This document shows, in pieces, positions 1 through 64,000 of a stretch of DNA of 64,000 nt. The stretch is from assembly GCA_026745465.1 (NCBI GenBank), contig JACYXH010000573.1, positions 32,501 through 96,500 of the forward strand. The letters run 5' to 3'. This DNA comes from Lota lota (lineage: Eukaryota > Chordata > Actinopteri > Gadiformes > Lotidae). Under the pieces are notes generated by a model. It was not told where the DNA came from and made no database searches. It saw only the letters and a list, made by a program, of their open reading frames with translations. The translations under genes were made by a program, and so were the position numbers. Position 1 is the first letter of the stretch, and every line of letters starts with the position of its first letter.

Positions 1-376
<376 letters not shown>

Positions 377-385
377 GGTGCATTG

Positions 386-545
386 CCTTGGCACCTTTCT
401 GAATAACTTCCTGTAAAGGGTGTAACAAGATGAACCCAACCCAATCCAACCCAACAAGATGACTCATTGAAGAGAAATGAAGGAAGAATATAACCCTACC
501 TATTATAGAATCACATGCCAGTACAAACATGCTCACCCTCACTCT
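386..545. repeat. Partial copy of the 24.5-27.7 kb unit plus seed of the 45-bp minisatellite
   Basis: The segment around 410-480 matches the part of the 24-28 kb tandem units that reads 'gatgactcattgaagag'. Directly after it, 495-545 resembles one diverged copy of the 45-bp minisatellite unit found at 23.4-24.4 kb (ccagtaca...catgct...ccctc). It therefore looks like an unexpanded ancestral copy of two repeats that later amplified. Confidence 0.6.
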
Positions 546-574
546 GAGTGTGTTTCTATTCATTATGTTTATTA

Positions 575-845
575 GTCTCTTTATTGATATAATGATATCT
601 ATGTTCCTGTTGGTTCTACTGTAAAGAAGGAGCTGCATCAGTGACATGTCTCTACATGTTGTTTGAACTATCAAGTGTCTCTTTGTTTTTCTCTGTCTGA
701 TCAGCAGCCTATAAGAGGTTAGTCTGGGAGGAGTATAAACTGGGAGGGGAACTGGACCAACTGGTTGGTTCACAAAATCATTTCCTTGTTACTGAGTCTG
801 ACAGTTTGGTGTGGCTCACTTCATTACAACAGGAAGAAGACTAAG
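575..845 (+). promoter_or_regulatory. NLR promoter and 5' noncoding exon, copy 1
   Basis: A block of about 270 bp that recurs near 28.13-28.47, 29.75-29.9 and 35.7-35.83 kb. It holds two TATA-like elements, 'cctataagagg' near 709 and 'gagtataaactggg' near 731, then a G-rich exon-like stretch ending in aag followed by a GT donor at 846. It lies about 0.9 kb upstream of the start codon of NLR gene 1. I infer that it is the promoter and untranslated first exon of that gene. The transcription start is not determinable from sequence. Confidence 0.55.
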
Positions 846-1019
846 GTACTGTACTCAACTCTGATCCGGGATACATCATAAATATGCATAACTTTGAATC
901 TTACCAATAGGTTGATGGTTAGTTTTCTGTAAAAACACAGGGTCAAAAACGTTAGTAAATATATGGTTGCATTGCTATTTGTAAAAATTACTATTGAATA
1001 ATTCTGATGATTATTGCTC

Positions 1020-1090
1020 TATAGGATGCTACAGGTTAGACTGTGGACATTGGGGATCGAACCCAGAACCTTTCAGCTTGGAGTAAAGTG
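1020..1090 (-). repeat. tRNA-derived SINE-like fragment
   Basis: On the minus strand the segment contains a B-box-like GGGTTCGATCCCC. Near-identical copies lie at 28.65-28.71 kb (same orientation) and 19.43-19.51 kb (opposite orientation). Only a tRNA-like portion is recognisable and no full SINE boundaries are seen. Confidence 0.5.
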
Positions 1091-1709
1091 TCTAGTTAAC
1101 GTTAAAATACTTCATACATTTTCTTCTGATTAAGTACTGTATTTGTCCTAAATCACAAGTGTCCTTGGGTGACAGTTGTTATATTTGTATTATTATGATT
1201 TATATTATTATTAGTCAGGAAGACGGCCATCTTGGTTAGTGAAGGTGTTTAAACGTCATATTGCACTGGGTCTTGTTCTCTGTGGTTCTGCATCACAGAT
1301 GTGGTTGTGATGTCATACGACATGAGGAAGTCCATATATGGTCATGATTTCAGAGCGGTTTAACCAGCACAGGGAACAGTAGGTTTGATATCCGCATGGT
1401 GAACTTGATCTTGATCAGACACATTTGAAGCCCTTAGAGACCTTCTGTGTGGAATGATAAATAGTTATTAAATAGTTATTAGAAATGTCTGGGCAGCATC
1501 TCCACATCTTTCCCCTCATTGAGAGTAAGAGGGTCTATGAATCTGCATATAGAAAGACCACCCTGCCTCTCTTCCAAAGTAGACAGAGACAGACAACAGC
1601 CCCCTGTGACCGGCAATAAGCAGCTTGTATAAAAGCAGAGAACAAACAAACGCTGAATGACCGTAGAAACAATATGTAGTTGTGTTTGTGTCCAGGTCTC
1701 CAGTCTACT

Positions 1710-1792
1710 ATGAATGAGGAGAGAGAGGAGGGGGGTCCTACCTCTAAAACCACTCTGTCTGGGGAACATGGCCACCAGAGCAAAGCTAAGAG
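1710..1792 (+). CDS. NLR gene 1 exon 1 (start codon exon)
   Basis: Encodes 27 residues beginning MNEEREEGG and ending ...SKAKR, then a GTAAGA donor. It matches the conserved N-terminus of many fish NLRC3-like proteins (…TLSGEH…). It ends in phase 2. A homologous copy at 32.68-32.76 kb has lost 2 bp. Confidence 0.8.
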
Positions 1793-4780
1793 GTAAGAAG
1801 AGGATCTCTCACTGTCTGTGACTGTTGTCCATCTCAGAGCTCTGCAGTGATATATCATGACTCCATCATTAGTCTGAGTAAAAGCTGTGTATGTGTTGTG
1901 TTGTGTAAGAATTGATTACAGTGTCTATCTTACATCCATAAATCCTGGTTCTTGTTTTTCTAGAAGAGTCCGGCAGGAGAGAGCAGACTCCCCTGGACCC
2001 AGCTGTGTCTCCATGAAGAGTGACTGGTCTATGAATATACCTATTTACTTTAAAGATGGAAATCAGTCTATTGAGAAGAGGTGAGGATTTAAAGAGTGAA
2101 TGGTCGGAAGCATGGATGAGGGTTTCTTCAGCAGTGAAAGATTGGGGTGCGGGGGGGGGCAATGTTTTCTGGATGGAAGAAGGCTGTTTTAGTGATGCAG
2201 TTGACATGGTGTGCAAGGAGACAGCCAGCTTGTCGGGAGCAGTTAGGGTTATGTGTCTTGCTCAGGGACACCTCGACACTCAGCTAGGAGGAGCCGGGGA
2301 TTGAACTAGCAACCTTCTGGTTACAAGTCAACCAGCTCTACCTCTTCAGCTAAACTAAAACAGGCTTTGAGAAGGGTGGAGGAGGTGGGGTCCAGGAAGC
2401 AGGTGGAGGACTTAATGCTTGTTATTGTGAACGACAGGTCAGCACTGGGGATTTCTGTTAAAGAGGTGGATGTGTGGCTTGGGTGTTCTGGTTCAAGCTG
2501 GTTTGGTTCTGGGGGCAGGAGGGTGTGTGTGTGTGTGTGTTATTATATTTTTAAAATACAGTATGTTTATCTAACATCCATAAATCCTGGTTCACGTTTT
2601 TCTAGAAGAGTCCAGCAGGAGAGAGCAGACTCCCCTGGACCCAGCTGTGTCTCCATGAAGAGTGACCACTCTATGGATCAACCTGTTAAGTTTAAAGATG
2701 GAAACCAGTCTATTGAGAAGAGGTGAGGATTTAAAGAGTGAATGGTCGGAGGCATGGATGAGGGTTTCTTCAGCAGTGAAAGATTGGTGGTGGTGGGGGG
2801 GGGGGGGGGGGGGGGGGGGGGGTGGCTGTTTTAGTGATGTGGTTGACATGGTGTGAATGAGAGGAGGGATAAGGCTGTTTTAGTGATGTGGTTGACATGG
2901 TGTGAATGAGAGGAGGGATAAGGGTGTTTTAGTGATGTGGTTGAGATGGTGTGAATGAGAGGAGGGATAAGGCTGTTTTAGTGATGTGGTTGACATGGTG
3001 TGAATGAGAGGAGGGATAAGGCTGTTTTAGTGATGTGGTTGACATGGTGTGAATGAGAGGAGGGATAAGGTTGTTTTAGTGATGTGGTTGACATGGTGTG
3101 AATGAGAGGAGGGATAAGGCTGTTTTAGTGATGTGGTTGACATGGTGTGAATGAGAGGAGGGATAAGGCTGTTTTAGTGATGTGGTTGACATGGTGTGAA
3201 TGAGAGGAGGGATAAGGCTGTTTTAGTGATGTGGTTGACATGGTGTGAATGAGAGGAGGGATAAGGCTGTTTTAGTGATGTGGTTGACACGGTGTGAATG
3301 AGAGGAGGGATAAGGCTGTTTTAGTGATGTGGTTGACATGGTGTGAATGAGAGGAGGGATAAGGCTGTTTTAGTGATGTGGTTGACATGGTGTGAATGAG
3401 AGGAGGGATAAGGCTGTTTTGGTGATGTGGTTGACATGGTGTGAATGAGAGGAGGGATAAGGCTGTTTTAGTGATGTGGTTGACATGGTGTGAATGAGAG
3501 GAGGGATAAGGCTGTTTTAGTGATGTGGTTGACATGGTGTGAATGAGAGGAGGGATAAGGCTGTTTTAGTGATGTGGTTGACATGGTGTGAATGAGAGGC
3601 GGGATAAGGCTGTTTTAGTGATGTGGTTGACATGGTGTGAATGAGAGGAGGGATAAGGCTGTTTTAGTGATGTGGTTGACATGGTGTGAATGAGAGGAGG
3701 GATAAGGCTGTTTTAGTGATGTGGTTGACATGGTGTGAATGAGAGGAGGGATAAGGCTGTTTTAGTGATGTGGTTGACATGGTGTGAATGAGAGGAGGGA
3801 TAAGGCTGTTTTAGTGATGTGGGTGACATGGTGTGAATGAGAGAAGGGATAAGGCTGATGCTGAGATTTCAGACCTGGGTGGAGGCAGTGACAATGGAGC
3901 CATCGATGTTGAGTGACAAGTAATGGGTGGTTCGGGTGAAGGAGTAAAAGCTGTGTATGTGTTGAAGCCCAAAGCAGCAGGAGAGTTTCAAACAGATGAT
4001 GAAAACAGACCAGTTAGTTGTGATTAGAGTCTACTGGTACTTATGTTTACAAGTCAGAAAAATACAATATATCCAAAAGTGTGTGTGTGTGTGTTCTCCA
4101 CAGACAACACCCGGAGAGGTCAAAGGTTACCAGTGCTCAGTCTGTACAGCAGCATCAAACAGAGCTGATCAAGGTGTGTAAATGTCCAACAAGACATTTG
4201 ACTCTAGCTCTACAGGAACATTAAAAAGCATCTCTTGTGGTGCTAATAGTCTCCAGGCTTCCCTCTTTAGACCAGCGGGACGTGAATCTAGGACAGATGC
4301 TGCTGATGTCCTCAGTTAGTTCAGAGTAAAGTTCTCATCCATGTTTGTTCTGTTCCAGAGGGCTGAGGAGAATGCACACGCTTTTCTAGACAAGGAGCTG
4401 AAGAAGCTCTGGAGGGTTCTCTTCCTACATTACCCACAATGCTCAGAGAGTCAGAGGGAGGAAGAGGAGGAAGTGGATGGTAAGAAAGAGGAGCAGAGGA
4501 GGCGCGCCATAGTGGGAGTGGTAGACATCACAAAGCTCTGCCTGATGGAGATGAACCAGGAGGAACTGGCCGACACACTGAGGGCCGGTAAGAGACTCTT
4601 CAGCCCCTATCACAATTGCAGTCTTACCAATATTCCTGAACATTTCCTGCATGGGGTCATGTGTGAATGGGAACAAGGGTCGATATTCCAGGTAGCATCT
4701 AGTAGCATTTCCAGGTCATTGTCTGTATGGCTGGGTGGTGAATTTAAGAAGTGACATTGCAAAATAAATAAGAAATAATA

Positions 4781-4831
<51 letters not shown>

Positions 4832-7800
4832 ACTGGAAATCAACAGCAGAATAACTCAGTGGAAGAGATGCAACACTAGCTTATTATATCAGCATAGGAA
4901 GTCACTTTCCACTGATACACAACAATGATAGCACTTAGCAGGTTATAAGACACCTCCCAAGTAGAATTGATATAGCTATATAAAAATCATGAAGTTTATA
5001 ATTTTACAGCAATAATTTAAATGTGTCCAATTATGTCACCATCCACTAACTGATGTCTTATGTCGTTTTGTCATTTAGGATCTGTTGCTGTTGAGTGCCA
5101 ACATAAAATCAAGTCTAATCTGAAGGAGAAGTTCAGGTGTGTGTTTGAGGGAATCCCTAAAGCAGGACAGCGAACAGATCTGAATGACTTCTACACAGAG
5201 CTCTTCATCACAGAGAGAGGCAGTGGAGAGGTCAACAAGGAACATGAGGTCAGACTGATTGAAATAGCTTCCAGGAAACCAGCCAAGGGGGAAACACCAA
5301 TCAGATGTGAAGACATCTTTAAACCCTTACCTGGACACGGTCAACCAATCAGAACAATAATGACAACTGGAGTGGCTGGCATTGGTAAAACCATCTTAAC
5401 ACACAAGTTCACTCTGGACTGGGCTGAAGGCAAAGCCAACCACGACATACACTTCACATTTCTCTTCACTTTCAGAGAGCTGAATTTACTGAATGAGAAA
5501 GAGTTTAGCTTGGTGGAACTTCTTCATTACTTCTTTATTGAGACCAAAGAAGCAGGAATCTGCAGATACGACCAGTTCCAAATTGTCTTCATCTTGGATG
5601 GTCTGGATGAGTGTCGACTTCCTCTGGACTTCCAGAACAACCCGATCTGGACTGATGTCACAGAGCCAACCTCGGTGGACGTGCTGCTGACAAACCTCAT
5701 CAGGGGCAACCTGCTTCCCTCCGCTCGCATCTGGATAACCACACGCCCTGCGGCATCCAATCAGATCCCAGCTGAGTATGTTGACATGGTGACAGAGGTG
5801 AGAGGGTTCACCGACCCACAGAAGGAGGAGTACTTCAGGAAGAGATTCAGAGAGGAGACGCTGGCCAGCACAATCATCTCCCACGTCAAGACATCACGAA
5901 GCCTCCACATCATGTGTCACATCCCAGTCTTCTGTTGGATCACTGTTACAGTTCTGGAGGACTTCTTCAAAACATCCCAGAGAGGAGAAGAGATGCCCAA
6001 GACCGTGACTCAGATGTACATCCACTTCCTGAGGGTTCAGTCCATACAGGGGGACAGGAAGTACCACGGGAGATCTGTAACAGGTCCACCCTGGAGTTCA
6101 GAGAGCAGGAAAATCATTGTTTCTCTGGGAAAACTGGCTTTTAACCAGCTGGAGAAAGGCAACCTGATCTTCTACGAGGCAGACCTGGCAGAGTGTGGCA
6201 TCGATATCAGAGCAGCCTCAGTGTACTCAGGAGTGTTCACCCAGATCTTTAAAGAGGAGTGTGGGCTGTACCAGGACATGGTGTTCTGCTTTGTCCATCT
6301 GAGCATCCAGGAGTTTCTGGCTGCCCTTTATGTCTTTCTCTCCTTCATCGACACTGGTGTTAATCTGCTCTCAGAAGAAAAACCAACCTCCAATCTGCTC
6401 TCAGGACAATCACAATCATTGTTGTCTATTCTGTTTAGGAAGAAACCCAAACTCTACCAGAGTGCTGTGGACAAGGCCTTACAGAGTGAGAACGGACACC
6501 TGGACTTGTTCCTCCGCTTCCTCCTGGGCCTCTCTCTGGAGACCAATCAGATTCTCCTACGAGGACTGCTGAGACAGACAGGGAGTAGCGCATGGACCAA
6601 TGAGGAAACAGTGTCTTACATCAAGGAGAAGATAGGTGGAGATCTCTCTCCAGAGAGAAGCATCAATCTGTTCCACTGTCTGAATGAGCTGAATGACCGT
6701 TCTCTGGTGAAGGAGATCCAACAGTACCTGACATCAGGAAGACTCTCCACAGAATCTCTCTCTCCTGCTCAGTGGTCAGCTCTGGTCTTCATCTTACTGT
6801 CATCAGAAGAGGAGCTGGACGTGTTTGACCTGAAGAAATACTCTGCTTCAGAGGAGGGTCTTCTGAGGCTGCTGCCAGTGGTCAAAGCCTCCAAAACATC
6901 TCTGTAGGTTCACTCATAACAAGTATTACAATACACAATACAATATGCATAATATAACATGAAAGTTGTAATAATATAAAAAACAAATATGTAGGTGTAC
7001 TAATATCATCTATTACAATACACACAACACAATATACATAATACTAGAACATAAGTTACAATAAAATATACAAAACATCTCTGTAGGTTCACTCAAAACA
7101 TGTATAACAATACACACAACACAATATACATACTACTAGAATATGAAAGTACAATTGAGAATATATTTTTGACATTTTCCACCCAATACATAATTAACAT
7201 TTATTGATCTAATGATTTAGCAAATGTATGTTAAACTAATAAACAAATATGAGTAGGCTACATAAAAATATTGTTATATTGTGTAACCAGGCTGAAGAGA
7301 CAAACTCTTAATAAATGAAATAATAAACGAGGAAAGCCAAGACTTAATAATAATAGTTTATAATAGTTATATTCAGCTGTATTCAAATATATAGCTATAC
7401 GTATAAATAAGTTACTGTTGAAATGTAGGATACATTAATATGTATACATATATTATTAATAAAAGTTAACTCACTATTTTAAAACATGTTAACCTTGTTC
7501 AGTACATTTGGTTATATGGACTCTATTTGGGTTTAACCAATAGGAAGGGTTGATATAGAGACTTCCGGGTCATTTGGGGAAGGGTGAGAGGTCACGAGCG
7601 AGCTGGAAAAAGGAGAGAGGGAAGAGACGAGGACAAAGGAGGAGAGTATTTTATTCTCTGTAGCGATCGACCAGCTAAATTATATTTAAACATTTACTTA
7701 TTAGTTGTTTGACAGTTAAATGAGTACGGGAGAGAGTGGATTTGGGGATTGTTTTATTCGTGTTTCTGTTGGTGTCGGGGATGTTTTGGTCGTTTGGTGT

Positions 7801-10800
7801 AAAGCTAGCTTGGTTTGCTAACCGTCTTAGCATCCTCTGAACGGGATATAAATCATCAGAGTAGCGCACGAGGATAGTCCACAGCAGGGGGTCAGGTAGC
7901 GCGCGGTTCCCCTGACGAAGATCATCCCGGGATTCCAGTTTCTTCATCCGTCGTCTCCTCTCCCTATAACGGTACCGGGACTTTGTTTTGCTCACGTTAA
8001 GAGCGAACAGTCTATCGTGTTGTGACACCGAGCCGTACAGGCCTGCAACGTTTATGGCGGCATATCACTGACAAAACAACTAACACATCCGTGCACACAA
8101 ATCATTATTGTAAACACTAACTGCACTCGCGCTCAGTAGTTCTCTGATCGCGAGAGCAATGATAAAGCCTGTGAGGAAGAAACGATTCATTGACTCTGTA
8201 GATGTACTGATACCATGTATTACAATGCAATACACAATATACACAATACTACAAAAAAGTAATAAACAACAATAAAATTGTATACATTTACACCCAATAT
8301 TGAAGAAACATAAGGATCCGATGTATTGACTAGAATATATTAGTTGAATAATTAAACACTTCTAATAAAATATGTTAACACAATTCTTTCATTATGGAAA
8401 AAGTCACAGAGTTATTTCAAACACAGTTCCTAACATGTTGTGTTTATTGTGTGTGAAGGCTGAATGGCTGTCATCTGTCAGAGAGATGCTGTGAAGCTCT
8501 GGCCTCAGTTCTCAGCTCCAACTCCTCTAGTCTGAGAGAGCTGGACCTGAGTACCAATGATGTGCAGGATTCAGGAGTGAAGCTGCTCTCTGCTGGACTG
8601 GGGAGTCCACACTGTACACTGGAAACTCTCAGGTCAGTTTGACTCAATGTGCAAACAGTTACACCACAAGGTTAAATATCAGAGGACTCAGCTTATAACT
8701 CAGTACCTGTGATGACCACATCCATGACTTAGGTGTCGTTGGAAATATTACACCTTGACGTTTAGATGAATATTTTAATACATCCATATGCTTGCAACTT
8801 TTCAATTATTGTTTTAATCATGATTTTTTATTTTATATAATGGTGCCCCACCACCGTCCACCGTAAACAGGACATTGATAGTTAAGAGCAGGGTGAAATA
8901 CAGGGGGTCAAAGGGTCTCAGACCCCTAGTTGGACACCTAAGACCCCCTGAAAGTCTCAATAGCAACGTTTTGGAAGGTCTCTGGATTATAATTTTTTTA
9001 TGATTTGAAAATTGCCATTGTCACACAAAATGTATTTTAAAAGCTAACTATGTTCAGTATTCATTATTCAAATTGCTAAACATTTATCCACAAATATGAA
9101 TAGGCAACAGAAAAATATTGTTATATTGTTAAACCAAGGTGAAGAGACAAACTTATAAACGCTCTATTTATTATGAAATAATAAATAAGGAAAGTCAAGA
9201 ATTAATAATAATAATAGTTTATAATAGTTAAATTCAGCTGTATTCAAATTCAAATAACTATAACTATAAATATGTTATTATTGAAATGTAGGATACATTA
9301 ATAATTATACGTTTATTATTAATAAAAGTTAACTCACTATTTTAAAACATTTGAACCTTGTTCAGTACATTTGGTTATATGGACTCTATTTGGGTTTAAC
9401 CAATAGGAAGGGTTGATATAGAGACTTCCAGGTCATTTGGGGAAGGGTGAGAGGTCACGAGCGAGCGGGAAAAAGGAGAGAGGGAAGAGACGAGGACAAA
9501 GGAGGAGAGTACTTTATTCTCTGTAGAGATCGCCCAGCTAAATTATATTTAAACATTTACTTATTAGTTGTTTGACGGTTAAATGCGGACGGGAGAGAGT
9601 GGATTTGGGGATTGTTTTATTCGTGTTTCTGTTCGTGTCGGGGATGTTTTGGTCGTTTGGCTTAAAGCTAGCTTGGTTTGCTAACCGCCTTAGCATCCTC
9701 TGAACGGGATATAAACCATCAGAGTAGCGCACGAGGATAGTCCACAGCAGGGGGTCAGGTAGCGCGCGGTTCCCCTGACGAAGATCATCCCGGGATTCCA
9801 GTTTCTTCATCCGTCGTCTCCTCTCCCTATAACGGTACCGGGACTTTGTTTTGCTCACGTTAAGAGCGAACAGTCTATCGTGTTGCGACACCGAGCCGTA
9901 CAGGCCTGCAACGTTTATGGCGGCATATCACTGACAAAACAACTAACACATCCGTGCACACAAATCATTATTGTAAACACTAACTGCACTCGCGCTCAGT
10001 AGTTCTCTGATCGCGAGAGCAATGATAAAGCCTGTGAGGAAGAAACGATTCATTGACTCTGTAGATGTACTGATACCATGTATTACAATGCAATACACAA
10101 TATACACAATACTACAAAAAAGTAATAATAACATACAAAACGATTTTCAAACACTACAAAACAACAATAAAATTGTATACATTTACACCCAATATTGAAG
10201 AAACATAAGGATCCGATGTATTGACTAGAATATATTAGTTGAATAATTAAACACTTCTAATAAAATATTTCAACACAAGTCCTTCATTATGTTAAAAGTA
10301 AAATAGCTAAGTTCTTTAAACACATTAACATGTTCCTGTTTGTTTTGTGTGAAGGCTGAATGGCTGTCATCTGTCAGAGAGATGCTGTGAAGCTCTGGCC
10401 TCAGTTCTCAGCTCCAACTCCTCTAGTCTGAGAGAGCTGGACCTGAGTACCAATGATGTGCAGGATTCAGGAGTGAAGCTGCTCTCTGCTGGACTGGGGA
10501 GTCCACACTGTACACTGGAAACTCTCAGGTCACTTATCAGCCTCTTCTTCAAACTGTGTCTTTGGGCTTGTTTAATATGTAACGGATGATCCACGACTAG
10601 GTGGGCTGTTATGGAAAAAGTCCTGTCCTGTTAACTGCTAGTATGTTATGTATGTTATATGTTATGTAACTCTGGCCAGCTGATGTGAGGGTTAGGGTTA
10701 GGGGTTGCTGTCCTGTTAACTGCTAGTATGTTATGTATGTTATATGTTATGTAACTCTGGCCAGCTGATGTGAGGGTTAGGGTTAGGGGTTGCTGTCCTG

Positions 10801-11571
10801 TTAACTGCTAGTATGTTATGTATGTTATATGTTATGTAACTCTGGCCAGCTGATGTGAGGGTTAGGGTTAGGGGTTGCTGTCCTGTTAACTGCTAGTATG
10901 TTATGTATGTTATATGTTATGTAACTCTGGCCAGCTGATGTGAGGGTTAGGGTTAGGGGTTGCTGTCCTGTTAACTGCTAGTATGTTATGTATGTTATAT
11001 GTTATGTAACTCTGGCCAGCTGATGTGAGGGTTAGGGGTTGCTGTCCTGTTAACTGCTAGTATGTTATGTATGTTATATGTTATGTAACTCTGGCCAGCT
11101 GATGTGAGGGTTAGGGGTTGCAGTCCTGTTAACTGCTAGTATGTTATGTATGTTACATGTTATGTAACTCTGGCCAGCTGATGTGAGCTGAGGAGTTGTC
11201 ATTAGTGTAGACATGGTGATGAGGCTCTAGCTGTGCTGTGATCTGAATATAATGCACACCTCACCACTAGAACATCACTGGCCGTGGTATAGTGATTCAT
11301 ATGGAACATTAAAGATGTCCTTTATTAACATCACATTAGTTTGGTATAAGTGCTGCACATGTCCAATGCATTTCTGTTGCTCTTTTCCCTGCTGACAAAA
11401 CACTCCCTGGTTCTACACAATGTTAGAACTTGTGAAGAAACGGTCTTAGCGTACCAAACACACTTCTCCTGACTCTAACCGAACAATATCTCATTTTAGT
11501 TGTAGCTATTGAGAAAGGAGCATTTGTTTAAGATCATGTTTCAGATCCAAGTGAAGGAAGAATTGTGTGTT

Positions 11572-11636
<65 letters not shown>

Positions 11637-14600
11637 GTTGTCTGGCTGCCTGGTCACACAGGAAGGCTGTGCTTCTCTGGCCTCAGCTCTGAGCTCCAAC
11701 CCCTCCCATCTGAGAGAGCTGGACCTGAGCTACAATCACCCAGGAGACTCAGGAGTTACGCTGCTCTCTGCTGGACTGGAGGATCCATGCTGGAGACTGG
11801 ACACTCTCAGGTATGGAGAGGACAGCTCACCACTCAGGGACAATGTCTCCTACAAGGATTCAACCAGCTGCTTGATGAAGTGGTTTGAAAACGCAGCTGG
11901 AACTCATGTTGTGTAGAAAGTGATGAGACAGCAGATGATGAAGGTGAATGTTTCAACATGCTGCTCTCACTTTGTTTCCCCCCCAGTGTGGAGCACGGTG
12001 GAGTGTGGAGGCTGGAACCAGGTGTAAAGAAGTGTAAGTGTTTAGTTAGATTCATCACAACACACACTAACTATTGAGATGGAAAGTCCATCCACACAGC
12101 AGGAGGTGACGTCCGTTCATTCAGATGTGTACTTGTGTATACGTGTATATAGCTATGTTTCCATGTGTTTATGTATGTGTAGTATGTTTGTATAGTATGT
12201 ATGTGTATGCATACTTTGTACGTGTACTTATAAATGTGTACGTATGTGTGTGTATATGTATATATATAGATATGTACACTATATTGCCAAAAGTATTGGG
12301 ACACCCCTCCGAATCATTGAATTCAGGTGTTCCAAACACTTCCATGGCCACAGGTGTATACAATCAAGCACCTAGGCATGCAGACTGCTTCTACAAACAT
12401 TTGTGAAAGAATGGGTCGCTCTGAGGAGCTCAGTGGATTCAAGCGTGGTACCGTGATAGGTTGCCACCTGTGCAATAAATCCATTCGTGAAATTTCCTCA
12501 CTACAAAATATTCCACGGTCAACTGTTAGTGTTATTATAACAAAGTGGAAGCAATTGGGAACAACAGAAACTCAGTCACCAAGTGGTAGGCCACGTAACA
12601 TCATAGAGCGGGGTTAACGCATGCTGAGGCGCACAGTGCGCAGAAGTCGACAGCTTTCTGCAGAGTCAATAGCTACAGACCTCCAAACTTTGTGTGGCCT
12701 TCAGATTAGCTCAATAACAGCAGTGTAGACGTGTTCTCTGGAATGACGAATAACGCTTCTCTGTCTGGCAATCCGATGGACGAGTCTGGGTTTGGTGGTG
12801 GCAGGAGAATGGTACTTGAATGCATTGTGCCATGGTAAAAGTTTGGTGGAGGGGGGATTATGATGTGGTTTTGTTTTTTAGGGGTTGGGCTTGGCCCCTT
12901 AGTTCCAGTTAAAGGAACTGTTAATGCTTCAGCATACCAAGACATTTTGGACAATTTCATGCTCCCAACTTTGTGGGAACTGTTTGGGGATGGCCACTTC
13001 CTGTTCCAACATGACTGCGCACCAGTGCACAAAGCAAGGTCCATAAAGACATGGATGAGCGAGTTTGGTGTGGAGGAACTTGACTGGCCAGCAGAGAGTC
13101 CTGACCTCATCCTGATAGAACCCCTTTGGGATGAATTAGAGTGGACACTGCGAGCCAGGCCTTCTCATCCAACATATGTGCCTGACCTCACAAATGCGCT
13201 TCAAGAAGAATGGTCTAAAATTCCCTTAAACACACTTCTAAACCTTGTGGGAAGCCTTCCCAGAAGAGTTGAAGCTCACATAGCTGCAAAGGGTGGGCAT
13301 ACTCCATATTAAATCCTACGGATTAAGAATGGGATGTCATTAACCTTCATGTGCTGTAAAGGCAGGCGTCCCAAAACCTTTGGCAATATAGTGTATAGTA
13401 TGTACGTGTATGTATGAGTACATGTCTATGTATATATAGTATGTACGTGTATGTATGAGTACATGTCTATGTATATATAGTATGTATGAGTACATGTCTA
13501 TGTATATATATAGTATGTATGTGTATGTATGAGTACATGTCTATGTATATATAGTATGTACGTGCATGTATGAGTACATGTCTATGTAAAGTATATATAG
13601 TGTGTACATGTATGTATGAGTACATGTGTATGTATATATAGTATGTACGTGTATGTATGAGTACATGTCTATGTATATATAGTATGTATGTGTATGTATG
13701 AGTACATGTCTGTGTATATATAGTATGTACCATAATGTATGAGTACATGTCTATGTATATATAGTATGTATGTGTATGTATGAGTACATGTCTATGTAGA
13801 TATAGTATGTATGAGTACATGTCTATGTATATATAGTATGTACGTGTATGTATGAGTACATGTCTATGTACATATAGTATGTATGAGTACATGTCTATGT
13901 ATATATAGTATGTATGTGTATGTATGAGTACATGTCTATATATATATATATAGTTTGTACGTGCATGTATGAGTACATGTCTATGTAAAGTATATATAGT
14001 GTGTACGTGTATGTATGAGTACATGTCTATGTATATATAGTATGTATGTGTATGTATGAGTACATGTCTATATATATATAGAAGGTATGTGTATGTATGA
14101 GTACATGTCTATGTATATATAGTATGAACATGTATGTATGAGTACATGTCTATGTATATATAGTATGATAACATGTCTATGTATATATAGTATGTACGTG
14201 TATGTATGAGTACATGTCTATGTATATATAGTATGATAACATGTCTATGTATATATGGTATATATGAGTACATGTCTATGTATATATAGTATGTACGTGT
14301 ATGTATGAGTACATGTCTATGTATATATAGTATGTACGTGTATGTATGAGTACATGTCTATGTATATAGAGTATGTATGAACCAGTTCTATGGCTCCAAC
14401 AGTTAATTTCCAGCCTGTATGTGAGCTCAGCTTGTTCAGTCTATTGTTCACGCAGGTGTCCCTTTGAAGGTTGAGTGCAATGTATGTGTATTGGGTAATC
14501 CAAGTTTAATATCTTGAAAGGTATTACAAGTATTGCTTAGATATTTCATATTAGTAATAAGCTCATCATGCTGAATATGTAGATGTATAATATGTGTATG

Positions 14601-15491
14601 TAGTGTAAACATTGAGGGAGTAAATGTAGTTTGTACATTTTCTTTGGTTTCAATGTTTTGACTGGGATAGCCACTCACACACACATGGGATTTCCAATTA
14701 ACTTTAACTTTAATTATCTTAAAAACGACATGTACTATTGCGTAGAACATCGATAGCATATGATTTCACTATAGTACCTATCATATGATTATAATTATTT
14801 TGTCTTTCTAAGTTAATGTTTGAAGACCAAAAAAAGTGCTGGGAAGAGAAAAAGAAGTATGCAAGGGAACAGTAATAGTGATGATGAAGATGATGAAGAA
14901 TGGTTCAGATGCTAATCATGTCTTGTTCTCCCATCAGATGCCTGTGAACTCACACTGGACCCAAACACAGCCCACAGACGACTCTCTCTGTCTGAGGACA
15001 ACAGAAAGGTGACGCGGGTTAGAGAGGAGCAGTCGTATCCTGATCACCCAGAGAGATTTGACTTCCATCACCAGGTTTTGTGTAGAGAGGGTCTGACTGG
15101 CTGCTGTTACTGGGAGGTAGAGTGGGAAGGAAGTGTTCTCATAGGAGTGACATACAGAGGAATCACAAGGAGAGGAGAGGGTTATGGCAGCTGGCTTGGA
15201 ATGAACAACAAGTCCTGGAGTCTTTATTGTTATGATGATGGTTACTATGCCTGGTACGACGGTAATTCAACAGACATACGTCTCCCCCCCGCTGGCTCTA
15301 ACAGAGTAGGAGTGTATCTGGACCGGCCTGCTGGCACTCTGTCCTTCTACAGTGTGTCCCCAGATGTAGGAGGGTCCTCAGACACACTGACACACATCCA
15401 CACCTTCCAGTCCACCTTCACCCAGGAGGACCTCCTCCCTGCATTTGGTTTAGGGGTGGATGGTGACTCAGTGTCTCTGTGTCGATTGTAG
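1710..15491 (+). CDS. NLR gene 1: FISNA-NACHT-LRR-B30.2 protein (NLRC3-like family)
   Basis: This is a fish-type NOD-like receptor, predicted to be a cytosolic immune sensor or regulator. The joined exons are 1710-1792, 1964-2080, 2606-2722, 4104-4173, 4359-4587, 5079-6903, 8459-8632, 10355-10528, 11637-11810, 11987-12033 and 14938-15491. They total 3564 nt, exactly 1188 codons including the stop, with every splice phase agreeing. In order the protein has a short N-terminus (1-27), two 39-aa repeats (28-105), a linker (106-129), an acidic helical exon (130-205), FISNA-NACHT (206-814, Walker A GVAGIGKT at about 303-310, Walker B ILDGLDE at about 377-383), six LRR units in three exons (814-988) and PRY-SPRY (1004-1187). 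There is no CARD. The start was chosen as the ATG that opens the known fish NLR N-terminus (MNEEREEGG). A tandem paralogue follows at 34-47 kb. The gene looks intact, but no transcript evidence is available here. Confidence 0.85.
1964..2080 (+). CDS. NLR gene 1 exon 2 (39-aa N-terminal repeat, copy A)
   Basis: A 117-bp, phase 2-2 exon. It contains [13 protein letters not shown] and ends ...GNQSIEKR, the repeated peptide typical of one group of fish NLRs. Because the exon is symmetric it can be duplicated or skipped without a frameshift. It was duplicated together with its flanking intron (1940-2215 resembles 2580-2860). Confidence 0.85.
2225..2362 (-). repeat. tRNA-like SINE fragment in intron
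   Basis: The text 'ggggattgaactagcaacc' followed by 'ttctggttacaagtc' is the reverse complement of a tRNA-like B box and anticodon arm, as seen in common fish SINE heads. It lies in the intron between the duplicated 39-aa exons and has no match beside the second copy, so it was probably inserted after that duplication. Confidence 0.5.
2606..2722 (+). CDS. NLR gene 1 exon 3 (39-aa N-terminal repeat, copy B)
   Basis: A second 117-bp, phase 2-2 exon nearly identical to exon 2. It differs mainly in the segment after MKSD ([10 protein letters not shown] against [10 protein letters not shown]). The acceptor (tttttctag) and donor (gtgagg) match those of exon 2. Confidence 0.85.
2793..3860. repeat. 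Poly-G tract and 49-bp minisatellite
   Basis: A G run at about 2797-2822 is followed by about 21 tandem copies of a 49-bp unit (ggctgttttagtgatgtgg...ggagggataa). The unit comes from intron sequence just downstream of the 39-aa exon: a single unexpanded copy of the start of the unit is at 2185-2212. The minus-strand Ser/His-rich translation across it is an artefact. Confidence 0.95.
4104..4173 (+). CDS. NLR gene 1 exon 4
   Basis: A 70-bp exon, phase 2 to 0, encoding [19 protein letters not shown] and a further TELIK. It is the short spacer that follows the 39-aa repeats in fish NLRs. The acceptor is ctccacag and the donor gtgtgt. Confidence 0.7.
4359..4587 (+). CDS. NLR gene 1 exon 5 (N-terminal helical domain)
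   Basis: Encodes about 76 residues, phase 0 to 1. It starts [18 protein letters not shown], continues with [17 protein letters not shown] and ends ...NQEELADTL. This acidic, helical segment precedes FISNA in many fish NLRs and may be a divergent death-fold domain, though I see no diagnostic CARD or PYD residues. No homologous exon is visible in gene 2, which has a CARD instead. Confidence 0.8.
4782..4828. repeat. (TA)n microsatellite
   Basis: About 20 TA dinucleotides in the intron before the NACHT exon. Confidence 0.9.
5079..6903 (+). CDS. NLR gene 1 exon 6 (FISNA-NACHT)
   Basis: A single 1825-bp exon, phase 1 to 2, typical of fish NLRs. It starts [19 protein letters not shown] (FISNA), then Walker A GVAGIGKT, the [10 protein letters not shown] segment, Walker B ILDGLDEC and the sensor-1 region IWITTRPAA. 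The winged-helix and NACHT-associated helical part ([20 protein letters not shown]) runs to ...VKASKTSL. The exon is open throughout. The donor GTAGGT at 6904 overlaps an in-frame stop that would be used if the intron were retained. It is about nine residues in ten identical, by eye, to the equivalent exon of gene 2. Confidence 0.92.
6895..7150 (+). repeat. Duplicated exon end with second 5' splice site
   Basis: The last bases of the NACHT exon with their donor (aaaacatctctgtaggttc) recur at about 7073-7092, followed by the same 'caatacacacaacac' text. The intron thus carries a decoy copy of its own 5' splice site about 180 bp downstream. Confidence 0.75.
7500..8255. repeat. CpG-rich cassette, copy A
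   Basis: A CpG-rich island of about 750 bp inside an otherwise AT-rich intron. Its plus-strand left edge has a CCAAT box (aaccaatagg) and an ETS-like 'acttccgggt', so it resembles a housekeeping-type promoter. A second full copy lies at 9360-10140 and a shortened one at 39648-40010, always between NACHT and LRR exons. The class of element, if it is one, is unknown to me. Confidence 0.7.
7675..8028 (-). CDS. Conserved 117-aa open frame in cassette A, unknown function
   Basis: I do not recognise this protein. It starts [19 protein letters not shown] and has a very basic stretch ([16 protein letters not shown]), then [17 protein letters not shown]. The tail is Asn/Thr/Lys rich. The copy in cassette B is the same length with three amino-acid changes, and cassette C keeps the first ~55 residues with one change before its sequence diverges. 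The arginine-rich start could be nucleic-acid binding. It could equally be an exon of a retro- or transposon-captured gene, or a chance frame in a CpG island. Confidence 0.35.
   Translation of the reverse strand: MSQHDRLFALNVSKTKSRYRYRERRRRMKKLESRDDLRQGNRALPDPLLWTILVRYSDDLYPVQRMLRRLANQASFTPNDQNIPDTNRNTNKTIPKSTLSRTHLTVKQLISKCLNII
8459..8632 (+). CDS. NLR gene 1 LRR exon 1
   Basis: A 174-bp, phase 2-2 exon encoding two leucine-rich repeats: [18 protein letters not shown], then [19 protein letters not shown] and LLSAGL...LETLR. It is nucleotide-identical, as far as I can read, to the exon at 10355 and to three exons of gene 2. Confidence 0.93.
8633..9359. other. Intron sequence, nothing identified
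   Basis: AT-rich intron. Its right part (from about 9060) repeats sequence from 7200-7500, because the whole intron plus LRR exon was duplicated. I see no separate element in it. Confidence 0.5.
9360..10145. repeat. CpG-rich cassette, copy B
   Basis: Nearly identical to cassette A, with the same CCAAT and CpG features ('acttccaggt' replaces the ETS-like site). It was duplicated along with intron and LRR exon, giving a repeat period of 1896 bp between the two LRR exons. Confidence 0.75.
9538..9891 (-). CDS. Conserved 117-aa open frame in cassette B, unknown function
   Basis: Same length as the frame in cassette A, differing at three residues (YSDG for YSDD, SFKP for SFTP, SRPH for SRTH). I cannot say from sequence alone whether selection keeps it open; the copies may simply be too young to have decayed. 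Confidence 0.35.
   Translation of the reverse strand: MSQHDRLFALNVSKTKSRYRYRERRRRMKKLESRDDLRQGNRALPDPLLWTILVRYSDGLYPVQRMLRRLANQASFKPNDQNIPDTNRNTNKTIPKSTLSRPHLTVKQLISKCLNII
10355..10528 (+). CDS. NLR gene 1 LRR exon 2
   Basis: A 174-bp, phase 2-2 LRR exon with the same sequence as LRR exon 1. The intron after it starts differently (gtcacttatcagcc), like the intron after the fifth LRR exon of gene 2. Confidence 0.93.
10614..11190. repeat. 79-85-bp minisatellite with telomere-like core
   Basis: About seven tandem copies of a unit running from 'tcctgttaactgctagtatg' to a terminal gttaggg block. The unit length varies by 6 bp according to whether gttaggg occurs once or twice. The same minisatellite lies in the matching intron of gene 2, where it has about twice as many copies (43.2-44.5 kb). 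Confidence 0.95.
11574..11634. repeat. (TG)n tract abutting a splice acceptor
   Basis: About 30 TG units run straight into the cag acceptor of LRR exon 3, in place of a normal polypyrimidine tract. The matching exon of gene 2 has a longer tract (45029-45120). Confidence 0.95.
11637..11810 (+). CDS. NLR gene 1 LRR exon 3 (terminal LRR)
   Basis: A 174-bp, phase 2-2 exon encoding [18 protein letters not shown], then [19 protein letters not shown] and [17 protein letters not shown]. This is the divergent last LRR type of fish NLRs. It differs from the gene 2 copy by one amino acid (Cys for Arg after EDP). Confidence 0.92.
11987..12033 (+). CDS. NLR gene 1 short connector exon
   Basis: A 47-bp exon, phase 2 to 1, encoding [16 protein letters not shown] and joining LRR to B30.2. 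Its acceptor has a run of eight C's and its donor is gtaagt. The fish NLR consensus here is of the form SVEHGGE..I.PGL.KY, which it fits. Confidence 0.85.
12275..13395 (+). mobile_element. Tc1/mariner-type transposon, about 1.12 kb, degenerate
   Basis: Bounded by TA dinucleotides with imperfect terminal inverted repeats (TACACTATATTGCCAAA at the left; the right end reads ttggcaatatagtgta). The matching intron of gene 2 has no such insertion, so it jumped in after the genes separated. It lies in the intron before B30.2, in the sense direction. Confidence 0.93.
12410..13312 (+). pseudogene. Tc1-like transposase remnant
   Basis: The N-terminal helix-turn-helix part reads [18 protein letters not shown] and ...[15 protein letters not shown], ending at a stop near 12617. 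The reading then changes frame, an internal part is missing, and stops occur near 12726 and 12838. The catalytic C-terminal half (12860-13312) is open: the DDE aspartate is in [13 protein letters not shown] and the last acidic position in [18 protein letters not shown], where LNPIE has become LILIE. It is clearly non-functional as it stands. Confidence 0.88.
13396..14375. repeat. About 41-bp (TATG/TA-rich) minisatellite
   Basis: Tandem units of the form 'gtatgtatgagtacatgtc' plus 'tatgtatatatagtatg', with deletion variants. It flanks the Tc1 insertion on its right; diverged related sequence lies on the left (12130-12270). The gene 2 counterpart is at 45.69-46.13 kb and is shorter. Confidence 0.95.
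14376..14937. other. Intron before B30.2 exon, no separate element
   Basis: Single-copy-looking intron. It aligns with 46130-46687 of gene 2, including the GATGAA repeats just before the acceptor. Confidence 0.5.
14938..15491 (+). CDS. NLR gene 1 last exon (PRY-SPRY/B30.2)
   Basis: A 554-bp exon completing [20 protein letters not shown] (PRY). The SPRY follows, with CYWEVEWEG, the [12 protein letters not shown] segment, [15 protein letters not shown] and the end ...LLPAFGLG...SLCRL-stop. In fish NLRs this domain is a likely ligand- or partner-binding surface. Differences from gene 2 cluster in the predicted variable loops. Confidence 0.93.
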
Positions 15492-15534
15492 AAAAAAAAA
15501 CATGCGGGTGGGCAGGCGGACCCACTCACACACA

Positions 15535-15925
15535 GACACAGACACAGACAAACATAGTACACACACATAGTACACACACATAGTACACACACACAAACAC
15601 ATAGTACACATAAACACACATAGTACAAACACATAGTACACACACATAGTACACATACACACACATAGTACACACATAGTACACACACACACATATTACA
15701 CACACACAAACACATAGTACACACACAGTGCACACACACACATAGCACACACACACACATAGTACACACACACAGTGCACACACACACACATAGCACACA
15801 CACACATAGTACACATACACACACATAGTACACACACACATAGTACACATACACACATAGTAAAAACACACACACATAGTACACACATAGTACACACACA
15901 CATAGTACACACACATAAATACACG
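15535..15925. repeat. (CACACATAGTA)n low-complexity 3' flank
   Basis: An irregular CA-rich repeat with periodic 'catagtacacac'. It begins about 45 bp after the stop codon and therefore probably lies in the 3' UTR. The same type of repeat follows gene 2 (47265-47935). Cys-Val-rich translations on the minus strand are artefacts. Confidence 0.9.
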
Positions 15926-16027
15926 AAAAATCTAATTTAATTCAATAACTTTTTACATTTTTTTATGTAACATACTGTTTGCTTTTACGCAAGTCTGTTT
16001 GAGTAAAAAATGGAGGCGAAAGAGAGA

Positions 16028-16330
16028 GATTTATTGTGGCTGTATTTTCCTTATATCCTTATTTTGTAAAGATGTAATGTGTTATTGTGTTTTATTTGAA
16101 GGGATACATGCTATTTTATGTGTTGTTAATGTCTATTAGACAAGCATATACAATGTCATATTTGTCTATTTACATTAATCTTGCTCTGCTTATTACAACA
16201 ATAAATCATTTGGTTTGAAGTAACTCAGTACTTGAGTAGTCTTTTCACTAGATACTTTCTTACTCTTCTTCAAGTCATTATCTGATGACTACTTTTACTT
16301 CTACTTGAGTTAGTATTACTTTAAATATAT
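16028..16330 (+). repeat. Left arm of long inverted repeat; possible gene 1 polyadenylation region
   Basis: This segment recurs inverted at 17500-17767, and in direct orientation after gene 2 (48060-48350). It contains an AATAAA hexamer at 16200, and one lies at the matching place near 48238. It includes the fish repeat text 'actcagtacttgagtag'. It may be both an old DNA-element terminus and the 3' end of the NLR transcripts. Confidence 0.7.
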
Positions 16331-16549
16331 ACTTGTTAAATATAAAAGTAGGCTGTTATAAATAGGTTATTGACAGTGCTCATTATTCTATACAATTATA
16401 TAATCTACAATTCTTATCATTACCAATATAAACACTTATCTTGTTCCGTCTTAGTATGTCTTCTATGATCTTAAACTTAGTAACCTATGCTCTTTAGTCA
16501 ACGTTACTAGAATAATCACATAATGCAGAAAGAAACCCGTTCCACGCTG

Positions 16550-16795
16550 CTCTGAACTCCGGTCCGGTTCTTTCCGGGATGTCTACGGGCCCTTTGGGAG
16601 GCCCCGTGACGTCACAACGTCAGCTCCATCTGGGGAGCGGTTATTGTTGGGGTCCGAGAAGGTTCATGAAGCTTCTCGGACCCTTGTAGGATAAGGCCAC
16701 GGTGTGTGGTGCGTTTCATATCCAACATCGCTCATGATGACGCTCCCACTCAGCGACTGTAAAAAAAGAGCATCACAAAGTGGCCGTGGGTAGTA
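16550..16795. other. CpG-rich insert with hairpin
   Basis: A GC/CpG-rich block that I do not see in the otherwise homologous flank of gene 2. It includes 'gtgacgtcac' at about 16605-16615 (a CRE-like palindrome) and a hairpin with perfect 12-bp arms at 16650-16661 and 16672-16683. It could be a small mobile element or a regulatory island. I do not recognise a family. Confidence 0.4.
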
Positions 16796-17499
16796 ACCAT
16801 GGGGATAATGATTACATTACACATACTGTACTGTTCACTGTCTGTTTTCTCCTCAACACATTTCATAACCTTTAATGCTATAACATCAGTTGCAGTCATG
16901 TAGAAATGTTTAAAGGATTTAAGTTTATGCTAACGAATACTGAATAACATGTTACAATGTATGATCACCACGATATAAATAAATAAAAGTTTAAACTAAC
17001 ACAGTAGTCCTATTCAAATAGGCTTCATAACTGTAGGCCTATAATAGTGCTGACTAAATATATGAACATACTTGTTTCCAGGCCTACAGTTTGTTAAATG
17101 CCAACACTGCTGTATTATGCAGTTATGTCTGTTTAATTCAGCTCTAGCTAGTAACGTGGAGAATGAAGCTATAGGCCTACATGAATCATTTAAACGTCTT
17201 GAGAATAATAAACCAATTGATTTGCTATAAGGTCCGTTTTGAAACACTAAAAAATGTGCACCCTATCACCATCTGCTGGTTAGATTATGTCAGTGCAACA
17301 GGCTGACCTGAAAAACATGAACCCTACGTCATCACCATTGATTTATGTTTTGAGACGATCGTGGCCGTTTTAAATCACCTTGAAGGTAATTTCATGTCCC
17401 TCTCATACGAGTGATCCTCTCAAATATAGAGTAGGCCTACACTACATAACACAATATTGAGATTGGCTCCACAATGTTCAAAACAATTTCACATGAGTA

Positions 17500-18490
<991 letters not shown>

Positions 18491-18527
18491 ACACACACAC
18501 AACCCTAACCCTAACCCATTCACTTCT

Positions 18528-19300
18528 TCATCAGTGTGTGGAGGGGGGATATTACCACACACACAACAGTGGAGTCTCCATTCACCTCTTCATCAGTGTG
18601 TGGAGGGAGCATATTACCACACACACAACAGTGGAGTCTCCATTCACCTCTTCATCAGTGTGTGGAGGGAGGATATTACTACACACACAACAGTGGAGTC
18701 TCCATTCACCTCTTCATCAGTGTGTGGAGGGAGGATATTACCACTCACACAACAGTGGAGTCTCCATTCACCTCTTCATCAGTGTGTGGAGGGAGGATAT
18801 TACCACACACACAACAGTGGAGTCTCCATTCACCTCTTCATCAGTGTGTGGAGGGAGGATATTACCACACACACACAACAGTGGAGTCTCCATTCACCTC
18901 TTCATCAGTGTGTGGAGGGAGGATATTACCACACACACAACAGTGGAGTCTCCATTCACCTCTTCATCAGTGTGTGGAGGGAGGATATTACCACACACAC
19001 AACAGTGGAGTCTCCATTCACCTCTTCATCAGTGTGTGGAGGGAGGATATACACACACACAACAGTGGAGTCTCCATTCACCTCTTCATCAGTGTGTGGA
19101 GGGAGGATATTACTACACACACAACAGTGGAGTCTCCATTCACCTCTTCATCAGTGTGTGGAGGGAGGATATTACCACACACACAACAGTGGAGTCTCCA
19201 TTCACCTCTTCATCAGTGTGTGAAGGGAGGATATTACCACACACACAACAGTGGAGTCTCCATTCACCTCTTCATCAGTGTGTAGAGGGAGGATATTATT
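18528..19300. repeat. 62-bp minisatellite
   Basis: About 12-13 copies of a 62-bp unit (cttcatcagtgtgtggaggg...gtggagtctccattcacct), with one copy shortened near 19050. Because 62 is not a multiple of 3 and the unit has no stop in any forward frame, all three forward frames stay open for 230-290 codons. They should not be annotated as proteins. Confidence 0.96.
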
Positions 19301-19431
19301 ATTCACAATTATAGTGAACAATGGAATGTATAATTATGATTAGTAAAGCACCTATATCATCTAATGGTCATGGAGATAACAGTATGCGCTAATGTTAGAT
19401 ATCTGTAGTATGAGCTTAGAGTAGTGTGTGG

Positions 19432-19700
19432 TGTAGTGTGGCGAGAGTTCAACTACCAGCTGAAAGGTACTGGGTTCAATCCCCAATGTCTGCAGCCTAA
19501 CCTGTAGCATCCTATAGAACAATATGACCCCTGACCCCTACCTGCTTCTTAATCACATGTATCTGTATTCACTGTCCAACCCCTGCCTGCTCTTTAATCA
19601 CATTAATCTGTATTCACTGTCTAACTCCTACCTGCTAAATGAACACATGCATCTGTATTCACTGTGTAACTACTACCTGCTAAATAAACACAAGGCATAA
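19432..19700 (+). repeat. SINE-like head and degenerate ~58-bp tandem tail
   Basis: 19432-19510 contains a B-box-like gggttcaatcccc. It is followed by three or four diverged copies of 'cctacctgcttcttaatcac' plus 'atctgtattcactgt'. The tail text is the reverse complement of the seed of the 41-bp minisatellite at 30-31.8 kb (gagcaggtagggg), so the same SINE family seems to underlie both. Confidence 0.5.
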
Positions 19701-20960
19701 TGAAAGGTTCATGCAAGGTAGGTTTGTTAAACTGCATTCATCCTTTCACCACAGTGACTAAGTTAGAGAATTGGAGACACACTTGTTGTCACTACACTGT
19801 GTCTTGCGTTACAACACAATTGTAAATGGGAGTTTAGCTTTGAGAAGTTTTGATATTATAATGCAATCTAACTGACTGTTGATATTATAATATAATCTAA
19901 CTATGACTGACTTTATTGCTCCTAATGAGAATGAAGATGCTGGTTGACATCGTGTATCTTGCATATATGAATACTGTTAATCTTCACAATTAAAATTACT
20001 TGCATAACATCCAATATGTTTTATTATTGTTATATTATTTATTAATTGATTTATGGCAGTATTGTTACTATTATTACACAATCACATAATCAGTATACAA
20101 ACTTTGACAAATAAAAGTGATTTTGTATTTTATATTCAGAACATGGTATAAAATAATACAATTTGTGTTATTATTCTGATTTAACTCAGGTTATTGTATA
20201 AGACATAACATAATAATCATAACATGATTATGATACATGTAGGAAATGGGGGAGGTAACAGCCTATTTACGTTTCTCACACACAGTGCTCTTATTGCATC
20301 CATAATGGTAAACTACATGCATAGACCTGTAAATATGAACTATTGATCAATCCTCTCCATATTAGTCTGCGCTACAAGCCAATGTTTCCTTGCACTGCCG
20401 TACCTGAATATTGGTTGCTTTTGTGTATGATAGCCTACTTTAAGTTATCAAACAGGGAAAAAAGCTCAAAAATTAACTTTTCCAAAACATGGATGAATTA
20501 AAGAATTCAAACTAACTTATCATAATCCCTTCAACCAGAAGGTGCCATTTTCTACACTATTTTAAACTTGGGTTAAAAAGGGAATTATTAGTGTTATTAT
20601 TTTTATGATTTGATTCAGGTTATTATATAAGACGTAACATAATAATAACATGGTTATAATGATACATGTATTTCATATTGGATTTAAACTAGAATACTAT
20701 TATTACTATTGGCGGTGATTGTTTTACTATTTTACACTTGGGTTGAAAAGGGAAACTCCATTCTAATTGAATCCTCCAAATACATAGGATATTTAAGTGA
20801 AATGACAGAGCATTAACTAGGTTAAGGGTTGAATTATTTCACTATGTGATTCCTACTGGAAAATGCCGCATATTTGCGACGTAACTGATGTAAAGTTGAC
20901 GCCATTTTATCAGTCCAAATTATTTCATCAGTTTTTCGTGACATTTATTCGTTCCGTGCT
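19701..20960. other. AT-rich spacer with local duplications
   Basis: I see no exon. Segments near 20165-20250 and 20595-20670 share 'aggttat...taagac.taacataataat', and an 'acttgggtt.aaaaggga' pair follows at about 20568 and 20737, so a block of roughly 170-430 bp was duplicated and has diverged. Confidence 0.45.
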
Positions 20961-21115
20961 TGATGTAAAATGACCTGATGAAACCTACAGTAGATGGATG
21001 TGTATGGGCCGATCGTATCGTCCCTTCTGGCGTTCACCATTTCAGACGTCACTTCCTTCTCCAAGCTCAGGACCGGAAATGGTCAGACGGAGGAGGCGTG
21101 GCCGAGCCTGGAGCT

Positions 21116-22130
21116 CTATATACAGACCCTTCTCTCATGTTCGGGAGACGGAAGTTCATTGAAAGCAAAGCGAAGAAATGCCACGTGTCGGCCCTTCTCA
21201 CGCTCCGGAGACAAAGAAGCCTTTTTAAAGGGAATATTCAGACGGAATATATTCTTCATCATTGGAATATAAACCGTTTTATGTCCACACACCCGACGCC
21301 TAAGTTGGCGCACCTCCTCCTCATTGTTAAAGTCGAGGCTGCGCACCACTGCGGGTCTTTCCGGTGTTTTTGGTGTTGGTGGAAAGACGACCGTTGATGA
21401 AGACGCTGCCTGCGCCTGGCGTAACACCCCCGCTTCCTTCAACTCCATCATGAATGTCTCCAGCACCTCCACCCTTTGGGTCAGCAGGGCGCAGGAAGTG
21501 CAGGGGACGGGCGTCTCGGCAGGAGCCCCTGTGGGAGACAAAACAACTGGCAGACTACCTGGAGACTTTGAAGGTGTTACCGAATAATGGAGTGCAGGGC
21601 ATGGGGAACTACGTGCTGCGACAAGGAACTTCTCCTTTGAGCTGCATTGAGATTTAATGGAGCTCAAAGGAGAAGGGTGTGGTGGATAGGACCTTGACTT
21701 TGGGGTAGACAGTGTTAGCAGGGGGGGGAGGTTTAGAAGTACGTTGTGGCGTGGCATGACGGGCACAAGACGGCCCAGGTTGCTCGTCGTCGACAACCAC
21801 TGCTGCAGCGTCCTCCTTCTCTGTGCGTCGCTGCTGTGGGTTATTGATATTGAAATACAATACATTTAACGGTAGCCTGAAATGCATTTGCGTTTTCATG
21901 AATGTTGGACATTGAATTTAGCAGTTGTCCTCAGGACATAATCAGTGATTAATGCAGAAACCAGGGGATAAAAAAACATTGCAAAGCGCCACCGACCTTC
22001 ACATCTAGGGTCGAACGCAAAGCAATGCTCGGGTTGCTTTGCCTCAGCGCCCTAAGCCTCTCTACTACTAGTGCTTTTTTTTGCCATAAGCATTGTGTCG
22101 TTGACATCATGCAAGGTATTGTAATGAATA
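21116..22130 (-). CDS. Possible small minus-strand gene, unknown function
   Basis: Tentative, three pieces on the minus strand. (a) 22000-22115 encodes MMSTTQCLWQKKALVVERLR and a further 18 or so residues, ending ...LDVK before a GT donor. (b) 21660-21840 encodes an acidic Pro-rich piece with EKEDAAAVVVDDEQPGPSC, preceded by a cag acceptor. (c) 21116-21535, preceded by tgtctcccacag, encodes PVPCTSCALLTQRVEVLE and ...FPPTPKTPERP. It then continues with ...EEEVRQLRRRVCG and YIPMMKNIFRLNIPFKKASL. Piece (c) has a short heptad-like stretch. The region is CpG-richer than its neighbours. I do not recognise the family. A transposon-borne or domesticated gene is as likely as a host gene, and the splice links are inference. 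Confidence 0.3.
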
Positions 22131-22640
22131 CAATTATTGAATCAATTAAAATGGAACTATAAAACACCTTGCGGAGACAGTTACAATATGTATTTGTTAT
22201 ACATTACTTTCTTATTACACATTAATGGTTTTATATATTTTATAAGAAGGTATTTTCTTCATGTTAACATTTCAATTCTGTTGTGCTGTGTCATGCATTT
22301 TTCTCATGGGGCTAAATCAAGGTTAGATATCCTCTTAAATGTTTGCTCACATTTTGGTCAAGGCTGTGGAGGTCCACCAAGTGCTTGTCCAGGCGCGACA
22401 AGTCCTTCTTGTCACAGATAGGACAATTCAACTTACTGTCGTGTTACAAGCACTTTATTTTGCACTTAAAAAAAAACATTTAATTTAGCCATTGATATTG
22501 CCTCGTCAAGCGCTGTAAGCTTTGTTTTTTGTTTTGGTACTACTGTAGGCTATAATGTAGATAAATATTCAAAGATGTCCACACTTTTTCAAGGTTTTTC
22601 AAAAATAGCCAAAGTTAAGTGGTTAAATGATTGTGACGCT
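22131..22640. other. Spacer, nothing identified
   Basis: AT-rich. No exon or clear repeat recognised. Confidence 0.4.
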
Positions 22641-22654
22641 ATTAACTAATTTTG

Positions 22655-22710
22655 CTGGGGAACCCCTAGCACTCCCTCAAGGACCACTGGTTGAAAACCA
22701 CTGCTGTAGA
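22655..22710 (-). mobile_element. hAT-type transposon end fragment
   Basis: The text 'ggttgaaaaccactg' near 22689-22703 is the reverse complement of the CAGTGGTTTTCAACC-like terminus of Charlie-type hAT elements. Only this end is recognisable. Confidence 0.45.
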
Positions 22711-22964
22711 TCACTGCCGGTATGTGCGCTGGGAGCGCACCGTTTAAGTTTGAAAGTTGAAAAGTTTGTGTGTCTGAAACGCTATGTGATACAGTACAGT
22801 TTACACAGCACAGTATATGTTCTGTAGCTACTATTGCACTAAATGGTAACACTGGAATACGTTATGCAAATATGCAACTTGTTTGTTGAAATGTTAATAA
22901 ATGGGAGCTTCCTCAAGCAGCCATCTCTTTCCCGACAATCCCCTCTGTGCACGAACCCTTACAT

Positions 22965-23095
22965 ATGGTAGTTAAACATTAAAACACCTGCGGCTTATAG
23001 TCCAGTGCGGCTTATTTATGTACACATCATTCAATTTAGCTGCTGCGGTTTATACTCGGGTGCGCTTTATAGTCCGGAAATTACGGTATTTATCT
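22965..23095. mobile_element. MITE fragment ('tgcggcttatagtcc' family)
   Basis: Contains 'cctgcggcttatagtccagt' and 'ctttatagtccggaaattac' in inverted relation to each other's type. This is the signature of a short non-autonomous DNA element widely seen in vertebrate genomes. The superfamily is left open. Confidence 0.5.
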
Positions 23096-23099
23096 ACTA

Positions 23100-23372
23100 C
23101 TCACCTAGACTTGGTACAACCCGTCTCTTACATCGCTTTAATAACGTGTGTGAAGCCCGCTCACCAAGACTTGGTACAACCCGTCTCTTATATCACTTTA
23201 ATAACGTGTGTGAAGCCCGCTCACCTGGACTTGGTACAACCCGTCTCTTATATCACTTTAACAACGTGTGTGAAGCCCGCTCACCTGGACTTGGTACAAC
23301 CCGTCTCTTATATCACTTTAAGAACGTGTGTGAAGCCCGCTCACCTGGACTTGGTACAACCCGGCTCTAGGC
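23100..23372. repeat. 60-bp tandem repeat, about 4.5 copies
   Basis: The unit runs 'cctggacttggtacaacccg' to 'gtgtgtgaagcccgctca'. Its middle (cttatatcactttaataacg) is the same sequence that sits just upstream of the TG runs at 25.0, 26.1 and 27.5 kb. This array therefore grew from a piece of that larger repeat. Confidence 0.9.
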
Positions 23373-23399
23373 GATGGCGCGGTAGAGTGACCTCAATCA

Positions 23400-24376
23400 A
23401 ACCTCAGTACAACATGCTAACCCCCACTACAACATGTCAATCACACACCAGTACAACATGCTAACCCTCTACCACAACCTGTCAATCACACACCAGTACA
23501 ACATGCTAACCCTCTACCACAACCTGTCAATCACACACCAGTACAACATGCTAACCCTCTACCACAACCTGTCAATCACACACCAGTACAACATGCTAAC
23601 CCTCTACCACAACCTGTCAATCACACACCAGTACAACATGCTAACCCTCTACCACAACCTGTCAATCACACACCAGTACAACATGCTAACCCTCTACCAC
23701 AACCTGTCAATCACACACCAGTACAACATGCTAACCCTCTACCACAACCTGTCAATCACACACCAGTACAACATGCTAACCCTCTACCACAACCTGCCAA
23801 TCACACACCAGTACAACATGCTAACCCTCTACCACAACCTGTCAATCACACACCAGTACAACATGCTAACCCTCTACCAAGATCTGTCAATCACACACCA
23901 GTACAACATGCTAACCCTCTACCACAACCTGCCAATCACACACCAGTACAACACGCTAACCCTCTACCACAACCTGTCAATCACACACCAGTACAACATG
24001 CTAACCCTCTACCACAACCTGTCAATCACACCAGTACAACATGCTAACCCTCTACCACAACCTGTCAATCACACACCAGTACAACATGTTAACCCTCAAC
24101 CACGACCTGTCAATCACACCAGTACAACATGCTAACCCCCACCACAACCTGTCAATCACACACCAGTACAACATGTTAACCCTCAACCACGACCTGTCAA
24201 TCACACCAGTACAACATGCTAACCCTCTACCACAAACTGTCAATCACACACCAGTACAACATGTTAACCCTCAACCACGACCTGTCAATCACACCAGTAC
24301 AACATACTAACCCTCTACCATGACCTGTCAATCACACACCAGTACAACATGCTAACCCTCTACCACGACCTGTCAA
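23400..24376. repeat. 45-bp minisatellite
   Basis: About 21 copies of a 45-bp unit (accagtacaacatgctaacc...caacctgtcaatcacac), the last few 2 bp shorter. Because 45 is a multiple of 3 it reads as an uninterrupted 15-residue repeat (ITHQYNMLTLYHNLS). There is no sign of a gene around it, and the same unit occurs singly at 495-545. Confidence 0.95.
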
Positions 24377-24556
24377 GGAGGAGAGGAGGTAGAGGAAGAG
24401 GTAGAGGAGGAGGATTAGGGAGAGGTAAAGGAGGAGAAGGAGGATGCAAAGGTAGCCATATAAGAGGAGAAGGTAGAAATAAAGTAGGTAGAGATGGAGG
24501 AGGTAGAGATAGAGGAGGAGGTGGAGGCAGAGGAGGAGGAGACCAGAGGCGAGATT
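24377..24556. repeat. GGA-rich purine block
   Basis: A GGA/GTAGA purine-rich block at the left edge of the three tandem ~1 kb units. Its Gly/Arg translation is low complexity and not a supported gene. Confidence 0.85.
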
Positions 24557-27500
24557 CTGACTGATTTCTTTTTTACAATAAGTCTAAAAATTGATTTTTG
24601 TTTTTTGGAGCCTGCTGAATAATTTAACAGTAACTAATAAAGATTTTCTTCATGGTACCTTTGTGATTCTGTTCATAGATTTGATATATGATAATCAATC
24701 ATTACATCCATTGTCCAGAATGACACACTCTACTGTAAGGATTTTCTTACAGTAAGAGGTTTTACCTATATTGGCAAAACCCATAATTGTACTGATAATA
24801 AAAATGAGTTAGAATCAGGTTTACCTAGCTAATTCACTATTTATATATGATATATTTACTGTATTGTATCATGGCAACAGTCTTTATATGTGCTGTTAAA
24901 TTGCAGCCTATTGTGGGACTACTGCATATTTGTTTTACTTCTTTTAAAAACCTTATCTTATATCACTTTAATAACGTCTGTGTGTATGTGAATGTGTGTG
25001 TGTGTGTGTGTGTGTGTGGGTGTGTGGGTGTGTGGGTGTGTGGGTGTGTGGGTGCATGCCACCTTGCCTTAGTACCTTTCTGAATACATGCCTGTAAAGG
25101 GTAGATGCAAGATAAGAAGGAACAAACACATAAGAATGCAACCCAACAAGATGACTCATTGAAGAGAAATGAAGGGAGAAAATAACCCTGCCTATCAAAC
25201 CCATGATAAATGATTACATTATAGATACAAAATGTTTGTTTGATTTCACTTACTAGTTCATATAACCTTTAATGCTATAAAATCATCAACAGTTGCAGTC
25301 ATGTAGAACATTTTCCATTTGAGTTACAAAATAAAATATACCGTCCATTTGAATGAATGCTTCTGATTCATGAATGGCAATTGCATTTGTACACTTCTAT
25401 GTCAACAAGTATTCACATGACTTCCAACTGTAAAGGATGAGGAGGAGGAGGAGCAGGAGGAGGAGGAGGAGCAGGAGGAGAAGGTAGAGGAGGAGGTGGT
25501 AGATGAGGAAGTAGAGGAGGAGGTAGACTGATTTCTTTTTTACAACAAGCCTAAGAACAGATTTTTGTTTTTGCAGTCTGCTGAATTATTTAACAGTAAC
25601 TAATAAAGATTTTCTTTATGTTACCTTTGTGATTCTGTTCATTGATTTGATAAATTATAACAGATCATGACATCCATTGTCCAGACTAACAGTCTCCTGT
25701 AATCATTTTCTTACAATAAGAGTTTTGATCTATTTTGGCAAAACTCATAATTGTACTGGTATTAAACATGAGAAACCCTTCCAACAATGTTTAGCATGAC
25801 TTGTGATGGGACCTGGGTTGTGAGTACAGCCCAAATGGACCTCATTGACAGGACCATACTGTAAATATGCTGTTCTGTATCAAACTCAATTACAACAACA
25901 AGTGATGACAGTTCACACACCTTGCTGTGCTGTGCTGAGTTAGAAGTAGGTTTACCTAGCAAATACACTATTTATGTATGATATATTTACTGTATTGTAT
26001 CATGGCAACAGTCTTTATATTTACTGTTAAATTGCAGCCCATTGTGGGACTACTGCCTATTTTCTATCTTTTTTTAAAAGTTCTCTTATATCACTTTAAC
26101 AATGTTTGTTTGTGTGCGTGGGTGTGTGTGTGTGTGCGTGCCATCTTGCCTTGGTACCTTTCTGAATACCTGCATGTAAAGGGTAGATGCAAGATAAGAA
26201 GGTAAATGCACATAAGAATGCAACCCAACAAGATGACTCATTGAAGAGAAATGAAGGGAGAAAAGAACCCTGCCTATCAAACCCATGATAAATGATTACA
26301 TTATAGATACTAAATGTTTGTTTGATTTCACTTACTAGATCGTATAACCTTTAATGCTATAAAATCATCAACAACTGCAGTCATGTTGAACATTTTCCAT
26401 TTGGGTAACATAATAAACTACCGTCCATTTGAATGAATGCTTCTGATTCATGAATAGAAACTGCATTTGTACACTTCTATGTCAACAAGTATTCACATTG
26501 ACTTACAACTGTAAAGGAGGAGGAGGTGGAGGAGGAGGAGGTAGAGGAGGAGGAGCAGGAGGAGGAGGTAGAAGAGGAGAAGCAGGAGTAGAAGGAAGAG
26601 GAGATAGAGGAGGAGGAGGAAGAGGTAATGGAGGAGGTAGTGGAAGAGGAGGTAAAAGAGGAAGTAGGGAAGGAGGTAGAGGAGGAAGAGCAGGAGTAGG
26701 AGGAGGAGGAGGTAGTTGGGGAGGAGATAGAGGAGAAGGAGGTAGTGGAGGAGGAGGAGAAAGTGGAGTAGGAGATAAATGAGGAGGAAGAGGTGGAGGA
26801 GGAGGAGGAGGTAGATGAGGAGCAAGAGGAGGAGGAGGTAGAGGGGGAGATAGAGGAGGAGAAGGTAGAGGAGGAGCAAGTAGAGGAGGAGGTAGAGATG
26901 GAAGTTGAGGAAATCACAGGCGAGATGCAGACTGATTTCTTTTTTACAACAAAACTACGAACAGATTTTTGTTTTTGCAGTCTGCTGAATTATTTAACAG
27001 TAACTAATAAAGATTATCTTTATGTTACCTTTGTGATTCTGTTCATTGATTTGATAAATTATATCATATTATGACATCCATTGTCCAGACTAACAGTCTC
27101 CTGTAATCATTTTCTTACAATAAGAGTTTTGATCTATTTTGGCAAAACTCATAATTGTACTGGTAATCAACATGAGAAACCCTTCCAACAATGTTCAGCA
27201 TGACTTGTGATGGGACCTGGGTTGTGAGTACAGCCCAAGTGGACCTCATTGACAGGACCATACTGTAAATATGCTGTTCTGTATCAAACTCAATTACAAC
27301 AACAAGTGATGACAGTTCACACACCTTGCTGTGCTGTGCTGAGTTAGAAGTAGGTTTACCTAGCAAATTCACTATTAATATTTGATATATTTACTATTTA
27401 GTGTCATGGCAACAGTCTTTATATTTACTATTAAATTGCAGCCCATTGTGGGACTACTGCCTATTTTCTATCTTTTTTTTAAACGTTCTCTTATATCACT

Positions 27501-27720
27501 TTAATAGTGTGTGCGTGTTTGTGTGTTTGTGTGTATTTGTGTGTGTGTGTGTGTGTGTATGTGCGTGCCAGCTTGCCTTGGCGCCTTACTGAATACCTGC
27601 CTGTAAAGGGTAGATACAAGATAAGAAGGAAAAAACACATAAGAATGCAACCCAACAAGATGACTCATTGAAGAGAAATGAAGGGAGAAAATAACCCTGC
27701 CTATCAAAGGTAGAGGAGGA
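24557..27720. repeat. Three tandem units of ~0.8-1.4 kb with embedded GGA and TG arrays
   Basis: Anchor sequence 'actgatttcttttttacaa' recurs at about 24561, 25529 and 26931, and a diverged form at 27740. Each unit runs: anchor, 'gtgattctgttca', 'tcatggcaacagtcttta', 'tatatcacttta', a TG run, 'gatgactcattgaagag', then (in the first two) 'ccgtccatttgaatgaatgc' and a GGA block. The third is shorter. Units 2 and 3 share an extra ~170 bp (acaatgttcagcatgacttg) that unit 1 lacks. The 26.51-26.92 kb GGA block is the largest. Confidence 0.88.
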
Positions 27721-28129
27721 ATTCAGAGGTCGGATGAGTACCGATTTTTTCTTTTTCAGCAAGCCTACAAACTATGATTTTTTGCAGTCTGCTGAACAAA
27801 TATTAACTATACAGGAACTACAGTACATCACACCGTTTATTGTGCTGTACTGAGTTAGAATTACCTAGCAAAATTCACTATTTACATGAAAATATAATGA
27901 CAGACAATTTGGCAACCCAGTCAAGAAAAGAAAACTAAAAGTTCAAAAAGGAGAATTTTTTTAATTTAATGATTATGTAACATGTAACAAGAATGCATGA
28001 ATGCATTTTGAAGGATATTTGTGTCATTTTGGCAAAAGGTTAGCTGTTGCTGTGCTTTGTGTGTAGAGGTTTGAGAATATGTGCTATAGATTCAGGAAAC
28101 GCATTCAAACAAATGAGAAAAAGTATATT
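27721..28129. other. Spacer, nothing identified
   Basis: AT-rich sequence after the tandem units. No exon seen. Confidence 0.4.
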
Positions 28130-28470
28130 TGTCTCTTCATCGATTGTGTTCCTGTTGGTTCTACTGTAAAGAAGGGGCTGCATCAATGACGTGTCTCTAC
28201 ATGCTGTTTGAACTATCAACTGTCTCTTTGTTTTTCTCTGTCTGAGCTTCTACACATCAAAGCTCTGTCTATAGTTCATATTTTAATGAAGTTATTATTC
28301 TTCATCACTGAGTGAGATTATGGATCAGCAGCCTATAAGAGGTTTGTCTGGGAGGAGTATAAACTGGGAGGGGAACTGGACCAACTGGTTGGTTCACAAC
28401 ATCATTTCCTTGTTACTGAGTCAGACGGTTTGGTGTGGCTCACTTCATTACAGCAGGAAGAAGACTAAGG
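28130..28470 (+). promoter_or_regulatory. NLR promoter and 5' noncoding exon, copy 2
   Basis: Closely matches 575-845, including 'cctataagagg', 'gagtataaactggg' and an aag|GT donor near 28468. It lies about 5.6 kb upstream of the CARD-type gene 2 and is followed at 28646-28710 by the same SINE fragment that follows copy 1. It therefore marks the left part of the duplicated unit. Confidence 0.6.
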
Positions 28471-28639
28471 TACTGTACTCAACTCTGATCCGTGATGTAT
28501 CATAAATATGCATAACTTTGAAACTCATCAATAGGTTAATGGTTAATTTTCTGTAAAAACACACGGAAAAAAACTTATTAAATGTATGGATGCATTGCTA
28601 TTTGTCAAAATTATTTTTGAATAATTTCGAAGATTCTTG

Positions 28640-28715
28640 CTCAATAGGATGCTACAGGTTAGACTATGGACATTGGGGATCGAACCCAGAACCTTTCAGC
28701 TTGGAGTCAAGCATC
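28640..28715 (-). repeat. tRNA-derived SINE-like fragment
   Basis: Near-identical to 1020-1090, in the same orientation and at the same distance from the 5' exon copy, so it was present before the NLR unit was duplicated. Confidence 0.5.
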
Positions 28716-28879
28716 TGGTTGAGGTTGAAATACCTTTTTTTTGGTGATTTGGGATTTGTCCTAAATCACAAGGGTCCTTGGGTGAGGTACTTAGGATAGA
28801 ATGAACAGTTGTTATATATGTAGTACGGTATTATGAATAATTTTGGTATTATTAGTCAGGAAGACTCATCTACAGAGTA

Positions 28880-29745
28880 AAGGCATTTTCAACTTCATGT
28901 GTTTCTATTCATTATGTTCATCAGTCTCTTTATTGATAACATGCTATTTATGTTCCTGTTGGTTCTACTGTAAAGAAGGAGATGCATCAGTGACTTAGTG
29001 TCTCTACATGCTGTTTGAACTATCAAGGGTCTCTTTGTCTTTCTCTGTCTGAGCTTTTAGACATCAGAGCTCTCTGTCTATCGTTGATATTTGAACAAAG
29101 TCTTCATCACCGAGTAGATCCCAACAAACCACATGTGTGACAGAGAGTATGTTTGTGTGGGACAATGTGGGACACGTTACCAATGTGGAGAGGTAGTCTA
29201 CAAATGTGTCTTTCTACCTTAAGAAATAAACATTCTCACATGTCGCTTCACATCGTATCCCCCCGTGGGACGTTGAAAAAGACTAACTCTGAGAATCACC
29301 TTGCCCCGGCTTTACCCAGTTCTAAGGAGTTTCACGGTGTTTGTTGAAAGTGCATTTCATTTTCTTTGTGGTAGTTTCCAACATATTCCGCCTAAATCTG
29401 CACAGCTTGTGACTTTGTGGTGACTCCATGTTCCACGTTGGGTGGAGCGTAGCAGGCAGCAAAGACGGTGACAGGTTCACCTGCACTTGACACACATGTC
29501 TGCTCAGTTTGATTGACATCAAACACACCCCTGTGATGACAGCCTTCCTTGCCTTCTTCACAGCCATTGGCTAAAGTCCAGATTTTAGAAAAGTGTCTGT
29601 GCTGCAGTGATTTGACTTTTTAAAACTAGAGCCAATCAAAATGCAGGACATCCTCTCAATATGTTGGAGGCGGGACAAGAGATATAAATGCTGCGCATTC
29701 TCGCATCGAGCAGGACACCTGACACCTACGGTGAGGTCATGTAAA
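28880..29745. other. Partial copy of promoter-upstream DNA, then unique sequence
   Basis: 28905-29075 repeats the sequence upstream of 5' exon copies 1 and 2 ('gttcctgttggttctactg', 'tatcaagggtctctttgtct'). The rest has no recognised exon. Near its end, 29625-29700 holds 'agccaatcaaaat' and 'gagatataaatgctg', a CCAAT box and TATA-like box about 50 bp apart on the plus strand. Confidence 0.45.
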
Positions 29746-29900
29746 GGCAGCCCTATATGAGGTTAGTCTGAGAGGAGTGTGAACTGGGAGGGGAACTGGA
29801 CCGACTGGTTGGTTTACAACATAATTTCCTTGTTATGAGTCAGACACTTTGGTGTGGCTCACTTTATTACAGCAGGAAGTGGTACTGGAAATGGTACTGT
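29746..29900 (+). promoter_or_regulatory. NLR 5' noncoding exon, copy 3, with a different promoter
   Basis: Matches the 5' exon of copies 1 and 2, but its own TATA-like sites have changed (cctatatgagg; gtgtgaact). Directly upstream is the CCAAT/TATA pair near 29632 and 29687. If used, this copy would have a promoter unlike the other copies. Confidence 0.45.
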
Positions 29901-30005
29901 ACTCAACTCTGATCCATGATACATCATACATATGTATGACTTTGAATCTTACCAATAGGTTGATGGTTAGTTAAATATACTATGGTTGCATTGCTTTTTG
30001 TAAAA

Positions 30006-31765
30006 ATTTCTTTTCTTTATCCAAAGTGACTGACTAAATTCCGATACAGGTCATTAAGGAGCAGGTAGGGGTTAAACAGTACAGAGACAGGTCATTAAGG
30101 AGCAGGTGGGGGTTAGACAGTTCAGAGACAGTTCATTAAGGAGTAGGTAGGGGTTAGACAGTTCAGAGACAGGTCATTAAGGAGCAGGTAGGGGTTAGAC
30201 AGTACAGAGACAGGTCATTAAGGAGCAGGTAGGGGTTAGACAGTACAGAGACAGGTCATTAAGGAGCAGGTAGGGGTTAGACAGTACAGAGACAGGTCAT
30301 TAAGGAGCAGGTAGGGGTTAGACAGTACAGAGACAGGTCATTAGGGAGCAGGTAGGGGTTAGACAGTACAGAGACAGGTCATTAAGGAGCAGGTAGGGGT
30401 TAGACAGTAAAGAGACAGGTCATTAAGGATCAGGTAGGGCTTAGACAGTACAGAGACAGGTCATTAAGGAGCAAGTAGGGGTTAGACAGTACAGAGACAG
30501 GTCATTAAGGAGCAGATAGGGGTTAGACAGTACAGAGACAGATCATTAAGGAGCAGGTAGGGGTTAGACAGTACAGACAGGTCATTAAGGAGCAGGTAGG
30601 GGTTAGACAGTACAGAGACAGGTCATTAAGGAGCAGGTAGGGGTTAGACAGTACAGACACAGGTCATTAAGGAGCAGGTAGGGGTTAGACAGTACAGAGA
30701 CAGGTCATTAAGGAGCAGGTAGGGGTTAGACAGTACAGAGACAGGTCATTAAGGAGCAGGTAGGGGTTAGGCAGTAGAGAGAGGTCATTAAGGTGCAGGT
30801 AGGGGTTAGACAGTACAGAGACAGGTCATTAAGGAGCAGGTAGGGGTTAGACAGTACAGATACAGGTCATTAAGGAGCAGGTAGGAGTTAGACAGTACAG
30901 AGACAGGTCATTAAGGAGCAGGTAGGGGTTAGACAGTACAGAGACAGGTCATTAAGGAGCAGGTAGGGGTTAGGCAGTACAGAGACAGGTCATTAAGGAG
31001 CAGGTAGGGGTTAGACAGTACAGAGACAGGTCATTAGGGAGCAGGTAGGGGTTAGACAGTACAGAGACAGGTCATTAAGGAGCAGGTAGTGGTTAGACAG
31101 TAAAGAGACAGGTCATTAAGGAGCAGATAGGGGTTAGACAGTACAGAGACAGATCATTAAGGAGCAGGTAGGGTTAGACAGTACAGACAGGTCATTAAGG
31201 AGCAGGTAGGGGTTAGACAGTACAGAGACAGGTCATTAAGGAGCAGGTAGGGGTTAGACAGTACAGACACAGGTCATTAAGGAGCAGGTAGTGGTTAGAC
31301 AGTACAGAGACAGGTCATTAAGGAGCAGGTAGGGGTTAGACAGTACAGAGACAGGTCATTAAGGAGCAGGTAGGGGTTAGACAGTACAGAGACAGGTCAT
31401 TAAGGAGCAGGTAGGGGTCAGACAGTACAGAGACAGGTCATTAAGGAGCAGGTAGGGGTTAGACAGTACAGAGACAGGTCATTAAGGAGCAGGTAGGGGT
31501 TAGACAGTACAGAGACAGGTCATTAAGGACCAGGTAGGGGTTAGACAGTACAGAGACAGGTCATTAAGGAGCAGGTAGGGGTTAGACAGTACAGAGACAG
31601 GTTATTAAGGAGCAGGTAGGGGTTAGACAGTACAGAGACAGGTCATTAAGGAGCAGGTCGGGGTTAGACAGTACAGAGAGAGGTCATTAAGGAGCAGGTA
31701 GGGGTTAGACAGTAGAGACTGGTCATTAAGGAACAGGGAGGGGTTAGACAGTAGAGACGGGTTGT
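30006..31765. repeat. 41-bp minisatellite grown from a SINE-like core
   Basis: About 42 copies of a 41-bp unit (ggtcattaaggagcaggtag / gggttagacagtacagagaca). At the left edge, 30006-30035 reads 'tttatccaaagtgactgac', the conserved fish SINE core sequence that normally precedes a single 'gagcaggtaggggtta'. The array therefore arose by amplifying part of that element. Confidence 0.95.
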
Positions 31766-32240
31766 AAAAAGGTCCTTTACTGCATGCCGACTATGTGGCT
31801 GCCACACTCCACCTAGCTGACTTTTATTAGGCTCCTCTAGACAAGGACCCAGTGTGTTGTTCAGTATCCTTCCACACTGATGAGCCCAGCAGCTCAATCT
31901 TTACTCTCAGAACCTTTAGAACCGTGTTAATGTATGGACCGTGTAGTGAGGTCAGTTTGGTTGTGTTGTGGGCTTTTATTGTGAAGTTTCAGTCTGTACT
32001 GTAGTGAGGTCCGTTTGGTTCATGTTGTGGACTTTCCTTGTTTTATTGTTTTTTTTTCAATTGTTTTATTGTTGTGGAGTTTTATTGGTAACATTAGTTA
32101 CTTATTGATGGTTTTATGTCTGTCTATAACAGTTTAGCACACTGATCTATAGACTCTTGATGCTCTAGTGACTGATCTACTGGAAGAGATAGTTCAGTGT
32201 TTCAGAAGTTGAAAGAGAAATAAAGAATTGTTCTTATAAT
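31766..32240. other. Spacer, nothing identified
   Basis: No exon recognised. Two short partly repeated segments with 'tagtgaggtc.gtttggtt' lie near 31944 and 32002. Confidence 0.4.
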
Positions 32241-32570
32241 GATAGGAACATGATCTAGACATAGATAGTGATGGAGTGTATGAGATCTAGACATAGATTA
32301 TAGAATGTGTGTGTATGAGATCTAAACATATATAGTGATAGTGTGTCTGTTATATAGCCAAAGATAGTGATAGTGTGTATGAGATCTAGACATATATGGT
32401 AATAGAATGTGTGTGTATGAGATCTAAACATAAATAGTGATAAAATGTGTGTCTATGAGATCTACACATAGATAGTGATAGAGTGTGTATGGGATCTAGA
32501 CAAAGATAATGATAGTGTATGGATGAAATCTAGCCATAAATAGTGATGAAGTGTGTGTGTATATCAGGCA
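32241..32570. repeat. Degenerate ~45-bp tandem repeat
   Basis: Seven or eight diverged units of the form 'gagatctagacatagatagt' plus 'gatagagtgtgtgtat'. No coding capacity. Confidence 0.8.
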
Positions 32571-32680
32571 GGAGGAGGATAGGAAGTCTTCATTGCAGTA
32601 ATTTCACGTTCAGTATTTAAAAATAATCCACAGAAACAATATGTAGTTGTGCTTGTGTCCAGGTCTCCAGTCTACTATGA

Positions 32681-32759
32681 ATGAGGAGAGAAATGAGGAG
32701 TCCTACCTCTAAAACCACTCTGTCTGGGGAACATGGCCGCCAGAGCAAAGCCAAGAGGT
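32681..32759 (+). pseudogene. Relic of gene-1-type NLR exon 1
   Basis: Homologous to 1710-1792 with the same GTAAGA donor. It is 2 bp shorter between start and [10 protein letters not shown], so the original ATG (32677) now runs into a stop. A second ATG 4 bp downstream (32681) reads MRREMRSP and rejoins the old frame. It lies 1.4 kb before the CARD gene start. Its phase 2 end does not match the phase 1 acceptor of the CARD exon, so it is probably a leftover. Confidence 0.7.
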
Positions 32760-32861
32760 AAGAAGTGGATCTCTCACTGTCTGTGACTGTTGTCCATCTC
32801 AGAGCTCAGCAGTGATATATCATGACTCCATCATTAGTCTGAGTAAGAGCTGTGTGTGTGT

Positions 32862-32905
32862 TGTGTTGAAGCCCAGAGCAGCAGGAGAGAGCAGACTCCC
32901 CTGGA
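32862..32905 (+). pseudogene. Fused remnant of the 39-aa exon
   Basis: The left half (gttgaagcccagagcag) matches intron sequence at 3962-3978 of gene 1. The right half (caggagagagcagactcccc) matches the 39-aa exon. The two are joined at a shared 'cagcaggagag', which implies a recombination that removed exons 2-3 and the 49-bp minisatellite from this copy. Confidence 0.65.
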
Positions 32906-34074
32906 CTAAGTTGTCCTAAGTATTGATTAGAGATTAATATTAGGGCTGTAGTCAACCAAATAAAATCTTAGATTGACTTGAATTCAACCAACTCTACGAC
33001 CAATCAATTGGTAGATGGCGAAAAAATGATAATAATCAAATCTCTAGATCATTATCTCTAGATCAACTTAATCGGCCACAGTGCACTCTACTTTACCTGC
33101 TGGCATAAATATCACATAAGGGCTGTTTGGTTGAAGTCAGTGGGTTTCAGATCCACTCGGTCCGAGTCCGACTCAGTTACAGCAGAGCTTCAATATAAAG
33201 CGGGTCACACACCAGACGAGCCATGGAGCGCCGCGTCGGGCAGCGTCGTTTATAGCGACACATGTCTGAAGATTGGATTTTAGGTTATGTTCTGTGTTTA
33301 ATATAATGGGTCCCAATGGATGCAGTGTGATTCATGCTAAGGTGCCAATTCTGATATGTTCACACTCTAGCCATCGAGCGTTAAACACCAAAGTTGCCAG
33401 AGCATCGCAGACAACATAAAAAAAAACGTACTTATGCCTTAAGATTTTAGCTGATATTCCTACATACTTTCACTTACTTTATACTTTGCGCACTTTTTTG
33501 TCGTCCTTTTTAAACAAATACTGCCGGACCCACGACTTCTTTGGAATCAATTAGTTTGGAGTGGAGTAAATGTTCAGTGAGTTAGGACTAGCAGTCCTCC
33601 TTATGGGAGAGTTCAACATTGTGAAACAGGGGTGTTTTGACCTCTTGTCTTATAAGTCTTATAGTCTATTAAACCATATGATTATTCATACAGAAACTAT
33701 GGAGCCTTCAACGTTATTTTCTTTCATAATTACTGTTAGTTCTAATACAATAGCCTACACTCAAAAATGAAATACATCAGTCTGCATTTGTCCCTCCCAC
33801 CCCTGAAAAGAATGGATTAAGAAGCGACATTTGTGTTTTTAATTGCAGAATTTTAACAAATGTAAGCCGAAAAGTAGAAAGATACCAGGAAATAGTATTA
33901 TTCTCGACACTAAATTGATGATAAATTATTTCTCTGCATGCATGAAACACACATCATAGAAATGCAAAAGAAAAATATTCGAGCAGATAAAAAATCTGCA
34001 AGTAGCCTTAAGGAAGTGTGTGAGGGAAAAACAAAAGTATATGGATTCGGCGCTGAGCCACCTTACAATAAACT
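32906..34074. other. Upstream region of CARD-NLR gene
   Basis: No supported exon apart from the probable 5' UTR just before 34075. A CpG-richer patch near 33140-33260 resembles a DNA-element fragment, but I cannot name it. Confidence 0.35.
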
Positions 34075-34081
34075 ATGGAAG
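34075..34081 (+). CDS. NLR gene 2 exon 1 (start codon, 7 coding bases)
   Basis: ATGGAAG followed by a good GTAAGC donor. Too short to prove by itself. It is chosen because phase and spacing fit the CARD exon and because CARD proteins commonly begin within a few residues of the first helix. Confidence 0.55.
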
Positions 34082-37000
34082 GTAAGCTGTGTTTATCTTT
34101 ATGCGCAAGGGGCAAACATTTGACTTTTGAACATGCCTGGCCTACTGTATACTGTATACTGACACACATGTTTTTTTTTTCTTTATCTGAACTGGAAACA
34201 TTATTTAAACGAAATGATCAGGATCGTCGTAATTATAATTTTTTTATGTTGGTGCGACACATGTTTTTATATTTATCCCAGTAAAGAAGAGTTTAATAAC
34301 GCTGTCATTTTATATTGCCTTGTTTGGTTTGTCTTCCAGGGGAGCTTTTGAGGATCCATTCTGATTTTGTGCAGAGCGTTTCAATCCCAGTTCTCAAAGG
34401 TCTCCTGGATGACCTTTTGCATCATGAAGTGTTGAGTTTCGAGGAGAAGAACTTTGTGATGGAGAACCAGATGACCACAACGGACCGAGCACGTTGTCTG
34501 ATCGAGATGGTGATCCGGAAAGGGGACAGAGCAAGTCAGATGATGATTGGTAGTATGAAGGATAGGGACCCAGAATTATGCATCACCCTGGGTCTGATCT
34601 CTTCTCCTGCTGCTCATGTCGGTGAGTTGTAGCTATGAATGTTTTTTTTAAGACATTATCGCTGCCAACTTTGTTTTGTTTTGTCAAGACATTACATTTA
34701 TTTAGCAGACAACGTAATTGTTGAACACATGTTTAGAATAGGACTGTGCTAGTACATGTGTACTAAGCTGTTCTTCTCTGTAAAGTAATTATTGAACACA
34801 TGTTTAGAATAGGACCCCCTGCCTGTGCTAGTACATGTGTACTAAGCTGCTCCCCTCAGGATGGGAATAGGATCAAGGATATCTGTTAGGGGAGAGGAGC
34901 GAGTGGACCCAAATGCACGACACAGACACGCTGACACGGGGGTAAACAATACAAGGGCTTTACTGAGGAGAACCAAAGAGTAAGGCTGGAAACAGGAGGA
35001 CGAGGCAAGGGGCTTGATAGCAGGCGGGTAGTCAGGCAGGCGAGGGTTCGGCAACGGGCAGGTAGTCTGACAGGCTGAACAAAGGGAGAAGACAGTTTAG
35101 TGCAAGCGATTGACACTATGGCAATCTGAACAAGAGGAAGAGCCAGGGAAAAGGTACTGACTGTGAAGTGTAAACAACGATCTAGCGATGACTGCTTGGA
35201 GATCTGGGGTTGATATAGTGAGTGCTCATGAAAATTGCCGGCCGGTGTGTAGACAGAGGGAGATGAATGGATGACGTAGATGAAAGACAATGGCTAGATA
35301 GCAGAAGTGGACGGCGTGACAATATCAGATGGGTCTTCAAAAGTTTAAATATTTACAAGATCAACCAAATTGTTTACATATTTACACAATATGAACACCC
35401 TCATCCAGAGATCCAGAGAGAAAGAGTGAGAGACAAACAAACTATTTCAAAGAAGAATCGGAGAATATATTTTTCTGTGCTGTGTGTATGTATTCTATTT
35501 GCATGAGTGATGGCGCTTATCGTATAGTCACTATACGATAAGCGCCATTACTCTGGTCTAATGCAAATATAACGGTATATAGTGGTGCACTATACTTTAG
35601 TGCACCACTTTCTCCCGCTTTGAAAAATGCCAATCTAGAGAATGTTTCAGAGTGAGAGCGTCAACGTAAAAAGTCGATAAATCTAGTGAGAAGGTCGCTA
35701 AGCAACACTGAGGGGAACTGGACAAACTGATTGGTTCACAACATCATGCTTTCATTGTTACAGAGCTGGACGGTTTGGTGCTGCACACTTTTACAGCAGG
35801 AAGAAGAAGACTAAGATACTGCACTGATCCGTGATTTATCATTATTATGTAGCTATCAATTATATATCCTATATCATTAGGTTGATTGCTGTTTTTCTGT
35901 ATACACATTCGGTTCAAAACGTTATTAAAAAGGCTACGTTTTGTTAATGTTTAAACTGTAGCCTACTTAAAACCTCTCACTCTTATGTGAGAGCTGTTCT
36001 GAGAGCCGCTCTGAAAAGAGCTGCTCTGAGCGCTTATTATTATTATTGTTGAATGTTACAGTTACATCTTGTTACTAATTAAATGTAGGTCTTAGTTAAA
36101 TTGTATAATGTTTATTTGTACAGTGCTACTTTATATGTAGTAGAATGACATAGGAATTAATGCTGTGGTGTAACATTATGGATTAACTGGATGTTTGAAC
36201 ACTGCCTGCAGGACAAGCAACATCCAGAACCACATATATCACTCCAGCTACCTCCAGTGAAACACAGCCTGCAGGTCAAGCAACATCCAGCACTCCAACT
36301 ACCTCCAGTGAAACACAGCCTGCAGGTCAAGCAACATCCAGCACTCCAGCTACCTCCAGTGAAACACAGCCTGCAGGTCAAGCAACATCCAGCACTCCAG
36401 TTACCTCCAGTGAAACACAGCCTGCAGAAGGTAAGTTCTGTTAATTGTATTGTTACAGCTGCAGTTATGTAACTAATGTCAAAATAGCCTAATCCAGACA
36501 CATTTGGCTGTGTTGGGTCATGCCAAAACATTCATATTAATAAAAGATACTGTTGTTGACCAGCTGTCAATGTATTGCTAAGTTGAAACAAGGATTATAA
36601 TGTAAAGAAATCACCTAATTTTCCGATATAGCCAAACTTATATTGGTTTACTGTTCGCTTACAGCCTGCAATTAAAAAATGAAAACCATTTTGGGCTGAA
36701 AAGTGTAAAGATACCAGCAAGTCATGAGAAGTTACCTCAAAACCCCTTTTGTAGGTCTCTGTATCACGTGTCGCACACTTTTACAGCAGGAAGAAGAGGA
36801 CTAAGATACTGCACTGATCTGTGATATATCATAATTATGTAGCTATAAATGATACATCATCATATATCATTATGTTGATTGCTATTTTTTTATATACACG
36901 TTCAGTTAAAAATGATATTAAATAGGCTACGTTTTGTAAATGTTTAAACTGTAGCCTACTTGAAACCTCTCACTCTTATGTTAGTTAATTGTTAATTTAC

Positions 37001-40000
37001 AGAGTTAATTCGTTTGGCGATGTGTCGCTTGTCGTGCACCTCTGAGGTTTTGAAGCACCACACTGAGAGTGTGCAAACTGGGTGTCCATATCATGGATGT
37101 GGGGGATTTCCCACCAAACACGTTTACTACCCCTCCTCAAAGAGGCACAGAGAGGCACACATTCCATCACCTCCTCCTCAAACGCCTTCGCCTTCAAAGC
37201 TGCCATGCCGGAGATCTCCCTGAGTGTGTGTGGTGATGGCTGGTTCAACAGGTGTGCAGCCTCACCCAGCACCAGAGTCCAATCAGTCTGACTCGGGCCA
37301 GGTGAGGCTGCTTCAACCAGCCATCGACCACACACACTTCAAAAGTCTGATCCAGATATGTAGGGTAACTGTTGGGCTGTCAGGTTAAATGGTTTGATCC
37401 AGATATGTAGGGTTAATGTGGGTCTATCATCTTAAACAATGTTAAACAATATACTGCAGATGAACAGCAGAATAACTCAGTGGAGGAGATGTAAAACTAT
37501 CGTGTTATGTCAGCAGAACAAGTCACTTTTCACTGATACTCATCAATGATTCCACTACTTAGCAAGTTATAACATATCTTAAGTAGAATTTAATACTGCT
37601 ATCATGAAACAATCATATTGTTGTGGAAGTATCAAAATAATCCTGAATTATCGTATCCATAACATGCAGTCCCAACCAGCTTCTCCGACCACAAGTAATG
37701 AAGCCACTAAATATCATGAAGTTGATCGATAACTTCTGTTGTCTTCTCAATTAGGATCTGCTGCTGTCGAGTGCCAACATAAAATCAAGTCCCATCTGAA
37801 GGAGAAGTTCAGGTGTGTGTTTGAGGGAATCGCTAAAGCAGGACAGCGAACAGATCTGAATGACTTATACACAGAGCTCTTCATCACAGAGAGAGGCAGT
37901 GGAGAGGTCAACAAGGAACATGAGGTCAGACTGATTGAAACAGCTTCCAAGAAACCAGCCAAGGAGGAAACACCAATCAGATGTGAAGACATCTTTAAAC
38001 CCTTACCTGGACAAGATCAACCAATCAGAACAATGATGACAACTGGAGTGGCCGGCATTGGAAAAACCATCTTAACACACAAGTTCACTCTGGACTGGGC
38101 TGAAGGCAAAGCCAACCACGACATACACTTCACATTTCTCTTCACCTTCAGAGAGCTGAATTTACTGAAAGGGAAAGAGTTTAGCTTGGTGGAACTTCTT
38201 CATCACTTCTTTATTGAGACCAAAAAAGCAGGAATCTGCAGTTACGACCAGTTCAAAGTTGTCTTCATCCTGGATGGTCTGGATGAGTGTCGACTTCCTC
38301 TGGACTTCCAGAACAACCAGATCTGGACTGATGTCACAGAGCCAACCTCGGTGGACGTGCTGCTGACAAACCTCATCAGGGGCTACCTGCTTCCCTCTGC
38401 CCGCATCTGGATAACCACACGCCCTGCGGCAGCCAATCAGATCCCTGCTGAGTGTGTTGACATGGTGACAGAAGTGAGAGGGTTCACCGACCCACAGAAG
38501 GAGGAGTACTTCAGGAAGAAATTCAAAAAGGAGACGGAGGCCAACACAATCATCTCCCACATCAAGACATCACGAAGCCTCCACATCATGTGTCACATCC
38601 CAGTCTTCTGTTGGATCACTGCTACAGTTCTTGAGGAGTTCTTCAAAACATCCCGAAGTGGAGAAGAGATACCCAAGACTGTGACTCAGATGTACATCCA
38701 CTTCCTGAGGGTTCAGTCCATACAGGGGAACAGGAAGTATCGTGGGAGAGCTGTAACAGATCAACACTGGAGTTCAGAGAGCAGAAAGATCATTGTTTCT
38801 CTGGGAAAACTGGCTTTTAACCAGCTGGAGAAAGGCAACCTGATCTTCTACGAGGAAGACCTGGCAGAGTGTGGCATCAATATCAGAGCAGCCTTAGAGT
38901 ACACAGGAGTGTTCACCCAGATCTTTAAAGAGGAGTGTGGGCTGTACCAGGACAAGGTGTTCTGCTTTGTCCATCTGAGCATCCAGGAGTTTCTGGCTGC
39001 CCTTTATGTCTTTCTGTCCTTCATCGACACTGGGGTTAATCTGCTCTCAGGACAACCAAAATCCCTGTGGTGGTTTCTTGTTAGAAAGATTCAAAAAAAG
39101 AAAAGAAAGGTCAAACTCTACCAGAGTGCTGTGGACAAGGCCTTACAGAGTGAGAACGGACACCTGGACTTGTTCCTCCGCTTCCTCCTGGGCCTCTCTC
39201 TGGAGACCAATCAGAAACTCCTACGAGGACTGCTGAAACAGACAGGGAGCTCATGGACCAATGAGGAAACAGTGTCTTACATCAAGGAGAGGTTAAGTGG
39301 AGATCTCTCTACAGAGAGAAGCATCAATCTGTTCCACTGTCTGAATGAGCTGAATGACCGTTCTCTAGTGGAGGAGATCCAACAGTACCTAACATCAGGA
39401 AGACTCTCCAGAGAATCTCTCTCTCCTGCTCAGTGGTCAGCTCTGGTGTTTATCTTACTGTCATCAGAAGAGGAGCTGGACGTGTTTGACCTGAAGAAAT
39501 ACTCTGCTTCAGAGGAGGGTCTTCTGAGGCTGCTGCCAGTGGTCAAAGCCTCCAAAACATCTCTGTAGGTTCACTAATAACAAGTATTACAATACACACA
39601 ATACAATATGCATAATAATAGAATATAAAAGTTATAATAATATACAAAAGCGCACGAGGATAGTCCACAGCAGGGGGTCAGGTAGCGCGCGGTTCCCCTG
39701 ACGAAGATCATCCCGGGATTCCAGTTTCTTCATCCGTCGTCTCCTCTCCCTATAACGGTACCGGGACTTTGTTTTGCTCACGTTAAGAGCGAACAGTCTA
39801 CCGTGTTGTGACACCGAGCCGTACAGGCCTGCAACGTTTATGGCGGCATATCACTGACAAAAACAACTAACACATCTGTGCACACAAATCATTATTGTAA
39901 ACACTAACTGCACTCGCGCTCAGTAGTTCTCTGATCGCGAGAGCAATAATAAATAAAGCCTGAGGAAGAAACTGACGCCCCGTGCTCGTTTCTCCTCAAA

Positions 40001-43000
40001 AGACAATATATATTATATTGGAATATAACTTCTAATAATATTCAAAACACCTCTGTAGACGTACTGATACATCCATATATTACAATGCAATACACAATTT
40101 ACACAATACTGCAATAAAAAGTAATTAACACACAAAACTTACATTTTACACCCAATATTGAATAAACACAATGATCTAATGTATTGATTAGAATATATTA
40201 GTTAAATTAATAAAACATTTCTAAAAAATTATTTCAACACAATTCCTTCATTATGTTAAAAGTAAAAGAGGTAAGTTCTTTAAACACATTAACATGTTCC
40301 TGTTTGTTTTGTGTGAAGGCTGAATGACTGTCATCTGTCAGAGAGATGCTGTGAAGCTCTGGCCTCAGTTCTCAGCTCCAACTCCTCTAGTCTGAGAGAG
40401 CTGGACCTGAGTACCAATGATGTGCAGGATTCAGGAGTGAAGCTGCTCTCTGCTGGACTGGGGAGTCCACACTGTATACTGGAAACTCTCAGGTCAGTTT
40501 GACTCAATGTGCAAACAGTTACACCACAATGTTCATATCAGAGGACATTTAACATATTTACATCCAGAAAGTTAATAGGCATGAATATATTATTTCTATA
40601 GGAATAACTCAACATATTTATATTTGTGTTGCCATGACAGTATAGGTATACATTATATTCTTTGTTTGTTTCTGATGGTATAAGGTGTCTGTTGTATTAT
40701 ATTCTTATTGTGATTATCATGTAGTCAGACAGTAAGGTGGGGTTTAGAGTTGTTTAGCAAAGTAGAATAACTGCCTATTCATAAAACCGTCGTTTTAAGT
40801 GAAGTATAATGATAGCTTTGTTTAATAATTTCACATATATGTGGCATTTATATCTTAATATTTAAAGATCCAGGTTATTAATGTTAATATTATTTTTATG
40901 TAGGTAATAATACTTTGGTTACAATTTTCATAAAACATTTAATCACAGTTCCTAACATGTTGTGTTTATTGTGTGTGAAGGCTGAATGGCTGTCATCTGT
41001 CAGAGAGATGCTGTGAAGCTCTGGCCTCAGTTCTCAGCTCCAACTCCTCTAGTCTGAGAGAGCTGGACCTGAGTACCAATGATGTGCAGGATTCAGGAGT
41101 GAAGCTGCTCTCTGCTGGACTGGGGAGTCCACACTGTACACTGGAAACTCTCAGGTCAGTTTGAGTCAATGTGCAAACAGTTACACCACAATGTTCATAT
41201 CAGAGGACATTTAACATATTTACATCCAGAAAGTTAATAGGCATGAATATATATATATCATTTTCATAAGAATAACTCAACATATTTATATTTGTGTTGC
41301 CATGACAGTATAGGTATACATTATATTCTTTGTTTGTTTCTGATGGTATAAGGTGTCTGTTGTATTATATTCTTATTGTGATTATCATGTAGTCAGACAG
41401 TAAGGTGGGGTTTAGAGTTGTTTAGCAAAGTAGAATAACTGCCTATTCATAAAACCGTCGTTTTAAGTGAAGTATAATGATAGCTTTGTTTAATAATTTC
41501 ACATATATGTGGCATTTATATCTTAATATTTAAAGATCCAGGTTATTAATGTTAATATTATTTTTATGTAGGTAATAATACTTTGGTTACAATTTTCATA
41601 AAACCTTTAATCACAGTTCCTAACATGTTGTGTTTATTGTGTGTGAAGGCTGAATGGCTGTCATCTGTCAGAGAGATGCTGTGAAGCTCTGGCCTCAGTT
41701 CTCAGCTCCAACTCCTCTAGTCTGAGAGAGCTGGACCTGAGTACCAATGATGTGCAGGATTCAGGAGTGAAGCTGCTCTCTGCTGGACTGGGGAGTCCAC
41801 ACTGTACACTGGAAACTCTCAGGTCAGTTTTACTCAATGTGCAAACAGTTACACCACAAGGTTCATATCAGAGGACATTTAACAGATTTACATCCAGAAA
41901 GTTAATAGGCATGAATATATTATTTTCATAAGATTGCCATGACAGTATAGGTATACATTCTATTCTTACAGTTTGTTTGTGAAGGTTTCATGTGTATGTT
42001 GTTTTACATTCTTATTGTGATTATCATGTAGTCAGACAGTAAGGTGGGGTTTAGAGTTGTTTAGCGAAGTTGAATAACTGCCTATTCATAAAACTGTCGT
42101 TTTAAGTGACGTATAATGATAACTTTGTTTAATAATTTCACATATATGTTGCATTTATATCTTAATATTTAAAGATCCAGGTTATTAATATTATTTCATT
42201 TTTTTCATGTAGGTAATAATACTTTGGTTACAATCCTCATAAAACATTGAATCACAGTTCCTAACATGTTGTGTTTATTTTGTGTGAAGGCTGAATGGCT
42301 GTCATCTGTCAGAGAGATGCTGTGAAGCTCTGGCCTCAGTTCTCAGCTCCAACTCCTCTAGTCTGAGAGAGCTGGACCTGAGTACCAATGATGTGCAGGA
42401 TTCAGGAGTGAAGCTGCTCTCTGCTGGACTGGGGAGTCCACACTGTACACTGGAAACTCTCAGGTCAGTTTTACTCAATGTGCAAACAGTTACACCACAA
42501 TGTTCATATCAGAAGACATTTAAGAGATTTACATACATAAAAGTTATTAGGCATGAGTATATTTTTCTAAGAATAACTCAACATATTTATATTTGTGTTG
42601 CCATGACAGTATAGGTATACATTATATTTTTACAGTTTGTTAATGATGGTATAAGGTGTATGTTGTATTACATTCTTATTGTGATTATCATGGAGTCAGA
42701 CAGTAAGGTGGGGTTTAGAGTTGATAAGCAAAGTTGAATAACTGCCTTTTTATAAAACTGTATTTTTAAGTGAAGTTTGATCACTTTTGTTTAATAATTT
42801 AACATCTATGTGACATCTATCTCTTAATATTTAAAGTTCCAGGTTATTAATATTTCAATTTCTTCATGTAAAAATACTTTGGTTACAATTCTCAGAACAC
42901 CTTTAAACCCAGTTCCTAACATGTTGTGTTTATTTTGTGTGAAGGCTGAATGGCTGTCATCTGTCAGAGAGATGCTGTGAAGCTCTGGCCTCAGTTCTCA

Positions 43001-45026
43001 GCTCCAACTCCTCTAGTCTGAGAGAGCTGGACCTGAGTACCAATGATGTGCAGGATTCAGGAGTGAAGCTGCTCTCTGCTGGACTGGGGAGTCCACACTG
43101 TAAACTGGAAACTCTCAGGTCAGTTATCAGCCTCTTCTTCAAACTGTGTCTTTGGGCTTGTTAAATATGTAAGGGATGATCCACGACTAGGTGGGCTGTT
43201 ATGGAAAAGGTCCTGTCCTGTTAACTGTTAGTATGTTATGGATGTTATATGTTATGTAACTCTGGCCAGCTGATGTGAGGGTTAGGGGTTGCTGTCCTGT
43301 TAACTGCTAGTATGTTATGTATGTTATATGTTATGTAACTCTGGCCAGCTGATGTGAGGGTTAGGGTTAAGGGTTGCTGTCCTGTTAACTGCTAGTATGT
43401 TATGTATGTTATATGTTATGTAACTCTGGCCAGCTGCTGTGAGGGTTAGGGGTTGCTGTCCTGTTAACTGCTAGTATGTTATGTATGTTATATGTTATGT
43501 AACTCTGGCCAGCTGATGTGAGGGGTAGGGTTAGGGGTTGATGTCCTGTTAACTGCTAGTATGTTATGTATGTTATATGTTATCTAACTCTGGCCAGCTG
43601 ATGTGAGGGTTAGGGGTTGCTGTCCTGTTAACTGCTAGTATGTTATGTATGTTATGTTATGTAACTCTGGCCAGCTGATGTGAGGGTTAGGGGTTGCTGT
43701 CCTTTTAACTGCTAGTATGTTATGTATGTTATATGTTATGTAACTCTGGCCAGCTGATGTGAGGGTTAGGGGTTGCTGTCCTGTTAACTGCTAGTATGTT
43801 ATGTATGTTATATGTTATGTAACTCTGGCCAGTTGATGTGAGGGTTAGGGTTAGGGGTTGATGTCCTGTTAACTGCTAGTATGTTATGTATGTTATATGT
43901 TATGTAACTCTGGCCAGCTGATGTGAGGGTTAGGGTTAGGGGTTGCTGTCCTGTTAACTGCTAGTATGTTATGTATGTTATATGTATGTTATATGTTATG
44001 TAACTCTGGCCAGCTGATGTGAGGGCTAGGGGTTGCTGTCCTGTTAACTGCTAGTATGTTATGTATGTTATATGTTATGTAACTCTGGCCAGCTGATGTG
44101 AGGGTTAGGGGTTGATGTCTTGTTAACTGCTAGTATGTTATGTATGTTATATGTTATGTAACTCTGGCCAGCTGATGTGAGGGTTAGGGGTTGCTGTCCT
44201 GTTAACTGCTAGTATGTTATGTATGTTATATGTTATGTAACTCTGGCCAGCTGATGTGAGGGGTTAGGGTTAGGGGTTGTTGTCCTGTTAACTGCTAGTA
44301 TGTTATGTGTGTTATATGTTATGTAACTCTGGCCAGCTGATGTGAGGGTTAGGGTTAGGGGTTGCTGTCCTGTTAACTGCTAGTATGTTATGTATGTTAT
44401 ATGTTATGTAACTCTGGCCAGCTGATGTGAGGGTTAGGGTTAGGGGTTGCTGTCCTGTTAACTGCTAATATGTTATGTATGTTATATGTTATGTAACTCT
44501 GGCCAGCTGATGTGAGCTGAGGAGTTGTCATTAGTGTAGACATGGTGATGAGGCTGTAGACGTGCTGTGATCTGAATATAATGCACACCTCACCACTAGA
44601 ACATCACTGGCCGTGGTATAGTGATTCATATGGAACATTAAAGATGTCCTTTACATCACATTAGTTTGGTGTAAGTGCTGCTCATGTCCAATGCATTTCT
44701 GTTGCTCTTTTCCCTGCTGACAAAACACTCCCTGGTTCTACAAAATGTTAGAACTTGTGAAGAAACGGTCTTAGCGTACCAAACACATCGGACTTCTCCT
44801 GACTCTAACCGAACAATATCTAAGTTGAGTTGTAGCGATTGAGAAAGGAGCATTTGTTTAAGATCCTGTTTCACATCCAAGTGAAGGAAGTTCTGCTGTC
44901 TGTGATGATGTCATCTCCCCTCCTCCTCTTCCTGTTCTCAGACAGGGTGACACAGCTTTATCTCCATAAAGTATCAATAAAGCTTTTAGTGGTCCTCCAT
45001 ATGGAATTAATACACTTTATTAATGA

Positions 45027-45108
<82 letters not shown>

Positions 45109-47241
45109 TGTGTGTGTGTGCAGGTTGTCTGGCTGCCTGGTCACACAGGAAGGCTGTGCTTCTCTGGCCTCAGCTCTGAGCTCCAACCCCTCCCATCTGA
45201 GAGAGCTGGACCTGAGCTACAATCACCCAGGAGACTCAGGAGTTACGCTGCTCTCTGCTGGACTGGAGGATCCACGCTGGAGACTGGACACTCTCAGGTA
45301 TGGAGAGGACAGCTCACCACTCAGGGACAGTGTCTCCTACAAGGATTCAACCAGCTGCTAGATGAAGTGGTTTGAAAACACAGCTGGAACTCATGGTGTG
45401 TAGAAAGTGATGAGACAGCAGATGATGAAGGTGAATGTTTCAACATGCTGCTCTCACTTTGTTTCCCCCCCAGGGTGGAGCACGGTGGAGTGTGGAGGCT
45501 GAAACCAGGTGTAAAGAAGTGTAAGTGTTTAGTTAGATTCATCACAACACACACTAACTATTGAGATTGAAAGTCCATCCACACAGCAGGAGGTGACGTC
45601 CGTTCATTCAGATGTGTACTTGTGTATACGTATGTGTAGCTATGTTTCAGTGTGTTTCTGTGTGTCTAGTATGTTTGTGGATGTATGTATGTGTACTTAT
45701 GTGTATGTATGTGCGTGTATGTATGAGTACATGTCTATGTATTTATATATAGTATGAGTACATGTCTGTGTATATATAGTATGTATGAGTACATGTCTAT
45801 GTATATATAGTATGTATGAGTACATGTCTATGTATATATAGTATGTATGTGTATGTATGAATACATGTCTATGTATATATAGTATGCACGTGTATGTATG
45901 AGTACATGTCTATGTATATATAGTATGTAGGTGTACGTATGAGTACATGTCTTTGTATATATAGTATGTATGAGTATATGTCTATGTATATATAGTATGT
46001 ACGTGTATGTATGAGTATATGTCTATGTATATATAGTATGTACGTGTATGTATGAGTACATGTCTATGTATATATAGTATGTACGTGTATGTATGAGTAC
46101 ATGTCTATGTATATATAGTATGTATGAACCAGTTCTATGGCTCCAACAGTTAATTTCCAGCCTGTATGTGAGCTCAGCTTGTTCAGTCTGTTGTTCACAC
46201 AGGTGTCCCTTTGAAGGTTGAGTGCAATGTATGTGGATTGGGAAAACCAAAAGTTTCATATCTTGAAAGGTATTACAAGTATTGCTTAGTTATTTTGTAT
46301 GGGTGATTAGCTCATCATGCTGAACATGTTGATGTATAATATGTGTATGTAGTGTAAATATTGAGGGAGTAAATGCAGTTTATACATTTTCCTTGGTTTC
46401 AATGTTTTGATTGGGACAGCCACTCACACACACATGGGATTAGCTATTAAGTTTAACTTTAATTATCTTAAAAACAATATGCACTATAAACTCTAAAGCT
46501 AAAGCACACTAGCAAACTATAGCACCTATCATACAATTTGATTTTGTCTTTCTATGTTACTGTTTGAAGTGTAGATAGTGATTAAAAAGTGTCATAAAGA
46601 GAATAAAAGAAGTATGCAAGAGAACTAGTGATGATGATGATGATGAAGAATGGTTCAGCAGCTAATCATGTCTTGTTCTCCCATCAGATGCCTGTGAACT
46701 CACACTGGACCCAAACACAGCCCACAGAGAACTCTCTCTGTCTGAGGACAACAGAAAGGTGACGTGGGTTAGAGAGGAGCAGTCGTATCCTGATCACCCA
46801 GAGAGATTTGTCTCCTATCCCCAGGTGTTGTGTAGAGAGGGTCTGACTGGCCGCTGTTACTGGGAAGTAGAGTGGGAAGGACTTGTTGAGATAGGAGTGA
46901 CATACAGAGGAATCACAAGGAGAGAATGGGGTGATGACAGCTGGCTTGGAGTGAACAACAAGTCCTGGAGTCTTTTTTGTTATGATGGTGGTTACATTGC
47001 CCGGTACAACGGTAGTGGAACAGTCATACGTCTCCCCCCTCCTGGCTCTAACAGAGTAGGAGTGTATCTGGACCGGCCTGCTGGCACTCTGTCCTTCTAC
47101 AGAGTGTCCCCAGATGTAGGAGGGTCCTCAGACACACTGACACACATCCACACCTTCCAGTCCACCTTCACCCAGGAGGACCTCCACCCTGCTTTTGTGT
47201 TAAGGGGGGTTGGTGCCTCGGTGTCTCTGTGTCGGTTGTAG
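34075..47241 (+). CDS. NLR gene 2: CARD-linker-FISNA-NACHT-LRR-B30.2 protein
   Basis: Predicted cytosolic CARD-containing NOD-like receptor. The joined exons are 34075-34081, 34340-34621, 36212-36430, 37755-39564, 40319-40492, 40981-41154, 41649-41822, 42290-42463, 42945-43118, 45124-45297, 45474-45520 and 46688-47241. They total 3963 nt, exactly 1321 codons, with all phases matching. The start is the ATG in actATGGAAG|gtaagc: it supplies the single phase-1 base that the CARD acceptor needs and gives [13 protein letters not shown]. Domains: CARD (about 3-96), Thr/Ser-rich fourfold linker (97-169), FISNA-NACHT (170-773, Walker A at about 267-274), twelve LRR units in six exons (773-1120) and PRY-SPRY (1137-1320). 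The CARD would allow coupling to CARD adaptors or caspases. Compared with gene 1, the N-terminus has been replaced and the LRR array is longer. The first exon is the least certain part. Confidence 0.82.
34340..34621 (+). CDS. NLR gene 2 CARD exon
   Basis: A 282-bp exon, phase 1-1. It encodes [20 protein letters not shown], then [20 protein letters not shown], then [19 protein letters not shown] and ends with ...[10 protein letters not shown]. Hydrophobic spacing and the six-helix pattern ([35 protein letters not shown]) fit the CARD family, closest in style to ASC and inflammatory-caspase CARDs. The symmetric phase makes it a movable cassette. Confidence 0.88.
34870..35335. repeat. Interspersed repeat, class uncertain
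   Basis: The sequence 'ggacccaaatgcacgacaca', with 'caatacaagggctttactga' and 'ggcaggtagtctgacaggct', is of a type scattered widely in fish genomes. It may be a fragment of an LTR-type fossil or another element. No ends are visible and it is not coding. It lies in the intron after the CARD exon. Confidence 0.4.
35497..35568. repeat. 39-bp near-perfect palindrome flanked by inverted octamer motifs
   Basis: Arms 35510-35528 and 35530-35548 are perfect reverse complements around one base. Outside them lie ATTTGCAT (35497-35504) and ATGCAAAT (35561-35568), themselves inverted and matching the octamer (POU/OCT) site. Confidence 0.9.
35581..35609. repeat. Hairpin, 12-bp arms, 5-base loop
   Basis: Perfect arms agtggtgcacta / tagtgcaccact, 12 bp after the right octamer of the preceding palindrome. 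Together the two structures look like one palindromic (MITE- or foldback-like) insert. Confidence 0.88.
35705..35990 (+). promoter_or_regulatory. NLR 5' noncoding exon, copy 4, inside gene 2 intron
   Basis: Matches the 5' exon block from 'aggggaactggacaaactga' to 'ggaagaagaagactaag|ata'. The donor dinucleotide is lost: GTACTG in copies 1 and 2 reads ATACTG here. It lies between the CARD and linker exons. Its downstream intron sequence recurs at 36770-36985. Confidence 0.55.
36212..36430 (+). CDS. NLR gene 2 linker exon (17-aa repeats)
   Basis: A 219-bp, phase 1-1 exon encoding about four copies of a 17-residue unit, [17 protein letters not shown], the first copy being diverged (SRTTYITPA). 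It is rich in Thr, Ser and Pro, so probably a flexible linker between CARD and FISNA. The 51-bp unit repeats at DNA level and could vary in number between individuals. Confidence 0.75.
36770..36985 (+). repeat. Second copy of the 5'-exon/intron segment in gene 2
   Basis: Repeats 35785-35985 ('gcacacttttacagcaggaa' to 'aaactgtagcctact'), a local duplication flanking the linker exon. Confidence 0.75.
36997..37335 (-). other. Unrecognised minus-strand open frame (112 codons)
   Basis: The frame contains ...[18 protein letters not shown]... and ...[18 protein letters not shown].... The composition is protein-like, but I do not recognise it and see no splice context. A decayed mobile-element fragment in the intron before the NACHT exon is the simplest reading. 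Confidence 0.25.
37755..39564 (+). CDS. NLR gene 2 FISNA-NACHT exon
   Basis: An 1810-bp exon, phase 1 to 2, open throughout. It starts [19 protein letters not shown], has Walker A GVAGIGKT, Walker B ILDGLDEC and ends ...VKASKTSL with the same GTAGGT donor as gene 1. It is 15 bp shorter than gene 1, mainly through indels after GVNLLS (a Lys/Arg-rich insert [10 protein letters not shown] in place of the gene 1 serine-rich segment). Confidence 0.92.
39648..40010. repeat. CpG-rich cassette, copy C (left-truncated)
   Basis: Begins abruptly with 'gcgcacgaggatagtcc' and keeps only the right half of cassettes A and B. The minus-strand frame (to 39814) starts [11 protein letters not shown] and matches the others for about 55 residues, then runs into intron. 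Confidence 0.75.
40319..40492 (+). CDS. NLR gene 2 LRR exon 1
   Basis: A 174-bp, phase 2-2 exon. It differs from the common LRR exon at two codons (NDCHL for [13 protein letters not shown] for HCTLETLR). Confidence 0.92.
40981..41154 (+). CDS. NLR gene 2 LRR exon 2
   Basis: A 174-bp, phase 2-2 exon with the common sequence. The flanking introns are nearly identical to those of LRR exon 3, so exon and intron were duplicated together (period about 665 bp). Confidence 0.93.
41649..41822 (+). CDS. NLR gene 2 LRR exon 3
   Basis: A 174-bp, phase 2-2 exon, identical to the common sequence as read. Confidence 0.93.
42290..42463 (+). CDS. NLR gene 2 LRR exon 4
   Basis: A 174-bp, phase 2-2 exon with the common sequence. 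Its flanking introns are more diverged than those of exons 2-3. Confidence 0.93.
42945..43118 (+). CDS. NLR gene 2 LRR exon 5
   Basis: A 174-bp, phase 2-2 exon with one codon change (HCKLETLR). The following intron matches the one after LRR exon 2 of gene 1, so these two are positional equivalents. Confidence 0.93.
43205..44515. repeat. 79-85-bp minisatellite (gttaggg core), about 16 copies
   Basis: Same unit as 10614-11190, with length variants from one or two gttaggg blocks and one internal 'tatgttata' duplication near 43977. It is roughly twice the length of the gene 1 array. Confidence 0.95.
45029..45120. repeat. (TG)n tract abutting a splice acceptor
   Basis: About 45 TG units with one interruption, running into the cag acceptor of LRR exon 6. 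Longer than the matching tract in gene 1. Confidence 0.95.
45124..45297 (+). CDS. NLR gene 2 LRR exon 6 (terminal LRR)
   Basis: A 174-bp, phase 2-2 exon encoding the terminal LRR type ([18 protein letters not shown]). It has [11 protein letters not shown] where gene 1 has [11 protein letters not shown]. Confidence 0.92.
45474..45520 (+). CDS. NLR gene 2 short connector exon
   Basis: A 47-bp exon, phase 2 to 1, encoding [16 protein letters not shown]. It matches gene 1 except for Arg for Ser at the first codon and Lys for Glu. Confidence 0.85.
45690..46130. repeat. About 41-bp (TATG/TA-rich) minisatellite
   Basis: Same unit as 13396-14375 but shorter and without the Tc1 insertion, so it is the empty-site counterpart. 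Confidence 0.93.
46688..47241 (+). CDS. NLR gene 2 last exon (PRY-SPRY/B30.2)
   Basis: A 554-bp exon with [23 protein letters not shown] and [40 protein letters not shown], then the stop at 47239-47241. The framework is as in gene 1. Differences fall in loops: FVSYPQ for FDFHHQ, REWGDDS for [19 protein letters not shown] for [19 protein letters not shown] for GLGVDGD. Confidence 0.93.
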
Positions 47242-47264
47242 AAAAAAAGAACATGCGCACGCGG

Positions 47265-47935
47265 TGGCGTACACACACATACACACACACACACACACAT
47301 ACACACACATAGTACACACACAGTACACACACATAGTACACACACAGACACACACATAGTACACACATAGTACACACACAAAGTACACACACATAGTACA
47401 CACATGCACATAATACACATACATAGTACACACACAGTACACACACAGACAGTACACGCATACACAGTACACACACACATAGTACACACAGTACACACAC
47501 ATAGTACACACAAAAACACATAGTACATACACACAAACACAGAGTACACACACACAGTACACACACATAGTACACACTCGCACACAGTACACACACATAG
47601 TACACAAACACATAGTACACACACACATAGTTCACACACACAGACAGTACACACACATAGTACACACACATATTACACAAACACAGTACACACACATTAC
47701 ACACAATACACACACACAGTACACACACACACATACACATATACACACAGTACAAACACACACACACATACACACACATACACACACATATTACACACAC
47801 ACAGTACACATACACACAAATACATACTTACAAACACACACACTGTACACACACATAATACACACATAGTACACATAGTACACACATAGTACACATACAC
47901 ACACAGTACACAAACATACAGAAAAACATAAATAC
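47265..47935. repeat. CA-rich low-complexity 3' flank
   Basis: Irregular 'acacacatagtacac' repeat about 30 bp after the stop codon, longer than the gene 1 counterpart. Cys/Val-rich translations are artefacts. Confidence 0.9.
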
Positions 47936-47939
47936 ACGC

Positions 47940-48570
47940 AGAGGTTATATTTACTCTTTCATGTACTTCAGTAACCTTTTGAATAGATTACTTTTAAGAA
48001 TAGTTTTAATGTAACATACTTTTCATTCTTACTCAAGTCTGTTTAAGAGAGAGAGAGAGATTTCCTGTGGCTGTTTTTGCCTTCATTCATGTTATTTTGT
48101 AAAGACTTAATGTGTTATTGTGTGTTGTTTTATTTGAAGCGATTCATGCTATTTTATACGTTGTTAATGTTTATTAGACAAGCATATACAATGTAATATG
48201 TGTCTTTTTACGTTCATCTTGCTCTGCTTATTACAACAATAAATCATTGGTATGAAGTAACTCAGTACTTGAGTAGTCTTTTCACTAGAAACTTTCTTAC
48301 TCTTCCTCAAGTCATTCTCTGATGACTACTTTTACATCTATTTGAGTTGTTATTACTTTAAATATATACTTGTTATATATGAAAGTAGGCTGTTATAAAT
48401 AGGAGGTTATTGACAGTGCTCCTTCTTCTCTATAATTATATTACCTACAATTCTTATTACCTGTATAAACACTTATCTTGTTCCGTCTTAGTCTGTCTTC
48501 TATGATTTTAAACTTCGTAACATTTGCTATTTAGTCAACGTTACTAGAATAATCACATAATGCAGAAAGA
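47940..48570. repeat. Downstream flank homologous to gene 1, with possible poly(A) signal
   Basis: Aligns with 15930-16540, including the long-inverted-repeat arm (direct copy only) and AATAAA at about 48238. No right arm follows. Confidence 0.7.
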
Positions 48571-48692
48571 AAACCCTGGTTGTGGTTCAGAGCGATAATT
48601 TGTCTCTCAAACTGTAGGAATATAGACCTATAAAAATACAAAAATCTGTGTGTTCTGTGTATGACGCATCGCCATGCACCAAGAGTATGGCT

Positions 48693-49228
48693 AGAGTTCT
48701 CAACAGCTTTATTCTTTATTATTCGTTGGTTCCTATAACTATATAAGCCTAATTATAAAGGGTAATGAAGGTTTAATAGAAGAGTTCTCAACAGCTTTAT
48801 TCTTTATTATTCGTTGGTTCCTATAACTATATAAGCCTAATTATAAAGGGTAATGAAGTTTTAATAGAAGAGTTCTCAACAGATTTATTCTTTATTATTC
48901 GTTGGTTCCTATAACTATATAAGCCTAATTATAAAGGGTAATGAAGGTTTAATAGAAGAGTTCTCAACAGCTTTATTCTTTATTATTCGTTGGTTCCTAT
49001 AACTATGTAAGCCTAATTATAAAGGGTAATGAAGGTTTAATAGAAGAGTTCTCAACAGCTTTATTCTTTATTATTCGTTGGTTCCTATAACTATATAAGC
49101 CTAATTATAAAGGGTAATTAAGGTTTAATAGAAGAGTTCTCAACAGCTTTATTCTTTATTATTCGTTGGTTCCTATAACTATATAAGCCTAATTATAAAG
49201 GGTAATGAAGGTTTAATAGAAGAGTTCC
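48693..49228. repeat. 88-bp minisatellite, six copies
   Basis: Six almost identical 88-bp units starting 'agagttctcaacagctttat'. The very low divergence suggests recent expansion. The array is absent from the gene 1 flank. Confidence 0.96.
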
Positions 49229-50170
49229 CAGTGTTTTAGAATATCAAAATGATGATCACCACGATATACAAAAATTAAAGTGCACCATCAACACAGCAGT
49301 CCTAGAGAAATATATTTCATAATTGTAGGCCTATAATAGTGCTGACTAAATCAATTAACAATCGTTTCTAAGCCTACAGTTTGTTAAATGCCAACACTGC
49401 TGTATTACGCAGTTATGTTTAATTCAACTCTAACTAGTTATATGAATTTGGCTTTAGGCCTACATGAATCATTTAAACGTCTTGAGAATATTAAACCAAT
49501 TTGTTTGATATAAGGTCCGTTTTAAAAAACTAGAAAAATGTGCACTTTAGCATCATCTGCTGGTTAAATGATGTAAGTGCAACTGGTTGACCTGAAAAAC
49601 ATGAACTCTTTGTCATCACCATTGATTTATGTATTGAGACGGTCCTGCCAGTTTCGAATCACCTTGAAGGTCATTTCATGTCCCTCTCATACGAGTGATC
49701 CTCTCAAATATAGAGTAGATCTAAACTACATAACACAATATTGAGATTGGCTCCACAATATTCAAAACAACATCACATGAATCGTTAAAGTCCCTGGTCA
49801 CCCAAATCCAAACATGCAAATGTCTTCAGAAATTCAAAGTTGACGTTGATATTAGTCATCCATCAAAGATTGATAAGTAAAACATGCTATTTAATTTGCA
49901 AAAATGCTGTTTTAAAACGGCTTTATTAGTGCATCAGAGATCTTTCCAGGATTGTGTGCGTGGCAGTAATTAGGTAAGGGCAGTTTGATTGATAGCTACA
50001 AGAATCAACCGGGTCTAACCTCTGGGCCTTCATCATTCTATATTGTCCCTGACAGTATTTTAAAATACAATTAATTAAAATCAAACACCATTTGCCACAG
50101 GTGTCGCTCACTAATTACCGGTCTGCTACTTGTATGTAGGCCTACCAGGGCATGGGTAGAGTAGAGAAGT
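49229..50170. other. End of duplicated flank and unique spacer
   Basis: 49230-49790 aligns with 16960-17490 downstream of gene 1 ('tgccaacactgctgtatta', 'gagattggctccacaat'). The homology ends near 49790, close to the end of the duplicated unit. The remainder has no recognised feature. Confidence 0.6.
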
Positions 50171-50171
50171 C

Positions 50172-50460
50172 TTTATTTTCCTAAAATACATACAGCTAAA
50201 AGGAACACAAAAACCCAATAAGATTAGGTCCTAAAACACATGCAGCTAAAAGGAACACAAAAACTAAATAACATTAGGTCCTAAAACACATTCAGCTAAA
50301 ATGAACACAAAAACACAATAAGATTAGGTCCTAAGACACATGGAGCTAAAAGGAACACAAAAACACAATAAGATTAGGTCCTTAAACATATGGAGCTAAA
50401 AGGAACACAAAAACACAATACGATTAGGTCCTATAACACAAACAGCTAAAAGCACAAACC
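50172..50460. repeat. 50-bp tandem repeat, about six copies
   Basis: Unit 'aggtcctaaaacacatgcag' plus 'ctaaaaggaacacaaaaac', period 50 bp. Confidence 0.93.
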
Positions 50461-51165
50461 GTTTCAGTACTATATGGTCAGAGCATACAAAAGTGCCTAT
50501 CAGACATAACAAAAAAGGGAAAACTCTGAGTAAAGAGGGTATGGAGGGTCCTGAAGAATATCCTGAGCTTTCCTAGTGACCCTCTGAGGATAAACAAGAC
50601 AGAGGTCATTCAGGTCACAGCATTGATGTTACATCTCTTCCTCACAATTTTCCTTAACATATTCTTACTCGTCAGGTTCAGGTTCCCAAACCAGCAAATA
50701 AAACCTTAGGTAAGAACTGTCTCGATACAAGATGAGTAAAACATTTTCAAAAGTTATTTGTCGACAGTAAATCAACTACGCTTCCTTAAACAGAAAAAGC
50801 ACTGGTGACCTTTGTTTGAGACTGACTTCACATTAGGCTCAATGCTTAGTTTGTCATCCACAATTGTAGTGATTCATATTGTATTGATAGCCTATTGATT
50901 ATGACCGGTCTGCTTATGGTATAAAGTCCATAGATAGACCCCCCGCGTAGCGTGGCCGCGTCACAGCCTATCAGATAGACCCCAGACTAATTACCAACTG
51001 TCTAGAAATGAATAGTCATGAGCATGCTAGACCCTTTCAATCTGTTCATATATCTTTAAAATACTATTTTTAAAACGGGGACTGTCCCTGGAAAACGGGG
51101 CCGTCTGGTCTTCAGTAGGCCGGTAGTATCGACCTCCTACTGGAGCTGACCACACTGAGTTCACA
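50461..51165. other. Spacer, nothing identified
   Basis: No exon recognised. A short CpG-rich patch (ccccccgcgtagcgtggccgc) lies near 50940. Confidence 0.4.
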
Positions 51166-51169
51166 CTTG

Positions 51170-51221
51170 ACAGGCGCTAGGACCCTGGGGACCACGGCTT
51201 CCCCAGGGTCCTAGCGCCTGT
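51170..51221. repeat. Strong hairpin, 22-bp perfect arms
   Basis: Arms 51170-51191 and 51200-51221 are perfect reverse complements around an 8-base loop (ccacggct). Pairing continues three more bases outward with one mismatch. GC-rich. Confidence 0.93.
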
Positions 51222-52455
51222 TAAGATGTCTGCCTGCACATTGGCTCCCTGAGTCCCCTTATCACTACCTCACCGGAGAACTCCTCCACCACCACCAGCA
51301 CCACCACCACCACCCCCCAGCACATATCATCTCCATGACGTTCGACTCTGGCTCTCTGATGCTAGGCTATCCTCTGAACCCTGAGGTCAACAGACTAAAT
51401 TAGTCTTATGTGTAGAAGTTCACATATATCCACAGCAAGTTTCCAGTCCGATTCTTCCAAAAAGACAGCAGAGTCAATACTTCACGTTCAATACTTTATT
51501 TGTGGGCTCACGCAGGATCCCCAAAACAACCACCAGAGTCCTTCTGTTGTCTCAATTATTAATTCTGTGTGTAAAATACTGAGTGCTCTCCCATTATTCT
51601 TCTCCCATACTTCTCCCATTAAAGTTTTTTAGTTATCACACAACACAGTATCTTAAAACACATGACATGGGCGGGGCTCTAAGTTACCTCCAATCATTAC
51701 CTGTTATCATGCAAAAGGGTGCAACCCACAGATGGCTATTGGGTTAACAAATCAAGCCAATGACAAACCGCCTACACCCTCTCTAGGCTAATCATTTCGG
51801 GGGGGGGGGGGGGGATGATGGGCCCCGGACCTGTTGGTCTGAGGGGGATCCGTTGCTGGGTTGTGAGACAAGGGAAGGGCCATTTGATGGCAATACCAAC
51901 CGTGGAGCAATTGCTTTAAGAACAAAAGGGGGTTAGAGACAGACGTCTCTAACCTAACCTAACCGTCTCCTCTTTAGGGAGCAGGATGAGAACAGGATGA
52001 AGGTAAATATACATATGAACTCAAACTGGGGTTCAGAGAAAGGGATCTGGCAGGGAGGGGTGTCAGGGCAGGGAACAGGTGTCGTCAACTAACAGTGGGG
52101 GCCAGAGACAGGGCTCTGGCAGGGAGGGGGGAAACAGCATGAGGCAAAACCAAATGTAACTGTTTAAAGACTAACACTTTCCTCAACAGCGTGTAAAGAC
52201 AGCTGGTCTGTGGACAAGTTTATCATACATGGGGTCAAAAGGTCAAAAGGGGCCCGCGCCACGCCCCTTATGAGATCTAAAAAAGTACCTGTGCATTTCG
52301 CTCATAACTTTCTTTCCGATGAGATAAAGGTCTGATTCTCAGAAATGCGTGTTGGTTCGGTGGGGTGTCGGTCTGGGAAGAATTTTAGCTGAAAATCTCA
52401 GAAGTGGGCCGCGGGGTGAGAGGTCACGAGATGGAGCATTATCCGAGGCTCTTTT
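51222..52455. other. Repeat-flavoured spacer with (CCA)n and poly-G
   Basis: Contains a CCA-rich run (51285-51318) and a G run (51799-51814). Paired 'ggcagggagggg' segments lie near 52049 and 52120. No gene supported. Confidence 0.45.
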
Positions 52456-52960
52456 AGTTACTTCCTGTAGGGCTAGAGGCCCTAAAGTTATTATCTTACT
52501 TGTCCTTGAGGCCCTCTTTCATATGAAAGAAACCCCAGGTCTCTTTCTCACTCCCAAGTGTCCTTGGCCCCTGGGTCACCTACTAATTACATAACTTCCT
52601 GTAGGGCTGGATGTACAGTATATTAGCTACTGTGTTAGTAAATCTTGATGCCCTGATTCATATAAAAGAGACCAGATGTCGTTATCTTACTCCCAAGTCA
52701 TTCTGTGCACACACCATTAACGGGTTAATGGTGTGTTTGCATCACTTCCTGTAGGTCTAGGACCCTCATGTTGATAATAGTAGTAATCTTTTGAAAGTCT
52801 TTTTGGTCTTCCTTTTACTTTATTGACACATTGACACTTTAAAACGGGATTAATTGGTCATGATTAGCTTGTGCTTATTATCTATGTTTTTATAAAATTA
52901 ACTGTTGGAATGGATTTAAACTCCCTGTTTTCCCACAAAAACATGTCGGCCTGGTCCGTC
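52456..52960. repeat. Degenerate ~140-bp tandem repeat
   Basis: The sequence 'acttcctgtaggg' recurs at about 52460, 52597 and 52744, with related text after each (cttactcccaagt; catatgaaaga / catataaaaga). A palindrome of 13-bp arms lies at 52709-52736. The 81-codon frame across the first copy is not a supported gene. Confidence 0.6.
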
Positions 52961-54365
52961 CCAAAGAAGAAATATGTCATCCGTGGGTCACTCGAAAATC
53001 TATGTTTTTATTGAAAGAACATCATCAGTTACATAAAATAACATGTCATGACTTTCATACAACACACATAACATAGCAGCCCAGATGACTAATGTTACAC
53101 AACGCAAAACAACAATTCAAACAACATGCAAGCTGCGTGGTTTCAGGGTTAGCAGCATCTATGTGAATCACCATGGCAACGATAGAAAAAGTTGCCAAAC
53201 TAAACATCCTCTGCGTTCACTGACTGAAGATTACAACATTAAAATGAATATTCATCACTAGAAATGTTATCAAAGCACATTTATCTTAAAATGTTGCTTT
53301 TTCCACTGAGAATATAATGATCGTCATCCATTTTGATTCGGCAGAACCTTGACATACGTGACGTATTGCTGTTTCTTCAAACAGTCGATAGGGGGCTAAA
53401 ACGGTCATATGGGTCGTTTTCAAAAACCTCTACAAACAACCTATTCTGACGTTTAGGTTGGAGATCACGTTTCATCGTTGATATTGTCAAAAAGTTACGT
53501 GGATAGGTTGATGGTCATTGAACAGCTTATCCAAGAGAGCCATGAATCAGAACATTGTGTTACTCTGTTAACTAAAGCTAGCCTGCTAACATTTCTGATA
53601 ACTACAGCGGGGCAAAATATGTCATCTATTTATACATTCAGATTATTGGTCTTCGGGTCAGTGATATTAGGATGACACTAGCAAACAAACATTAAATATG
53701 TTACATTTATATGCAAAATAAAGACAAACCAGCACATTCACATCAGGAAAAAGTGAATCGTCAATATCAATACATAAATATAACCCCCACTTCAATTCCA
53801 TTAAAACAACCTACTCAATCAGAGTTTAAGATAAAACCTTACTGTGTGGATATAATTTGTAAATCAGCTAAGCCAGACAGAGATATAAAAGCCAACAGAA
53901 ACTTGATTTAGTCTTTTGAAACCATCTTGAACTCACAATCTCCTCATTTCAGATCAAAGGATTGATGCATGACACAACTACATCTGCTCATAAAGAAGTT
54001 CACTGATTAAAAACTAAAGTAAATGTATTCTATATGCTATTCTAGCACAAAATGTGGCCTGTCACAATGCCCATAATGACGGAATGCAGAACTAGCTAGC
54101 TACCTCAGACACACTCTGAGCTACAGCATTCAGAAACTTCACTACTCAGGTCTTCTTCAGAATCAGCAGCTATGCTCCCCAGTGAGGCCAATTAGGTGCA
54201 GCGAATTTGATTCTCTCTTGTGGAAGTATAGAAGCGCAACTTGTTCACTCCTTCTGTCGGACCTGCGGAAATATAAATATTAGAAATTTAATGAAAGTGG
54301 CTGAAAAGACCTACAGCTCATTTAATTTATTCAAACTCCTAGGTTGAGCGTAGTACATATGAGGA
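52961..54365. other. Spacer, nothing identified
   Basis: AT-rich intergenic sequence, downstream of the minus-strand lectin gene. No exon supported. Confidence 0.4.
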
Positions 54366-54367
54366 CT

Positions 54368-54373
54368 TTTATT
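54368..54373 (-). terminator. Polyadenylation signal of lectin gene
   Basis: AATAAA on the minus strand, about 80 bp after the predicted stop codon. Confidence 0.5.
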
Positions 54374-54450
54374 TTCCCTGAAGGGAGGCTCAAACCTCTT
54401 ACTGTTTCAAGCTGGTGCATGCCTTTACAGAAGGTTAAGCATATTTGGCT

Positions 54451-54661
54451 TTATAAGGACCTGGTAATGGCTCTATAGGCTGGACACCAACCTGTAAAAC
54501 AGATGAAGTTAAGATGTTCTTCACAAGAGCGTGGCCTCCATGTGGAAGGTTCCACGCTGGACACGCCCCCACAGGGGCTGGAATGTTGTGAACCTTCGTC
54601 CCATTGGCTGAAGTCCATCGGGTCACCGGACATCCAAAACCAGGAGCTTCCTGAAAGAGAC
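54451..54661 (-). CDS. Lectin exon 6 (CTLD, second part, stop)
   Basis: The acceptor is taken as ttggtag (not the nearer tttcag), because only it keeps frame to give RSLSGSSWFWMSGDPMDFSQ, then ...PCGG..., ...WRPRSCEEHLNFICF and a stop at 54451. The CTLD W.W..G.P..F..W and final C..HLNFIC are present. A GT site after ICFT could alternatively splice to an unseen further exon. Confidence 0.78.
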
Positions 54662-57430
54662 CTACCAACATTGAAAGAGATTAAAGAGTTACATGAGTGG
54701 AAGGAAGAATAATGTGGCCAAATATTTAGCTTTTGTTATTTTCATGGTATTGTTGATAAGACAAAGTGATGGACGGACAGATGATCATAAGGACAGACTT
54801 GATTGCCTGATAGACACCAAGGTCTGGCCAGTACCTGCGCAAGCCCACCCAGAGGTGGCTGGTTAGTGGGAAGGGTGTGCGAGCTACCAGCTCATCAATC
54901 ATCTCATGCTCTTCTGGGTCCCTGAGGCTCAGCAGGTCCCAGTGAGAGTCTCTGCAGTAGAGCAGGGCGTCTGACCAGCACAGCCGCCTCCCCACCAGAG
55001 TGATGTTCCTCCCCATCTCCTGAATGCTGACGGAGGGTGGAGGAGGCCCTAACTCTGGGGAACCAAAAGACAGTGTGGGGCTGAGGGATTTCTACTCTCA
55101 GCCCTGTAAGTATCCCTTTAGGTATCTTTGAGCAGACACCCAATCCCTACCCACTATTAAGACATTTAGCAGACACTTTTACATTTACAAAAGTGTAATT
55201 AGCGACACTAAATCACCAATCAGTGTGGGATGTTTTTAAATGAGTACACAACACCTTCAGACACTTGGCAGTACTTTTCTCTCAGACATCTCAGCACACT
55301 TGAACTCAACTGATGTGAAGGGCTATGAGGTGTCTTGGACCATACAGAAAACAACTTACTACTTTGATACTTCACTCTGAAATATCACAATACAGAACAG
55401 TCCTGTAGATCAGTGGTGCCAACCTTTGACTTTAGGTGGACCACTAAATTGTCATCAAGATCTTTCTTGGACACCCTCAGATGGAAACGGTAGAACTTAG
55501 ATAAATACAAATGCAGTGGCTGACCCAAGAGTGCCAGCAAACCCTTTATACACAAGTATTGCTGCCAGAAGGCCATGACCAGTGGGAGACAGTGGAAATG
55601 AGAAGTCAGCAACACTGCTTATGCTCCCTTTTATGTATATTCAGCAAAACCAAATCAAAGCAAATCTTTAAAAACACTAAAAAATGTAATACATTTTAAA
55701 GGTATTTTTGTATTTAAAATGATCTATATTCGTTTTTCTATTATTGTACATTTGACCATATCATGGAGAAAATCCCACATTCCACCTGCAGTACCCTCGT
55801 GTACCACCAGTGGTACGTGTAGCACCTGCAGTACCCTCGTGTACCACCAGTGGTATGTGTAGCACCTGCAGTACCCTCACGTACCACCTGCAGTACCCTC
55901 ATATACCACCAGTGGTATTCAGACCACCTGCAGTACCCTCATGTACAACATGCAGTACCCTTGTGTACCACCAGTGGTACGCAGACCACAGGTTTAAAAC
56001 ACTGTATGCAGATTGTGCTTTGGGGGATGCTTTTACCCAAAGTGTCTTACAATACTGTCGGTGCATACATTGTAATAATAGGTAGCCCCAAGTGGGAATC
56101 AAACCCCTAACCCTGGCAGTGTGAATGCCATGCTCTACCTGTTGAGCTATAAGGAACAGCAGCATTTGACTTTTGACAAATGATGGTTGACCAACAGTGG
56201 TACTGGTTTACCCATCACCCTTTGATGATCATGTAATGATGGACTGGGTTCCTACCTCCGTACACTTTGACCTCACACAACGACAAAGGGTATGTTGCAG
56301 CAGAGTTCTTGTAGAAGTTGATAAACCTTCCTTCCATTCCCCAACACTTGACAGTCTGAGTCAAGCAGCCTGGGTCATCTTTGATGATGGCACACCTGAG
56401 GAAAAGAGACAGAGAGAGAAGATACAGTAGTCTGATGAAGGTATCAGAGACCAGATTCCAGTAGCTGGTGTGTGTCCAGGTGTACTTGAGCAGAGCACTG
56501 GTTATGTTCCCTTATTTTCTGGGAGTACAATATTCTATGCTATTTAGTCATTTACACTTTTATCCAAAAACACTTAAAAGCAGGTCGAGGTCATTAGGGA
56601 TCAAAGCCAGGACGTTTTGCTGGGAGTCTAACAGTATTTAGCAGAAGTAAGGTAGGTGAAACCAGTGATTCACCTTGGATTGTCGTTGCCGTTGTTCTCC
56701 AGTGAATTCCCGATGAGTATTTCCACTCCATTGAGCCTGAACCTCTCGTAATTCATATTAGTGACCTGGATCTCTGACACTCTGTACACACCAGGCAGCT
56801 CCAGCCTCCACCATGGAATGGCCTGATAGGCGGTAGAGCTGCAGCTGTTGTGAAACCAGTCAGGGTCGGTGTTCCCATCGATGGAGTGTTCAGCCTTCCC
56901 CATGTCCGAGTAGGTTGTAGACTGAACAGCCATGCCGCTCAACGCCAGGTTAATGCGGGATGCAGCTTAATGGAGAGTGGAACCACAGAATAGTTTGTCA
57001 AGTTGCATTCTAGTGTTTAAACACATTAAAATACTTATAATAATAATTATAACTTGTCATCAGCCCCTAAATGGGGCACATAGAAATACCTGAAAATCCA
57101 GGTGACTTCCACAGGAGGACCACAACACCTGGTGATGAGGAAATACTATTTACTTAATAAAATAAATACTTCAGCTTTTATCAGCTAATATTTATGAGCA
57201 TATATCCTGCAACTATTGTATCAATTAAATATATGTTATATGTATATATATCTGTGGTAGGAATCTTACACACGCCCACGATCACAATAACATAGGAGGA
57301 GGTCAACTGTCAAAAGTTATAGCAGGTAAATCTTTATTAATTCAATATAATGAACTGGATAATGATAAATACTGTAGTGCTGTGTGTAATACTTACCAAT
57401 GAAACTGCAGATGAGACGACTGGACCCCAT
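54451..57430 (-). CDS. Secreted F-type lectin / C-type lectin fusion protein
   Basis: Minus-strand gene of six coding exons: 57430-57397, 57128-57090, 56965-56674, 56395-56256, 55054-54835 and 54661-54451. They total 936 nt, 312 codons including the stop, and every splice phase agrees. A signal peptide (MGSSRLICSFIGVVVLLW) is followed by an F-type lectin (fucolectin, FTP) domain at about 25-168, then by a C-type lectin-like domain at about 175-305. The ATG has a good context (aaccATGG). FTP lectins bind fucose and CTLDs often bind sugars through calcium. Here both canonical binding motifs look altered, so the ligand cannot be predicted. Upstream lie two copies of a promoter and noncoding exon. 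The protein should be secreted, probably an immune opsonin-like lectin by family analogy. Confidence 0.82.
54835..55054 (-). CDS. Lectin exon 5 (CTLD, first part)
   Basis: Encodes a Pro-rich hinge (ELGPPPPSVSIQEMG), an N-glycosylation sequon NIT, then LCWSDALLYCRDSHWDLLSL and ...HLWVGLRR. It shows the CTLD pattern W..A..YC...W.LLS......E and the WIGL-like core. Phase 1 to 2. Confidence 0.88.
55411..56004. mobile_element. hAT-type non-autonomous element in lectin intron
   Basis: Starts CAGTGGTGCCAACC and ends ggtttaaaacactg, which are imperfect inverted termini of the hAT/Charlie kind. No transposase is present. I cannot see matching 8-bp target duplications, so the exact ends are uncertain. 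Confidence 0.55.
55785..55992. repeat. ~40-bp minisatellite inside hAT element
   Basis: About five variable-length units of 'cacctgcagtaccctcgtgt' plus 'accaccagtggta'. Each complete unit includes the palindrome taccaccagtggta. Confidence 0.9.
56020..56160 (-). repeat. tRNA-derived SINE
   Basis: On the minus strand the head reads tagctcaacaggtagagc (A-box-like) and ggggtttgattccca (B box), followed by the core 'tgtaagacactttgg'. A related core fragment lies near 56545-56640. Inserted in the lectin intron, same strand as the gene. Confidence 0.7.
56256..56395 (-). CDS. Lectin exon 4 (F-type domain, second part)
   Basis: Encodes CAIIKDDPGCLTQTVKCWGM, then EGRFINFYKN and the closing LCEVKVYGG of the F-type fold. 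Phase 2 to 1. Confidence 0.9.
56674..56965 (-). CDS. Lectin exon 3 (F-type domain, first part)
   Basis: Encodes AASRINLALSGMAVQSTTYS, then HSIDGNTDPDWFHNSC, PWWRLELPGVYRVSEIQVTN and ...GVEILIGNSLENNGNDNP. These are F-type lectin hallmarks (NLAL.G.A.QS, AIDG-like IDGN, PWWR.DL-like). Ends in phase 2. Confidence 0.9.
57090..57128 (-). CDS. Lectin exon 2 (signal peptide hydrophobic core)
   Basis: A 39-bp, phase 1-1 exon encoding GVVVLLWKSPGFS. It completes the hydrophobic signal sequence. Being symmetric, it could be skipped in frame, which would remove most of the signal core. Confidence 0.7.
57397..57430 (-). CDS. Lectin exon 1 coding part (signal peptide start)
   Basis: Coding MGSSRLICSFI plus one base, donor gtaagt. 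The acceptor upstream (tgtttctccag, exon from 57434) shows that a noncoding exon precedes it. Confidence 0.75.
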
Positions 57431-57519
57431 GGTTCTGGAGAAACAACATGCTTAGACAATAGCTTACACTTGCCACTAGGTACACAGCCATACAATCATA
57501 TGAAATTATATATACAACA

Positions 57520-57795
57520 TTCTATTGAAAGTTGAAACAAATAGATCCTTTGAGATGGAGCCATAAGTAATTGACATATTACATTAATCTTAGGAGTCCA
57601 AAAATTAGGAGTCTACCATTAAAGACCAATACAATAAAATCCTAAAATAGTTTGTCTCTCTGACTTGAAGATGGTACTCACCGGCAGAGTCTGTAGGTCC
57701 TTCTGTATGAATGAAGCGTTTTAATCTAAGATCAGCACAAGATAAACTTGGAATTGACTTAAGTAATCCAAACACTCTTCTTTGCAAACATTATG
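57520..57795 (-). promoter_or_regulatory. Lectin promoter and noncoding exon, proximal copy
   Basis: On the minus strand, sequence ending ...gactctgccg followed by a gtgagt donor at 57681 forms a noncoding 5' exon. The next acceptor is at 57435, just before the ATG. The upstream TATA-like site is weak (tttatcttg). Confidence 0.6.
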
Positions 57796-58670
57796 GTTCT
57801 TACAACGCATTGACGAGTCTCACAGAAAGTGTGAGACACAAAGTGTGAGGCATTCGCGTCCGGGGCTCAGACACTAAAATGAGCAATGCCACGGTCCGGT
57901 CTCCAGTATACTTACTACCTAATAGTCTATTCAAATAATGTTTGCAAATATCCATTGCTCTTCACATGCCCCTGTTCAAGCCGGTGCAAAGTGATCCGTA
58001 GAGACAGACGTCAGGGCAAGGTACGTAGCAGTGGGGCCATAATCATTTTAAAGTAAGTTACACATCTGATATCTGAACATGTAAACCAAAACTGACGTTT
58101 GAAAAAGAAATGGTTTAAACATAATTGGACAATTTAAATTCTAAATTCTAAAATGGTACTTATGAACAATTTATAATGAATAATGGAGGAAGAAATACCA
58201 CCATGTATTTCTCTCCCATTTTATATATTTGCATATCAAATTGCAGAGGAAGGTACAGAGGCAGACAGAGAAGGACAAGGCCATAGCTAGTAATTAAAAC
58301 AGCTCATCGACATTCCAACAAATCCCAACAAATCCCAACAAATCAAAGGGAAGTCTGTTTATTACATTATCAGCATGATAATAGTGCCAGCAGTGGCAAA
58401 CCACCACCCTACACAATGTGTTTTAGTGCTACCAATAAAGGGATACGACCTGACGATACCATGTGTATAAGTACAAGCATTTCTAGGAGCCTAGGTTTTT
58501 CAAAGACTTTCAAAGTGAGCTACTCACACTTTGGCTTTCTAAATTACGTTTGATAAATTGATTATTTTAGATGGTTAAAGTTAACCATCATCATTAAATT
58601 ATCTTAATACGACGAGACCTATTTTATATATTTTGTACATCTGTAAGAATATTCTATTCTATAATAAACA
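57790..58670 (-). repeat. Inverted copy of the 59-64 kb repeat unit, between two promoter copies
   Basis: Matches, in reverse complement, landmarks of the direct units: the CRE-like block near 58005, 'gcagaggaaggtacagaggc' near 58242 and 'ggatacgacctgacgatacc' near 58441. Confidence 0.85.
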
Positions 58671-58925
58671 ACATTCTATTAAAAGTGAGAACAAATAGAT
58701 AATTTGAGATGGAGCCATAAGTAATACACAAATTACATTAATCTTAGGAGTCCAAAAATGAGGAGTCTACCATTACAAAGCAATACAATTAAATCCTAAA
58801 ATAGTTAGTCTCTCTGACTTGAAGATGGTACTCACCGGCAGAGTCTGTAGGTCCTTCTGTATGAATGAGGCGTCTGAATCTAGGACCAGCACCATATAAA
58901 CGTGGATTTGCTTACTTTCATGCAA
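58671..58925 (-). promoter_or_regulatory. Lectin promoter and noncoding exon, distal copy
   Basis: Closely matches 57540-57795, including the intact gtgagt donor (58835). It has a better TATA-like site (tttatatgg on the minus strand, near 58897). It could serve as an alternative first exon, or belong to another lectin copy beyond this window. Confidence 0.55.
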
Positions 58926-59754
58926 AGGCTCTTGTATGCAAATACTCAAGCACTCACTGTGAGAGTGACTATGGGGTTATCGGCAGGAAAGGAAAGGTGA
59001 AAGACATGAGCTGAATTTAACAAAAACATGGCTCTCTTTATTACAACAAACTTGTTTTAGTTTGTGGTACAGGGGAAAACCGGTAAGCAAGGCTAGATGA
59101 GTGTTTAGTTAATTTAATGTAGAAATGTTACATATTATACCTTTAACCATGTCTAACCTAATGCCTATACTTAACCATCTAACCAGCTAAAATAAGTAAT
59201 TTATCAACCTTAATTTAGAAAGCCGACTTGATAGTCTTTAAAGGTAAAAATACACAAAGACCTAGGGTCCATGAAATGCTTGTATTTATACACATGGCAT
59301 CATCAGGTCGTATCCCTTTAATGGTACCACTAAAACACATTGTCTAGGGTCATGGTTTGCCACTGCTGGCACTATTATCATGCTGATAATATAATAAACA
59401 GACTTCCCTTTGATTTGTTGAGATTTCAATGAGTTGTTTTAATTACTAGCTATGGCCTTGTCTTTCTCTGTCTGCCTCTGTACCTTCCTCTGCAATTTGA
59501 TATGCAAAGATATTCAATGGGAGAGAAATACATGGTTGTATTTCGTCCTCCATGTATTCATTATAAATTGGTAATAAGTATACATTTTTAATTAAGTCCA
59601 ATTTAATGTAGTTCTAATTAAAACATTTATTTTTCAAACTTCAGTTTTGACTAACATGTTCAGGCTAATTACACTTGTCTTCATGAGTAAAAGAGATATC
59701 AGATGTGTATCTTAACTTTAAAATGATTATGGCCCCACTGCTACGTACCTTGCC

Positions 59755-59765
59755 CTGACGTCAGT
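59755..59765. promoter_or_regulatory. CRE-like palindrome in repeat unit
   Basis: TGACGTCA in the block 'ccttgccctgacgtcagtct'. The same perfect site is at about 62212. The middle unit (60915) and the inverted unit (58005) carry near matches. Confidence 0.45.
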
Positions 59766-61487
59766 CTCTACAGATCACTTTGCATCGGCTCACACTGGCT
59801 CTAGGTATGAAGTACAACCAAATGACAGGATAAAGTATGCAGATAAAATGGAAACATCACTAGCAGCTGCACCCATTAAACAGGGACATTGGAAGGACGT
59901 TGGCTATTTGCAAACATTATTTGTTTAGGCCTTCATTGACTACCGGGCCGGGACATTGCTAGTTTTACTGTGACCTCACCGGACGCTGCCAATGCAGACA
60001 GCCATCGCAAGCTGCAAATGACTTTGTGTGAGACATTTCAACGCGTTGTATGAAGGATCATGGGAAATCTCTCTGTGTGGTATATTGTTGTGTGATGAAG
60101 GGAAAACGGACACACAAGTGTCTACACTTTATTTTTTTGTTTTACCTTTAAATTGAGTTTCACATGGACAGAGTAAACCACTTGTTATGTCTGACGCTTC
60201 ACAATTGTTATGTTTTAATGTAGAAATTTTACATATTATACCGTTACGTTAAAGAAATACAAAATAATGTAAAGTGTCTATTCATTTTCAGATTCATGTG
60301 TTTCTCTTTGTGTATTTTGGAGCCGGGAGCGGTCTACAATCTAAATGGTGTCATAAAGAGACAGGCACTGTCAACCAGAGGAGATATTCTCATAGATCTA
60401 CAAAGTATGTTACATAGGTCTAGTCGTTTTTACATAATTGAATGTTGAAATGTTAGATATTATACCTTTAACCTTGTCTAACCCAATACCTACACTTAAC
60501 CATTTAACCAGCTAAAATAAGTAGTTTATCAAACTTAATTTAGAAAGCCAACTTGATAGTCTTAAAGGCAAAAGCTCAATTAATTGTTTTAATTACTACT
60601 GTGGGCTGTCTTTCTCTGTCTGCCTCTGTACCTTCCTCTGCAATTTGATATGCAAATATATTCAATGGGAAAGATATACATGGTTCTATTTATTCCTCAA
60701 TGTATTCGTGATAAATCGGTAATAAGTATAAGTTTAGATATTATAATAAGAATTGTCCAATTACATATAGTTCTAAGTAAAACCTTTATTTTTCAAACTT
60801 TATTTTTGGTTAACATGTTTAGGCTAGTTACACTTGTCCTCATGAGTAAAAGAGATATCAGATGTGTATCTTACTTTAAAATGATTATGGCCCCACTGCT
60901 ACGTACCTTGCCCTGACGTCTGTCTCTACATATCACTTTGCATCGGCTCACACTGGCTCTAGGGAGGAAGAACAACCAAATGACAGGATAAAGTATGCAG
61001 ATAGATCAAATGGAAACATCACTAGCAGCTGCACCCATTGAACATGGACATTGGAAGGACGTTGGCTATTTGCAAACATTATTTGTATAGGCCTTGTGAG
61101 ACAAATCAACGCTTTGCCTGAAGGATCATGGGAAATCTCTCTGTGTGGTATATTGTTGTGTGATGAAGGGAAACAGACACACAAGTGTCTGTACCCTGTT
61201 TTCTTGTTGTTCCTTTAAATTGAGTTTCCCATGAACAGAGCGAACCCATTGTCTGACGCCTCGCTTTGTTTGTGTTTTAATGCAGAAATGTTACATATTA
61301 TACCTGTAAGTGAAACATTTTCAAAAGAATACAAAATGTCTATTCATTTTCAGATTCATGTATTTCTCTTTGTGTATTTGGGAGCCGGGAGCGGTCTACA
61401 ATCTAAATGGTGTCATGAAGAGACAGGCACAGCCAACGAGAGGAGATATTCTCACAGAAGTACAAAATATGTTACATAGTGTGGGAG

Positions 61488-61545
61488 TGTGTGTGGAGGA
61501 TGGCTGCTTTAAGCAGCCATCCTCCACACTTCCACACATAGGTCT
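61488..61545. repeat. Foldback insert with 19-bp perfect arms
   Basis: The arms on either side of a single central T near 61511 are perfect reverse complements over 19 bp. A looser outer pairing (gtgtgg / ccacac) follows. It interrupts a 'ttacataggtctagtc' sequence that is uninterrupted in the neighbouring unit. Confidence 0.9.
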
Positions 61546-62640
61546 AGTCATTTATTTATAATTGTATGTAGAAATGTTACATATTATACCTTTAACCATG
61601 TCTAACCTAATACCAATACATAACCTTCTAACCAGCTAAGATAAGCAATTTATCAAACATAATTTAGATAGTCGAAGTGTGAGTAGCTCATTTTGATAGT
61701 CTTAAAGGCAAAAACACACAAAAAACCCTAGGGTCCATGAAATGCTTGTACTTATACACATGGTATCGTCAGGGTGTATCCCGTTAATGGTACCACTAAT
61801 ACACATTATCTGGCCCTATTATCATGCTGACAATATAATAAACAGACACCTTTAGATTTTGTTGAGATGTCTACGAGTTGTTTTCATTACTAGCTATGGC
61901 GTTGTCTTTCTCTGTCTGCCTCTGTACCTTCCTCTACAATTTGACATGCAAAAATATTCAATGGGAGAGAAATACATGGTGGTATTTCGTCCTCCATGTA
62001 TTCATTATAAATTGGTAATAAGTATAATTTTACAATTTAGAATTAGAGTTGTCCAATTATATGTAGTTCTAATTACAACATTTATTGTTCAAACTTCAGT
62101 TTTGATTAACATGTTTAGGCTAGTTACACTTGTCCTCCTGAGTAAAAGAGATATCAGATGTGTATCTTACTTTAAAATGATTATGGCCCCACTGCTACGT
62201 ACCTTGCCCTGACGTCAGTCTCTACAGATCACTTTGCATCGGCTCACACTGGCTCTAGGTAGGAAGTACAACCAAACGACAGGATAAAGAATGCAGATAG
62301 ATAAAATGGAAACATCACTAGCAGCTGCACCCATTGAACAGGGACATTGGAAGGACGTTGGCTATTTGCAAACATTATTTGTATAGGCCTTGTGAGACAC
62401 GTCAACGCATTGCCTGAAGGATCATGGGAAATCTCTCTGTGTGGTATATTGTTGTGTGATGAAGGGGAAAACGAACACACAAGTGTCTCCACTCTGTTTT
62501 CTTGTTGTTCCTTTAAATTGAGTTTCCCATGAACAGAGTGAACCCTTTGTCTGAAGCCTCGCTGTGTTTGGGTTTTAATGCAGAAATGTTACATATTATA
62601 CCTGTAAGTTACACATTTTCAAAACAATACACATATGTAC

Positions 62641-64000
62641 ACTCATATACACACATACATACACTCATCACACAACAATATACCACACAGAGAGATTTCC
62701 CATGATCCTTCAGGCAACGCGTTGACGTGTCTCACACAAAGTCATTTGCAGCTTGCGATGGCTCTCTGCATTGGCGGCGTCCGGTGAGGTCACAGTAAAA
62801 CTAGCAATGTCCCGGCCCGGTAGTCAGTGAAGGCCTAAACAAATAATGTTTGCAAATAGCCAACGTCCTTCCAATGTCCCTGTTCAATGGGTACAGCTGC
62901 TAGTGATGTTTCCATTTTATCTGCATACTTTATCCTGTCATCTAAATTAAAAATGTATACGTATTACCAATTTTTAATGAAGACATGGAGGAAGAAATAC
63001 CACCATGTATTTCTCTCCCATTGAATATTTTTGCATATCAAATTGCAGAGGAAGGTACAGAGGCAGACAGAGAAGGACAAGGCCATAGCTAGTAATTAAA
63101 ACAACTCATAGACATCTCAACCAATCAAAGGGAAGTCTGTTTATTATATTATCAGCATGATAAAAGTGCCAGCAGTGTCAAACCACCACCCTAGATAATG
63201 TGTTTTAGTGGTACCATTAAAGGGATACGACCTGATGATGCCATGTGTATAAGTACAAGCATTTCATGGACCCTAGGTATTTGTGTATTTTTACCTTTAA
63301 AGACTATCAAGTCGGCTCTCTAAATTAAGTTTGATAAATTACTTATTTTAGCTGGTTAGATGGTTAAGCCTAGGTATTGGGTTAGACATGGTTAAAGGTA
63401 TAATATCTAACATTTCAACATTCAATTATGTAAAAACGACTAGACCTATGTAACATATTTTGTACTTCTGTGAGAATATCTCCTCTGGTTGACAGTGCCT
63501 GTCTCTTTATGACACCATTTAGATTGTAGACCGCTCCCGGCTCCAAAATACACAAAGAGAAACACATGAATCTGAAAAAGAATAAACATTATGAATTATT
63601 TTGTATTGTTTTTACTTACAGGTATAATATGTAACATTTCTGCATTAAAACATAAAAATTGTGAGGCGTCATAACAAGGGGTTTGCTTTGTCCACGTGAA
63701 ACTCAATTTAAAGGTACAACAAGAAAACAGGGTACAGACACTTGTGTGTTCGTTTTCCCTTCATCACACAACAATATACCACACAGAGAGATTTCCCATG
63801 ATCCTTCGTGCAACGCGTTGACGTGTCTCACACAAAGTCATTTGCAGCTTGCGATGGCTCTCTGCATTGGCGGCGTCCGGTGAGGTCACACAGTAAAACT
63901 AGCAATGTCCCGGCCCGGTAGTCAGTGAAGGCCTATACAAATAATGTTTGCAAATAGCCAACGTCCTTCCAATGTCCCTGTTCAATGGGTGCAGCTGCTA
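62641..64000 (-). repeat. Inverted copies of the same repeat, running off the window
   Basis: Reverse-complement landmarks: 'acacagagagatttcccatg' (62685 and 63781), 'gcagaggaaggtacagaggc' (63046) and 'gtagaccgctcccggctcc' (63526). The head-to-head junction lies near 62640 in a CA/TA-rich stretch. Confidence 0.88.

Follow-up and report, generated by a model that had tools for sequence, protein, structure and literature searches.

The window analysed here, a 64,000-nucleotide stretch of the Lota lota genome, holds two NLR genes with different heads: gene 1 has a repeat-type N-terminus and gene 2 a CARD. How did the CARD come to stand before a NACHT exon? The original prediction saw an effector-domain swap between tandem NLR genes, caught in the act.

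Architecture of the two genes

Gene 2 runs in the order CARD, linker, FISNA/NACHT, LRR and B30.2 (Table 1), and the predicted exon edges and phases (1-1 for the CARD and linker exons, a phase 1 acceptor for the NACHT exon) all hold. A stop-free frame of 1320 aa can be spliced from the start, CARD, linker and NACHT exons, six LRR exons, a short exon and the B30.2 exon, the LRR exons being assigned from this splice model rather than from a Pfam scan. Within the NACHT exon, Pfam recognizes FISNA (4e-33), NACHT (7.4e-33), NOD2_WH and NLRC4_HD2. Gene 2 thus shows the marks of a fish NLR-C (NLR-B30.2) gene, with FISNA and NACHT in one large exon and LRR exons followed by PRY-SPRY, and those of a CARD-headed NLR, its CARD being encoded 5' of the NACHT on frame-compatible exons. 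Conserved splice sites and the open frame suggest that the CARD is joined to the NACHT by splicing. The top PDB chain for the CARD is ICEBERG (7.2e-10), with caspase-1 second. In PMC6988351, NLR-C group 5 is described by a Walker A motif GVAG(V/I)GKT and an exon end (L/M)PV(V/I)KASxK(A/V); gene 2 has GVAGIGKT and an exon end that is near the second motif but inexact.

Table 1. Features of genes 1 and 2, in window coordinates
Feature	Position	Strand	Remarks
5' element of gene 1 (N-type), with flank and putative first coding exon (ATGGCC..)	1665-1903	+	95% to 32632-32868
Gene 1 N-terminal repeat, two copies	1932-2081, 2574-2723	+	tblastn with repeat peptide
Gene 1 standard N-exon (AEENAHAFL..)	4359-4589	+	150 matches, from 150 scored of 341 candidates
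Gene 1 FISNA-NACHT exon	5079-6903	+	Possibly mosaic: N-like start, CARD-gene-like middle
Gene 2 remnant of N-type 5' end	32632-32868	+	95% to gene 1 1665-1903
Putative old first exon in remnant	32733-32757	+	25 nt long, with a presumed phase 1 end
Gene 2 two-codon start exon, ATGGAAG/gtaag	34075-34081	+	Phase 1 donor; present in 28/30 fetched CARD loci
Gene 2 CARD exon	34340-34621	+	Phase 1-1; Pfam CARD 1.1e-13
Gene 2 Thr/Ser/Pro-rich linker exon	36212-36430	+	Phase 1-1; 17-aa repeats; 3.7 copies of 51-bp unit (TRF)
Gene 2 CARD-type intron before NACHT	37334-37727	+	Differs from N-type intron (17-row tree)
Module edge	37728-37755	+	CARD/N high identity stops 21-27 bp before NACHT exon
Gene 2 FISNA-NACHT-WH-HD2 exon	37755-39564	+	Phase 1 acceptor; Walker A GVAGIGKT
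Gene 2 LRR exons 1-3	40319-40492, 40981-41154, 41649-41822	+	Frame-compatible splice model
Gene 2 LRR exons 4-6	42290-42463, 42945-43118, 45124-45297	+	Frame-compatible splice model
Gene 2 short exon, last LRR to B30.2	45474-45520	+	One of five frame-compatible choices; picked for gtaagt donor
Gene 2 B30.2 (PRY-SPRY) exon and stop	46688-47241	+	Pfam PRY 5.2e-23, SPRY 7.6e-11; splice model

Self-comparison bore out the claim that the two genes have NACHT (92.6%), LRR, B30.2 and downstream flank in common. This likeness, together with the N-type remnant upstream of the CARD, is what speaks for a recent local swap, in which a CARD cassette was put into a tandem copy of gene 1. However, gene 1 does not behave as the tandem partner. 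Its NACHT exon has closer relatives among other CARD genes than gene 2: its best match is a CARD gene on contig C526 (96% protein), and it falls in a set (100/99) with C526 and C674, both CARD, and C669:110499, an N gene (C numbers label contigs of this genome, followed where needed by the position; L numbers label loci). Gene 1 is not among the matches to the gene 2 NACHT (73 of 485 candidates scored), the best of which, C57:1009854 (98%) and C562:58938 (96% protein), both carry a CARD upstream. The 5' element of gene 1 is 96-99% identical to that of three N genes (two on C669, one on C589) and 94-95% identical to the element upstream of the CARD at C57, C562 and C526. No Pfam family scored above the cut-off for its N-exon.

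Distribution of the CARD module and its insertion junction

The CARD state is common to multiple loci within this genome. Of 62 candidates from a genome-wide search with the CARD exon, 61 were matches, and identity was ≥76% for 30 of these. The splice sites of the CARD exon are kept in all 30 fetched CARD loci and the start exon ATGGAAG in 28 (L009-L036, gene 2 being L010; absent in L037 and L038). The linker module also occurs at further CARD loci and at C398 and C22, and is deleted at C57. Of the 209 NACHT exons located, 19 are preceded by a CARD at a distance of up to 12 kb, and none of these 19 has a listed N-exon within 6 kb upstream (150 of 341 candidates scored); a further 114 of the 209 are without a type because N-exon scoring covered those 150 candidates. 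Gene 2 belongs to a CARD-headed class of fish NLR-C genes that has many copies. Possibly C57:1009854 is an allele of gene 2 rather than a paralogue, the flank searched to tell the two apart being a genome-wide repeat, and there may be alternative haplotypes among the contigs.

The remains of an old N-terminus that had been predicted around gene 2 are present: the remnant is followed, beyond 32868, by a truncated repeat exon, and copies of the 5' element lie at 28.3 kb and 29.8 kb, both 88% identical, and at 35.7 kb, 71% identical. They are not peculiar to this locus, however, as the remnant recurs at C57, C562 and C526 and the 35.7-kb element at C562, C526 and C636. The switch into inserted sequence, ..CCTGGAC/taagttgtcc, is identical in gene 2, C57, C562 and C526, that is, in 4 of 4 CARD loci whose upstream sequence was fetched far enough. 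The same junction at four loci therefore points to a single entry of the CARD module into a repeat-type NLR, before these loci split. The module would have consisted of the two-codon start exon, the CARD exon and the linker exon, all joined in phase 1; its insertion would have broken the repeat exon and left the old first exon upstream. The prediction was thus right that a CARD module took the place of a repeat-type N-terminus in a fish NLR, as the phase 1 boundaries permit, but it is not borne out that gene 2 was caught in the act: the junction is common to four loci, gene 2 groups with other CARD genes, CARDs occur at many loci and, among the candidates scored, gene 1 is not the nearest backbone. 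We consider a recent local swap highly improbable, and in gene 2 it is ruled out by the shared junction.

Among 24 distinct CARD exons, dN/dS was 1.40 (NG86), and it was 0.57 for the NACHT exon. Parsimony counted 32 synonymous and 140 non-synonymous changes in the CARD, a ratio 1.55x the intron-based expectation (p = 0.013), and the 24 exons contain no stops, with ~10 expected at the intron rate. We do not claim positive selection, because synonymous changes fall short of the number expected from the intron (32 vs 79) and recombination breaks the tree used.

Probable re-pairing of heads and NACHT exons

A NACHT tree of 39 typed rows (18 CARD, 21 N; 10 untyped rows of the larger, 49-row tree were dropped for the test) shows seven changes of type, at least five of them forced by starred branches. 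The CARD-linked NACHTs as one clade are rejected on this tree (dlnL 264.6, AU p 2.3e-5). Type is not free on it: shuffled labels averaged 13.4 changes, and because only 1 of 500 shuffles reached seven, either re-pairing is limited or near-copies carry weight. Gene 2 lies in an all-CARD set of four (99/98, 49-row tree; the starred sets of the 39-row tree number two and three), and the NACHTs of its clade lie among N-type NACHTs, in a 23-row set of 11 N, 8 untyped and 4 CARD (96/91). The predicted swap is correct in a wider sense, the clade of gene 2 joining a CARD module to such a NACHT, although gene 2 itself is not the event.

The intron before the NACHT exon tells another history. In a 17-row tree with 13 rows counted, one branch splits 6 CARD from 7 N introns (99/98), with a single change of type. 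The intron of C516:303776 groups with the CARD types (99/97), and the 3.5 kb upstream of that locus contain no CARD, linker, repeat or N-exon. Across 18 CARD genes, the CARD-module and NACHT trees reject each other (AU 6e-54 and 3e-6), neighbouring segments thus giving conflicting trees, as expected of gene conversion between paralogues.

High identity stops at -21 to -27 bp from the NACHT exon in 9 of 9 CARD/N pairs, and at this edge in 0 of 3 CARD/CARD and 0 of 3 N/N pairs. Counted from the NACHT exon start, C636:42335 (CARD) and C669:148157 (N) have 8 differences in 59 nt, 4 in the next 2262 and 16 in the next 909, and the near-identical tract includes ~520 bp of the 3' intron. In this one pair, the tract is clearly bounded on its 5' side, and its 3' side was viewed in a 2-kb flank. 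As assembled, the recent exchange is that of this pair, away from gene 2. Fusion of CARD-type and N-type genes by misassembly at near-identical NACHT exons appears improbable; such repeats trouble assemblers, as a haddock and cod study states (PMC5894186), but the conflict runs across many contigs, at exon divergences from <1% to several percent. Nor do we give any real credence to the absence of exchange, with CARD and N as two old families whose NACHT exons stay alike through selection on exons and not introns. The NACHT dN/dS and the greater divergence of introns than exons between types agree with it, but the NACHT tree and the C636/C669 tract, which reaches into an intron, rule out exon conservation alone.

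What is observed is two intron lineages, an edge, a tree conflict and one near-identical tract. Very probably, a repeat-type NLR received the CARD module in a single earlier event, and 5' modules and NACHT exons have been re-paired since. CARD-type and N-type 5' modules would have remained distinct lineages, and NACHT exons with downstream parts would have been exchanged between them; the switch would lie at the 5' border of the NACHT exon or slightly within it, a place of little resemblance between the two intron types.

As the main process we lean towards gene conversion. Unequal crossover at the NACHT border, which moves whole 5' modules instead, would leave the same 5' edge, and high identity does reach ~+3.1 to +3.2 kb in both C636/C669a and gene 1/C526. 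Against this, the difference rate in C636/C669a steps up at ~+2320 and matching stops at +3234, a pattern closer to tracts than to a single crossover in the 2 kb of 3' flank viewed. Gene 1 may also switch within its NACHT exon, at ~+450, in a scan that excluded the N sister L059 and in which N-likeness over the first 450 bp was weak (2 of 3 windows, one tie). Crossover is a credible but less probable account.

Signalling heads and known systems

The N-terminal domain of an NLR sets which output the receptor drives, the LRR or B30.2 senses and the NACHT oligomerises. The CARD would seed a filament in which a caspase-1-like or CARD-Death protein is its partner, and one sensor half could thus be tied to different outputs. 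In an inflammasome-forming NLR the CARD would recruit caspase-1 or an adaptor; the kinship of this CARD to ICEBERG and caspase-1 is one of sequence. With near-identical sensor halves under two heads, a mapped exchange edge and one or more very young pairs, these genes make the gain of new outputs by NLR families directly testable. They also show that the signalling head would be assigned wrongly if NLR subfamilies were named by their NACHT domain only.

The genome also contains a cluster of genes with related CARDs, with a Death domain at the one locus examined. A search for MHC class II beta found no match, as did the controls of the same search. Speculatively, and we think it rather doubtful, this could be a germline combinatorial receptor system: a few heads (CARD, repeat/N-exon) would keep being combined anew with a large stock of sensor halves, always across the same recombination edge, in a fish without an MHC class II beta match, and the NLR CARDs would diversify along with the related-CARD cluster, whose genes may be their private signalling partners.

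N-terminus shuffling (zebrafish) and CARD-bearing NLR-C genes (other fish) were already known; the CARD insertion scar and the mapped exchange edge are new here. The open-licence literature searched gave no description of CARD/repeat head exchange in a codfish, and the parts of the review PMC12436146 consulted held nothing further on head exchange.

The repeat-rich genomes of haddock and Atlantic cod carry FISNA and NACHT copies by the hundred (PMC5894186), an NLR expansion like that in Lota lota; that study counts NACHT and FISNA domains ("N-terminal" occurs 0 times in its text), whereas we treat the N-termini. CARDs occur on NLR-C proteins of the round goby (1 N-terminal, 12 C-terminal; PMC6988351) and in 4 of 12 NLR-C genes of the Siberian sturgeon (PMC10253273), a likeness taken from their descriptions; Lota lota differs in having the same start exon at 28 loci, a single scar at four examined loci and several re-paired NACHT clades. 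Zebrafish pyrin-headed NLR-C genes, like the CARD genes here, encode the effector domain in a separate exon ahead of FISNA-NACHT (PMC11192531, PMC2268669), but there group 1 has 97 of the 101 PYD exons, whereas CARD modules stand on several NACHT clades. A further parallel is zebrafish NLR-B30.2/NLR-C (Howe et al. 2016, PMC4852459), with FISNA and NACHT in one large exon, the remaining domains on single exons and gene conversion inferred for NACHT and B30.2. N-terminal repeat types there pair with different NACHT groups, read as extensive exon shuffling; groups 1 and 2a have death-fold domains, and the text never uses the word CARD. Exon layout and the re-pairing of heads with NACHT groups are thus alike in the two fish; the heads exchanged in zebrafish are repeat types, whereas Lota lota has a CARD as the other head and a mapped edge of exchange.

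Gene 2 and the CARD-headed class

The CARD-headed NLR of the window, gene 2, is readable from start exon through B30.2 as a complete NLR of 1320 aa with zero stops, and this frame-compatible splice model agrees with the exon edges and phases of the original prediction. The short exon could be placed and bounded in five frame-compatible ways, of which we chose the one with a gtaagt donor. Pfam identified CARD, FISNA, NACHT, winged helix, HD2, PRY and SPRY domains in gene 2, and ICEBERG and caspase-1 were the top matches by sequence among solved CARDs.

Exons of gene 2 (window positions)
Feature	Position	Basis
Start exon	34075-34081	Splice model
CARD exon	34340-34621	Splice model; Pfam CARD, 1.1e-13
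Linker exon	36212-36430	Splice model
FISNA-NACHT exon	37755-39564	Splice model; Pfam
Six LRR exons, short exon, then B30.2	End at 47241	Splice model

A genome-wide search of the source assembly (575 Mb, 867 contigs) with the CARD exon gave 61 matches from 62 candidates, all of which were scored; identity was at least 76% in 30 of these matches. In our CARD locus set, the best 30 of these 61 matches, CARD splice sites were intact throughout, and 28 loci had a two-codon start exon (ATGGAAG/gtaag); the two without it both lie within a cluster on contigs C411 and C597. The 28 start-exon loci hold 24 distinct CARD sequences. Across the gene 2 CARD exon and its copies (24 distinct), dN/dS was 1.40, with amino-acid exceeding synonymous change, yet there were zero stops. 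A linker exon lies ~1.2-1.5 kb upstream of the CARD exon at L021, L022, L024, L026, L030, L031, L033, L034 and L035, and contig C762 has a second one 3' of the CARD exon as well. Two further loci, L093 (C398:142500-146500) and L094 (C22:198500-202200), carry the 17-aa Thr/Ser/Pro linker exon and the same flanking intron stretches without a CARD match; on C398, open frames of 17-aa linker repeats reach at least 493 aa.

NACHT exons were scored as CARD-linked if a same-strand CARD lay at most 12 kb upstream and no further listed NACHT separated the two, which applied to 19 of 209 distinct exons with coordinates. None of these 19 had a listed N-exon, the standard exon of N-type (repeat-headed) genes, within 6 kb upstream, versus 76 of the 190 others. 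Because the scoring behind this listing covered 150 of the 341 N-exon candidates, 114 of the 209 NACHT exons were left untyped. Nine of 28 CARD loci had no NACHT among the listed exons.

Origin of the CARD module

Gene 2 had been proposed to be a swap event in itself, a reading that its relatives contradict: its best NACHT matches among the candidates scored, C57:1009854 (98%) and C562:58938 (96%), are likewise CARD-headed. It fell within an all-CARD set of four in a 49-row NACHT tree (support 99/98), and the supported sets containing it in a 39-row tree, of two and three rows, were also all CARD. The predicted N-type remnant (32632-32868) is indeed present but is not specific to gene 2, as the same sequence precedes the CARD in C57, C562 and C526. 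Likewise, the 35.7-kb element exists but is not local, the matching intron of C562, C526 and C636 (3/3 compared) having the same.

At all four CARD loci for which enough upstream sequence was fetched (gene 2, C57, C562 and C526), the repeat exon gave way to new sequence at an identical junction; C526 belongs to another NACHT clade than gene 2. As this junction is common to the four, the sequences indicate that a repeat-type NLR was interrupted by the CARD module before these copies separated. Upstream of the gene 2 CARD, a putative N-type first exon (32733-32757) has a predicted phase 1 end, with which splicing onto the CARD exon would be possible in principle.

A near-copy of gene 2, L009 (C57:1006498-1009779; CARD 100%, NACHT 98%), lacks the linker exon, which was removed by a deletion that begins in intron 2 and ends in intron 3; because that exon is phase 1-1, the frame would survive its loss. 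L009 may be either an allele or a paralogue of gene 2.

Re-pairing of heads and sensor halves

We typed NACHT exons by upstream content, which assigned 39 of 49 (18 CARD, 21 N), and omitted the 10 untyped exons from the test. The resulting tree required 7 head changes, at least 5 of them forced by supported branches. Head labels were still clustered on it (7 changes versus a shuffled mean of 13.4, with 1 of 500 shuffles as low), suggesting that exchange between heads and NACHT halves has been repeated but not free. For the 18 CARD genes, the CARD-module tree, in which one row (L036) had a long branch, and the NACHT-exon tree were mutually exclusive (AU 6e-54 and 3e-6). A single CARD clade of NACHT exons was rejected on the 39 rows (dlnL 264.6, AU p = 2.3e-5).

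The intron before NACHT (-420 to -26) behaved differently from the exon: in its 17-row tree (partial C57 intron omitted), one branch parted 6 CARD from 7 N rows (99/98), with C127, C512, C212 and C516:303776 uncounted. The first three have an N-exon, and their introns fell outside the CARD set; the C516:303776 intron grouped with CARD rows (99/97), and no CARD, linker, repeat or N-exon was found in the 3.5 kb upstream of it.

To map the edge of exchange, we compared six genes, all against all. High identity stopped 21-27 bp upstream of the NACHT exon in 9/9 CARD/N pairs, with blocks of ~80% or less beyond, and continued past the exon's 5' side for at least 400 bp in CARD/CARD pairs (3/3) and at least 97 bp in N/N pairs (3/3). 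A tenth CARD/N pair, C589/C636, had the same edge. The most informative pair, C636:42335 (CARD) and C669:148157 (N), were ~78% alike between -400 and -100, and differed at 8 positions in NACHT exon bases 1-59, at 4 in the next 2262 bases (~520 of these intronic) and then at 16 in 909 bases, and matching was absent from the final 560 bases of the 2-kb 3' flank. By sequence, the recent exchange appears to be this pair rather than gene 2.

The gene 2 NACHT exon was scanned in 12 windows with its own clade omitted: the best N row was ahead in 8, the best CARD row was ahead in 1, and the two were level in 3; this mostly N-like profile fits a CARD head joined to an N-like sensor half (NACHT and downstream). 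That of gene 1, the N-type NLR, grouped with C526 and C674 (both CARD) and C669:110499 (N; 100/99). When scanned in 150-bp windows with C669:110499 omitted, its top match was C674 or C526 in 4/4 windows from +450 to +1050 (99.3-100%). Of the 3 windows before +450, the best N row led in 2, by at most 2 points, and tied in 1; of the 4 after +1050, CARD rows led in 2 and tied in 2. The exon may be a mosaic, the sign being weak, and exchange may have run in either direction. Between the gene 1 LRRs and B30.2, 12321-13312 holds open frames that we take to resemble a broken transposase. Self-comparison of the window also revealed, at 57979-64000, direct and inverted repeats that are densely nested and share 76-100% identity.

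Candidate partners and comparison with other fish NLRs

In known NLRs, output is set by the N-terminal domain; one headed by CARD would be expected to bring in a partner that also carries a CARD. Candidate partners lie in the C411/C597 cluster, where the nearer CARDs are 68-76% identical to that of gene 2 and the locus read, L037, has a CARD and then a Death-domain exon. The cluster (L037, L038, L095) also contains a tandem row of four CARD exons, more distant in sequence, inside 2.4 kb; the matches on C411 and C597 mirror each other, which suggests that a single region is present twice. A search of the 575-Mb assembly for MHC class II beta (PF00969), run without a positive control, gave no match, which would fit a codfish-like lineage.

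For zebrafish, passages of Howe et al. (2016; PMC4852459) describe N-terminal repeat types shuffled across NACHT groups and gene conversion, and passages on goby (PMC6988351) and sturgeon (PMC10253273) describe CARD on NLR-C type proteins. As head shuffling itself and such CARD-bearing proteins are already known, what is new in this genome is limited to the CARD head, the common insertion scar and the mapped exchange edge. Burbot NLRs resemble those of zebrafish, as portrayed in these passages, in the shuffling of heads, but differ in having CARD as a head and a mapped edge of exchange.
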